Source: Bacteroidales bacterium
GTDB taxonomy: Bacteria > Bacteroidota > Bacteroidia > Bacteroidales > FEN-979
Reading direction: 5' to 3'
DNA: 51,669 nt
Assembly (NCBI GenBank): GCA_016783905.1
Contig: JADHVQ010000001.1
Coordinates: 1 to 51,669, forward strand
Under the pieces are notes generated by a model. It did not search any database, was not told the origin of the DNA, and saw only the letters and a program-made list of their open reading frames with translations. This document shows positions 1-51,669 of this stretch, piece by piece; the stretch's first letter is position 1, and each line of letters starts with the position of its first letter. The position numbers were made by a program, and so were the translations under genes.

Positions 1-2
1 AA

Positions 3-101
3 GAGATCCGGAAGCATACTGAATCCAACGGATTATCCTTTGAGGTGGTGGATCAGGGAAAGCGGAGCTCGAATGTATTCCTGGTAGTGAGAAAGCCATG
101 A
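3..101 (+). CDS. 3' end of a CDS (partial); C-terminal peptide EIRKHTESNGLSFEVVDQGKRSSNVFLVVRKP
   Basis: Open frame from the window edge to TGA at 99-101; tail resembles a class I methyltransferase C-terminus, but too short to assign. Confidence 0.4.
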   Translation, partial: EIRKHTESNGLSFEVVDQGKRSSNVFLVVRKP

Positions 102-108
102 GGCAAGA

Positions 109-3100
109 TCAATCCCGCACACACCGCACTGAAAACGCATTCGCCCGGTAACTCGGATAGTACGACACCGAGTAGTTGTAATCGTTCATCCCGTGACTCC
201 ATGCCTTCCAGGGGCCATGAACCGTGGAACTCCAAAACATCGTGGCAAAATCCGCGAAGTTCCAGCTTCTGTTGAAGTATTCTACGCCGGTTAATAACGC
301 ATTAAATCCCGAAAATCCGGAATACAGCAAAGGTCTTCCGGCAAACGCGTTTCCCTGGTACACGGCAAATAATTGGTTCCAGTCCGGTTCCGAAGGGACA
401 TGCCAGCCGGGAGGGCAAAGCCCCTGGATCCCTTCCGCCTCTTCATAACACATTAATTCATCCCATTGGTAAAACGAAGGACGAGGGACGAAGGACGAGG
501 GAGGAGAATATTTTTCGGGGATGCAATTGTCGCGTTGGGGTATCGTATCCGGGATTTCAAGGCCGTACGAGAGATTGGCCGCCATCCAGCATTGGGAACC
601 GATTTGAACGGTTGGATAAACCTGATTGTCCCGGATATCTGTGACCGAATCTCCGCAAGTGAATGGAGCTGGATTTATCACGGTAATAGTCCGGATGGAG
701 TTGTTGCTGCAGTTAAACAGGTTGGTATATGAGTATGTGATCGATTTAGCGCCTAACCCCGCCATAGCCGGATGGAAATACCCGGTGATCGGATCCACTC
801 CGGGACCCGTATAGGTTCCTCCCAATGGAATCCCCCCTTTGAGTTTATATGGTTTGGCGCTAAGCGTGGTGATGGTATCAAAACAAATTGAAAATGAGAC
901 ATCCGGCTGTTCCCCCACCAACATGGCAATGGAATTGGAGGTAGCCGGATTGTTGGATGTACAGGATTCACTGGAGGTAAGGATGCAGGATACCTGATCG
1001 CCGGATGCCGGATAATAGGTAAAAATGGGATTATTCATTCCTGTATTTATTCCATTGACCTGCCACTGGTAGGATGGATTTGCTCCCCCATTAACAGGGG
1101 TAGCCGTGAAGGTCACCGGAATCCCTTCGCAAACGGGATTGATGGAGGCGGCAATGGTAACGGATATCGGCAGCCGGGGATGAATCAAAACGGAGTAATC
1201 CGTCGTATCGGCCCCGCATCCGGACACCGAAGGAACAATGGAATAGGTGACGGTTTGATCGACGGTATCGCTGTTGAAAAGCGTTTGTTTGATGGAATCT
1301 CCCGTTCCGGGCGAGTACCCGGTGACGAACGGAGAGGAGGCGGTGGCACTCCAGGAAAAGGTGCATCCGGCGAGATTGCATTGCAGGTGAATATCGGTGG
1401 TATCGCCCGAACACAATATGGTGGACGGCGGGCTGACCGTCGCTTCTACCACCGGCAATACCGTAACGATATACTCTCCGGGAGTTCCTATGCATCCCTC
1501 GCCGCCGGTGGGCGTAACCTGGTATGTAACATACCCGGGAGTGTTTCCGGTATTTTGCAAGACCTGGTTAATAATCGATCCGGAGCCGTCGGAGAAGCCG
1601 GTTACATTTCCCGATGACCCAAAGGCCGTCCAGGAAAAGGTAGCGCCTGCTACATGGGAGTACAGGTTGATGATGGCGGCTTGCTCACTGCAGACGGTCA
1701 ACGCCGGAGGGTCAAACCAAACATCGGGCAGCGGGTGTACCGCCACCGGGTAGTCGAATGGGATCCCGGTACAATAGAGGGATGCAGGCGTAATGGTATA
1801 GGTGACGGTTTGATCGACGGTATCGCTGTTGAAAAGCGTTTGTCGGATGGAATCTCCCGTCCCGGGTGAATACCCTGTCACCAAAGGAGAGGAAGCCACG
1901 GCCGTCCAGGAAAAATCACATGCCGAAACATTGCACTGCAGTGTAAGGTCTGTGGTATCCCCGGAGCAAATGGCCAGGGAGGGAGGCTCCACGGTCACGT
2001 TAGCTTCCGTCACCACGGCCAATTGAACGGTATCCCTCCCCAGGCAATCGTAAGGGGAGGTAACCGTCACGGCATAGATTCCCGAATCATAGGCTGTAAA
2101 GGTCTGCTCATTGCCGATATTCAGTTGCCCCGTCAAAAGATTATCCCACTGAAAGGTGCATCCGGTGCAAAAACCGGCATCGAACGTTACCGAATCGCCA
2201 AAACAAATGGTCTGGTCAGGGCCTAAACCGGGCTGAGGCGTCTCGTATATCGGGATCGTTATCCACGAGGTATCGGTACGTTTGTCGATATGACGAACAA
2301 ACAACTCTACGGTATAGTCGCCCGGCGTGGCATAGATATGCGTCGGTGTGGTGTTGTTGGAAAAATTGGCCCCTCCCGATCCCGGATCGCCGAAATCCCA
2401 ATGGATGCTGTCTGGAGGCGGCCATATATCTCCTGAAAAGTGGATGGAATCATTCTGACAATGACCTGTAGAGTGGATATAGGCTTTGTAACGTTGGATG
2501 AATTGGGGAAGGGAATTAAAATGTATATTATTCAAAAATATTGCAGGCGATTGGTAATTACATCCCACACCTTGAACAGAAGGATTATTTATGACATCAA
2601 GTACATTTTGAAATCCGGGGAAATCCATGTGTCGTGTAAGATAAATTTTCCCATCAGGAGCCAACTGAATTGAAACTTGGAGGCTATCACCTATTTTAAC
2701 CTGGCTTTGCATGAAAGAAGATGAATCAGGTTGTTCCATATCAAATTGAAAAAGACTTGCCCCTGGAGCAGATGAAGGATCTACACCCATTACATAAAGA
2801 AAATGAGAATCAATAGAAAATTCTTTACCCGTTGGTCCAGACCAATTGGGCACCTGAATCCCAGGTGCACATTTAAACTTTGGTGTAACTATTCCAGTTG
2901 CTATGTCAAAATCGCACACTTCCATTAACGAATCTGAGCAGACAAGATATCTTCCATCAGGAGAAATTTTCATAAATTCACATGTGCCTGAAGGTATAAT
3001 GTGTAATAAGGTGCTATTACTAATAACAGGCGTAGTGTTTAGTCCACTTGAGTCAACAAGATAAGCTAAGTACTGTCTTGGGTTACCATGACTGAGTGTT

Positions 3101-3636
3101 ACGATCCATGCGTATTTGTTATTTTGATGTCTTGTTCCGTATAATTGGACCCAGGCACTATCACCAAAGGGCAAAGGAATATCTTTTTGTCCGGCAATAA
3201 TATCCCCATATCCTCCATCCAGGTTCATATCAATAACAGAATAACGTATCCCTACCAAAGGGTATCCAACGTGTGGAGGGATACTCACTGTAAAAAGATA
3301 ATGTTTGTTGTTTTCAGTAAGATTCTGAACAGATATTACCTGAACATGACCTCCTATTCCTGATAACCCATTACCATTCGGCATAACACTGTTAGTTCTG
3401 TTCCTGACGTTATATCCGCTACTGTAGAATAAAACCTGACCTGTCGAATCAGATACCGTCACACATGCAGTACTCGATGTAGTAATCGAATTTGGTGGAA
3501 GATTTTCAGGATATCCGTTTTTGAATGTAATGCCCACATGATATCCGAAATACCAGTTATTGAACTCTCCCTGGGGAAAACAACAAAACGGAACTGACAG
3601 GATAATAAGTATAGGTATGATAACTCTCATGATCAT
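109..3636 (-). CDS. Secreted protein with N-terminal propeller-like region, PKD-like modules and C-terminal FISUMP domain
   Basis: 1175-aa ORF with signal peptide; repeated CSGDTTDLxLQCN...SWTA...VTYTI modules; C-terminal 'GSQCWMAANL...QWDELMCYEEAEGIQGLCPPGWHVPSEPDWNQLF...SVRCVRD' is FISUMP-like. Confidence 0.88.
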   Translation of the reverse strand: MIMRVIIPILIILSVPFCCFPQGEFNNWYFGYHVGITFKNGYPENLPPNSITTSSTACVTVSDSTGQVLFYSSGYNVRNRTNSVMPNGNGLSGIGGHVQVISVQNLTENNKHYLFTVSIPPHVGYPLVGIRYSVIDMNLDGGYGDIIAGQKDIPLPFGDSAWVQLYGTRHQNNKYAWIVTLSHGNPRQYLAYLVDSSGLNTTPVISNSTLLHIIPSGTCEFMKISPDGRYLVCSDSLMEVCDFDIATGIVTPKFKCAPGIQVPNWSGPTGKEFSIDSHFLYVMGVDPSSAPGASLFQFDMEQPDSSSFMQSQVKIGDSLQVSIQLAPDGKIYLTRHMDFPGFQNVLDVINNPSVQGVGCNYQSPAIFLNNIHFNSLPQFIQRYKAYIHSTGHCQNDSIHFSGDIWPPPDSIHWDFGDPGSGGANFSNNTTPTHIYATPGDYTVELFVRHIDKRTDTSWITIPIYETPQPGLGPDQTICFGDSVTFDAGFCTGCTFQWDNLLTGQLNIGNEQTFTAYDSGIYAVTVTSPYDCLGRDTVQLAVVTEANVTVEPPSLAICSGDTTDLTLQCNVSACDFSWTAVASSPLVTGYSPGTGDSIRQTLFNSDTVDQTVTYTITPASLYCTGIPFDYPVAVHPLPDVWFDPPALTVCSEQAAIINLYSHVAGATFSWTAFGSSGNVTGFSDGSGSIINQVLQNTGNTPGYVTYQVTPTGGEGCIGTPGEYIVTVLPVVEATVSPPSTILCSGDTTDIHLQCNLAGCTFSWSATASSPFVTGYSPGTGDSIKQTLFNSDTVDQTVTYSIVPSVSGCGADTTDYSVLIHPRLPISVTIAASINPVCEGIPVTFTATPVNGGANPSYQWQVNGINTGMNNPIFTYYPASGDQVSCILTSSESCTSNNPATSNSIAMLVGEQPDVSFSICFDTITTLSAKPYKLKGGIPLGGTYTGPGVDPITGYFHPAMAGLGAKSITYSYTNLFNCSNNSIRTITVINPAPFTCGDSVTDIRDNQVYPTVQIGSQCWMAANLSYGLEIPDTIPQRDNCIPEKYSPPSSFVPRPSFYQWDELMCYEEAEGIQGLCPPGWHVPSEPDWNQLFAVYQGNAFAGRPLLYSGFSGFNALLTGVEYFNRSWNFADFATMFWSSTVHGPWKAWSHGMNDYNYSVSYYPSYRANAFSVRCVRD

Positions 3637-3707
3637 TTCCTCTATGCCATGTATTTTGTCTTCTGTATCTAAAAGTTATACCAAAACACTTCACATTTCA
3701 CGTTTCA

Positions 3708-6700
3708 CTAATCTAAAAGACATCTGATTGAAAACGCATTCGCCCGGTAACTGGGATAATAGGACACCGAGTAGTTGTAATCATTTAATCCGTGACTCCA
3801 GGCCTTCCAGGGGCCGTGAGCCGTGGAGCTCCAAAACATCGCAGCGAAATCGATGAAGTTCCAGCTCCGGTTGAAGAGTCCGATGCCAGATAATAAAGCA
3901 TTAAATCCCGAAAATCCGGAATAAAGCAAAGGTCTTCCGGCGAAGGCGTTGTTGATCCAGTTGGCAAACAGGAGGTTCCAGTCAGCTTCTGAGGGGACAT
4001 GCCAGCCTGGTGGACAAAGCCCCTGAATCCCTTCCGCCTCTTCATAACACATTAATTCATCCCATTGGTAGAACGAAGGACGAGGGACGAAGGACGAGGG
4101 AGGAGAATATTTTTCGGGAATGCAATTGTCACGTTGGTGGAGTGTATCCGGGATTTCAAGGCCGTAAGAGAGATTTGCCGCCATCCAGCATTGGGAACCG
4201 ATTTGAACGGTTGGATAGGATGTGCCGTCGCGGATATCTACCAATGTATCTCCGCACGAAAACGGCATAGCCGATCTTACATCCAATATCCTATATCTTA
4301 CATCTGAACACAAAGCGAAATTTGTATAGGTATACGCAATTGTATGCGCCCCAACTCCCGCTATGGCCGGATGGAAATACCCGGTGATCGGATCCACTCC
4401 CGGCCCGCTATAGGTTCCTCCCAATGGGATCCCCCCTTTGAGTTTAAACGGTTGGGCATTAAGGGTGGTGAGGGTATCAAAACAAATGGAAAATGAGACA
4501 TCCGGCTGTTCCCCCACCGACATGGTGATGGGATTGGAGGTGGCCGGATTTCCGGAAACACAATCCTCATCTGAGGTCAATATACAAGTCACCACATCGC
4601 CATTACTTGGAGTATAGGTAAATACAACATTGTTCGTTCCTGTATCTATTGCATTGACCTGCCATTGGTAGAATGGATCTGTTCCCCCATGAACCGGGGT
4701 GGCTGTGAAGGTCACCGGGATCCCTCCGCAAACGGGATTGATGGAGGCGGCAATGGTAACGGATACCGGCAGCCGGGGATGAATCAAAACGGAGTAATCC
4801 GTCGTATCGGCCCCGCATCCGGACACCGAAGGAACAATGGAATAGGTGACGGTTTGATCAACGGTATCACTGTTGAAAAGCGCTTGTTGGATGGAATCTC
4901 CCGTCCCGGACGAGTATCCGGTGACGAACGGAGAGGAGGCGGTGGCGCTCCAGGAAAAGGTGCATCCGGCGAGATTGCATTGCAGGTGAATATCGGTGGT
5001 ATCGCCCGAACACAATATGGTGACCGGCGGGCTGACCGTTGCCTCTACCACCGGCAATACTGTAACGATATACTCTCCGGGAGTTCCCATGCATCCCTCG
5101 CCGCCGGTGGGCGTTACCAGGTAGGTAACATACCCGGAGGTGTTTCCGGTATTTTGCAAGACCTGGTTGATGACCGATCCGGAGCCGTCGGAGAAGCCGG
5201 TTACATCGCCCGACGACCCAATGGCTGTCCAGGAAAAGGTGGCGCCTGCTACATGGGAGTACAGGTTGATGATGGCGGCTTGTCCACTGCAGACGGTCAA
5301 CACCGGAGGATCAAACCAAACATCGGGCAGCGGGTGTATCACCACCGGGTAGTCGGATGGAATCCCTGTACAATAGGGAGATGCAGGCGTTATGGTATAG
5401 GTAACGGTTTGATCGATAGTATCGTTGTTGAAAAGCGTTTGTTGGATGAAATCTCCTGACCCGGGTGAATACCCGGTCACCAACGGGGATGAACCCACGG
5501 CCGTCCAGGAAAAATCACATGCCGAAACGTTGCACTGCAGTGTAAGGTCTGTGGTATCGCCGGAGCAAATAGCCAGCGTGACAGGCACCACGATCACGGT
5601 AGCTTCCGTCACCACGGCCAATTGAACGGTATCCCTGCCCAGGCAATCGTAAGGAGAGGTAACCGTCACGGCATAGATCCCCGAATCATAGGCTGTAAAC
5701 GTCTGCTCATTGCCGATGTTCAGTTGCCCCGTCAAAAGATTATCCCACTGAAAGGTGCAGCCGTTACAAAACCCGGCATCGAACGTAACAGAGTCTCCTT
5801 CACAAATGGTTTGATCCGGGCCCAGAAGGGGTTGAGGCGTCTGGTCGATCGAGATCGTTATCCAGGCGGTATCGGTACGTTTGTCGATATGACGAACAAA
5901 CAACTCTACGGTATAGTTGCCCGGGGTGGTATAGATATGAGTAGGTGTGGTGTCGTTGGAAAAATTGGCCGCTCCCGATCCCGGATCGCCGAAATCCCAA
6001 TGGATACTATCGGGTGGAGGCCAGATGTCAGCAGAAAAACGAATGGAATCATTCTGACAATGACCGGAATAATGTATATATAGCTTATACCTCTGGAGAA
6101 ACTGGGGAAGACATTGATAATTCCAATTTCCTTCAAGATAAATGACATTTTTTTGATATTGGCATGAAGGACCAGCATTGGATGGGTAATTAATAACATT
6201 GAGATAATCTTTCCCCCACCAGTGAGTTAAATATATTTTTCCATCAGGAGCCATTTGAATATTGGCCCCTGAACTGTCACCGACATGAACACGGTTTTGT
6301 ATAAACGTGAGAGAATCCAGGTTGCTCATGTCATACTGAGCAACTGGAGAACATATAGTATCTACCAATTGTCCTGAACTTGAAACATAAAGAAATTTTG
6401 ATTCAATGGAAAATTCCATACCATGTTGAACTTGAGAGTTCTCCGCCATGAAAAAAAATTTCGGGGTTACAACGCCTGTGGAAGAATTAAAGAGACAAAG
6501 TTCAATGACTGAATCATTGCAGGCCAGGTATTGACCATCGGGAGAAATTTTCATAAATTGTGCGATACTTCCACTCCGTCGAATCGGCCTGGTTAAAGTA
6601 CTTTGACTTACCACCGGAGTTGTACAGATTCCTGAAGAGTCGATCAGGTATGCGAGGTACTCTTTAACCTCTCCATGTCTTAAAACAACCACCCATGCAT

Positions 6701-7223
6701 CTTTATTATTATGGTGACGGATGGCGGTTAATTGCGTGACAGCGCTGTCCCCCATGGGCAATGGAATATTTTTTATCCCTGGTACTATATCTCCAAGCCC
6801 CCCGTCCAATTGCATATCCAGGACCGAATAATGCAATCCGACAATTGGATCGGGAAGTGGGGGTACCCAGCCAACAGTGAAAATATAATATTTATCAGGA
6901 TCATTTATAAAAGGAACAGCCACGACAGGTTGGCAGAATAATTGTCCCCCTAATAATCCGTTGCCATTTGGCATTACCGACTTAGTGCGGTTCCATATCT
7001 TTCGACCGTTTGAAAAAAAAAGGAAATTACCTGAAGAGTCAGATACAGATGCTTCCTGAATTGTGCCTCCTTGATACATTGGATTCCCGGGTAAAAAAAC
7101 CGGTGTTCCATCATTGAACGTGATCCCGCAATGGTGACCGAAATACCAGTTGTTGAACTCTCCCTGAGGAAAACAACAAAACGGAACTGACAGGATAATA
7201 AATATAGCAATGATACCTCTCAT
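3708..7223 (-). CDS. Paralog of the preceding gene: PKD-like/FISUMP secreted protein
   Basis: 1171-aa ORF, same architecture, near-identical from about residue 390 onward. Confidence 0.88.
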   Translation of the reverse strand: MRGIIAIFIILSVPFCCFPQGEFNNWYFGHHCGITFNDGTPVFLPGNPMYQGGTIQEASVSDSSGNFLFFSNGRKIWNRTKSVMPNGNGLLGGQLFCQPVVAVPFINDPDKYYIFTVGWVPPLPDPIVGLHYSVLDMQLDGGLGDIVPGIKNIPLPMGDSAVTQLTAIRHHNNKDAWVVVLRHGEVKEYLAYLIDSSGICTTPVVSQSTLTRPIRRSGSIAQFMKISPDGQYLACNDSVIELCLFNSSTGVVTPKFFFMAENSQVQHGMEFSIESKFLYVSSSGQLVDTICSPVAQYDMSNLDSLTFIQNRVHVGDSSGANIQMAPDGKIYLTHWWGKDYLNVINYPSNAGPSCQYQKNVIYLEGNWNYQCLPQFLQRYKLYIHYSGHCQNDSIRFSADIWPPPDSIHWDFGDPGSGAANFSNDTTPTHIYTTPGNYTVELFVRHIDKRTDTAWITISIDQTPQPLLGPDQTICEGDSVTFDAGFCNGCTFQWDNLLTGQLNIGNEQTFTAYDSGIYAVTVTSPYDCLGRDTVQLAVVTEATVIVVPVTLAICSGDTTDLTLQCNVSACDFSWTAVGSSPLVTGYSPGSGDFIQQTLFNNDTIDQTVTYTITPASPYCTGIPSDYPVVIHPLPDVWFDPPVLTVCSGQAAIINLYSHVAGATFSWTAIGSSGDVTGFSDGSGSVINQVLQNTGNTSGYVTYLVTPTGGEGCMGTPGEYIVTVLPVVEATVSPPVTILCSGDTTDIHLQCNLAGCTFSWSATASSPFVTGYSSGTGDSIQQALFNSDTVDQTVTYSIVPSVSGCGADTTDYSVLIHPRLPVSVTIAASINPVCGGIPVTFTATPVHGGTDPFYQWQVNAIDTGTNNVVFTYTPSNGDVVTCILTSDEDCVSGNPATSNPITMSVGEQPDVSFSICFDTLTTLNAQPFKLKGGIPLGGTYSGPGVDPITGYFHPAIAGVGAHTIAYTYTNFALCSDVRYRILDVRSAMPFSCGDTLVDIRDGTSYPTVQIGSQCWMAANLSYGLEIPDTLHQRDNCIPEKYSPPSSFVPRPSFYQWDELMCYEEAEGIQGLCPPGWHVPSEADWNLLFANWINNAFAGRPLLYSGFSGFNALLSGIGLFNRSWNFIDFAAMFWSSTAHGPWKAWSHGLNDYNYSVSYYPSYRANAFSIRCLLD

Positions 7224-7293
7224 GTTTGTTTTCTGTATTGTATCAAAAAGTTACAGGAAATATTAAAGTTAGCATACATGTCGCCAAGATGAC

Positions 7294-7325
7294 AAAGAAC
7301 CCTAAAAAAGTTTTAGGGTTCTTTT
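7294..7325 (-). terminator. Intrinsic terminator, possibly bidirectional
   Basis: Inverted repeat aaagaaccctaaaa-aag-ttttagggttctttt just downstream of the stop of the 7337-7822 gene. Confidence 0.6.
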
Positions 7326-7336
7326 ATCCTTTCCGT

Positions 7337-7822
7337 TTATTGGCATAATGTTGTATTAATATACACATTACCCCCGCCGGGAGGAACTTGATTGGAGGAT
7401 TGATCATAACCATCATTGTATTCGCATGAGTATGGTGGCGGTCCTGGTCCTATTGGAACTAAGTGAGAGTAAAGATAGTGACCTTCTTCCGCCCTAAGAC
7501 CTTCTAATGTGTAGGTGCATTGTTCCGGATCAAATGGTGTATATCCAATAGGAGTTGCGGCATCATAAATGTAAAGGTAAAATATACAATCCTTATAGTC
7601 GCATTCGTAATCCGGGCAATCCGTAAAAGTGACATAAACCGTAACTTCAACCATATCACCACGCGAGTCGGAGCATTCCTTTGTCACGACAGGTGCCGGT
7701 TGAGTAATTGTTTTGACAGGTTCGCCTTTTTTTGCAGGAGGGTCAATAGGATGAATAGAAAATCCATATAGGCTGAAACATCCGAGGATGAGTAACGATA
7801 TTAACTTTTTCATGATTTTCAA
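7337..7822 (-). CDS. Small secreted protein of unknown function
   Basis: 161-aa ORF, signal peptide MKKLISLLILGCFSLYGFS, Cys-rich C-terminal part. Confidence 0.65.
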   Translation of the reverse strand: MKIMKKLISLLILGCFSLYGFSIHPIDPPAKKGEPVKTITQPAPVVTKECSDSRGDMVEVTVYVTFTDCPDYECDYKDCIFYLYIYDAATPIGYTPFDPEQCTYTLEGLRAEEGHYLYSHLVPIGPGPPPYSCEYNDGYDQSSNQVPPGGGNVYINTTLCQ

Positions 7823-7939
7823 ATTTACTGATTTCTAATGATTTTTGCAAATTCATGCTCCCAACATATCCTTTGATCCGGCTCATCACGAAATCATTGC
7901 TCAACGACTTTTACAGGAGCACATTATCGGGCAATGTCG

Positions 7940-7947
7940 TATCTTTG
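7940..7947 (+). promoter_or_regulatory. TATCTTTG: Bacteroidota -7 element without an evident downstream gene
   Basis: Exact TAnnTTTG match; followed by ~450 nt of low-complexity sequence. Confidence 0.3.
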
Positions 7948-8538
7948 CCGCTTACCTCCTTTCTTTTTGAGAGTTTTTATATGTAGCTGTATATATTTCT
8001 TTCATGCAGGAAGGGGGTTTTTTAATCACTATAATTCATTTTACCCTTACAAATTTATATATTTATCATGGGTTTGTCAATAACGAAAAATGGATCTTTT
8101 AGTTTCGAAAACACGCGATAATTACGGGTTTCCGTAAAAATAAACAACGAACAAGCACTACTTGGCAGATTGTCAATAGTATACATTTTTGGTTTGCACG
8201 CCATTTTAATCCAATATTCTTTGAATTATTTTGATTTAGTGCGATTTAGAAAACTTATCAGGGCAGTAATTCTGATTCTTCATTGTTGGAATGACTGCAA
8301 ACATATCAAATTGATAGCATTATCCTCAACGAGATTACACATCCGACAGAAAATGGACGGAGGCAAAAAAACAACATCTCCGGAAATTTGAGCGGGCTAA
8401 ACAATTCGCGCGCATTTTTCGTACCCAACCACGGCAAACTCTGGAAAAGCCTGATGACGGCCTATCTGGGGAATTATCAACGGTTGGAGAAGAAACTTAA
8501 AGAAGCCATGAGGCAGGAGCCATGATGCATAAGGAAAT

Positions 8539-8569
8539 CCTCATTCCTCATTCCTCATTCCTCATTCCT
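8539..8569. repeat. Heptamer array (CCTCATT)x4
   Basis: cctcattcctcattcctcattcctcattcct; read on the minus strand it contains the TGA stop of the 8555-8850 fragment. Confidence 0.9.
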
Positions 8570-8850
8570 TTCTTCCGGATGCTTGAATTCCTCAAACTTC
8601 CACTCCACCAGTTGCTTGAAGCGGCATGCCACGTGGGAGGTAACCCGGTTATGAACGAACTCCCAGACTCTGTTAAACAGTTTTATCCGCGACCAGAACT
8701 GCTTTCCATAGAAGTTAAAACTCACCAGGAAGAAGAGCTGCGACATCTCTTTCTCACCGCGCTCCGGGATGGATGACCGAACATAGAGGGAAAAGATGCC
8801 GATCGGGTATCCTCCGCTGCATTCATACAGAAAGTACCGTGCCTTAGCGG
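8555..8850 (-). pseudogene. Remnant of a protein C-terminus (...ATAKARYFLYECSGGYPIGIFSLYVRSSIPERGEKEMSQLFFLVSFNFYGKQFWSRIKLFNRVWEFVHNRVTSHVACRFKQLVEWKFEEFKHPEERNEE)
   Basis: Protein-like minus-strand frame extends upstream of the called Met to an in-frame TGA, with no start or N-terminus. Confidence 0.5.
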
Positions 8851-8914
8851 TAGCTCAATCATGAGTTTCCTTGGATGATATGCACCAAAGATAGTGCTTT
8901 CCTCCGCATCTTGC

Positions 8915-8922
8915 TATCTTTG
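8915..8922 (+). promoter_or_regulatory. TATCTTTG -7 element upstream of the FAD oxidoreductase
   Basis: TAnnTTTG 13 nt before the likely ATG at 8935. Confidence 0.55.
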
Positions 8923-8934
8923 CAGCGATGTGCA

Positions 8935-10554
8935 ATGATACGCAATAACATTATCATCATCGGTTCTGGTCTTGGCGGGCTTTTATCCGGCTATCTCCTC
9001 AGTAAGGAGAGCCTCCGGGTAACCGTCCTGGAGAAGCGCCGGAAGTTCGGAGGATGCCTGCAAACGTTTAAGCGTGACAAGTACATCTTTGACACCGGCA
9101 TGCATTACATCGGCAGCCTGGAGCCCGGACAACCGCTTTATAACTACTGGAAATACTTCGGATTAACCGGTAAATTGAACCTGCTGCAGATGGACCCGGA
9201 TGGATTCGACAGGATCTCATTCGGGTACAAAGAAACATCAGGGATAATACAGGAATTCCCTTTAGCCCAGGGATTTGACAACTTCCGGGACCGCCTGCTC
9301 CCCTATTTCCCCGGCGCAGAATCAGCCTTGACATCCTATACGAAAAAACTGGATGAGATCGCCCATTCCCACCCACTCTACAACCTGGAGCTGCCATCCA
9401 CTAACTCAACAGAACATTACTCCTCCATTAAAGCTTTTGATTTTCTGAACGATCTGGCATCCGGTATCCGGGATATACCCCTCCCCCGACCTCCCGAATT
9501 CCCGGGACAGGCCCTCCCCAGCAAGGGAGGGGAGTATCCAGCATCCAGGATCCAGGATCCAGGATCCGGAATCAGCTTATCAAATGTCCTGGCGGGAAAC
9601 AACTTCCTCTACGCCGGCAATCCTGCCACCACTCCCCTGTCCCAATTCGGACTGATCAACCACTCATTCATCTCTTCAGCCTGGCGGTTGGCAGGAGGCA
9701 GCCAGCAAATCGCCAACATCCTGGTCGAAGGAATCCGGGTCCAGGGAGGAGAGGTAGTGGCAAAAAAGAAAGTGATATCGATTGGTCAAACCGGTGAACG
9801 ATTCACCATTGAGACAGCCGATGGAGACCGGTTTGAAGCCGCACAGATCGTTTCGGATATTCATCCGGCTGTGACGTTGCATCTACTCGACGGAATCCCG
9901 GTTCAGAAGGCCTACAGGGAACGGATTACCTCCCTTGAAAATACCATCTCTGTTTTCACGGTCTACCTAGGTTTGAAACCCGATACCTTCCCGTTTCTCA
10001 ATCACAATGTCTATCACCATATTTCTTCGAGTGTATGGACTGATGCCGGATCCCGGATCCCAGATAACAGACGGCCAATGCAGTTTCTCTTTATGACTCC
10101 TCCGGAAAAGGATCAAGGTCCATTTGCCAATACCGCTGTGGTGATGACCCCCATGTTATTCGAAGAGGTCAGGGAGTGGGAAAAGAGCGACGCAGGAGCC
10201 CGGGAGAAAAGCTACTTTGTCTTCAAAGCGAGAAAGGCAAAACAACTCCTGGATCAAGTATACCGGAAATTTCCCGACCTGAAGGAGTCCGTCGCAACGA
10301 TCGATATCTCCACCCCCCTCACCTGGAGGGATTACACAGGAACGCCCGAAGGGTCGATGTACGGCATCGTAAAAGATGCCACCCATCCGCAAAAAACCAT
10401 CATCTTACCAACGACCAAAATCCCCGGCCTCTTTTTTACCGGACAGAGTGTTAATTTGCACGGGGCACTCGGTGTGACCATCGGAGCAGTGATGACCTGC
10501 GGGGAGATGCTGGGGATGACGCATGTGATGGAAAACATTAAACGAGCCCTATAA
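8935..10554 (+). CDS. NAD(P)/FAD-dependent oxidoreductase, phytoene desaturase/carotenoid isomerase-like
   Basis: N-terminal NIIIIGSGLGGLLSGYLLSKESLRVTVLEKRRKFGGCLQTF; C-terminal PGLFFTGQSVNLHGALGVTIGAVMTCGEML. Start placed at MIRNN after the promoter. Confidence 0.85.
   Translation: MIRNNIIIIGSGLGGLLSGYLLSKESLRVTVLEKRRKFGGCLQTFKRDKYIFDTGMHYIGSLEPGQPLYNYWKYFGLTGKLNLLQMDPDGFDRISFGYKETSGIIQEFPLAQGFDNFRDRLLPYFPGAESALTSYTKKLDEIAHSHPLYNLELPSTNSTEHYSSIKAFDFLNDLASGIRDIPLPRPPEFPGQALPSKGGEYPASRIQDPGSGISLSNVLAGNNFLYAGNPATTPLSQFGLINHSFISSAWRLAGGSQQIANILVEGIRVQGGEVVAKKKVISIGQTGERFTIETADGDRFEAAQIVSDIHPAVTLHLLDGIPVQKAYRERITSLENTISVFTVYLGLKPDTFPFLNHNVYHHISSSVWTDAGSRIPDNRRPMQFLFMTPPEKDQGPFANTAVVMTPMLFEEVREWEKSDAGAREKSYFVFKARKAKQLLDQVYRKFPDLKESVATIDISTPLTWRDYTGTPEGSMYGIVKDATHPQKTIILPTTKIPGLFFTGQSVNLHGALGVTIGAVMTCGEMLGMTHVMENIKRAL
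9535..9571. repeat. Heptamer array (~CCAGGAT x4) inside a CDS
   Basis: tatccagcatccaggatccaggatccaggatccgga. Confidence 0.85.
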
Positions 10555-10561
10555 AGGGATT

Positions 10562-10589
10562 TTAGACTTACGATTTTAGATTTACGATT
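10562..10589. repeat. Heptamer/14-mer array between convergent genes
   Basis: ttagact tacgatt ttagatt tacgatt. Confidence 0.8.
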
Positions 10590-10593
10590 GAAT

Positions 10594-11805
10594 TCATTCC
10601 TCCAGCATCCATTTCCAAACCGGTTTTACAATTATCGTTTTCTTTCCCTGCACGATACGATCATCCTGGTTCATCGTGAAAATAAAACCAGTCTCCACAT
10701 CCAACTCATCCATGGCTTCGGTTAGTCCGGCAAGTTCACGCTGCAGGTTGTCGGTATTCAGTTCAAAGCAAACCTGGATCAGCATTTCAACTTTCCGTTT
10801 ACTCACACTTACAAAATCACATTCATTCCTGGATCTGTAATAGAAAATTTCTTTTCCCCTTCGTTTCAACTCGATATATACTATATTTTCCAGCAATCGT
10901 CCCTGATTACCTGAAAACGAGAGGGATAGAATGCGCATCAGCCCGGTATCTATCCCATAGATCTTTTTTGGATTTCTGGCTTGTTGCTTTCCTGACCAGC
11001 TAAAACGGGGAATCGCAAAAAACAGATACGCATCTTCAAAATAAGATAGATACGAAAGCGCGGTATTCACTGATCCCAGCTCAAAAATCCCGGCAAGTTT
11101 GTTGTAAGAAAACTCTTTGCCGATGTTGGTTGCCAGGTACACACCCAGTTCCCGGACCACTTTTGCATTTCGCAGGCCATGCCTTACAATGATATCCCGG
11201 TAAATCAAATCATTGTATAAGGAAATCAGGACGTTCTCGTTTGTCGAGGTCAGATATTCAGGAAATCCGCCCAGTTGTAAATACCCCGAAAATGAATCCA
11301 AACCGGATTCCTGGTTTCTGTGTGCCAGATATTCGGCATAGGAAAACGGAAAAAGTGCATAGGTAATCTGGCGGCCGGTTAAACTGGCCCCCAGTTCTCT
11401 GCTTAATATGGATGCATTGGAACCTGATAAAACCACCCGGGTTTTTTTGTCGTGCAATACCCTGATGAATCGCTCCCATCCTTCAACATGCTGAATTTCA
11501 TCCAGAAAGTAGATCGTGGAAGGCTCTCTCTCCTGAAAGATTTTCTCAAGTTTAAAAAAGTCATTCACCTCGAATTGTGTGAGCCGGGGATCTTCAAAAC
11601 TTAAAAAACAGTCTGAATTCTTCTTCGCAGACAGTTGCCTTAGCAATGTACTCTTACCACACCTCCGGATGCCGGAAATGATTTTCACATGGGTATCTGT
11701 CAGGTCCAGCGAATCCAGTATGGTTCTTGGTGTACCAGTGGGTATAGATTTATAATACGCTGCCTGGTAGTCGAAAACTTCCCTGATTTGCCCTTCAAGA
11801 AGCAT
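10594..11805 (-). CDS. ATP-binding protein, AAA_14/DUF4143 family
   Basis: Walker A GIRRCGKSTLLRQL, Walker B TIYFLDEIQ, VVLSGSNASIL, C-terminal nuclease-like FYYRSRNECDFV. Start taken at MLLEGQIREVFD. Confidence 0.88.
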   Translation of the reverse strand: MLLEGQIREVFDYQAAYYKSIPTGTPRTILDSLDLTDTHVKIISGIRRCGKSTLLRQLSAKKNSDCFLSFEDPRLTQFEVNDFFKLEKIFQEREPSTIYFLDEIQHVEGWERFIRVLHDKKTRVVLSGSNASILSRELGASLTGRQITYALFPFSYAEYLAHRNQESGLDSFSGYLQLGGFPEYLTSTNENVLISLYNDLIYRDIIVRHGLRNAKVVRELGVYLATNIGKEFSYNKLAGIFELGSVNTALSYLSYFEDAYLFFAIPRFSWSGKQQARNPKKIYGIDTGLMRILSLSFSGNQGRLLENIVYIELKRRGKEIFYYRSRNECDFVSVSKRKVEMLIQVCFELNTDNLQRELAGLTEAMDELDVETGFIFTMNQDDRIVQGKKTIIVKPVWKWMLEE

Positions 11806-11874
11806 AATCTTTTTTTTGCAAATATAATTTGTTCTCATTAATAATGCAAATTAATTTTCGTTAGTAATGAATAT

Positions 11875-11969
11875 GATTTACAATTGCAGATTTTAGAATG
11901 ACTATTGAATTTAAAATCGTAGATCGTCAGTCGTCAATTGAAAATTCAATTTAAAATTGTAAATCGTAC
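11875..11969. repeat. Degenerate ~7-nt array in the divergent intergenic region
   Basis: Contains tcgtaga tcgtcag tcgtcaa and direct copies gaatttaaaatcgtagatcgt / caatttaaaattgtaaatcgt. Confidence 0.55.
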
Positions 11970-11987
11970 TTCCTAAATCAAAACCTG

Positions 11988-11995
11988 TACTTTTG
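11988..11995 (+). promoter_or_regulatory. TACTTTTG -7 element
   Basis: TAnnTTTG upstream of ATG 12020. Confidence 0.5.
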
Positions 11996-12019
11996 CAACC
12001 AATAATTGATGGAATCCCT

Positions 12020-13714
12020 ATGACCAAGGACCGTCCCTTCTACCGGAAAAAACGATACCTGTTTCCGTTCCTGGTTGTTGTGATAACTGGGATCCTTGTG
12101 ATCTGGTATGCGATTGCTACCTCCATCTCACCGCCAACCATTTCCAATAAACGGTCCCTCTCATGGCAGGTCGAACAACCCGACTCCGGATTCCATCGTT
12201 GCGAAGATAACTGGCTGAAACAAAGCCAATCAGGATTGTGGGAACTCTACCTCCAGGGAGCTCCTTTTGACCGCGGTGTGGCGAATGGAAAACTTTGCCG
12301 GCAGCTGATCTACAAACAGGAGGATGCCTTTGTGGAGAAAATCCGCCAAATGGTCCCATCCACCCTCTACCAGCGGTTTCTCAAATACTTCATCTACTGG
12401 TTCAACCGTAACCTGGATCGTTACCTGATGGAGGAGTTTAAAGAGGAAATATACGGCATCTCCCTGTCGGCAAGCGACTCGTTCAATTTCATCGGAACGC
12501 CTTACCAGCGGTTACTGAATTACCATTCAGCCCACGACATAGGACATGCCCTGCAGGAGCTGATGCTTGTCGGATGCACCTCATTCGGCGTATGGGATGA
12601 ATTCAGCAGTGACTCAGCTTTGCTCATCGGCAGGAATTTTGATTTCTATGTGGGGGATGCGTTTGCCGAAAACAAGATTGTATGTTTTAAGAAACCCGAC
12701 AACGGGTATGGATTTATGATAATTACCTGGGGCGGGATGATCGGGGCTGTATCCGGCATGAATACGCAGGGGATCACGGTGACCATCAACGCCGCGAAAT
12801 CAGAGATCCCGATGTCGGCCAGGACACCGATTTCCATCCTGGCACGCGAGATCCTCCAATACGCTGCTTCCATTGATGACGCATACCAGATCGCCAGGGG
12901 AGGTGAGACCTTCGTCTCCGGGTCGATCCTGATCGGTTCGGGAGATGAAAACCGGGCTGCTGTCATCGAAAAAGCGCCTTTTGGGATTGCCCTGGTGGAA
13001 CCTTCTCAACACTATATCATTTGTGCCAACCACTTTCAGGATGTGGAATTCTCGCAGGATCCGCTAAACCTGGAAAACATTCGCGACAACGCTTCTATGT
13101 ACCGTTTCAGGCGGGTGACACAAGAGATTACGAAACTGATGCCTATGGATGTTCAGGATGCAGCAATTCTCCTTCGGGATCGCCAGGGAATCAACGGAAC
13201 CAGTCTGGGAATGGGTAACGAAAAAGCAATCAATCAACTGATTGCACATCACTCGGTGATCTTCAAACCGGCAACGCGGCAGGTTTGGGTGTCAACCTCT
13301 CCCTGGCAGCTGGGGTCCTATGTCTGCTATGACCTGACTAAAATTTTTTCTACATTTGCAACGCTGCAAAAGCGGGTTGAGATCACGGAAAAGGAGCTGA
13401 CAATACCTGCCGATCCGTTCCTCGGTTCTGAGGATTATCAAAGATTACTCCGCTTCCGAAAGATGCGGTCGGAGTTGTTAACCATCCTGAAGGAGAAAGA
13501 CCCGCCACAGCCGGATCCAACGTTCTTTGAAACCTTTCACTCCACCAATCCCGACTATTATGAAGTCTATTCACTAACCGGTGATTACCTTCTGCATGCC
13601 GGGAAGCCGGATGAGGCCATCGCTTACTACAGAAAAGCTTTGACTCTTGAAGTGCCGCGTTGGGGAGAGAAGGAGAAAATCCTGCGCAGCATGACAATGT
13701 GTACCGGTCAATAA
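12020..13714 (+). CDS. C45 family / choloylglycine hydrolase-like N-terminal nucleophile hydrolase with C-terminal TPR-like segment
   Basis: Motifs VGCTSFGVWDEFSSDSALLIGRNFDF and GMNTQGITVTINAAKS; C-terminal GDYLLHAGKPDEAIAYYRKAL. Confidence 0.8.
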   Translation: MTKDRPFYRKKRYLFPFLVVVITGILVIWYAIATSISPPTISNKRSLSWQVEQPDSGFHRCEDNWLKQSQSGLWELYLQGAPFDRGVANGKLCRQLIYKQEDAFVEKIRQMVPSTLYQRFLKYFIYWFNRNLDRYLMEEFKEEIYGISLSASDSFNFIGTPYQRLLNYHSAHDIGHALQELMLVGCTSFGVWDEFSSDSALLIGRNFDFYVGDAFAENKIVCFKKPDNGYGFMIITWGGMIGAVSGMNTQGITVTINAAKSEIPMSARTPISILAREILQYAASIDDAYQIARGGETFVSGSILIGSGDENRAAVIEKAPFGIALVEPSQHYIICANHFQDVEFSQDPLNLENIRDNASMYRFRRVTQEITKLMPMDVQDAAILLRDRQGINGTSLGMGNEKAINQLIAHHSVIFKPATRQVWVSTSPWQLGSYVCYDLTKIFSTFATLQKRVEITEKELTIPADPFLGSEDYQRLLRFRKMRSELLTILKEKDPPQPDPTFFETFHSTNPDYYEVYSLTGDYLLHAGKPDEAIAYYRKALTLEVPRWGEKEKILRSMTMCTGQ

Positions 13715-13727
13715 CTAACCGAATCCA

Positions 13728-14999
13728 ATGAAATTCAAACTGATATATCCCCGGTGGGAAAAGCTGGAAGGGCAAACCATATTCAATCTGCCACCGCATG
13801 GCCCTGTTGTGATGGCAGCAGATATTCCTGAATACGTTGAGATTGATTTTTCCGACGAAAATGTCGAAGATCTGGTCATCGAGGACACGCCTGATTTTGT
13901 AGGCATCTCAATGATGCTAACAACACAGGTCAAGCGGGGTTGGGCCATCGCGGATCAATACAGGAAACTGGGCAAGAAGGTCATCTTTGGCGGTATCTCC
14001 GCGATGCTGCATGCGGAAGAGACGATGGAACATGCTGATGCGGTCTTCTTAGGCGAAGTCGAAGGGAGAATGGCGGATATTTTTGAGGATTTCCGCAAGA
14101 ATGAACTTAAAAAGGTATACAACTTCATGGCCAGGCCACCCGACATGAACCTGGTGGGACCGGCCAATCGCGATATCCTGAACAAAGACCTCTATTATCA
14201 CAAGGGATTCCGGATGGTAGACCTCTTCCACGCTTCACGGGGATGTATTTACGATTGTTATCCTTGTGCTGTAAGGTACCTGGGAGGCCGTGGCTTTCGT
14301 CCGCGTCCGATTGACCGGGTGGTGGAAGAACTCTCCCAGATTGATAACAACCGCCTCTTTATCGTGGATAACTCCCTGGCGTTGGATACCGAATGGGAAA
14401 AGGAGCTATTTAAAGCTATGATTCCGCTGAAAAAGAAGTGGGTCAGCCATACCATCGAAGACAAGGACGAAGTGCTTGATCTGGCTGCCCGGGCAGGAGC
14501 ATGGTACGTTTATCAAGCCGTCTTCGATACCTCCGATTACATCCGCAACCGGATCAAACAGTACCACGATTATGGCATCGCTGTGGAAGGGACCATCCTG
14601 CTGGGACTTGATAATCAGACAGAAGATGACATCAAACGACTGATCGACTTCCTCCTGGAGATCAATCTCGACCTGGCAGAATTTACGGTCCTGGCCCCTT
14701 TCCCGCATACCAAAGCGTATGCCGACCTGGTCAAGCAAAACAGGATTTTTGACCACGACTGGGATCATTACAACGCCGGTAAAGTAGTCTATCATCCAAA
14801 ACACATGTCGGCAGAGAGGTTGCAGGAACTCTACCATTACGCCTGGGATATATTCTACAGGGACGAACCCCAGACCATGAAGATGTTCAACCTGATTACC
14901 CGTGTCATCAACCGGGAGGTTGAAGACGGCACATATGCCCCCCGCCGCCGGGATCTGATTGATGTTAGTTTTGGAAAAGAGGTTGGGAAGATGGCATAA
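13728..14999 (+). CDS. B12-binding domain radical SAM protein
   Basis: Cobalamin-binding-like N-terminus; radical SAM motif HASRGCIYDCYPCAVRYLGGRGFRPR (Cx3Cx2C). Confidence 0.88.
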   Translation: MKFKLIYPRWEKLEGQTIFNLPPHGPVVMAADIPEYVEIDFSDENVEDLVIEDTPDFVGISMMLTTQVKRGWAIADQYRKLGKKVIFGGISAMLHAEETMEHADAVFLGEVEGRMADIFEDFRKNELKKVYNFMARPPDMNLVGPANRDILNKDLYYHKGFRMVDLFHASRGCIYDCYPCAVRYLGGRGFRPRPIDRVVEELSQIDNNRLFIVDNSLALDTEWEKELFKAMIPLKKKWVSHTIEDKDEVLDLAARAGAWYVYQAVFDTSDYIRNRIKQYHDYGIAVEGTILLGLDNQTEDDIKRLIDFLLEINLDLAEFTVLAPFPHTKAYADLVKQNRIFDHDWDHYNAGKVVYHPKHMSAERLQELYHYAWDIFYRDEPQTMKMFNLITRVINREVEDGTYAPRRRDLIDVSFGKEVGKMA

Positions 15000-15000
15000 T

Positions 15001-15040
15001 GCAGGATACGGGATACGCGATGACTGGATAACTGGATAAC
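15001..15040. repeat. Mixed 7/8-nt tandem array
   Basis: ggatacg ggatacg cgatgactggata actggata act, directly after the stop at 14997-14999. Confidence 0.75.
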
Positions 15041-15045
15041 TTTTT

Positions 15046-15432
15046 ATGGAGATTAATCCCGGGTTTGATGTTTACATGGACCGCTACTTCGACTTCCCGG
15101 GGCAGTGGGAAACACCGTCCCGTTGCGGACTGAAGATCATTCGCAGGAAAGATGGCAAAACGCTGGTGATCGCAACAGAGATCTACCGCCAGAATCCGGG
15201 AACACCTGTTACAGAATGGGTGGCGCCACTGGCTACTCAGATTATGAAGCATATCGACGAACAGCCGGAAACCTTTCTTTTCATCGAACATACGCCTGAC
15301 CTGCAAAGCAAGCTGACTTTCTACGAAGAGACCTTCGACAAAGTTGATTTTGACTGGGATGGCGGAAAATTTATCAATCCCCGCTGGACAAGACTGACGC
15401 GAGAGAATGTTGACAGGATGATGGAGGAATAA
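15046..15432 (+). CDS. Conserved hypothetical protein (128 aa)
   Basis: MEINPGFDVYMDRYFDFPGQW...; co-directional with the radical SAM gene. Confidence 0.65.
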   Translation: MEINPGFDVYMDRYFDFPGQWETPSRCGLKIIRRKDGKTLVIATEIYRQNPGTPVTEWVAPLATQIMKHIDEQPETFLFIEHTPDLQSKLTFYEETFDKVDFDWDGGKFINPRWTRLTRENVDRMMEE

Positions 15433-15461
15433 AGGGACCGGGGCACAAAGGCACAAAAGAT

Positions 15462-17927
15462 GTGATTCGACAAAAAGCAAATTATATTATTCACAGGATA
15501 AGATCCCGTTTCTCCCTCCCTATCCTATTCCTTATTCTCACCACTCACTTCTCACTTTGCTTCGTCCCCCGAATACTCGGGGTTCTCGCAATGACATTTC
15601 TCGCTTCTTATTCCATTTCCCAGCCTATCCTTCGACAATCCATCAAAGGAGTCGTCCTTGATCAGCAGACCCTCTCCCCTCTTCCGGGAGCTACGATCAT
15701 TCTTATGGGGAGTGATTCGCTGATTGGAGCAGTTTCAGATAACGAAGGAGCTTTCAGACTCGAACAGATCCCTATAGGTAATCACCGGATCCGGGTGACC
15801 TATGTGGGCTATGCACCTTATGAATCGCCTGATATCATTGTAAGTTCCGGTAAGGAGAGCACGATCACGGTCTACCTGCAGGAGATGGTCCTTACTGCCC
15901 GGGAGGTGGAGATCAGAGGGGACTATGAAAAGTACCAGCCCATCAACCGGATGGCGACGGTTAGTGTCAGGAATTTCAGTGTGGATGAGACCTTTCGTTT
16001 TGCAGGGAGTTACAACGATCCTGCCCGAATGGCGCAAAACTTTGCGGGGGTAACCTCCGGAGTAGATAACAGAAACGACATCATCGTTAGGGGGAACAGC
16101 CCGATAGGGCTCCAGTGGAGGCTGGATGATATGGAGATTCCCAATCCCAATCATTTTGCCGCTGTTGGAACTACCGGAGGTCCTGTTACTGTACTGAACA
16201 ACAACCTGTTAACAAACTCTGATTTCTTTACAGGTGCTTTCCCCGCCCAGTATGGGAACACGCTGGCAGGGGTGTTTGACCTTCGTATGCGTTATGGGAA
16301 CAGCGACCGGCGAGAGTACTGGTTTGAAATGGGCTGGAATGGATTGGAGTTCGGGACAGAGGGTCCCTTTTCAAAAAAATCATCAGCTTCCTACCTGTTT
16401 GCCTACCGTTACTCCATGCTGGAACTGATCAGCTTCCTGGGAATCAAGTTAAACCTTGTACCACGTTACCAGGATCTGAACCTGAAGATAACCCTTCCCA
16501 CCAAAAAAGCGGGTACCTTCACCCTGACCGGAATGGGTGGACTCAGTTATATCCAGTTGTTCGATAGCCGGAAATCACAGGATAAGTGGATGTTCCCCGA
16601 TTATGGGGAGGATCTCGCCAATGGTTCTGACCTGGGTGTTCTCGGCCTGACACATCAAATCCTTTTGACCCCAAAAACACGATGGAAGAACATTCTCTAT
16701 GTAGTTGGTTCTCTTGTTTATACCAAGATCGACACCTTTTCAAACGTGATAATTACTCCATCACCTTGGGCCGGAGAACGATCAGAGGAGGTCAAGGGAT
16801 CCTGGTCTTCCCAGCTTTTTCATAAGTTCTCAATCCGAAACAGCCTTGATGCCGGAATCTTTCTTGATTATTACTGGATGTCATTTGCTGATAGCATGAT
16901 GTGGAAAAACTCGTTCCTGGTAAATACCGGGACCAGGGAACAGATGGGATTTCTACGGGCTTTTACCCAGTGGAAACATGCCTTTTCAGACCGTTTCTCA
17001 ATTACATCAGGTGTTTTTGGTTCCTTACTGTCCCTGAACAGCAGCTGGGCGTTGGAACCGCGTATTGGCTTCGACTGGGTCATCAACGATCGTCACAGCC
17101 TGAACTTCGGGACGGGCCTGTACAGCCAGATTCAGCCACGGGTGATCTATTTCTTACTTGCTCAACAGCCTGACGGGACAATAACGCAACCCAATCTGGA
17201 GATGAACTTTACACGCAGTTGGCAGTTGGCAGTTGGCTATAATTATTTGCTGACTGAGAACCTGCGATTTAAGGCAGAGACCTATTATCAGTACCTGTAT
17301 GATATCCCTGTCAAACGATCCATTCCGGAGTATGCTCTTCTGAACCAGGGTCATGAATTTTTCCTTGACAGGCAATACGCTGACAGCCTGATTAATCTGG
17401 GAACCGGTGAAAATTATGGGATTGAGTTTACCTTTGAACGGTTTTTCAAAAAGAACTACTACTATCTCCTCACCGCTTCCTTCTTTAATTCAACCTATAA
17501 AGGATACGACAGGATACAACGAAACAGTGCCTTCAATGTCAACTATGTGTTGAATGCCGTTGGAGGATATGAATTTGTGGTTGGGAAACGGAAATGGGGA
17601 GTGCTCTCATTCGGCCTGCGTGCCACCTGGGCCGGAGGAAATCCATACATCCCTTATGATGTCAGTGCTACCGTCGCAACCGGAGAGCCTATCCCTGATT
17701 GGAGTCGTTCCTATGAATCCCGATATCCTGCATACAAACGAATCTCTTTCCGCTTTGGCATCAAACGAAACATGCCTAAATACAACCTTGAATTCCTGCT
17801 CGACTTGCAATACCGCACCAATTACACCAACATCGCCCTTCAGCGAATCGATCCGAAAACCGGTGAGATACGATACTACTTCCAGATGGGCTTCTTCCCG
17901 ATGGGGACCTGGCGGATCCAGTTTTAA
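15462..17927 (+). CDS. TonB-dependent receptor with CarboxypepD_reg-like N-terminus
   Basis: IKGVVLDQQTLSPLPGATIILMGSDSLIGAVSDNEGAFRLEQIPIGNHRIRVTYVGY; plug-like IIVRGNSPIGLQWRLDDMEIPNPNHF; barrel ending MGTWRIQF. Start uncertain. Confidence 0.88.
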   Translation: MIRQKANYIIHRIRSRFSLPILFLILTTHFSLCFVPRILGVLAMTFLASYSISQPILRQSIKGVVLDQQTLSPLPGATIILMGSDSLIGAVSDNEGAFRLEQIPIGNHRIRVTYVGYAPYESPDIIVSSGKESTITVYLQEMVLTAREVEIRGDYEKYQPINRMATVSVRNFSVDETFRFAGSYNDPARMAQNFAGVTSGVDNRNDIIVRGNSPIGLQWRLDDMEIPNPNHFAAVGTTGGPVTVLNNNLLTNSDFFTGAFPAQYGNTLAGVFDLRMRYGNSDRREYWFEMGWNGLEFGTEGPFSKKSSASYLFAYRYSMLELISFLGIKLNLVPRYQDLNLKITLPTKKAGTFTLTGMGGLSYIQLFDSRKSQDKWMFPDYGEDLANGSDLGVLGLTHQILLTPKTRWKNILYVVGSLVYTKIDTFSNVIITPSPWAGERSEEVKGSWSSQLFHKFSIRNSLDAGIFLDYYWMSFADSMMWKNSFLVNTGTREQMGFLRAFTQWKHAFSDRFSITSGVFGSLLSLNSSWALEPRIGFDWVINDRHSLNFGTGLYSQIQPRVIYFLLAQQPDGTITQPNLEMNFTRSWQLAVGYNYLLTENLRFKAETYYQYLYDIPVKRSIPEYALLNQGHEFFLDRQYADSLINLGTGENYGIEFTFERFFKKNYYYLLTASFFNSTYKGYDRIQRNSAFNVNYVLNAVGGYEFVVGKRKWGVLSFGLRATWAGGNPYIPYDVSATVATGEPIPDWSRSYESRYPAYKRISFRFGIKRNMPKYNLEFLLDLQYRTNYTNIALQRIDPKTGEIRYYFQMGFFPMGTWRIQF
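15509..15602. repeat. Heptamer array plus palindromic GTCATTGCGAG-type repeat inside the 5' end of the TonB receptor gene
   Basis: ctcacca ctcactt ctcactt, then ccccga-atac-tcgggg; reverse complement reads GTCATTGCGAGAACCCCGAGTATTCGGGGGACGAAGCAA. Confidence 0.65.
17215..17237. repeat. Heptamer run (GCAGTTG)x3 inside the TonB receptor CDS
   Basis: gcagttggcagttggcagttggc. Confidence 0.7.
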
Positions 17928-17937
17928 AAAAAATATG

Positions 17938-19084
17938 AACTACAATAAAAGCCTGGCAGCACTTACCCAGTCGAAGGCTCTCTTCTACCCCAATATCGGA
18001 TTCAACGCCAGGTACAGTGTTGCGGATGGGGGAAGAACCATTGATTTTCCTGTCGGGGATTTACTCAATCCGGTCTATACCACACTGAACCAACTCACTC
18101 AATCACAAAAGTTTACACAAGTAGAGAATGAACAGATCTACTTTATACGACCCACGGAGCAAGAAACCATGCTTTCTCTGCATAAACCCCTCTTCAACAG
18201 CGATATCTGGTTCCAATACAAAATCCGTAAAGATCTATCAGAAGCTGCATTCATTGGCATTGATCTGTACAAACGGGAACTGGTGAAAGAGATCAAAACG
18301 GCCTATTTCAATTACCTGAAGACAGTCAAAGCACTGGAACTGTTCCAACAAACACTTGAGGTGGTGAAAGAGAACCTGCGCGTCAGTGAAAGCCTCGTTG
18401 CCAACGACAAGGTCACAGTAGATGCTGTGTACCGTTCCCGGGCCGAACTCAGTAAAGTAGAACGGCAGATGGCAGAAGCAGAAAAATTTCACGAATCAGC
18501 AAAAGCATATTTCAATTTTCTGTTGAATAAGCCGCTTGAATCCAATATTGAAGTAATATTTAATAATGTATTGATAGATAGTTTATTATTAACACCTCAG
18601 GTTAACCAAATTCAACCATACCCCTACCCTGAACCTGGGAGTGAGCTATGGCATCCAGGGTGAAACGTATGAGTTCAGTGACAAGGCAGATTTTTTGATC
18701 GCTTCGGTCGTGATGCAATGGAAGATATTCCATGGGATGGAAACACGTTCTAAAATCCAACAAGCATCCATTGAGCAAGATATCTTGCAAGAGCAGCATG
18801 ACGAACTGCAGAACCAGATCTCTATGCAGGTGATTGATGCCTGGTATGGTGTGAAAGCGGCTGCCAAAGCAGTTCTTGCAGCGAGAACACAAAGTCTTAG
18901 TACCGCAAAAGCTTTTGAGATCATTCGAAAAAAATACAACCAGGGACAAACCAGTCTGCTCGAATTCATCAACGTAAGGAGCGATATGACCAACGCCGAC
19001 CTAAACCTGATCCTGGCAAGTTATGATTATGAGATCAGCCGGGCCGAGCTGGAGCGGGTAGTGGGGACGTGCCCCGTAGAGTAA
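17938..19084 (+). pseudogene. TolC-family outer membrane factor, N-terminally truncated, internally deleted and frameshifted
   Basis: Frame 1 (NYNKSLAALTQSKALFYPNIGFNARYSVADGGRTIDFPVGDLLNPVYTTLNQ...) breaks after ~18600; frame 2 resumes PTLNLGVSYGIQGETYEFSDKADFL.... No signal peptide. Confidence 0.85.
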
Positions 19085-19118
19085 TTACGAATTACGATTT
19101 ACGAATTACGATTTACGA
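19084..19118. repeat. Heptamer array (ATTACGA/TTTACGA)x5
   Basis: attacga attacga tttacga attacga tttacga; first base is the last base of the TAA stop. Confidence 0.92.
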
Positions 19119-19177
19119 TTTATATTTTCCATATGATTGTATGACCTATTTTCCTAATTTCCTAATTTCCTGATAAT

Positions 19178-19914
19178 ATGAGACATAAACGTTTATTTTA
19201 CCTGCTTTTAGCCCTTTCTCTCCTGGCCTGCAACAGAACACCGAAAGGAGCAGACAAAGATGACCGGATTCGTGTTGCAGTTATACCGGCAGAGACCAAA
19301 GAGATCAGGGAAACTGTCCATACATCAGGGCAGCTCTCCTCTAAAACGGAGGTCAGACTTAGTTTTAAGACAGGAGGTGTGATCGAACAGATTGGGGTGA
19401 AAGAGGGCCAGTCGGTTTCCAGGGGGGATATCATAGCCCGGTTGAACCTGGCTGAAGTCAATGCCATCGAGCACCAGGCTGAATTGGGTTTCCAGAAAGC
19501 AGAGAGGGATTATCAACGGGTTGAAAACCTATATAACGACAGTGTGGCTACACTCGAGAACCTGCAGGATGCAAGGACAGCCCTCCAGGTTGCAAAAGCC
19601 AACCTGGAGATCGCCCGGTTCAATAGGAAATATTCGGTAATAGAGGCTCCAGCCCGTGGAAAAATCCTCCTGAAGCTGGCTGAAGAACACGAAATTGTCG
19701 GACAAGGTCAACCGGTATTTCTCTTTGGCTCCTCCGAAGAGGAGTGGGTCGTGAAGGCGAGTCTGACCGACAGGGATGTTGTAAAGATTGACCTTGGAGA
19801 TCCTGCTATGGTTCAATTTGTGTTACAGAAGGGCTCAGGGAGGGAGAGATGGTTGTGACAGAAGGGGCTCATTATCTGAAAGATAACGATGAGATTCTGA
19901 TCAAAGAAGAGTAA
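19178..19914 (+). pseudogene. RND efflux periplasmic adaptor (HlyD family) with internal deletion and frameshift
   Basis: Lipoprotein signal LLLALSLLACN; HlyD core; ...DRDVVKIDLGDPAMVQF, then another frame gives VTEGLREGEMVVTEGAHYLKDNDEILIKEE*. Confidence 0.85.
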
Positions 19915-19930
19915 CCTCAATCTGTCAGCC

Positions 19931-22895
19931 ATGAAGCTTCCGAAACTAGCCATCGACAATTATCAGTTCACCATCCTGGTATTTATTTTACTTGTCATAG
20001 CGGGAATCAGCTCCTTTCTCTCCATGCCCCGGACAGAGGATCCGCCGGTGAATGTTCCAGGAGCCTCTGTGATTGTGATTTTTCCCGGAGCCACACCAGT
20101 CGACCTGGAAGAACTTGTGGCTCAGCCTATTGAAGATGCAATCAATGAACTCGGGGATATCAAACGCATCCAGACAACCATCAAAGACGGACTGGTATAT
20201 CTCTCCGTGGAATTTTACTTCGGAATGGATGCCAGGAAGAAGTATGACGAGGTAGTGGATAAAGTCAATGGTATCAGGGGTGAACTTCCAGCGGAGATCC
20301 TGGAGTTGAACTTTCTCGAATGGACCACTTCCGACGTGGTTATCATGCAGTTAGCCCTGGTTTCGGAGAGTGCTCCGTTCCGTGAACTTTTCAAGGAGGC
20401 AGAGCGACTGAAAAAGATGATCCAACAATCCAAGGGCGTGAAGAGTGTTGGGATCAAGGCATATCCTGATGAGGAGGTTAGAATCTCCCTCAACTTTCCC
20501 AAAATGGCGGCCATGAACATTTCGCTTGATCAGGTTGAAAAAGCTATCCTGAGTAATAATGCGAACATCCCGGGCGGCTCACTGAAACTTTCGGGGAAGA
20601 ACTTCAACATTCAAACGAGCGGATCATATAGCAGTCTCCCTGAGATTGAAAATACGGTAGTTCACTCATTCCGGGGGTGGAACATCTATCTGAAAGACAT
20701 CGCCGATGTTGTATTCACATATGAAGATCAGATCTATTATGCCAGGGTGAATGGAAAACGCTGTATCTTCCTGGAAGTAAAGCAGAAAGAAGGCTACAAT
20801 ATCTTCAGGATACGGGAAGATCTACAGACGGAGATCATGGATTTCACGGATGCACTTCCGGCCGGCATCTCCCTCTTTCCTGTCTTCGATCAATCCATTT
20901 GGGTAGAACAACGGATCAACCACTTCCTGGGGAACCTGTTGCAGGGAATCCTGCTGGTTGGACTGATTGTCCTGCTGGCCATGGGCTTTCGCTCATCGAT
21001 GATCGTGATCCTGGCCATACCACTCTCCATCATCATGGGGCTTTTTATGGTTGATCTATCGGGATTTGGCCTCCAGCAGATCTCAATCGCCGGACTGGTG
21101 GTGGCACTGGGATTGCTGGTCGACAACTCCATCGTCATGGTGGAGAACATCAACCGGTTCAGGTTTCTCGGGTACTCCCCCCGTGAGGCTTCTATTCAGG
21201 GGGCCTCAGAGATTGGATGGCCAATCATCAGTGCGACTGCCACCACGGTGCTTGCCTTTATTCCCATCATCATGATGCCTGAGGCATCAGGAGAGTTCAT
21301 CAAGAGCATGCCTGTGACCATCATTGCGACTCTAACCATGTCGCTGTTGGTGGCGCTTGCACTTACACCGCTGGTAACCAGTAAAATATATCATCCGATT
21401 TCCGTCAATGCCACGAAAAAGAGGTTGAAATTCTTTGAGAACCGATTGCAAAAGCTGATTGAAGGCCCATACCGCCGCTCGCTCCATTATGCACTGAACC
21501 ATAAAGTGTTGGCAATCGGTTTTGCTGTTGCGGCCCTGATAATCTCCCTGTTTGTTTTTCAATACGTAGGGATCTCTTTCTTTCCCAAAGCGGAAAAACC
21601 TCAGTTTCTGATCCAGATCAACCTGCCGGAAGGGACAAACCTCGATAAAACCAACCTGGTAACGATGGATGTGGAGGCGATGCTGGATACGCTATCAGGG
21701 ATTTCCTATTACGCCTCCAACATTGGTCACGGCAATCCCAGGATCTACTACAATGTATTCGAGAAAAACTATGCAAAAAATTTCGCTGAGATCTTTGTTC
21801 AGTTAAAGGAATATAATGCCAGAGAGTTTGATGAGCTGATGGTCCAACTTCGTCATCAGTTTTCGGAATATCCCGGAGCCAGGATCAATGTCAAGGAGTT
21901 TGAACAAGGTCATCCGATCGAAGCGCCGGTGATGGTTAATGTTACCGGTGAGAACCTGGATATCCTCAAGGAGATCTCAGAAGATGTGGAGAGAATGATC
22001 AGTGAACAACCAGGAATCATCAATCTCGACAACCGGATGTCGAAGAAACGGATCGATCTCAGTGTCAACATCAACAAGATAAGGCAAGTATTTACGGAGT
22101 TCCTGTCGTTGAGATCGATAAAACCATCAGGACGGCCGTCAATGGTCTGGCCGTCTCAAAATTCCGTGATCCACAAGGGAAAGAGTACCAGATTATTCTG
22201 CGAATGCCAGTTGGAGAAGAGATAATCCCAGAAGATTTTGGTCACATCTTCGTCAGGTCTCTTTCGGGACGCCTGGTACCCCTCAAACAACTGGCTACCA
22301 TCGAGTTTATTCAGGCCCCCAGTACCATACAGCGATTTGATCTCAACCGGTCAGCCCTGATCACCGCCGATCTCGAGAAAGGAGCAAATCTTGATCAGGT
22401 CTTGAAACCTGTCATGGAACAATTGTCAAACTATCCCTTCCCAAAAGGATATGGATACGTGATCACCGGGGAATTGGAGAGCCGGGAGAAGATTCTTTCG
22501 GCGGAATGCAGGTGGCCATCATCATCGCCATGATCTGGGCATTGCTGATCTCAGGGTATACCTTTTCATTCTCAGCATTCGTTGGATTAATCAGCCTTGT
22601 CGGCATCGTTGTAAACAATGCCATCATCCTGGTGGATTATACAAACAAGCTGATTACCAGGGGAATGACTCTCAAAGAGGCCATTATCAGGGCGGGAGAG
22701 ACGCGCTTTACCCCTATTGTCCTGACCAGCCTGACTACCATTGGGGGATTGCTCCCACTTACATTGAGAGGCGGAACGATGTGGGCGCCGCTGGGCTGGA
22801 CCATCATCGGAGGACTCTTCGTCTCCACCTTCCTGTCGCTGATCATCGTACCGGTGTTGTATCAGGTTTTTACGAAGGACGAAAGACGAAACTAG
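19931..22895 (+). pseudogene. RND family efflux permease split over three frames
   Basis: 19931-~22080 in frame, then ASIYGVPVVEIDKTIRTAVNGLAVSKFRD in a second frame, then FGGMQVAIIIAMIWALLISGYTFSFSAFVGLISLVGIVVNNAIILVDYTN in a third. Confidence 0.88.
22872..22892. repeat. Heptamer array (ACGAAGG/ACGAAAG/ACGAAAC)
   Basis: acgaagg acgaaag acgaaac, abutting CTAG, where the stops of both convergent genes overlap. Confidence 0.85.
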
Positions 22896-24844
22896 TAATA
22901 AAACCAAATCGTCCGGTAATCCCGCACATTCTCCCCTCTTGCGGCAAGCTCCTCGAGGTAGTCATAGATGGGAACATCCACGTAATTGTAAGGTGGGACC
23001 GGGGAGATGTTTTTCTCCCACGGATGAAACTCATAAACCCGGCTTCCGTCGGGAAGGATCATAACCAACCGGTGATCCTGTCCTGCCCGTAAATGGTTCT
23101 TTCCAAGTTTAGGAACATTGAAGACCGGTTCATCGGTGCGGTCGAGTCCGGGTAACAGGCGCGCCTCCTCTTTCCGCTCCTGTAAGATCCTGGCAATCGG
23201 GACCATGTAACGTTTGGTCTCCTCCTTCCCTTTCATGTTGAACGTATAATAGGGATCTACCCCAATGGATTTAAGGTCGCAACGAAGTTTTGCCAGCTCA
23301 AACCGGCGGGAGTTCTCCACCGTATAGACCTGTTGATTGTAGATGCTGATCCCCAGTTTCCGGATCCTCTGCACGGCAGCCATAGCTTCGGGAGTGATCT
23401 CGTAAGAGTGCTCGAAATGGGTGATCAACGCAATCTCCAGGCGTGGAGGCTGATGATACCTACGCAGGATCTCGACGAGCTTATCCGTGAATCGCATGGG
23501 CAGCACGACAGGCGTACGGCTCCCGATCCTGATCCTGTAAATTTGCTTCTTCCTAGATAGGATCTCCAGAATATTCTCAATCTGCGGGTTGGTCATCACC
23601 AGGGGATCTCCTCCGGTAATCAACACATCTCCAACACTTTTATGTTTATCAAACCACGAAAGAGCCTCTTCCAGCTTCTCTTTGGTAGCCATGGCCTTGG
23701 GCTCCAGCACCCGTTCAATCTCCCAGTTACGCTGGCAATAGACGCAGATTTGCGAACAGGTGTTAAACGGCTTCAGGATGGAGATGAAAGGGTATCGGCG
23801 GGTAACCAGGTCGACCGGGGAGGTATCGTGCTCTCCCATAAAATCAAACGATATTTCCCGGTCAGCCTTGTGGTCAGTAAGCTCATCCACATAATCCTTG
23901 GGGGGAATCACCTGGGCCCTGATCGCATGATCATACCCGATAGAGAGTTTGGTATCCATCAAACTCAGATAATAGGGAGTGATACCAAAGGCAATCTTGT
24001 TCCTGACCGCCTTGTCTACCGCCTCCTTCTGATCATTGGTCAGCTCGATCAGGTCGATCAGTGGTTTGGGATCCTTGATCACATGCTTCAGATGCCACTG
24101 GTAATCGTTCCAATCCTTTTCCGTTGCCTTGAAATAGCGAAGCATCTTCGCACGGTTCTCTGCACGCCACCCGACGACCTCTTCCTCCAGTCCGGATGGA
24201 TACTTTTTAAAGTACTTCTTCATATTGGATCCCAGTTCATCCAGTATCTCCATCCTGACAGTCGCTGCTTCTCTTCCGTGCAGTTTAAAAAACTCGGGAA
24301 CGCCCTTCTTTACCTGGTCGTTCTCCAGGTAGATATTGGATTTGCCGGTGACGCCCCGAAAAAGGTTAATAAACTCCATCAGGAATCCGGCAGAGATCTT
24401 ACCGGTCATCTCATCCCTGTGATTCCCGGCAAGTTTCCAGAGGCAATCCAGGGCCGAAAACTCGGTTCGAAATTCATTTACAGGCCCAATGACACTCCTG
24501 AATACCCGAATGCTCTCCCGAACCGTGGATTTCTCCAGGATATGCAGGTCATTGTCCACCTGGAAGACTTTTCTCTCAGCCATTTCCAGGTAGTTGTAAA
24601 GATGATCGCGAGCCTCTTCAAGGGTCTCCGATTTACGTAATAACTCAAAGATGTCCGGATTCGAGTCCCATAACCGCTGCAAATAGCCTTCATAATCAAC
24701 CTCAAAGTGAGGTTTGAACAGGCTCACCTCATCGGTGAAAACATCATCCAGCAAGCGGGTACTAACCCATTTTCGGCCGGAAGAACTCTCTTTACCTGTT
24801 TTGGGATGGATTTCTGGCAAATGATTGGAAGTATCTTTCTTCAT
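22892..24844 (-). CDS. KamA-family (lysine 2,3-aminomutase-like) radical SAM protein
   Basis: CSQICVYCQRNWE (Cx3Cx2C), ALSWFDKHKSVGDVLITGGDPLVM, RIGSRTPVVLPMRFT. Start taken at MKKDTSNHLPEI. Confidence 0.9.
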   Translation of the reverse strand: MKKDTSNHLPEIHPKTGKESSSGRKWVSTRLLDDVFTDEVSLFKPHFEVDYEGYLQRLWDSNPDIFELLRKSETLEEARDHLYNYLEMAERKVFQVDNDLHILEKSTVRESIRVFRSVIGPVNEFRTEFSALDCLWKLAGNHRDEMTGKISAGFLMEFINLFRGVTGKSNIYLENDQVKKGVPEFFKLHGREAATVRMEILDELGSNMKKYFKKYPSGLEEEVVGWRAENRAKMLRYFKATEKDWNDYQWHLKHVIKDPKPLIDLIELTNDQKEAVDKAVRNKIAFGITPYYLSLMDTKLSIGYDHAIRAQVIPPKDYVDELTDHKADREISFDFMGEHDTSPVDLVTRRYPFISILKPFNTCSQICVYCQRNWEIERVLEPKAMATKEKLEEALSWFDKHKSVGDVLITGGDPLVMTNPQIENILEILSRKKQIYRIRIGSRTPVVLPMRFTDKLVEILRRYHQPPRLEIALITHFEHSYEITPEAMAAVQRIRKLGISIYNQQVYTVENSRRFELAKLRCDLKSIGVDPYYTFNMKGKEETKRYMVPIARILQERKEEARLLPGLDRTDEPVFNVPKLGKNHLRAGQDHRLVMILPDGSRVYEFHPWEKNISPVPPYNYVDVPIYDYLEELAARGENVRDYRTIWFYY

Positions 24845-24933
24845 AAAGGGTTCGTTTATAGTGAATGAAAAAATTAATTTTCTAAGAAAAAGCCTGGCAG
24901 AAGATAGTTCGGGATTGGAAGGTTCATCAAACT

Positions 24934-24941
24934 CAAAAGTA
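24934..24941 (-). promoter_or_regulatory. TACTTTTG -7 element (minus strand) for the KamA-family gene
   Basis: CAAAAGTA on plus, upstream of the 24844 start. Confidence 0.5.
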
Positions 24942-24971
24942 CAAAATTTTGGATAAGAACGCAAGTGTTGT

Positions 24972-24979
24972 TATATTTG
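24972..24979 (+). promoter_or_regulatory. TATATTTG -7 element for the GH114-like gene
   Basis: TAnnTTTG 20 nt before ATG 24999; divergent to the previous promoter. Confidence 0.55.
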
Positions 24980-24998
24980 TTCAACCAAAGATTTCAGC

Positions 24999-25970
24999 AT
25001 GAAACATTTACGTATTGTCATCTGCATTTTTTTAACGGTCACCCTCGCCTGCAATAAAAACGACATTCCTGACCTGGATTTCCGGCAGGAGATGAGGAAA
25101 TTTATTGAAGGGATCTCCGGTTATGCGAAGAGTTTTTCTCCTGGATTTATTGTGATCCCCCAGAATGGCCAGGAGCTGATCACCCTCGACGGGGAATCGT
25201 CCGGCCCTCTGGTAACCGGGTATTCACAGGCAATCAGTGGGCAGGGGCGGGAGGATCTTTTCTATGGTTATGACGGCGACGGGGTTCCAACACCGTTGAA
25301 CGACCGGCTTTATATGGAGGAATACCTTGACCGTAGCAAAACGGCAGGGAACGTGATCCTGGTGACAGATTATTGTTCTGCTCACCCAGATATGCTCGAT
25401 TCCTATCTCCAGAATGAAACAAAAGGATATATCTCCTTTTCATCTGATCACAGAACACTGGATCATGTGCCAGCTTACCCTGTTCCGATCTTTCATGAGA
25501 ATTTAAATGCCATTCAAACCCTTGACCAAGCCAAAAATTTTCTCTATTTATTGAACCCGGAGACCTTTCCCACCAAAACTCATTTTCTGGACTCGCTCAG
25601 CAAAACCAACTTTGACCTTTTCATCATTGACCTCTTCTTCCAGGGAAACGAACAACTCACACAGGAGGATGTAGCTTCACTCAAAACCAAGTCAAATGGG
25701 GGAACCCGCCTGGTCATCTGCTACATGAGTATTGGAGAAGCTGAGAATTACCGGTATTACTGGCAATCAGGATGGGAGTTCAGGAGTCCGGAGTGGCTCG
25801 ACAAAGCCAATCCCGACTGGCCGGGTAACTTCAAAGTCCGGTACTGGGATCCGGCCTGGCAAGCCATTATTTTCGGAAACGACAATTCCTACCTGAAACG
25901 CATTATCGACGCCGGGTTTGACGGAGTGTACCTGGATATTGTGGATGCTTTTGAATACTATGAAGAATAA
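24999..25970 (+). CDS. GH114-like endo-alpha-1,4-polygalactosaminidase family lipoprotein
   Basis: Lipobox VTLACN; FDLFIIDLFFQ, RLVICYMSIGEAENYRYYW, NPDWPGNFKVRYWDPAWQ, IDAGFDGVYLDIVDAFEYY. Confidence 0.82.
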   Translation: MKHLRIVICIFLTVTLACNKNDIPDLDFRQEMRKFIEGISGYAKSFSPGFIVIPQNGQELITLDGESSGPLVTGYSQAISGQGREDLFYGYDGDGVPTPLNDRLYMEEYLDRSKTAGNVILVTDYCSAHPDMLDSYLQNETKGYISFSSDHRTLDHVPAYPVPIFHENLNAIQTLDQAKNFLYLLNPETFPTKTHFLDSLSKTNFDLFIIDLFFQGNEQLTQEDVASLKTKSNGGTRLVICYMSIGEAENYRYYWQSGWEFRSPEWLDKANPDWPGNFKVRYWDPAWQAIIFGNDNSYLKRIIDAGFDGVYLDIVDAFEYYEE

Positions 25971-25983
25971 TCCGTTATTTTGA

Positions 25984-26032
25984 ATCCAGAATTTAGAATT
26001 CAGAATTTAGTATTTAGTATTCATTGATTCAC
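25984..26032. repeat. Heptamer array (ATTTAGA/ATTCAGA/ATTTAGT) ~7 units
   Basis: atccaga atttaga attcaga atttagt atttagt attcatt gattcac. Confidence 0.88.
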
Positions 26033-26046
26033 ATAAGTAAACAGCC

Positions 26047-26424
26047 ATGATCAAAGAGATTCTTCTTTATATAGCCGGTGCCCTTACATTTTCTTGGGGT
26101 GTTGCTCACCTGTTTCCTACGAAGTCTGTAGTTAAAGGATTTGGTGATATATCAGAGGATAATCGAAAGATCATTCTCATGGAATGAATCACAGAAGGTG
26201 TAGCGTTGATCTTCCTGGGCATCCTGATTGTCTCTGTCACACTGTTTGGAGACATCCACTCCCTGACAGCCCGGATCGTTTATACCGTAGCCGTTTTCAT
26301 GCTGATTGCTATGGCGTTGGTCTCCCTGCAAACCGGGTTTAAAGTCAACTTCCTACCATATAAACTCTGTCAATTTTTATTCGGGGCGTCAGCGTTATTG
26401 ATTTTCATAGGTGTATTACTCTAA
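26047..26424 (+). pseudogene. Small integral membrane protein interrupted by one in-frame TGA
   Basis: MIKEILLYIAGALTFSWGVAHLFPTKSVVKGFGDISEDNRKIILME[TGA]ITEGVALIFLGILIVSVTLFG...; same frame continues to 26424; TGA at 26185-26187. Confidence 0.75.
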
Positions 26425-26436
26425 TAACAGGATTTC

Positions 26437-27210
26437 GTGAGAATTATCGATCTATCACTTGAGCATGAACCACTCTATTTCTGTTGCCTCGAAGATTGGT
26501 CGGAGGAGATGAAAGAGGCCGGCGATCACAAAGAGAAGTGGTTTCAAAAAATGAAAAACAAAGGTCTGAGGGTAAAACTCGCCGTTGATGACCACGGAGT
26601 GGTTGGCGGAATGATCCATTACTTACCCATTGAACTCTCGCCATACGAAGGAAAAGATCTATATGCTATACTCTGCATTTGGGTCCATGGATACAAACAG
26701 GGACGTGGAAATTTCAGGAAACAGGGGATGGGCAAAGCCCTGCTCCAAGCTGCAGAAGAGGATGTTAAAGCTCTTGGAGCCAAAGGATTGGTTGCATGGG
26801 GATTGATTATCCCGGTTTTTATGCGGGCTTCCTGGTTTCGGAGGCATGGGTACAAAACCGCCGACAAGGAGGATATGTCACGGCTTCTGTGGAAACCGTT
26901 TTCAACGGATGCCATTCCCCCGAGATTCATTAAACGTAAGAAAAAACCGGAAAAAATTTTCGGAAAAGTGTCAGTTACCTCCTTCATCAATGGCTGGTGC
27001 CCTGCCATGAATATTGTTCATGAACGAGCTAAACGAGCTGCAGAAGAACTTGGAGATGGAGTAGTTTACCAGGTTATCCCCACTGAAAAGAAAGAGACCA
27101 TCATGGAATGGGGCATTTCGGATGCACTTTATATCCATCATAAATCTGTAAGAATGGGGCCACCACCCTCCTACAAAAAGATCTATCGGAAGATCAGGAA
27201 GAAGCTTTAA
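26437..27210 (+). CDS. GNAT family N-acetyltransferase with YoaP-like C-terminal domain
   Basis: GKALLQAAEEDVKALGAKGLVAWG; MRASWFRRHGYK; C-terminal thioredoxin-like SVTSFINGWCPAMNIVHERAKRAAEEL. GTG start. Confidence 0.78.
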   Translation: MRIIDLSLEHEPLYFCCLEDWSEEMKEAGDHKEKWFQKMKNKGLRVKLAVDDHGVVGGMIHYLPIELSPYEGKDLYAILCIWVHGYKQGRGNFRKQGMGKALLQAAEEDVKALGAKGLVAWGLIIPVFMRASWFRRHGYKTADKEDMSRLLWKPFSTDAIPPRFIKRKKKPEKIFGKVSVTSFINGWCPAMNIVHERAKRAAEELGDGVVYQVIPTEKKETIMEWGISDALYIHHKSVRMGPPPSYKKIYRKIRKKL

Positions 27211-27215
27211 AGTAT

Positions 27216-27292
27216 CTTCAGTCTTCAGTCCTCAGTCCTCAATCTGCAAAATTCGAATTGTGGATTGTGTACTGTGGACTGCAGACTGACAT
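27216..27292. repeat. Eleven-unit drifting heptamer array
   Basis: cttcagt cttcagt cctcagt cctcaat ctgcaaa attcgaa ttgtgga ttgtgta ctgtgga ctgcaga ctgacat. Confidence 0.85.
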
Positions 27293-27308
27293 TCTAACCT
27301 AATTCCTA

Positions 27309-27316
27309 TATCTTTG
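27309..27316 (+). promoter_or_regulatory. TATCTTTG -7 element
   Basis: Exact TAnnTTTG, 4 nt before ATG 27321. Confidence 0.55.
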
Positions 27317-27320
27317 CCCC

Positions 27321-27678
27321 ATGCGTTTAATTTATAGACTCGACAAATCCTTCGGTCCCGGCGGCTCGTTTGCGGGATTGGTGTCGGTGATTGTAGGTGT
27401 CATCCTGCTCCCTTTTTATTGGACTGGAGTAATTTTGTTGATCCTCGGAGCCTTTGTTGGATTTACCGCGAGCGGATGTGAAATTAATCCCGGGAGGCGA
27501 CTTATTCGACCGTATCAGTTGTGGTTCGGGTTGATTAAGACAGGTTCCTGGCAACAATCTCGAAGCTGGCACGCCTCAATCGCGCGTGGAAGTACTGAAA
27601 CGCAAAATCCGGGAGGAGGCTGTTCTGGAAGCCCGGAAACTAGCAGAGATACTGGGGATGGAGGTGTTGGATAACTAG
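27321..27678 (+). pseudogene. Small membrane protein, probably frameshifted; second frame encodes ...PQSRVEVLKRKIREEAVLEARKLAEILGMEVLDN*
   Basis: Frame 1 is protein-like to about LIKTGSW, then low quality; the other frame over 27570-27678 reads as an amphipathic helix. Confidence 0.45.
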
Positions 27679-27740
27679 ATGCTGGATGACTGGATGACTG
27701 GATATTGCAAACTTTGAACCTTGAACCTTGAACCTCATCT
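27674..27740. repeat. Octamer array (CTGGATGA) followed by heptamer array (CTTGAAC)
   Basis: ctagatgctggatgactggatgactggata ... tttgaac cttgaac cttgaac ctc. Confidence 0.82.
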
Positions 27741-28518
27741 CCCGACCCTGATCACTTGTGCCCCTGGCCCTGCCTATTTTGGTGTCACAGATCTCCACGT
27801 CCATCATCTCACCCAGGTGGCGGACAAGCACCGGGCTTCTGAGCAGCATGACTCGCTGATACAAACCATCGAACAAGCAGGTACGAAGGTGATCAACCTG
27901 GAGGAACTTCCCGGACATCCCAACTCTGTTTTTACGAAGGATCCTGCGGTTTGCACCCCACAAGGATATATCCAACTAAGGATGGGCCTTCTTTCACGGG
28001 AAGGCGAAGAGCCATGGATGGCTGAAAAGCTGGATAGAATCGGAGTTCCCTGTATAAAGGCCATCGAAGCACCCGGAACGGTCGAAGGAGGAGATGTGAT
28101 CCTGGCAGAGAAGGTAGCCTTCATCGGGCAATCTTCCCGGACAAACGCTGAAGGCGTCAGGCAAATCAGTCACCTGCTTGGAGGAATGGGATATGAGATC
28201 AGAGCTGCAGTCGTTCACTCTCCTTTTCTCCATATAGGCGGATCCATGACCCTTGTCTCACCGGATACCATCTTGTGCGTCAGGGATCTATTTCAAGAAA
28301 GCTTTTTCAAAGGCTTTCAACGCATCGAGCTTCCTCCTGCCGGATTCATTAGTGGAAATGTGATCCCTCTTTCCAATCGACAGGTGATTGCAGACCAGGC
28401 GAATCTACCCGCTATTACCGCCCTTCGGCAGCAAGGATTCAAGGTCTATCCGCTGGATCTCACTGAATTTGTTAAAGGAACCGGTGGGCCCAGTTGCCTG
28501 ATTCTGCAGGTAAAATAA
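27721..28518 (+). CDS. Dimethylargininase (DDAH)-like amidinohydrolase
   Basis: LPGHPNSVFTKDPAVCTPQGYIQLRMG, EAPGTVEGGDVILAEKVAFIGQSSRTNAEGVRQ, HIGGSMTLVSPDTILCV, C-terminal GTGGPSCLIL. TTG start lies in a heptamer array. Confidence 0.87.
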   Translation: MNLEPHLPTLITCAPGPAYFGVTDLHVHHLTQVADKHRASEQHDSLIQTIEQAGTKVINLEELPGHPNSVFTKDPAVCTPQGYIQLRMGLLSREGEEPWMAEKLDRIGVPCIKAIEAPGTVEGGDVILAEKVAFIGQSSRTNAEGVRQISHLLGGMGYEIRAAVVHSPFLHIGGSMTLVSPDTILCVRDLFQESFFKGFQRIELPPAGFISGNVIPLSNRQVIADQANLPAITALRQQGFKVYPLDLTEFVKGTGGPSCLILQVK

Positions 28519-28602
28519 CAGTTGGCAGTGGGCAGTGGGCAGTGGGCAGTTGGCAATGTCAAAATTCGTAAATCGTAATTCGTAATTCGTAATTATTATT
28601 GA
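28519..28602. repeat. Two abutting heptamer arrays in continuous 7-nt phase (CAGTGGG then GTAATTC), ~12 units
   Basis: cagttgg cagtggg cagtggg cagtggg cagttgg caatgtc | aaaattc gtaaatc gtaattc gtaattc gtaatta ttattga; begins on the nucleotide after the TAA stop. Confidence 0.92.
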
Positions 28603-28607
28603 AGTAT

Positions 28608-28615
28608 TACCTTTG
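28608..28615 (+). promoter_or_regulatory. TACCTTTG -7 element at the head of the 7-gene operon
   Basis: TAnnTTTG 19 nt before ATG 28635. Confidence 0.5.
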
Positions 28616-28634
28616 CCCCAAAGATTCAGCCCGC

Positions 28635-29519
28635 ATGCGTCTCTCGTTACGTCTGATGATCTGGTTCCTGACGATCATGCCTTTCCGGTTCTTTTACGGG
28701 ATATCTTCGTTTATTTTCTTCATCATGTTTTACGTTCTGGGTTACCGGAAAAAGGTCGTTTGCAGAAACCTGCAGAATGCCTTCCCGGAAAAGCCGGAAT
28801 CTGAACTCAGGTATATCAAACGAGAGTTTTATAAACACCTGGCTGATTACCTGGTGGAGACAGTAGCAAATTTCCATATGAATGTCAGCGATTTCGACGC
28901 CCGGTACAAGTTAACCAATACAGAACTACTGGATAAATATGCCAGGGAAGGGATCAACGTCATTCTGACTCCAGGCCATTATGGAAACTGGGAGTGGGTC
29001 TCATACCTGGTGCTGAAGATTAATTTCACCTGCGTGGCCATTTACAAAGAGCAATCCAATAAATTTGTCGATGACCTGATCCTTCATTCCAGGGGCAAAT
29101 ACGGACTCCTTCTTTACCAGTATCATGAAGCATACAAATACTTGCTCAACGCCCGGGAAACAGCCCCGCTCTGCCTCTATTTTGCGGCCGATCAGCGCCC
29201 GGTAAAAAAAACGAAGGTTCCCTGGGTGACCTTTTTAAACCAACCGACTGCTGCTTTTCGTGGTCTGGAAAACCTGCACCGAAAGACGAAAGGGGTGGTT
29301 CTTTATGTGCATATCAGGAAAGTAAAGCGCGGCTTTTATGAAGTGGAATTCCGTCCCCTGAACAAGCCCGGTGAGGTGGACATGGTTCCGGATCTCATCG
29401 AACGGTATTTTGAGGCACTGGAGAGTAACATCCGGGAAGACCCCCGGTTTTATCTCTGGTCGCATAACAGGTGGAAATTTTCGCCGCCAGCTGAAGCGAC
29501 AATCAATCATGAAAAATAA
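28635..29519 (+). CDS. LpxL/HtrB-like lysophospholipid acyltransferase
   Basis: NVILTPGHYGNWEW (HX4-like motif), CLYFAADQRP, PWVTFLNQPTAAFRGLENLHRKTKGVVLYVHI; N-terminal TM helix. Confidence 0.85.
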   Translation: MRLSLRLMIWFLTIMPFRFFYGISSFIFFIMFYVLGYRKKVVCRNLQNAFPEKPESELRYIKREFYKHLADYLVETVANFHMNVSDFDARYKLTNTELLDKYAREGINVILTPGHYGNWEWVSYLVLKINFTCVAIYKEQSNKFVDDLILHSRGKYGLLLYQYHEAYKYLLNARETAPLCLYFAADQRPVKKTKVPWVTFLNQPTAAFRGLENLHRKTKGVVLYVHIRKVKRGFYEVEFRPLNKPGEVDMVPDLIERYFEALESNIREDPRFYLWSHNRWKFSPPAEATINHEK

Positions 29520-30612
29520 ATCGTCTTTGCCCTCTTTACCTCCTCGATGGATTGTCAGAGCCATCCAGGGTGTCAGGTCAGCAATCCTGGCTATGCATGA
29601 CAGGATGTTTCCCGGGAATGTGGTACTATATGAGAAATTCCAGTATTTCTACCTGCTTCCATGCCTCTATGTGACAGCAGAACTTAATGTTGCGGGGTTG
29701 CTTCAGGATGGGGAAAAACCGCTGGCTGATCTTGCCAGGAAGTCTGGTACTGATGCGGAAAGCCTCTATCGAATCCTGCGTGTTCTGGCTTCCCATGGCA
29801 TATTCCGTGAGAGCAGAGACCGGTTTTTTTCCAATACCAGGTTATCAAAACCGCTCATGGACAAACAGGAATCATTGCGCCATATGCTCAGGCATCATCT
29901 GGGTCCACTGAACTGGCAAATCACCGGTGACCTGCTGGAGACAGTCAAAACCGGAAAAGATGGATTCAACAGGAAATATGGCAAAAATATTTATGACTAC
30001 CTTACCGGAGATCCCGACAGTTATGCCATATTTGATCAGTCGATGTCGGATCTCTCTTCCTTGGGAATGGCTCCTCTGCTTCAGTCATACAACTTCTCGA
30101 ACATCACAACCCTGGCAGATGTTGGAGGTGGAGAGGGGTTTCTGTTAGCCAACATCCTGCAGCGATACCCTTCCATCCAGGGAATCTGGTTTGACCTTCC
30201 CGTTGCCCTTGAAAAAGCAGAACAGGTACTTCAAGAATACGGTGTGAGAGAGAGGGTGTCCCTGATTGAAGGGAATTTTTTGGAATCCGTTCCTTCCGGA
30301 GCCGATGGATACCTGGTGAAAAATATTTTACACAACTGGGACGATTCAAACTGCATTACCCTCCTCTCCAATATCCGGAAGGTGTTGCCTGAGAATGGGA
30401 AAGTCATCATCGTGGAGATGATCGTTCCTCCAGGGAACAGGCCGTCGGCAGCCAAGATGATCGACATTCAGATGCTCACTTCTATGCCTGGTGGCAAAGA
30501 GCGAACCCGGGAGGAATTTGAAGCGTTGTTCCGTCAGGCTGGTCTCACCCTTTTCCGGGAATATCCCACCATTGCACCGGTCTCTGTTCTCGAAGCCCGA
30601 CGGAATGGTTAA
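29509..30612 (+). CDS. SAM-dependent O-methyltransferase (Methyltransf_2/hydroxyindole-type)
   Basis: ADVGGGEGFLLANILQRYPSIQGIWFDLPVALEKAE; YLVKNILHNWDDSNCITLLSNIRKVLPENGKVIIVEMIVP. Start overlaps the upstream CDS by 11 nt. Confidence 0.87.
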   Translation: MKNKSSLPSLPPRWIVRAIQGVRSAILAMHDRMFPGNVVLYEKFQYFYLLPCLYVTAELNVAGLLQDGEKPLADLARKSGTDAESLYRILRVLASHGIFRESRDRFFSNTRLSKPLMDKQESLRHMLRHHLGPLNWQITGDLLETVKTGKDGFNRKYGKNIYDYLTGDPDSYAIFDQSMSDLSSLGMAPLLQSYNFSNITTLADVGGGEGFLLANILQRYPSIQGIWFDLPVALEKAEQVLQEYGVRERVSLIEGNFLESVPSGADGYLVKNILHNWDDSNCITLLSNIRKVLPENGKVIIVEMIVPPGNRPSAAKMIDIQMLTSMPGGKERTREEFEALFRQAGLTLFREYPTIAPVSVLEARRNG

Positions 30613-31789
30613 CTTTACCCCCATGCGAAAAATCCTGGCAGCATTAAAGAAAGAGTGGCTTATCCTGATCCGGGATATCCCCGGCCTTGGAATTCTGTTC
30701 CTGATGCCTGTCCTCTTGATTCTTGTGGTGACCCTGGCACAGGAGAATGCATTGAAGAGCCAGGTGGAAAAGAGCACCATCCTCATTTACAGTCCTTCCG
30801 GGTCAATCCTCGGAAAACAAATAACCATCGATATTGAATCTTCAGGCATGTTTAGAATAGCTGCTGATCCCAAAGGCCGGGATAAGCTCTATGAAGCCGT
30901 CCAAACAGGACAGGTCCCGCTTGGAATCCTGATTGCTCCAGGGGATACAGCCATCACACTGATCATCGATCCCACCCTGCACGAAGCCTATAAAACCTCC
31001 CTGGTCACAGCTGTTACATTCATCCTTAAGGGGGCGGGGGGAAAGGTGATGATGCAACAACTATTATCAGCCAGTAAGCCTTCTGCTGCTGTACTTTCCA
31101 TGGAAGCTATCCTGGCAAATCTACCACAGATATCCCTTCATCAGGCAGTGAAAGAGCGATCCTCCATCACCCCGACACCGGTGCAGAACAACATCCCTGG
31201 GTTTATTCTTTTTGCTATGTTCTTCATCGTCATTCCGTTATCCGGTAGCGTGATCAGTGAAAAGAACGAAGGGGCCAGTTTCCGGTTACGTACACTTCCC
31301 GTTCCCCTCTGGACTATGCTGGGAGCCAAAGTCCTGTTGTACCTGCTGGTATGTATCGTGCAGTTCCTGCTGATGTTGCTGATCGGGTACTACATGCTTC
31401 ACCTTTTATTCGGATTCCCGAAGCTGGAGATGGGATCCAGTTTTCTTGCATTGACAATAGCCACCCTTACTGCCGCCCTCGGAGCTGTCGGATTCGGACT
31501 GCTGGTTGGTTCAGGCTCACGCACCCACAGCCAGGCAGCCCTGTTCGGGTCTGTCATGGTCGTCATTCTGGGCATTATCAGCGGGACGTTCCTCCCGATC
31601 CATGTCATGCCTAAAGCGATCCGTGTCATCAGCAATTTCTCGCCTATCCGTTGGGGAATCGACAACTACCTTGAACTATTCATCCGTGACGGAACCGTGA
31701 TGGATATCCTGCCCAGAGCCCTCTGGTTGTTTTTGTTTTTTATCTTTGCAATGCTGATGAGCATGTTAATTTTTAAAAAACGGAACTAA
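30605..31789 (+). CDS. ABC-2 type transporter permease
   Basis: MRKILAALKKEWLILIRDIPGLGILFLMPVLLILVVTLAQ; 6-TM profile; IISGTFLPIHVMPKAIRVISNFSPIRWGIDNYLELF. Confidence 0.85.
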   Translation: MVNFTPMRKILAALKKEWLILIRDIPGLGILFLMPVLLILVVTLAQENALKSQVEKSTILIYSPSGSILGKQITIDIESSGMFRIAADPKGRDKLYEAVQTGQVPLGILIAPGDTAITLIIDPTLHEAYKTSLVTAVTFILKGAGGKVMMQQLLSASKPSAAVLSMEAILANLPQISLHQAVKERSSITPTPVQNNIPGFILFAMFFIVIPLSGSVISEKNEGASFRLRTLPVPLWTMLGAKVLLYLLVCIVQFLLMLLIGYYMLHLLFGFPKLEMGSSFLALTIATLTAALGAVGFGLLVGSGSRTHSQAALFGSVMVVILGIISGTFLPIHVMPKAIRVISNFSPIRWGIDNYLELFIRDGTVMDILPRALWLFLFFIFAMLMSMLIFKKRN

Positions 31790-31802
31790 TGCCGCGGAGG
31801 TT

Positions 31803-32222
31803 ATGAAAGAGAAAGAGGGCTTTGTCGATTGCCCGGAGCAGCAGATGATCCTGTATGTGGAGAAAGAAGACGGGCAGTTTGGGCCCATGCAGACCGGCTC
31901 ATACATTACGAAAAATTACATCAACGATTATTTCACAAAACGGAATAACCTGGTTCACTCTCTCCGGGAACAAATCAGCCGGCGAGAGATCAGCCCCGTG
32001 AAGTTATTTATGGTACTGGAGGATCTGACTACCAAAGAACTATCGGCCCGGACCCGCATTCCTTCACGGAAAATCAAAAAACATATACTCCCTGTTCACT
32101 TTGAACAGCTCTCAGAAGATTTACTCCACCGGTATGCCGCCGTCTTTAACGTCACAGTGGAACAACTGTTAAAGGCAGATCCCGGCACAGAACCGCTGCA
32201 TGATGAATCTCCCAAACGATGA
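31803..32222 (+). CDS. Hypothetical 139-aa protein with HTH-like C-terminus
   Basis: LTTKELSARTRIPSRKIKKHILPVHFEQLSEDLLHRYAAVFNVTVEQLLK resembles an XRE-like helix-turn-helix. Confidence 0.6.
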   Translation: MKEKEGFVDCPEQQMILYVEKEDGQFGPMQTGSYITKNYINDYFTKRNNLVHSLREQISRREISPVKLFMVLEDLTTKELSARTRIPSRKIKKHILPVHFEQLSEDLLHRYAAVFNVTVEQLLKADPGTEPLHDESPKR

Positions 32223-33226
32223 CTACGATCCCCTTCAACCATAACATGGGCGCCCACTGTGAATCGGGTACCATCACCTCCCTCCTGAATCATGCCGGGC
32301 TCACGATCTCTGAACCCATGGTATTCGGCATCGCCAGCGGGATCTTTTTCGGCTATTTTCACCAGCATAAATCATTTACGTTTCCTACGTTTATCGTCAG
32401 GAACCGTCCGGGCGACATGCGGAAGAACATCCAGAAACGACTGGGGGTAAAGTTTCAGACCTTCTCATTCAAACAAGAGCAGGAGGGGATTGAGAAGCTG
32501 GATGGACTCCTGATGCAGGGGATTCCCGTCGCTTCACAGGTCGATTTTTACTACATGGATTACGTTCCGAGTTGGGAACGGGCTCATGTCAATGTCCATT
32601 TTATGGTGGTGATCGGGAAAGAGGATTCGGAATTTATCATCAGTGACAGCTATTTCCCGAAACCGGTAAGACTGAAAGAGGAGTCGCTTCGGAGAGGCAG
32701 GTTTGCAGGAGGAAACATGTCTCCAAAAGGATTTCTTTTCTATCCGCAATATGTGCCTGCGGAGGTGGATCTGCAGAAGCCAATACTGAAAGGGATCCAG
32801 AAAGCCTGTTTCAATATGCTTCACCTACCGGTTCCATTCATCGGCATCAAAGGAATCCGGCTTTTCGCCAAACGGGTGGTTGACTGGCCGAAGCTGGCCA
32901 GGGATACCGAACATCTATCTCACGAAGTGATGAAAATCAACATCCTGCTGGAAGACCAGGGTACAGGAGGTGCCGGTTTCAGGTTTATGTATGCTACCTT
33001 TCTCCAGCAAGCAGCTGAAATCGTCAACAAGCCTGAGTTGAAGGAACTTTCTTCGGAACTGATGACCATTGGCGACGGATGGAGAGAGATATCGCTTTTT
33101 GCGGCAAGGATAGGCAAAAACCGGGATCTGGGTCCTGCCAAAATGGCAGAGCTTAGCGAGCTGATCATGGACCGTGCGGCAGTGGAAGAGAGATTCTTTA
33201 AACAACTGAAAAAGAGTATTAAATAG
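32219..33226 (+). CDS. BtrH N-terminal domain protein (BtrH_N/DUF4872-like)
   Basis: NHNMGAHCESGTITSLLNHAGLTISEPMVFGIASGIFFGYF...RPGDMRKNIQKRLGVKF...AHVNVHFMVVIGKEDSEFIISDSYF. Confidence 0.8.
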   Translation: MTTIPFNHNMGAHCESGTITSLLNHAGLTISEPMVFGIASGIFFGYFHQHKSFTFPTFIVRNRPGDMRKNIQKRLGVKFQTFSFKQEQEGIEKLDGLLMQGIPVASQVDFYYMDYVPSWERAHVNVHFMVVIGKEDSEFIISDSYFPKPVRLKEESLRRGRFAGGNMSPKGFLFYPQYVPAEVDLQKPILKGIQKACFNMLHLPVPFIGIKGIRLFAKRVVDWPKLARDTEHLSHEVMKINILLEDQGTGGAGFRFMYATFLQQAAEIVNKPELKELSSELMTIGDGWREISLFAARIGKNRDLGPAKMAELSELIMDRAAVEERFFKQLKKSIK

Positions 33227-33235
33227 GAGATTATA

Positions 33236-33517
33236 ATGGGTATTGAACCGAATGATGAGCTGAAACTGGAGATCAAAAACCTGATCATGTTAACCCTCAA
33301 CATAACCGATGTAGATCCCACAGAGGTGGATGATGACGAACCTCTTTTTGGCAGCAAGAACGCTCTGACCCTTGATTCTGTGGACGGCATCGAGATCATT
33401 ATGGCCCTGCAGAGGAAATATAACGTCCGGATCAATGATCAGAACCTTGCCCGTCACATCATTCAATCAATTAACAGCATAGCGGAATTTATCACAAGGG
33501 AAAAGACAACTTCTTGA
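33236..33517 (+). CDS. Acyl carrier protein
   Basis: 93 aa; phosphopantetheine site LTLDSVDGIEIIMALQRKYNVRI. Confidence 0.85.
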   Translation: MGIEPNDELKLEIKNLIMLTLNITDVDPTEVDDDEPLFGSKNALTLDSVDGIEIIMALQRKYNVRINDQNLARHIIQSINSIAEFITREKTTS

Positions 33518-34602
33518 AAGATTCTTACCTCACCGCAGGCATGCGTTTCAGGCCTCTCATACGCCTGCTCTCCCGAAATCACATTGCCTGGACACCTCAG
33601 CATAGTGCCCGGATCCTTTTTTTACTCCAGAGTTCCTGCTGGTCTTCCCTGTTTTCAAGAATAGAGACGATGAGGTTTGGATCCTCCCTTCAAAACACGC
33701 CGGTTCCCCGTGATCCGATCTTCATTGTAGGTCACTGGCGAACAGGCTCTACCCTGCTGCACCAGTTGATGGCACAGGATCCGGAACTGACGGCACCTAC
33801 CCTCTTTCAGGTTGCATTACCGGAAAACTTCCTCGTCTCCTATCACTTTTATAAACCCATTCTTTCGTCTCTGGTGGGCTCTTCCCGACCTATGGACAAC
33901 GTAAAGATCGGCATGGACGAACCCCAGGAAGATGAGTATGCCATCTTCAGGCTAACCACCAGATCTCCCCTTGAACAGCTCATCTTTCCCGCAAAAAAAG
34001 AGTACTTCCTTAACAAGACCTCCTTTCTCCCTGCCGGAAAATCCTTGCTCCAATGGGAATCCAGATTGAAACATTTTTACAGGAAAATATATGTTGCTAC
34101 AGGCAAACGTATCGTTTCCAAAAATCCCTTTAATTCCTTGCGGATCCCGTTGCTGGCCAAACTTTTTCCGGAAGCCAGGTTCATTCATATCGTCAGACAT
34201 CCTTTTGCTGTGGTTCCTTCAACCCAACATCTCTGGAGGGTGGTGCAAAAGCAAAACATCCTTAACCGGAATGGCTACATACCTGATGCAAAAGAGATCG
34301 CCGAATTCCTTTTGCACATGACGGATACCATCCAGGATGATTTCACTCAACTTCCTGGGGAGCGTTCCGCGGAGATCCGGTATGAAGATCTTGTGCAGAA
34401 TCCAGTCGCAAGTTTGCAATCCCTTTACCAGCACCTGAAGATGTCCTACTCAGGTGAGTTTGAAAGTCTTCTGACTCAATATATTAGCTCTTTGGCTGGT
34501 TACCGGAAAAATGTATACTCCCTGTCGGATGTGGAAAAGAACCTGATTGCAGCAATTATGAATACACAGTTGGAACGGTACGGTTATATCGAAAAAGTGT
34601 AA
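33514..34602 (+). CDS. Sulfotransferase family protein
   Basis: PAPS loop-like DPIFIVGHWRTGSTLLHQLMAQDPEL; FIHIVRHPFAVVPSTQHLWRVV; RYEDLVQNPVASLQ. Confidence 0.87.
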   Translation: MKDSYLTAGMRFRPLIRLLSRNHIAWTPQHSARILFLLQSSCWSSLFSRIETMRFGSSLQNTPVPRDPIFIVGHWRTGSTLLHQLMAQDPELTAPTLFQVALPENFLVSYHFYKPILSSLVGSSRPMDNVKIGMDEPQEDEYAIFRLTTRSPLEQLIFPAKKEYFLNKTSFLPAGKSLLQWESRLKHFYRKIYVATGKRIVSKNPFNSLRIPLLAKLFPEARFIHIVRHPFAVVPSTQHLWRVVQKQNILNRNGYIPDAKEIAEFLLHMTDTIQDDFTQLPGERSAEIRYEDLVQNPVASLQSLYQHLKMSYSGEFESLLTQYISSLAGYRKNVYSLSDVEKNLIAAIMNTQLERYGYIEKV

Positions 34603-34633
34603 CTTTACATGGTTATTAATTAATTACATCCTC

Positions 34634-35329
34634 ATGAACCGACATATATTTTTCTTCACTGTCCTTTTGCTATTATCCAGTGGGATTGGGCTCTCTCAAA
34701 CAACGGGAGAGACACAGGGCAGTTCGTCATCTGGCAGCTTTTCTAAACCAAATCTGATCCGGAGTGGTTCCTACCTGAAACTGGGGCCAGTAATTCCTAT
34801 GGGCCTCTTTGCCACTGATCAGATCATCATTGACCGACCCCCGCACGATTATGATACTACCAATTTTTTTACTGCCAAAATTGGTGGAAATCTTGGACTG
34901 GGATACCTGATTTACATCGGACCGGGGGTAGCTGACAACTACCTTAGATTCGGTATTGACGCCTGCTTTCTTGATGGGTGGTTTGTGACCTCTAATCCCA
35001 CCCTTCCGGCTACTACCACTAAAAAGGAAACGGATTTCTGGTATTACTTTGTTGGACAGAAATTTGGTCCTCTGATCACCGTTAATCCTGTTGACAGGCT
35101 GATGATTGACCTGAGCTACAAACTGAATTTCAACCTCAGCTGGCACAACAGTGATTTTGGATACAACATCATCGGCCAGGAGGTGATGATGAATATCCGG
35201 TACCGTATCATCCTGGTGGCGTTCCAGTATAACTTTGGAACCATGAACTATAACGATTTTGATAAATCACGCCCGGTTCACGATATTGATATCTCTTCAT
35301 TCCGGGTGTTGCTTGGTTTTAAATTCTAA
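34634..35329 (+). CDS. Outer membrane beta-barrel-like protein, unknown function
   Basis: 231-aa ORF with signal peptide, aromatic/alternating pattern, ends VLLGFKF. Confidence 0.65.
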   Translation: MNRHIFFFTVLLLLSSGIGLSQTTGETQGSSSSGSFSKPNLIRSGSYLKLGPVIPMGLFATDQIIIDRPPHDYDTTNFFTAKIGGNLGLGYLIYIGPGVADNYLRFGIDACFLDGWFVTSNPTLPATTTKKETDFWYYFVGQKFGPLITVNPVDRLMIDLSYKLNFNLSWHNSDFGYNIIGQEVMMNIRYRIILVAFQYNFGTMNYNDFDKSRPVHDIDISSFRVLLGFKF

Positions 35330-35400
35330 CATAAGGTCTGCAGATAATTAAATTTGGAAAATATTTTCCGGTGTTATAATTTTGTCTAAATAAATCAAAC

Positions 35401-35715
35401 AAGTTTAACCTAACAAAGGACGCGTATGAAACAAAGCGTGTTGCGGACATGAATAAAAAGGAAGCGGGAAGTGGAGATACCTGGGCGAAGGCATGGGTAA
35501 ATGACCGCTCTGCCAGATTTCATCCGATGTTTGAAAAGAACTTTAACGGCAATGCGGATAAATGTGGCCTTTCAGGCAAAGAAGGCGCTGATGATGCAAC
35601 TTACACCCTCATCATTAAAACCGTATTTACCGAACCCGGATTTAATGTAGGAGTTACGAGAAAAAATGCGTACATAAACATGGTGGTTGATCTCGTCGAA
35701 ACTGCAAATCCATAG
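35401..35715 (+). pseudogene. N-terminally truncated remnant (KFNLTKDAYETKRVADMNKKEAGSGDTWAKAW...NAYINMVVDLVETANP)
   Basis: Protein-like frame continues upstream of the called Met without a start or signal peptide. Confidence 0.5.
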
Positions 35716-35741
35716 AAAAGTAACCTTTAGACTACCAGGAT

Positions 35742-35780
35742 AAAAAAGCCCGGATGGCACACTGCCTACTGGGCTTTTTT
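35742..35780. terminator. Bidirectional intrinsic terminator
   Basis: aaaaaagccc...ggca-cac-tgcc...gggctttttt between convergent genes. Confidence 0.85.
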
Positions 35781-35803
35781 CATTCGTCATTCGTCATTCG
35801 TTA
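35781..35803. repeat. Heptamer array (CATTCGT)x3
   Basis: cattcgtcattcgtcattcgtta; supplies the TGA stop of the minus-strand gene at 35794-35796. Confidence 0.9.
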
Positions 35804-37449
35804 TTTGAATATACCTTCTCCCCATGTGACCAGGTCTGCAATACATCTACTTCCGGGACCTCCTCCATGGGTATCTCCATAATATCCTGGTCAAGGATCA
35901 CGAAATCAGCCCACTTCCCCGGCTCCAGGCTGCCATATTCTACCTCATCAAAATTGGCTTTGGCAGCCCAGATGGTCAAGGACCGAATCGCCTGCTCCCG
36001 GGTAAGGGCATTTTCCGGTTGAAATCCACCAGCAGGGGATCCATCGAGATCCTTCCTCGCAACGGCTGCGTAGAAGGTTAATAATGGGCTCACCCGTTCA
36101 ATAGGGAAATCTGTTCCGTTGGCCAGCCACCCGTTCTGATCCAGCAGATCCCGGTAGGCATATGCCCAGCCGATCCGGACCGGGCCAAGCCGATCGTCGG
36201 CCCAGTACATATCAGAGGTTGCATGGGTTGCCTGAACAGAGGGGATCACTGAGTACTTTTGAAATAGAAGGAGATCTGCCGGATCAACCACCTGAGCATG
36301 TTCAATCCGCCATCGAAGGTCGTTTTCTCCCTGCAGAAACTCGCCATAAATATCCAGTACCTCCCTCACCGCCCTGTCTCCAATGCAATGCGTGTTTACC
36401 TGGAATCCATGTTCCAGAGCAAGCCCGCAGATCTCCCGTAGTGAATCGGGCGAAGTGACCTGGATTCCAGTTTTTGAAGGGTCATCACTGTAAGGCTGCT
36501 TCAGAAGCGCGGTGCGGCTGCCCAAGCTTCCATCGGCATAAAGTTTCACCGAACAGACATGCAAGCGGTCGCTGTGGTAGGGTCCATTTTTGACAAATGC
36601 TTCCAGGTTCTCCGGTGTAGGCTCCACCATGGCGTACACATGAATTTTCAGCAATCCCCTCCGGAATGCCGAATCCAACAGATGCAGTCTTGGCTTCTCC
36701 AGCCCGGCATCGGAAAGGCCTGTCAGCCCGTAAGAAAAACAGAGATCTTCCGCTTCCATGAGAAGTTCCAACGTTGCCTCTCTGTCCGGCTTGGGAATGG
36801 CTCTCTTGATAACGTCGGCAGCTGTTTCACTGAGAATCCCGGTCAGCTCTCCATGCTCAACCTCTACCTCCTCCTTTAAGAAGCGGTGATTGGATGTGAT
36901 CCCGGCAGTTTCAAGCGCCTTCTGATTTGCCAGGGCTACATGCCCGTCGATCCGGACCAGCACCACAGGCCTGTCCGGCCAGCGCTCATCCAGCTCCTTT
37001 TTAGTAGGGAATTCCTTTACCGGCCAGAGGTTTTGATCCCAGCCGCGTCCGGTTATCCAACCTTTCTCATCCAGGGTATCAGCCAGGGAGATCCGATCCA
37101 GTATCTCTTTAAAAGAGGTGCACCCTACCAGGTCGATCCACTGAAGTCCCAACGCCAATCCGTAAAAATGGCAGTGTGCATCTATGAATCCGGGAAAAAT
37201 GGCATGCCCTTCAGCGTCCAGACGGTTTTCAGGATCATACCGGGCCAGCAAATCATCCTCCGACCCTGTATCTACTACCTTACCCTGATGAATCACCATG
37301 GCTTCTTTGACTTGATTAGCCTCATCCATCACATATATCCGGGCATTGTATATAAGGGTGTCCGTGCTTTTTTTCATCGTGCAAGATTGAATTAATGACA
37401 TAGCTGTCAAAGAAAGTAACAGAAGTAAAGATCTATTTTTCAAATACAT
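35794..37449 (-). CDS. Amidohydrolase family lipoprotein (YtcJ-like)
   Basis: AIFPGFIDAHCHFYGLALGLQWIDL, GRGWDQNLWP, ADGSLGSRTALLKQPYSD, QVNTHCIGDRAVREVLDIY, WRIEHAQVVDPADLLLF, NGTDFPIERVSPL. Confidence 0.92.
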   Translation of the reverse strand: MYLKNRSLLLLLSLTAMSLIQSCTMKKSTDTLIYNARIYVMDEANQVKEAMVIHQGKVVDTGSEDDLLARYDPENRLDAEGHAIFPGFIDAHCHFYGLALGLQWIDLVGCTSFKEILDRISLADTLDEKGWITGRGWDQNLWPVKEFPTKKELDERWPDRPVVLVRIDGHVALANQKALETAGITSNHRFLKEEVEVEHGELTGILSETAADVIKRAIPKPDREATLELLMEAEDLCFSYGLTGLSDAGLEKPRLHLLDSAFRRGLLKIHVYAMVEPTPENLEAFVKNGPYHSDRLHVCSVKLYADGSLGSRTALLKQPYSDDPSKTGIQVTSPDSLREICGLALEHGFQVNTHCIGDRAVREVLDIYGEFLQGENDLRWRIEHAQVVDPADLLLFQKYSVIPSVQATHATSDMYWADDRLGPVRIGWAYAYRDLLDQNGWLANGTDFPIERVSPLLTFYAAVARKDLDGSPAGGFQPENALTREQAIRSLTIWAAKANFDEVEYGSLEPGKWADFVILDQDIMEIPMEEVPEVDVLQTWSHGEKVYSNNE

Positions 37450-37472
37450 AACAAATCATTTGTTTGATTGTT

Positions 37473-37480
37473 CAAAAATA
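37473..37480 (-). promoter_or_regulatory. TATTTTTG -7 element (minus) for the amidohydrolase gene
   Basis: CAAAAATA on plus, 23 nt upstream of the start. Confidence 0.45.
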
Positions 37481-37526
37481 TGAAAACTATTTATAGTTTC
37501 ACTTGACTTTTATAGAAATGATTTAT

Positions 37527-37534
37527 TATTTTTG
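37527..37534 (+). promoter_or_regulatory. TATTTTTG -7 element for the 37559 gene
   Basis: TAnnTTTG 25 nt before ATG. Confidence 0.45.
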
Positions 37535-37558
37535 TGATACACCAATTTAACCAGATCA

Positions 37559-38119
37559 ATGAACTATAAAACCTTTAATCCAAGGTTTTTTATTGTTTTC
37601 TCAATTATTGTAGCTGCAGCGCTCATGCGATTGCTACCGCACTGGCCTAATTTTACTCCGGTGGCAGCTATGGCATTGTTTGCGGGAACCTATTTCGAGA
37701 GAAAGCAATTTGCTTTCGCCATACCAATCGCTGCCCTGTTTCTCAGCGATCTCGTTCTGGGATTTCATGCCCTCATGCCGGCTGTATACCTGAGTTTTAT
37801 TATTACGGTAGTCATCGGAGCCACCATCCGAAAGCATGTCTCGGTGCGTAATGTTCTGCTGGCCGCTTTTGCCTCTACGGTTATCTTCTTCCTGATCACC
37901 AACTTTGCGGCATGGCTGGCATTCCCATTCTATCCCCAGAACTTTATGGGCTTAATGGAGAGTTACATGGCGGGGCTTGCATTTTTTAACGATGGATCTC
38001 AGGGGATCTCTTTCTTTGTGAACGATCTCCTGGGGACACTCTTCTTTAGTGCGGTATTCTACGGAGTCTACTACCTGGCACATATGCGGTATCCGGTGAT
38101 TGACCGGTCCAGGTTTTAG
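37559..38119 (+). CDS. Integral membrane protein, DUF6580-like
   Basis: LRLLPHWPNFTPVAAMALFAGTYF...ALFLSDLVLGFH...; multiple TM helices. Confidence 0.7.
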   Translation: MNYKTFNPRFFIVFSIIVAAALMRLLPHWPNFTPVAAMALFAGTYFERKQFAFAIPIAALFLSDLVLGFHALMPAVYLSFIITVVIGATIRKHVSVRNVLLAAFASTVIFFLITNFAAWLAFPFYPQNFMGLMESYMAGLAFFNDGSQGISFFVNDLLGTLFFSAVFYGVYYLAHMRYPVIDRSRF

Positions 38120-38499
38120 GAGAAAAGCTCCTCATCCCTCTCCAGGAGAAGGATGGAATGCTGAGGAACAATAAAATATTTTTCATCATTGAACATGATT
38201 TCAATGGCGCTTTTCTGTAAGAATATAGCAAGGTCGCCATTTTTTGCTTGCAGTGGAATGTAGCGGACATTCTCTTCTGCATGGCTCCAGGGTTCTTGTT
38301 CATCTTCCGCGGATACAGGAATGGGGTAACCCGGACCACATTTCACCACAAAACCGGTCTGAATCTCCTCCTTCTCTTGGTATCCGGGAGGCAGGTAAAG
38401 GCCAGCCTTGGTCTTATTGGATATTTTCTTGGGTTTGATCAACACCCTGTCGCCAACCACAATCAGGTTTTGAAGTTTGCCTTCAGTTTGGTTACTCAT
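38116..38499 (-). CDS. GroES-like co-chaperonin family protein
   Basis: VVGDRVLIKPKKISNKTKAGLYLPPGYQEKEEIQTGFVVKCGPGYPIP...SAIEIMFNDEKYFIVPQHSILLLER. Confidence 0.75.
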   Translation of the reverse strand: MSNQTEGKLQNLIVVGDRVLIKPKKISNKTKAGLYLPPGYQEKEEIQTGFVVKCGPGYPIPVSAEDEQEPWSHAEENVRYIPLQAKNGDLAIFLQKSAIEIMFNDEKYFIVPQHSILLLERDEELFS

Positions 38500-38571
38500 T
38501 GAGGTGAATTTCTGATCCTCAAAGATATAAAATCCGGTGAATAGAAACTGCATGCATTCGGGAAAATTGGG

Positions 38572-38579
38572 TACTTTTG
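38572..38579 (+). promoter_or_regulatory. TACTTTTG -7 element 5 nt before the mutL ATG
   Basis: gtacttttgtgccgATGGGAG. Confidence 0.55.
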
Positions 38580-38584
38580 TGCCG

Positions 38585-40396
38585 ATGGGAGACATCATTC
38601 GATTATTGCCCGAGTCGGTTGCAAACCAGATCGCCGCAGGAGAGGTTGTTCAGCGACCAGCCTCCGCAGTGAAGGAGTTGCTTGAGAATGCTGTTGATGC
38701 CGGTGCAACGGAGATCAAACTGATCATCAAAGATGCCGGGAAAACCCTGATCCAGGTGGTGGATAATGGATGCGGAATGTCTGAGAGAGATGCCAGAATG
38801 TGCTTTGAGCGTCACGCCACCTCCAAGATCAAAAGCGCGAACGACCTGCTGGCTGTCCGGACCCTCGGATTCCGGGGTGAAGCGCTGGCCTCCATCGCCT
38901 CCATCGCTCAGGTGGAGCTCAAATCCAGGCGTACTGAAGAGGAGATCGGAACCTCCATCCAGGTGCATGGCTCCGAGTTCAGTTCCCAGACAGCGGCAAG
39001 TTGCAGCAATGGGACCACGGTTACAGTCAAGAATCTTTTTTTCAATGTTCCTGCCAGAAGAAACTTCCTGAAAAGCAACACCCTGGAGCTCAAATATATC
39101 ATGGAGGAGTTCTACCGGGTTGCCCTGGTTCATCCTGATATCAGCTTCCGGATGTATAACCAGGATAGAATCCTGATCCAACTCTCCCCATCGAACCTGA
39201 AACAGCGACTGGTTGCCCTGCTGGGAAGCAGCTATAACCAGCGACTCATCCCGGTTCATCAGGAATCCCAACTGGTAAACCTGTCTGGATTCATTGGCAA
39301 ACCTGAATTTGCCAAAAAAAAGAGAGGAGAGCAGTATTTCTTCGCGAATGGACGGTTCATCAAGAATCCCTACCTGAATCATGCAGTGGAAAATGCGTTT
39401 CAGGAATTGATCCCGAAAGAGGCATATCCTGCCTATTTTATCTACCTGGAGCTGGATCCTTCCTCCATTGATGTGAACATTCATCCTACAAAGACCGAGA
39501 TCAACTTTCAGGATGCCAAGAGTATTTATGCAATCCTTAACACCGCAATCAAACAATCCATCGGAAGACACCACCTCACTCCTGCGCTCAATTTTGAAAC
39601 GGAAAAATCATTTGATCTCCCTCCGCTTCCGGATGACCATCCGGTCAGGCCTCCCGCTATCAGTTACAATCCCGACTACAATCCTTTCGAGAAGCAGACA
39701 AAGCCACAGTTGGAGATCAACTATAAAACCCACGGAGGAGAGAGAGGAGCTCACTGGCAGAAGCTCTTTGATCCACTGAAAGAGATTCATCCGGGGCAGG
39801 TGGAGATTCCGGAGTCAACAGAGAGTATCATCCCTGTGCTGCAGATCGGGAACAGATACCTCGTCACCCATCTCCGGAACGGGATCGTGGTCATTGATCA
39901 GCAAGCCGCCCATGAACGCATTCTCTATGAGGAATTCCTGCAACAGGAAGAGAAGAAAGATGGCAGCGCCCAGAAGCTGCTATTACCTCAAACGGTTCAG
40001 GTCTCTCACGATGATGCGGAAATGGTCCGGGATATTTCCGACCTTCTTCTTCAGGCCGGTTTTGAGATCTCTGGATTCGGCAAAAACACGTTTGTTGTCC
40101 ATACTGTCCCGACGGGTGTTGAATCCACGGAGATCCAACCGCTGATCGAAGGAATCCTGGAATCCTACAAGAACGAAACCGACGGATTCAGAAAAAAAGA
40201 AGAGCATACACTCGCCAGGACCATGGCTCTTAAATTGGCCATCAAACGAGGAAAACAACTGAACCAACACGAGGCATCCTCACTCATCCGGCAGCTGATG
40301 AACTGTGCTGTCCCGGATCTTTCACCCGATAGCAAACCAACCATGTTCCTGTTAAGCTTTGAAGAACTTGCAAAGAAATTTAAGCACTCAACCTGA
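38585..40396 (+). CDS. mutL: DNA mismatch repair protein MutL
   Basis: IRLLPESVANQIAAGEVVQRPASAVKELLENAVDAGAT, VVDNGCGM, TLGFRGEALASIASIAQ; C-terminal dimerization region. Confidence 0.97.
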   Translation: MGDIIRLLPESVANQIAAGEVVQRPASAVKELLENAVDAGATEIKLIIKDAGKTLIQVVDNGCGMSERDARMCFERHATSKIKSANDLLAVRTLGFRGEALASIASIAQVELKSRRTEEEIGTSIQVHGSEFSSQTAASCSNGTTVTVKNLFFNVPARRNFLKSNTLELKYIMEEFYRVALVHPDISFRMYNQDRILIQLSPSNLKQRLVALLGSSYNQRLIPVHQESQLVNLSGFIGKPEFAKKKRGEQYFFANGRFIKNPYLNHAVENAFQELIPKEAYPAYFIYLELDPSSIDVNIHPTKTEINFQDAKSIYAILNTAIKQSIGRHHLTPALNFETEKSFDLPPLPDDHPVRPPAISYNPDYNPFEKQTKPQLEINYKTHGGERGAHWQKLFDPLKEIHPGQVEIPESTESIIPVLQIGNRYLVTHLRNGIVVIDQQAAHERILYEEFLQQEEKKDGSAQKLLLPQTVQVSHDDAEMVRDISDLLLQAGFEISGFGKNTFVVHTVPTGVESTEIQPLIEGILESYKNETDGFRKKEEHTLARTMALKLAIKRGKQLNQHEASSLIRQLMNCAVPDLSPDSKPTMFLLSFEELAKKFKHST

Positions 40397-40401
40397 ACTC
40401 T

Positions 40402-41232
40402 ATGAGCTCCAATCAATATAGTCCTGCCGGATTCAAACTTCTCCCCCCGGTTGTAAAAAACCTGCTGATTATCAATGGTTTGTTTTATCTGGCGACCCTG
40501 ACCTTTGAACATGCTTTTGGCCTTGACCTGGTCAGAATCCTGGGCTTGCACTATATCCAGTCGGAGTACTTTCAACCTTACCAATATGTGACCTACATGT
40601 TTATGCATGCTGAGTTCTGGCATATTTTATATAACATGTTCGCCCTCTGGATGTTTGGATATCTCCTGGAGAATGCATGGGGTCCCAAGCGGTTTCTTAT
40701 CTACTACATGATAACCGGGATCGGAGCGGCCGTCATCCAGACGCTGGTCAACTGGTGGGACTTCTTTTCGCTTCAACAGGAGACCCTTGTATATGCCGAT
40801 CAACCCTCTCTCGATGCGTTTGTAGGGTTTGTCAAACACTATTTCCCGAATTACTACGAATACCATGAAACCATCAGGGGATTTATCGGCGAATGGACAC
40901 TCAATTCTGCCAACCCGGCCTTTGCAACACAATCAGTTGATTACGTAGACCAGCTTATTCAACTTCAAATGAATGTTCCCACCATCGGAGCTTCCGGGGC
41001 TGTTTACGGGATCCTGCTAGCCTTCGGAATGATGTTCCCGAACATGCTGGTTTACATCTACTTTCTCTTCCCTATTAAAGCGAAATGGATCGTTATTCTT
41101 TACGGCGCTATCGAGATCTTCTCAGGGATATCCAACAACCCGAGTGACAACGTAGCTCATTTTGCCCACCTGGGAGGGATGATCTTCGGATTTTTCCTGA
41201 TCCTCTACTGGAAGAAAAAAGCAATTTACTAA
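40402..41232 (+). CDS. Rhomboid family intramembrane serine protease
   Basis: HAEFWHILYNMFALWMFG, GASGAVYGILLAFGMMFPN, AHFAHLGGMIFGF. Confidence 0.92.
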   Translation: MSSNQYSPAGFKLLPPVVKNLLIINGLFYLATLTFEHAFGLDLVRILGLHYIQSEYFQPYQYVTYMFMHAEFWHILYNMFALWMFGYLLENAWGPKRFLIYYMITGIGAAVIQTLVNWWDFFSLQQETLVYADQPSLDAFVGFVKHYFPNYYEYHETIRGFIGEWTLNSANPAFATQSVDYVDQLIQLQMNVPTIGASGAVYGILLAFGMMFPNMLVYIYFLFPIKAKWIVILYGAIEIFSGISNNPSDNVAHFAHLGGMIFGFFLILYWKKKAIY

Positions 41233-41248
41233 CAAACAGTCCGTTGAT

Positions 41249-42175
41249 ATGAATATGAATCAACAACCCCACCACCCGTTTTCCGATGCCCGGAATTTTT
41301 TCAGGCAGAAATCGGCGCTCTCCTACCTGGTGATCATTAACATCTCCGTATGGATCCTGATCCAGATCTTCCGGTTACTGGCATTTCTGTTTGATAAACC
41401 CGATTCATCTTCCGCTTTTTCGGCAGTGATCGACTACCTTGCTGTACCTGCTTCCCTCCCATTGCTCCTGCATCGACCCTGGACACTTTTCACCTATATG
41501 TTTCTGCATGTCAGCATCTGGCATATCCTATTCAACATGCTGTGGCTTTTCTGGTTTGGCCGCATCTTCCTGGAATACCTGACCGGGAAGCAATTGCTCT
41601 GGGTCTACATTCTGGGCGGACTTGCCGGGGCTTTTGCCTATATCCTTGCCTTTAACATATTCCCCGTATTTGCGCCGGTGATAGAGCTCTCATACGCACT
41701 CGGAGCCTCTGCATCGGTTATGGCCATCGTTACCGCCATCGCATTTTATGTGCCAAATTATACCCTCTACCTTCTCTTTTTCGGAAGGGTTAAAATAGTT
41801 TATATTGCCATCGTTCTCTTTATCCTTGATTTCTTTACCATTCCTGGAGGAAACGCCGGAGGTCAAATTGCTCATATCGGAGGTGCCCTGTTTGGATTCA
41901 TTTTCATTAAGTTACTCCGTCCGTCATCAATCTCATCATACAGCCACAAGGGATCCCTTTCATCCTGGTTTTCCAATATGTTCATAACTAAAAAGAAAAG
42001 CCGGGACGAAAGCCGGTCTTCCCGCAGGCCGGTTACCGACGATGAGTACAATTCCCAGAAAGTGCAACAGCAAAAACGGATTGACATGATCCTGGATAAA
42101 ATCTCCAAAGGGGGCTACGACAGCCTGACCAGGGAAGAGAAAGAGTTTTTATTCAAATCATCCGGTAAACATTGA
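41249..42175 (+). CDS. Rhomboid family intramembrane serine protease (second copy)
   Basis: HVSIWHILFNMLWLFWFG, LGASASVMAIVTAIAFYVPN, IAHIGGALFGFIFI. Confidence 0.9.
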   Translation: MNMNQQPHHPFSDARNFFRQKSALSYLVIINISVWILIQIFRLLAFLFDKPDSSSAFSAVIDYLAVPASLPLLLHRPWTLFTYMFLHVSIWHILFNMLWLFWFGRIFLEYLTGKQLLWVYILGGLAGAFAYILAFNIFPVFAPVIELSYALGASASVMAIVTAIAFYVPNYTLYLLFFGRVKIVYIAIVLFILDFFTIPGGNAGGQIAHIGGALFGFIFIKLLRPSSISSYSHKGSLSSWFSNMFITKKKSRDESRSSRRPVTDDEYNSQKVQQQKRIDMILDKISKGGYDSLTREEKEFLFKSSGKH

Positions 42176-42183
42176 TCTGACGA

Positions 42184-43305
42184 ATGGGGAAACACCGCAG
42201 TACATCAGCCCTCATCCTGGTCAACATCCTGTTGATCCTCAATATCATGGCGGTCATATCCATTCTCTGCTCCTATGGGGCCCAATACATCGATCCCCGT
42301 GATTCATGGTTGTTCGCTCTCTTCGGACTCCTTTATCCATGGATCCTGATTGCCAATGTCTTGTTTGTGATCCTCTGGCTCTTTCTCTGGAAAAAATATG
42401 CCCTGATCTCCCTTATAGCTATCCTGATTGGCTGGAAACAGCTGAATGCCATGATCACCTTCCATAGAGAACGCCCCATTCTCCTGCCAGGGCCGAACCT
42501 CAGCATAATTACCTGGAATTTACATGGATTTGCCGGACAGATGAATGTAAGGGGGAATGTCAGGCCCGAAATCACAGAGTACCTGAGCAGTGAAAATCAG
42601 GACATTTTATGTTTGCAGGAGTTCTACATTCATGAAGCAGTTTCATCACCCGTAATCAACAGGATGGCCCGTGAGTGGGGATTACCCTATTACTACGTGA
42701 AAGATTATTATAACACAGATCCGCAAGACAGTTTTACCGGCCTTGCTACCTTCTCCAGGCTCCCGATCATCCGTGCAGGATTCCTGCAGCAACAACCCGA
42801 CAAATATTTCGGTATCTATACTGACATCGTCCTGGAATATGATACGTTCAGGATATTTAATATTCATCTCGCTTCCCTGAGGCTCGGGCAAAAAGATGTA
42901 AGTTTTTACTACAAGCTTAAAAAGACAGAAACAGAGAATATCAATCTGAAAGCAGGACTTTTCAGTATTTTAAGAAAGGTAAAACAGTCTTTTATAACGC
43001 GTGCGTCCGAGACAGATAAACTCCTGGAAGCTATTCGTCAATCCCCTTATCCGGTGCTGGTTTGCGGAGACCTGAACGATTCTCCCTTCTCATTCACCTA
43101 CCGGCAGCTCACCCGTTCGCTTTCGGATGCCTTCCTGGACGCAGGAGAGGACTTTTTTGGCAGTACCTATGACGGAGCCCTGCCGAATTACCGGATCGAT
43201 TACATCCTTTATGACAGCCATTTCAAAGCGTTCTCTTATAAAAAATCGGACGTCACCTTCTCTGACCACTATCCGGTAACGGGTCTGATCATGGTAGCTT
43301 ATTAG
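42184..43305 (+). CDS. Endonuclease/exonuclease/phosphatase family membrane protein
   Basis: N-terminal TM helices; SIITWNLHGFAG, DILCLQEFYIHE, VCGDLNDSPFSFTYRQL, RIDYILYD, FSDHYPVTGLI. Confidence 0.9.
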   Translation: MGKHRSTSALILVNILLILNIMAVISILCSYGAQYIDPRDSWLFALFGLLYPWILIANVLFVILWLFLWKKYALISLIAILIGWKQLNAMITFHRERPILLPGPNLSIITWNLHGFAGQMNVRGNVRPEITEYLSSENQDILCLQEFYIHEAVSSPVINRMAREWGLPYYYVKDYYNTDPQDSFTGLATFSRLPIIRAGFLQQQPDKYFGIYTDIVLEYDTFRIFNIHLASLRLGQKDVSFYYKLKKTETENINLKAGLFSILRKVKQSFITRASETDKLLEAIRQSPYPVLVCGDLNDSPFSFTYRQLTRSLSDAFLDAGEDFFGSTYDGALPNYRIDYILYDSHFKAFSYKKSDVTFSDHYPVTGLIMVAY

Positions 43306-43309
43306 GAGC

Positions 43310-45331
43310 ATGAAGTTTAACCTGACAAGTGAGTTTCAGCCAACCGGGGACCAGCCGGAAGCGATCAAACAGCTGGTGGAAGGCCTGAAACGTGGAGATG
43401 AGTGTCAGGTACTCCTCGGGGTGACCGGTTCAGGGAAAACCTATACCATCGCGAATGTCATCCAGCAGGTTCAGCGACCGACCCTGGTTCTCAGTCACAA
43501 TAAAACACTGGCCGCTCAACTCTACGGCGAATTCAAGCAATTTTTTCCTGATAATGCCGTGGAGTTCTTTGTTTCCTACTATGATTACTACCAGCCTGAA
43601 GCCTATATTCCGGTGACCAATACCTACATTGAAAAAGATCTTTCAATCAACGACGAGATCGAGAAACTGCGACTCAGCACCTCCTCTACCCTGCTATCAG
43701 GCCGCAGGGATGCCATTGTAGTTTCCTCCGTCTCGTGCATTTACGGGATCGGGAATCCGGATGATTTTGCCAGCAGTGTGATCCAAGTAAAGCGAGGGGA
43801 TCACCTCAGCCGGAATAAATTCCTGCTCTCCCTGGTGAACAGCCTCTATTCCCGGACGGAAAGCGATTTTACCCGGGGACGCTTCCGGGTACGCGGAGAT
43901 ACTGTTGACATTTTTCCTGCTTACCTTGATTTTGCCTACCGGATCATCTTCTGGGACGACGAAATAGAGAGCCTGGAATCCTTTGATCCGGCATCAGGTC
44001 GAAAAATCGATCAATGTCCATACCTGAATATATACCCTGCCAATATTTTTGTCACCTCACCTGATAAAATGAGGGATGCACTGATCGAGATCCAGGATGA
44101 TCTGATCAGGCAGTGTACCTATTTTCGGGAAAACGGAAAGGAGTTTGAGGCAAAACGACTTGAAGAACGAGTTTCCTACGACATTGAAATGATGCGTGAA
44201 CTGGGTTACTGTTCGGGTATTGAAAACTATTCCCGTTATTTTGACGGCCGCACATCCGGTTCACGCCCTTTCTGTTTGCTTGATTACTTTCCTGACGATT
44301 ATCTGACGGTCATTGACGAGAGCCATGTGACCATGTCCCAGATACGGGCGATGTATGGTGGAGATCGTTCCCGGAAACAGACCCTCGTGGAGTATGGATT
44401 CAGACTCCCCTCAGCGCTGGATAACCGCCCGCTGAAGTTCGATGAATTCGAAGGGATGACCAGCCAGATGCTGTTTGTCAGTGCCACCCCGGCCGATTAT
44501 GAGTTACAGCGATCTCAGGGAGTGGTAGTGGAACAGGTAATCAGGCCCACCGGACTGCTTGACCCACAGGTAGAAGTGAGACCCAGCCAGAACCAGATCG
44601 ACGACTTGCTGGAGGAGATTGATAACCGGATCGGAGCGCATGAGCGGGTGCTGGTAACTACCCTGACAAAACGAATGGCCGAGGAGCTTACAAAGTACCT
44701 GGTCCGCCTGAACATCAACTCCCGGTACATCCATTCGGATGTAGCCACCCTGGAACGGGTGAAAATCATGCGTGACCTTCGCCTGGGAGCGTTCGATGTC
44801 CTGGTGGGTGTCAACCTGCTCCGGGAGGGGCTGGATCTGCCGGAGGTTTCCCTGGTAGCCATCCTGGATGCTGATAAAGAGGGGTTCCTGCGGTCGGAAC
44901 GCTCCCTCACACAAACGGCTGGACGTGCCGCCCGGAACATCAACAGCAAGGTGATCATGTATGCCGACAAGGTCACCGATTCGATGCAACGAATGATGGA
45001 AGAGACCAACCGCCGGAGAGCCAAACAGATTGAATATAACACAAAACATAATATCACCCCAACACAAATCATGAAGAGTACCCGGGATATACTCGGCCAG
45101 ACTGCTGTGGCTGACACCAAGGGAGTCTCGGCCCGTACCTATCATGAGCGAGAGCCAATGGGGGCCGCTGCCGATCCGTTGATTCCTTACCTTTCCAAAG
45201 AGAAGCTTCAAAAGTTACTAACAACGACGCGGAAATCCATGGAGGAGGCTGTCAAAGAGCTTGATTTTTTAGAGGCTGCACGGCTTCGTGATGAGCTAGC
45301 CCAACTCCAGCAACACCTTGACTCAAAATGA
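43310..45331 (+). CDS. uvrB: Excinuclease ABC subunit B
   Basis: FQPTGDQPEAIKQLVEGL, LLGVTGSGKTYTIANVI, YYDYYQPEAYIP, QTAGRAARNINSKVIMYAD, C-terminal UVR motif. Confidence 0.98.
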   Translation: MKFNLTSEFQPTGDQPEAIKQLVEGLKRGDECQVLLGVTGSGKTYTIANVIQQVQRPTLVLSHNKTLAAQLYGEFKQFFPDNAVEFFVSYYDYYQPEAYIPVTNTYIEKDLSINDEIEKLRLSTSSTLLSGRRDAIVVSSVSCIYGIGNPDDFASSVIQVKRGDHLSRNKFLLSLVNSLYSRTESDFTRGRFRVRGDTVDIFPAYLDFAYRIIFWDDEIESLESFDPASGRKIDQCPYLNIYPANIFVTSPDKMRDALIEIQDDLIRQCTYFRENGKEFEAKRLEERVSYDIEMMRELGYCSGIENYSRYFDGRTSGSRPFCLLDYFPDDYLTVIDESHVTMSQIRAMYGGDRSRKQTLVEYGFRLPSALDNRPLKFDEFEGMTSQMLFVSATPADYELQRSQGVVVEQVIRPTGLLDPQVEVRPSQNQIDDLLEEIDNRIGAHERVLVTTLTKRMAEELTKYLVRLNINSRYIHSDVATLERVKIMRDLRLGAFDVLVGVNLLREGLDLPEVSLVAILDADKEGFLRSERSLTQTAGRAARNINSKVIMYADKVTDSMQRMMEETNRRRAKQIEYNTKHNITPTQIMKSTRDILGQTAVADTKGVSARTYHEREPMGAAADPLIPYLSKEKLQKLLTTTRKSMEEAVKELDFLEAARLRDELAQLQQHLDSK

Positions 45332-45412
45332 CATCCTCCGGAAACCCCGAACGTGGTCAATAACTTTTGATATTTGTTAATATCTATTTTCTTCATTTCA
45401 TCTAAATTCCAA

Positions 45413-45420
45413 TATATTTG
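45413..45420 (+). promoter_or_regulatory. TATATTTG -7 element for the response regulator/EPS locus
   Basis: TAnnTTTG 20 nt before ATG 45441. Confidence 0.5.
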
Positions 45421-45440
45421 CTTACAAAAAAAGGTCTTTC

Positions 45441-45839
45441 ATGAAGAAAAAGATCCTTGCCATTGATGATGAAAAGAGCATCCGGTTCATCATCGAAAAT
45501 ACATTTAATAAAGATTTTGATGTGGTAACCATGACAAATGGCATGGATGCACTTTTCTACCTGCAATCAGGGAATATGCCGGATGTTATAATCTGCGACC
45601 TGGAGATGCCGGTTTTGAACGGCATTGAATTTGTCAGACGTCTCCGGGAAAGTGGTTTTTTTGAGGAGATCCCGCTGATCATGCTATCTGGAAAAGAAGA
45701 GAGTGCCGAGAAGATCAAATGCTTTGAAATGGGAGCTGATGACTATGTTTTAAAGCCCTTTAATCCCCGCGAACTTCTTGCACGCATCCAACGTCGTTTG
45801 GAATCAAAGGAATTGTACTCACAACAACGAATGGGCTAA
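45441..45839 (+). CDS. Stand-alone response regulator receiver (REC) protein
   Basis: ILAIDDEKSIRFII, VIICDLEMPVLNGIEFV, IPLIMLSGKEES, ADDYVLKPFNPREL. Confidence 0.93.
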   Translation: MKKKILAIDDEKSIRFIIENTFNKDFDVVTMTNGMDALFYLQSGNMPDVIICDLEMPVLNGIEFVRRLRESGFFEEIPLIMLSGKEESAEKIKCFEMGADDYVLKPFNPRELLARIQRRLESKELYSQQRMG

Positions 45840-45845
45840 ACGAAT

Positions 45846-47081
45846 ATGGAGGAGACTCCGGTACAAACGCTAACAATTTTATACATCGGAAACGATCAGG
45901 CCACTATCAACCAGTTTCAAGAAAGTGGTCTCTTTGATATGACTGTTATGCCCAATGGATTGTCAGCAATCTATTGGCTCACAGATCAAAACTTCAGGTT
46001 GTTTAATTTCGACAAGAATGTCGAACATGCTCCCATTTATATGGAAACGAAAACGATAGATGCGATCCTCTGTGAGACCAAGATTCCCGGAATGAAGGGA
46101 TTGGCATTCTATCGGAAGCTGAAACTGCATAACATTTACACAAAGATCCCATTCATCCTTCTGGCAGTCTGCATAGAGGGAAATATCATGGAAGAGGCGA
46201 TGGATGCAGGAGTGGATGACTACTACCATTGCCGGTTTTCTCCGGAAAGAGTCTTTAACCGGATCCGTTTTCTGCAGAAATTCAAATCAGAGTTTGTCCC
46301 CAAACCACTTGATTCCCTGATCGATCAGAATCTGTCAGCCTATCAGACGCCTTACCTGAAGAGGAGCTTCGACATATTGGTGGCTCTTCTTGCCCTGCTC
46401 CTTCTCGCGCCCGTCATCCTTATCACAATGCTGGCTATCCGAATTGAATCCAGGGGAAAGGTCTACTACTTCTCCAAACGGGTGGGAGCCAACTACAAGA
46501 TATTCGACTTTTATAAGTTCCGCTCCATGTACCCGGATGCCGATAAGCGGCTCAAGGAGGTAGCTCATCTGAATCAGTACATTACCGATACAGTGGAAGA
46601 GAGCTGTTCTGAATGTGCCAAAATGCCAGAGGGAGGGCATTGCTCCCCTCTGGTCTATTATGACGGCGAGGAGATCTGTGAGCGTTTGGCCGGCAAACGA
46701 AAGAGTGCCCGGAAAGCCTTTCTCAAGATCGTAGATGATCCTCGTATCACCAAGGTAGGGAAATTTATCCGTCAGACCAGCATCGATGAACTTCCGCAAC
46801 TTTTCAACGTGCTGAAAGGAGATATGTCGATCGTTGGAAATCGCCCCTTACCGCTTAATGAAGCTGAAGCGCTTACCAAAAAAAAGTGGAGCAGGAGATT
46901 CAATGCTTCAGCCGGACTCACCGGACTATGGCAAATCAAGAAACGCGGGAAGGGAGGGTTGATGTCAGAAGAAGAGAGGTTTACAATGGATAACCATTAT
47001 GCAGAACATAATACGTTCTGGGGTGATATTGCGATCATCTTCAGGACATTTGGAGCGCTTTTTCAAAAAGAAAACGTCTAA
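45846..47081 (+). CDS. REC-like domain fused to bacterial sugar transferase (undecaprenyl-phosphate glycosyl-1-phosphate transferase type)
   Basis: N-terminal REC-like fold with ILCETKIPGMKGL; C-terminal KRSFDILVALLALLLLAPVI, GKVYYFSKRVG, FDFYKFRSM, RITKVGKFIRQTSIDELPQLFNVLKGDMSIVGNRPLP, GLTGLWQI. Confidence 0.9.
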   Translation: MEETPVQTLTILYIGNDQATINQFQESGLFDMTVMPNGLSAIYWLTDQNFRLFNFDKNVEHAPIYMETKTIDAILCETKIPGMKGLAFYRKLKLHNIYTKIPFILLAVCIEGNIMEEAMDAGVDDYYHCRFSPERVFNRIRFLQKFKSEFVPKPLDSLIDQNLSAYQTPYLKRSFDILVALLALLLLAPVILITMLAIRIESRGKVYYFSKRVGANYKIFDFYKFRSMYPDADKRLKEVAHLNQYITDTVEESCSECAKMPEGGHCSPLVYYDGEEICERLAGKRKSARKAFLKIVDDPRITKVGKFIRQTSIDELPQLFNVLKGDMSIVGNRPLPLNEAEALTKKKWSRRFNASAGLTGLWQIKKRGKGGLMSEEERFTMDNHYAEHNTFWGDIAIIFRTFGALFQKENV

Positions 47082-47090
47082 CCATAACAA

Positions 47091-47861
47091 ATGACGAAGG
47101 GCATCAGGATAAGGATCATCGGATTACTATTTATTTCCACCACTATGGGGGTATTGGCCTTTGGTCAAACAAGGGATACGCTTTTCGTTTTTAATCCCAT
47201 CATTGATGATATCACGTTACGGATCCCGCCGCTCGATGACCTGATCGACTCTGCCATCGTACATTCACCCGAGGTCAAGGCAGCCGATGCTGAAATCTAC
47301 TTGAGGAAATATGGGATCAAATCGGCCCAGCGGGATTTCCTGACGAATTTTTATCTGGATGCCGGGATGAACGTGTTTTACCAGGACGCTCTGACCAGCA
47401 ACAGAACAAATCTCGGTGATATCAACTCGGTGCTGTCTACCCAGGATAACTCCGGCTATGCATTGGGGATCAGTATCCGGATGCCGCTGGATGACCTGAT
47501 GGATCGCCGGAACAGGGTCAAACACGCCACCAAATTCATGGAACAGGCATTTTCAGAACGGGATTATCAGATCAGGCTGCTCAGAAGGGACATCATAATA
47601 CAGTACAATCGACTGATCATCAATCAGAAAATTCTCAGGATCGCCAATGACAACCAGATCTACATGTCGCTCCAGATGGCGCTGGCAGAAAAAGAGTTCC
47701 TGAACGGTCAGATCTCGCTCTATGAACTGGCCAGGCTGAATGAGATGAACCGAAGGGCAGTGACGGACTTTGAACAGGCTCGCAACGAGTTTTATAATGC
47801 TTACATGATCTTACAGGAGATCGTAGGGATCAAATTTAACGTGATCAACAACATCGAGTAG
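47091..47861 (+). CDS. Half-length TolC-like secreted protein
   Basis: Signal peptide; PPLDDLIDSAIVHSPEVKAADAEIYLRKYGIKSAQRDFLTNFYLDAGMN; coiled-coil second half; only one OEP-like repeat (256 aa). Confidence 0.7.
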   Translation: MTKGIRIRIIGLLFISTTMGVLAFGQTRDTLFVFNPIIDDITLRIPPLDDLIDSAIVHSPEVKAADAEIYLRKYGIKSAQRDFLTNFYLDAGMNVFYQDALTSNRTNLGDINSVLSTQDNSGYALGISIRMPLDDLMDRRNRVKHATKFMEQAFSERDYQIRLLRRDIIIQYNRLIINQKILRIANDNQIYMSLQMALAEKEFLNGQISLYELARLNEMNRRAVTDFEQARNEFYNAYMILQEIVGIKFNVINNIE

Positions 47862-50557
47862 TGAAGCTGATTCACCTGATAAAATTACTCCAGAGGTATA
47901 TCATACTGATCATACTCGTTCCCCTGTTTCTGGCAGCGATCGTCTATCTCTTTACCCGGAAACAGGCCCGCAATTACCTTTCAGAGACTACGATTTATAC
48001 CGGTATTACTACCGGATACTCGGTGCAGCAGGAGACCCGGGTGGATCTATTCGCCAGTAACACCGCCTATGATAACCTCATCAACCTGATCAAATCAAGG
48101 CGAACCATGGAAGAGGTCTCGGTGCGGTTGCTGGTTCAACACCTGATGCTGGATCACTATGACCCGAAATACATCCAGCAGGAAAACTACGAAGAGTTAC
48201 TGGCTGAAATTCCTCCGGATATCGTCCAGATAGTAAGGAAATACAAACGAAACCAAAAGCAGCAGCAATACTACCGTCCCCCGCAGAAAACCTCTTATTT
48301 TGACGATGACGAAAGCGATTACCCCACCGCCTCACCTACTGTGAGGGATGCCGGGTATCAAAAGATCTCCAGGAATCAACCATCCCAGGATTACCATGTC
48401 GTCCGGCGCGGAGAAACCATGTATTCCATCGCGAAACAATACCGGATCAGCATCGAGAAACTGATGAATCTGAATGATCTTCAATCGTATGAACTTGCTA
48501 CCGGACAACAAATCCGGGTCAATGATAACTTCACTCCTTCAACCTCTGCTGACTATCCATACCCTGCCCCGGCCAGACAGACTGGGTATGACACGACCTT
48601 TGGTGATGATTACGAACGGGAGAATGACACCACCCCGCTGATCACCAAACGGTGGATCAGCATCGAACCCACCACCGCTCACCAGGAGCTATGGGATACC
48701 ACCACACCCTATGAACGGTGCGTCAGAGAGTTGATGCGTTACGGAAACTCCAATGACTACAATTATATTTACAAGCTCTGGAATTCGGGCAACAGGTTTT
48801 ACAGCATTTCGGCACTCAGTGCCGTCACGGTCACACGGATCGAAAACAGTGACCTGGTCACCATCCGGTACGTCAATCCCGATCCGGGGATCTGCCAGCA
48901 AACCCTCATCATCCTGACCAAGGTATTCATCAGGAGTTATAAGGAACTCCGACAGCACCAGACAGATGCGGTTGTAGCCTATTTCAAGCGACAACTGGAA
49001 GAGGCTATGCGAAGGCTGCAGAAAGCCGAATATGACCTGCTTGTCTTCAATGAAAAAAACAAGATCATCAACTACTACGAGCAGACCAAAGCCATCGCAG
49101 GGATGAAGGAGCAACTCGACCAGCAGTACTCCGATGCCCAGATCGCCTATGCTTCTGCTGACGCTGCCATAAAAATCATAGAGAAAAAGCTGGAAGCTCA
49201 CGCGAAGTTGACACTCAACACCAACGCCATCATCGAACTTCGCTCTGAACTTGCCACCGTATCCATGCAGATCGTTAACATCGAGATCGATCTGGGCAAC
49301 GATTCGGCCACCATAAAGCAGCTTGCAGCCCTGAAATCCCATTCCGAATACCTCAAAAAAGAGATCCGGAAACAGATCGATGCCCTCTATGTCATCAATA
49401 ATAGTGTGGAAGGGCTTCCGGTAATAAGCCTGCTGAATGCATGGCTAACGAATGTCATCGCCTATGAAGAGAGTAAAGCAGCCTTCCGGGTATTGACAGA
49501 GAGAAAGAAACAATTCCAGCGTTACTATGAGATCTTTGCTCCTTTGGGTGCTGAGATGAAACGGATTGAACGGCTGATCGGCGTGACCGAAGAAGAGTTC
49601 CTGCAGCTACTCCACGACCTGAACCTGGCAAAACTACGACAACAGGATGATGAGATGTCCACCAACATCAAAGTGGTCGATCCTCCGTATTATCCTCTGA
49701 AACCTTTGAAATCCAGGGCCATGTTCCTGGTGATCATTGCCGGATTAGTCGGATTGGTCCTCATTATTGCCATTCTAATTGCGCTGGAGTATTTCGATAC
49801 AACAGTCAAAACAATTGAACGAGCGGAGAGAATACTCAATCTGAAAGTGGCAGGTATCTATCCACGGATCTCACGGAAACTGCAGTCGGCCGACATGGAG
49901 TTCATTGTACCGCGACTGGTGGAGATGCTGGTTCAGAATGTTACCCTGGCCGTTAAAGAAAAAAGGGAGGAACATAAAAAGCCTATCATGGTCCTCTTCT
50001 TCAGCATGTTGGATGGAGAGGGAAAGACCACGGTCGGTCGTGAACTTTGCAATAAACTGCAATCCTTTGGGGAAAAAGTGCTCTACCTGAATTATTACCA
50101 CATGGACCCGGAAAGTACCTCCCCCTATTTTGAAGATCTTTCCCAGCCTGGGATTACCGACAATGAGATCCAGTATGAGATCCGAAATACCTTTTTCGAT
50201 ACACAGGAACTGGAGACGCTGATCCCCGGCTTTGACGCGTATAAGCAGGCAGAATATGATTTCATTTTCGTCGAAATTCCCTCGTTGATTAACCACCCCT
50301 TCCCCGTTGAATTTGTCCGGATGTTCGATCTTTCCCTGCTGGTTATCAGAGCGAACCGCTCCTGGAAAGAGGCAGATATAGTATTGCTGAATGCATTCAA
50401 ACCATTATGCAAACAAGAACCCCAGGTTATCCTCAACGGAGTGGAACTCTTTTTCCTGGACTCCGTTTTCGGAGAAGTTCCGAAACCCAGATCAGAGTTT
50501 CGACGGATGATAACCAGAATTCTTCTTTTCCGGTTCAGAGAAAGAAGCAAAGTCTGA
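47861..50557 (+). CDS. Wzc/BY-kinase-like polysaccharide copolymerase with internal LysM domain and degenerate kinase
   Basis: Flanking TM helices, LysM YHVVRRGETMYSIAKQYRISIEKLMNLNDLQSYELATGQQIRVN, Walker A FFSMLDGEGKTTVGRELCNKL. GTG start overlaps the previous stop. Confidence 0.82.
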   Translation: MKLIHLIKLLQRYIILIILVPLFLAAIVYLFTRKQARNYLSETTIYTGITTGYSVQQETRVDLFASNTAYDNLINLIKSRRTMEEVSVRLLVQHLMLDHYDPKYIQQENYEELLAEIPPDIVQIVRKYKRNQKQQQYYRPPQKTSYFDDDESDYPTASPTVRDAGYQKISRNQPSQDYHVVRRGETMYSIAKQYRISIEKLMNLNDLQSYELATGQQIRVNDNFTPSTSADYPYPAPARQTGYDTTFGDDYERENDTTPLITKRWISIEPTTAHQELWDTTTPYERCVRELMRYGNSNDYNYIYKLWNSGNRFYSISALSAVTVTRIENSDLVTIRYVNPDPGICQQTLIILTKVFIRSYKELRQHQTDAVVAYFKRQLEEAMRRLQKAEYDLLVFNEKNKIINYYEQTKAIAGMKEQLDQQYSDAQIAYASADAAIKIIEKKLEAHAKLTLNTNAIIELRSELATVSMQIVNIEIDLGNDSATIKQLAALKSHSEYLKKEIRKQIDALYVINNSVEGLPVISLLNAWLTNVIAYEESKAAFRVLTERKKQFQRYYEIFAPLGAEMKRIERLIGVTEEEFLQLLHDLNLAKLRQQDDEMSTNIKVVDPPYYPLKPLKSRAMFLVIIAGLVGLVLIIAILIALEYFDTTVKTIERAERILNLKVAGIYPRISRKLQSADMEFIVPRLVEMLVQNVTLAVKEKREEHKKPIMVLFFSMLDGEGKTTVGRELCNKLQSFGEKVLYLNYYHMDPESTSPYFEDLSQPGITDNEIQYEIRNTFFDTQELETLIPGFDAYKQAEYDFIFVEIPSLINHPFPVEFVRMFDLSLLVIRANRSWKEADIVLLNAFKPLCKQEPQVILNGVELFFLDSVFGEVPKPRSEFRRMITRILLFRFRERSKV

Positions 50558-50586
50558 TCCTCCGGTACAGTTAGGCTCTTACTATC

Positions 50587-51669
50587 ATGTTTGCAACGAT
50601 AAGGAAGATAATCCATGATCAGAATTTCCTGTCTCTGACGGGAAATACCATTACTGCAGCTCTTGGGTTCCTTACATTCTTTGTCCTTGTCAGAAGCCTG
50701 GAGACAGATGTTTTCGGGGAGTGGGTATTGTTTATCACAGCGGCCACACTGGTCGACCTCCTGAGATTCGGAATCACCCGGGTCGCTCTTACCCGTTTTC
50801 TTTCCGGCGTTTCTGTTGAGGAACGAAGACACTTCATAGGCTCCAGCTGGCTGATCGGCCTGCTCAGTATCCTTTTCTTTTCCATCCTTCTTTATCCTAT
50901 CCTTATCCTGTTTCCAGAGCCTATAAGAAATTCCGGGTTTTACCTGTTCTTTATGTGGTACCCGGTGCTAGCCTTTTCCAATCTCCCCTGGGGAAATGCT
51001 CTTTCCATTTTACAGGCGGATGAAGAATTCGGAAAGATCCTGCTGCTCAGGTTCGTTAGCGTTGCCAGTTTCCTGGTGTACCTGGTGTTGAATTACTACT
51101 TATGGAGGATGAGTGCGGAGTGGGTAGTTATCTGGTATATACTTACCAATGTCCTTACATCAATGATTTCAACATTCTTTAACTGGGATGGAGTGAAATA
51201 TATCTTTCACGCGAAAAAATACTCCAACGTTGCCACCATTCAGTTCGGTAAATACTCTATGGGAACCTCTATCGGAAGCAGCTTGTTAAAAAGTGCTGAC
51301 GCATTCATCATTGGGCTGAGCCCCTTCCTGGGAACTACCGGTGTTGCGTTATACAGTATCCCTATTAAATATACGGAGCTGATCGAAATCATTGTCCGAA
51401 GCTTTTCCGCTACTGCCTTCCCAAAACTTTCAAAAGCCAGTATTGAAAATGACCTCGCCCGGTTCCGGAAGATCTTTTATCAATACGCAGGGGCATTGAC
51501 TTTCCTGATCATTCCAATAGGTATCTTTTTCGGAATTTTTGCCAAGGAGTTTATCTATCTTATCGGGGGGAAGGAATACCTCTCCCTCTCAGGCGAACTT
51601 GGGATCATTATGCAAATGTTTATCATTTTCACATTTCTGCTTGCGATTGACCGCTTCACCGGAATCTCT
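50587..51669 (+). CDS. Polysaccharide flippase/Wzx-like oligosaccharide translocase (partial, runs off the window)
   Basis: Frame open from ATG 50587 to the window end (361 codons): MFATIRKIIHDQNFLSLTGNTITAALGFLTFFVLVRSLETDVFGEWVLF...KSADAFIIGLSPFLGTTGVALYSIPIKYTELIEI. Absent from the ORF track because it has no stop. Confidence 0.82.
   Translation, partial: MFATIRKIIHDQNFLSLTGNTITAALGFLTFFVLVRSLETDVFGEWVLFITAATLVDLLRFGITRVALTRFLSGVSVEERRHFIGSSWLIGLLSILFFSILLYPILILFPEPIRNSGFYLFFMWYPVLAFSNLPWGNALSILQADEEFGKILLLRFVSVASFLVYLVLNYYLWRMSAEWVVIWYILTNVLTSMISTFFNWDGVKYIFHAKKYSNVATIQFGKYSMGTSIGSSLLKSADAFIIGLSPFLGTTGVALYSIPIKYTELIEIIVRSFSATAFPKLSKASIENDLARFRKIFYQYAGALTFLIIPIGIFFGIFAKEFIYLIGGKEYLSLSGELGIIMQMFIIFTFLLAIDRFTGIS

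Follow-up and report, generated by a model that had tools for sequence, protein, structure and literature searches.

Our results show that seven genes lying between positions 28635 and 34602 of the window (the whole stretch of Bacteroidales DNA analysed here, 51,669 nt) form an operon that is real, conserved and partly new: the tail module, in variant form, of a cluster of the flexirubin type. Flexirubins are chemotaxonomic pigments of Bacteroidota. The operon belongs to a large flexirubin-type aryl-polyene cluster present in one Bacteroidales family (f1) of uncultured lake bacteria and in a second, more distant lineage, and this cluster is a variant of the flexirubin type, not a plain member of it. 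An earlier note on this DNA had recognised no named pathway for these genes, which does not hold, and had counted a match to an aryl-polyene or flexirubin pathway against its own reading; membership in such a pathway was found, but the cluster still differs from the characterised ones. A second DarG-DarH-ACP set and a sulfotransferase are its unusual parts, and they suggest a decorated variant pigment lipid.

Genes and layout of the operon

The seven genes are all on the forward strand, intact and closely packed, as and where the earlier note had placed them, with overlaps of 4-11 nt or gaps of 9-13 nt between neighbours. They code for an LpxL/HtrB-type membrane acyltransferase (28635-29519, with an alternative TTG start at 28599; PF03279, 107.7 bits), a SAM-dependent small-molecule O-methyltransferase (29509-30612; Pfam Methyltransf_2 and Dimerisation, 178 bits), an ABC-2 permease (30605-31789; Pfam ABC2_membrane_3, 95 bits), a DarG-like protein (31803-32222), a BtrH-like protein with the carrier-protein acyltransferase fold, here called DarH2 (32219-33226; BtrH_N and DUF4872), an acyl carrier protein (ACP) with an LTLDSVD phosphopantetheine site (33236-33517; PF00550, PP-binding, 28.3 bits) and a PAPS-type sulfotransferase (33514-34602; Pfam Sulfotransfer_3, 115.7 bits). 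Pfam bears out the earlier domain calls for six of these genes. The remaining product, encoded at 31803-32222, had been called HTH-like; it has no HTH family match in Pfam or NCBIfam and is DarG-related (58.1 bits with NF053536, cut-off 70; 62.1 bits with NF053545, cut-off 170), and an HTH regulator was rejected for it. An eighth, co-directional gene (34634-35329, forward strand) starts 31 nt 3' of the sulfotransferase gene, is kept with the operon and is syntenic in many loci of the family; its product, a putative secreted or outer-membrane protein of 231 aa, has no family match in Pfam or NCBIfam.

When compared with the locus of a congener (L008), the seven genes show dN values of 0.06-0.18 and dS values of about 0.9-1.3, and this low dN relative to dS indicates purifying selection and thus that they are not chance ORFs. 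The sequence TACCTTTG (28608-28615, forward strand), the -7 box of a Bacteroidota-type promoter, which the earlier note had pointed out, lies about 20 nt 5' of the acyltransferase ATG in the window and is kept at the same distance in four congeners (L008, L010, L011 and L012), while its flanks diverge; no clear -33 element was seen with it. Since a start at TTG 28599 would place TACCTTTG within the acyltransferase gene, translation probably starts at ATG 28635.

The genes of the operon differ in their distribution. The acyltransferase gene is found only in loci of the window's own genus (g1; L008, L010, L011 and L012) and is a genus-specific addition. The whole family conserves the O-methyltransferase, at 45-77% identity, and the permease, and the DarG-like gene is immediately 5' of the DarH gene wherever the locus is long enough. 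The permease has no adjoining ABC ATPase gene and is a paralogue of the permease encoded in another part of the cluster, on contig C117 (see below); similarly, the operon-type permeases of the relatives match this C117 permease (C_ABC) at about 33%.

The BtrH-like protein is a DarH by the NCBIfam model NF053550 (329.4 bits, cut-off 300). In an alignment of 24 homologues C14 and H127 do not vary and D143 hardly does, and these residues form a putative catalytic triad. The solved folds closest to its predicted structure (pLDDT 90) are AziU3, CtaG and CcbD (Foldseek, E 1e-10 to 6e-7). A fold search of a viral library gave no match. The CtaG variants named in PDB titles (C11A, H128A and D144N) have a numbering spacing close to that of C14, H127 and D143, and by this spacing the putative triad of DarH2 would correspond to the CtaG residues. 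By its BtrH_N domain, its fold and its Cys-His-acid residues DarH2 belongs to the BtrH/CtaG/CcbD superfamily, with which it also shares a carrier-protein partner, but it acts in another pathway, is only 12-15% identical to these proteins and bears a C-terminal DUF4872. CcbD works by a ping-pong mechanism in which a Cys thioester is formed from the carrier protein (PMC12945683), and the reaction predicted for CtaG is a transfer of hydroxybenzoate from the carrier protein CtaH (PMC6772006). The butirosin system, with which the operon had been compared, is a distant mechanistic relative and nothing beyond that: a butirosin-like acylation of an aminoglycoside was rejected, as no aminosugar genes were seen and only the fold and the domain are common to both. 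In a phylogenetic tree, in which a long outgroup branch leaves the root uncertain, the window-type DarH proteins form a clade of their own (support 99/99), apart from the canonical and C117-type DarH proteins (97/92).

The ACP gene adjoins the DarH2 gene in all loci with enough sequence, and the LDSvD motif is conserved in 32 aligned homologues of the ACP. The sulfotransferase conserves GHWRTG and RHP..VvPS, the 5'- and 3'-phosphosulfate motifs. It is present in 21 of the 28 loci in which its presence could be judged, and is cleanly absent, with the rest kept, from the other seven (L013, L017, L019, L025, L026, L032 and L037).

The cluster in relatives and in the source genome

In the relatives, a single contiguous flexirubin-type cluster of 50-70 kb ends with the operon; this cluster contains FlxA, FlxB, pairs of ketosynthase (KS) and chain-length factor (CLF), ACPs, LolA2/LolB2, DarG/DarH, an ABC ATPase and FlxY. 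Four genomes (G008, G012, G030 and G031) carry the operon together with FlxA, FlxB, KS/CLF, DarG/DarH, the ATPase, LolA2 and FlxY on one contig and in the same order; in these the cluster ends with OMT-ABC-DarG-DarH-ACP-ST-OMPb-FlxY, and the right flank that follows (Wn_35794, Wn_37559 and MutL) is common to them and to the window. A FlxA and a FlxY protein from the relatives score 835 and 708 bits with the NCBIfam profiles (cut-offs 700 and 520), and FlxY is immediately downstream of the operon in most relatives. In the more distant lineage (L033 and L034), FlxA-FlxB-...-DarGH is divergent beside DarG-DarH-ACP-ST, which in L033 is followed by a B12-radical SAM gene. Of the family's 37 genomes, the source genome included, 35 have a window-type DarH (at least 65% identity), some copies being partial at contig ends; G017 and G023 are without it, and so are all 24 genomes that represent other families in the order. 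The neighbourhood, whose conservation the earlier note had proposed to check, is thus conserved far beyond a single strain.

The source genome is an 89%-complete draft, in which the window and two other contigs, C117 and C114, are joined only through synteny in the relatives. Between 8.9 and 17.9 kb the window itself has four more genes of the cluster, all on the forward strand. They encode a CrtD/CrtI-like FAD oxidoreductase (8935-10554; TIGR02733, 132 bits, under the cut-off) and a C45 (AAT-type) autoproteolytic acyltransferase or hydrolase (11993-13714; NF040521, 219 bits, cut-off 85), which have counterparts in canonical flexirubin loci at 35-37% and 43-47%, respectively, a B12-binding radical SAM protein (13728-14999) that is among the best conserved of the locus (75-88%), and a CarboxypepD_reg-domain protein (15462-17927). 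The last of these genes lies about 10 kb from the operon, with unrelated genes in between.

Contig C117 carries a second DarH (404.6 bits, cut-off 300) within a type II PKS cluster, together with FlxB (390 bits, cut-off 340), several ketosynthases and CLF-like partners, ACPs, a DarG (107 bits, above the cut-off of 70 of the family model, and 111 bits, below the cut-off of 170 of the flexirubin equivalog), an ABC ATPase, the permease mentioned above, LolA2 (220 bits, cut-off 125) and LolB2 (76 bits, cut-off 60). Contig C114 represents the middle of the cluster, with genes for a FabF-like KS, an ACP, a malonyltransferase and two B12-radical SAM proteins, as well as for a glycosyltransferase and an MMPL/acyltransferase/methyltransferase protein of 1,295 aa. 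The counterparts of these C117, C114 and window genes lie together on a single contig in G008, G012, G030 and G031. It had been noted that no ketosynthase gene accompanies the operon; this is true of the window, where none was seen, but C117 and C114, from the same genome, do encode ketosynthases. The genome also encodes an APS kinase, for PAPS supply, and a phosphopantetheinyl transferase.

Comparison with known clusters

The cluster shares with the flexirubin clusters of Flavobacterium and Chitinophaga (PMC3992019) a core of FlxA (in most relatives), FlxB, KS/CLF pairs and ACPs, and also an LpxL-type acyltransferase, DarG-DarH-ATPase-permease, a thioesterase, a polysaccharide deacetylase, LolA2/LolB2, a GT, an MMPL exporter, CrtD-like and C45 proteins and FlxY. 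Unlike those clusters, it has no DarA and only a distant DarB-like KS III (84-89 bits, cut-off 550), and it possesses an extra KS/CLF pair, FabF/ACP/MAT, enoyl-CoA hydratases, several B12-radical SAM enzymes and the second DarG-DarH-ACP set with the O-methyltransferase, permease and sulfotransferase. DarA and DarB make the dialkylresorcinol half of flexirubins. DarA, the resorcinol aromatase, was found in none of the 29 family genomes tested and in all six canonical genomes (G288, G268, G272, G160, G455 and G332), whose loci have DarA and DarB alongside a DarH; no sulfotransferase was found in these six loci.

The arcuflavin cluster of Azoarcus sp. BH72 shares the dar block, with a BtrH-like darE, an ABC ATPase and permease, an ACP and a KS, but this xanthomonadin-dialkylresorcinol cluster differs in having both DarA and DarB, and no sulfotransferase was seen among those of its genes considered here (PMC3949708). 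With the putative ladderane or polyunsaturated-hydrocarbon clusters known from anammox bacteria and from Desulfotalea (PMC2649909), the cluster has in common a TIGR04072 B12-radical SAM protein, a CrtI-like oxidoreductase and many FabF paralogues; it differs from them in its flexirubin-specific genes, and there is no evidence here for ladderane rings. The TIGR04072 protein of a congener (G003) scores 411 bits (cut-off 360) and is 80% identical to the C117 copy of the source genome, while a second B12-radical SAM protein, from C114, scores 308 bits, under that cut-off. In the literature searched we found no description of a variant pigment lipid made by such a gene set, no mention of flexirubin and sulfotransferase together, and no paper on BtrH and aryl polyene together.

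Proposed role of the operon and alternative readings

We propose, with a probability of about 0.72, that the operon serves the flexirubin-type cluster as its distal module for tailoring and transfer, acting through the following steps. The type II PKS machinery of C117 and C114 would make a polyene acyl chain, and this chain or a second acyl unit would be loaded onto the ACP encoded at 33236. DarH2 would most likely accept the acyl chain from the ACP onto Cys14 and hand it to an acceptor with a hydroxyl or amine group, in place of the dialkylresorcinol of true flexirubins; this route is suggested by the CcbD/CtaG-like fold and residues and by the ACP being adjacent everywhere this could be judged. 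Since DarA is missing, the acceptor is probably not a dialkylresorcinol. The O-methyltransferase would methylate a phenolic or other hydroxyl, the sulfotransferase would add an optional decoration, a sulfate, at a late stage, and the permease, probably partnered by the ABC ATPase of C117, would carry the product to the outer membrane together with the LolA2/LolB2/MMPL proteins. We infer this chemistry as a whole, including acyl transfer, methylation, sulfation and export; the earlier suggestion of ACP-dependent acyl transfer by the BtrH-like protein is reasonable from its fold, its triad and the adjacent ACP, and methylation, sulfation and export are likewise reasonable readings.

The joining of the two flexirubin halves was only a proposal in PMC3992019, involving a ligase-like FlxW. 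A DarH family that persists without DarA, with its own ACP and CtaG/CcbD-type residues, makes this step directly testable, and a DarA-less, sulfotransferase-bearing, B12-radical-SAM-rich cluster would suggest pigment or lipid chemistry that is new. More tentatively, the cluster might be a hybrid pathway, in which flexirubin-type polyene machinery lacking dialkylresorcinol is combined with B12-radical SAM enzymes of the ladderane type and with a second carrier-protein acyltransferase module. If this is true, lake Bacteroidales would make membrane lipids of a new class, sulfated and methylated, with a polyene or carbocyclic structure.

What is the role of the sulfotransferase? The sulfotransferase domains of CurM and Ols act on ACP-bound beta-hydroxyacyl chains, and the enzyme might similarly sulfate such a chain, the sulfate then serving as a leaving group in the formation of a terminal alkene or in another elimination. 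The ACP and sulfotransferase genes adjoin, with a 4-nt overlap, and the solved structures nearest the sulfotransferase include the CurM domain (4gbm, the closest, E 5e-8) and a polyketide synthase sulfotransferase (4gox). These matches are weak, however (E 5e-8 to 2e-6), a third one, 2z6v, is to an uncharacterised protein, and no decarboxylating thioesterase was recognised beside the gene. Furthermore, an obligatory step would forbid the loss of the sulfotransferase from 7 of 28 loci that keep DarG, DarH and the ACP, which suits a late optional decoration better. The occurrence of DarH with no sulfotransferase nearby, in the canonical loci, also speaks against a leaving-group role, which we consider unlikely. 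Least probable of all is the closure of a ring by DarH2 and the sulfotransferase, as proposed for AziU3/U2 of azinomycin, which are implicated in aziridine formation through sulfate displacement (PMC12559475). AziU3 is the top structural match of DarH2 (E 1e-10) and also a weak profile match (E 5e-4), but DarH2 retains the Cys-His-Asp of the acyltransferases CtaG and CcbD, DarH occurs also in the canonical clusters where no sulfotransferase was found, the sulfotransferase has been lost repeatedly, and no AziU2 partner was identified.

That the genes make an acylated, sulfated glycolipid, the product originally suggested, in a pathway of their own is very improbable. In its own assembly the operon does lie some 10 kb away from any other cluster gene and not on the contigs that carry ketosynthases, but it is contiguous with the cluster in four relatives, adjoins the core in the second lineage and has FlxY directly 3' in most relatives. 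It contains no sugar-specific enzyme, and nothing specific was found that supports a glycolipid; a stand-alone glycolipid pathway was rejected on the contiguity of the operon with flx and dar genes in relatives.

The tailoring and transfer module that we favour has also to be weighed against a decaying remnant, in which the starter genes have been lost and the operon is being lost in the source species. FlxA and FlxY are present in most of the family, and were not found in the source genome (G000) nor in G002, G004 and G005. The source genome gives no profile match for FlxY, and its best FlxA match (324 bits, cut-off 700) is on C25, away from the cluster. The sites expected by synteny for FlxA (5' of FlxB on C117) and for FlxY (after 35329) are inside contigs and hold other sequence, so the loss at these sites is not merely an assembly gap. 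The 11% of the genome that is missing may still contain copies of these genes. The idea of a remnant is nevertheless quite improbable, as the operon genes are intact and their dN is low relative to dS against the congeners L008 and L011, which are likewise without FlxA and FlxY. Some members of the genus may begin the polyene with a different starter or obtain coumarate from another source.

Starter genes of the flexirubin-type cluster

Both FlxA (tyrosine ammonia-lyase) and FlxY (CoA ligase) are absent from four genomes of g1, the genus of the window, in which the remaining pigment cluster is intact. In the window's own genome, the syntenic FlxA and FlxY sites are occupied by other sequence, at 15414-16170 of C117 (locus L003), another contig bearing parts of the cluster, and at window positions 35329-35794. 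The loss of both genes from an otherwise intact cluster suggests that the polyene starter has changed.

Sequences within and around the window cluster

Immediately upstream of the operon promoter, window positions 28521-28597 carry the short tandem motifs GGGCAGT and CGTAATT, and comparable motif stretches precede the operon promoter in loci L008, L010 and L011. The two cluster parts are separated by a TolC/RND-type efflux operon (17554-22895), recognised by eye and apparently split into overlapping ORFs in differing frames, which may reflect decay or sequencing errors. By its sequence, the reverse-strand gene at 22892-24964 seems to encode a radical SAM protein of the lysine 2,3-aminomutase type. 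Two tandem paralogues of ~1,170 aa each (109-7223, reverse strand) occupy the contig end and, judged by position, are not related to the cluster.

Related proteins in other genomes and loci

An LpxL-type acyltransferase and a B12-radical SAM protein share a single ORF of ~760-777 aa in the relatives G012 (C11:369247-371577), G031 (C5:5698-8031) and G008 (C23:181011-183290), and are two separate genes in the window's genome and in G030; the joined ORF may be a fusion or an overlapping-frame artefact. DarH-like proteins with ~26-28% identity to the window DarH also stand alone, away from pigment clusters (L120, 10444-11424; L123, 9933-10910; L128, 385-1371; L129, 6315-7322), and apparently form a distinct BtrH subfamily. 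A single protein of ~1,290 aa, encoded in L137 (29-3916, reverse strand) and L078 (9252-13103), combines an MMPL-type exporter with 1-acylglycerol-phosphate acyltransferase-like and methyltransferase-like domains.
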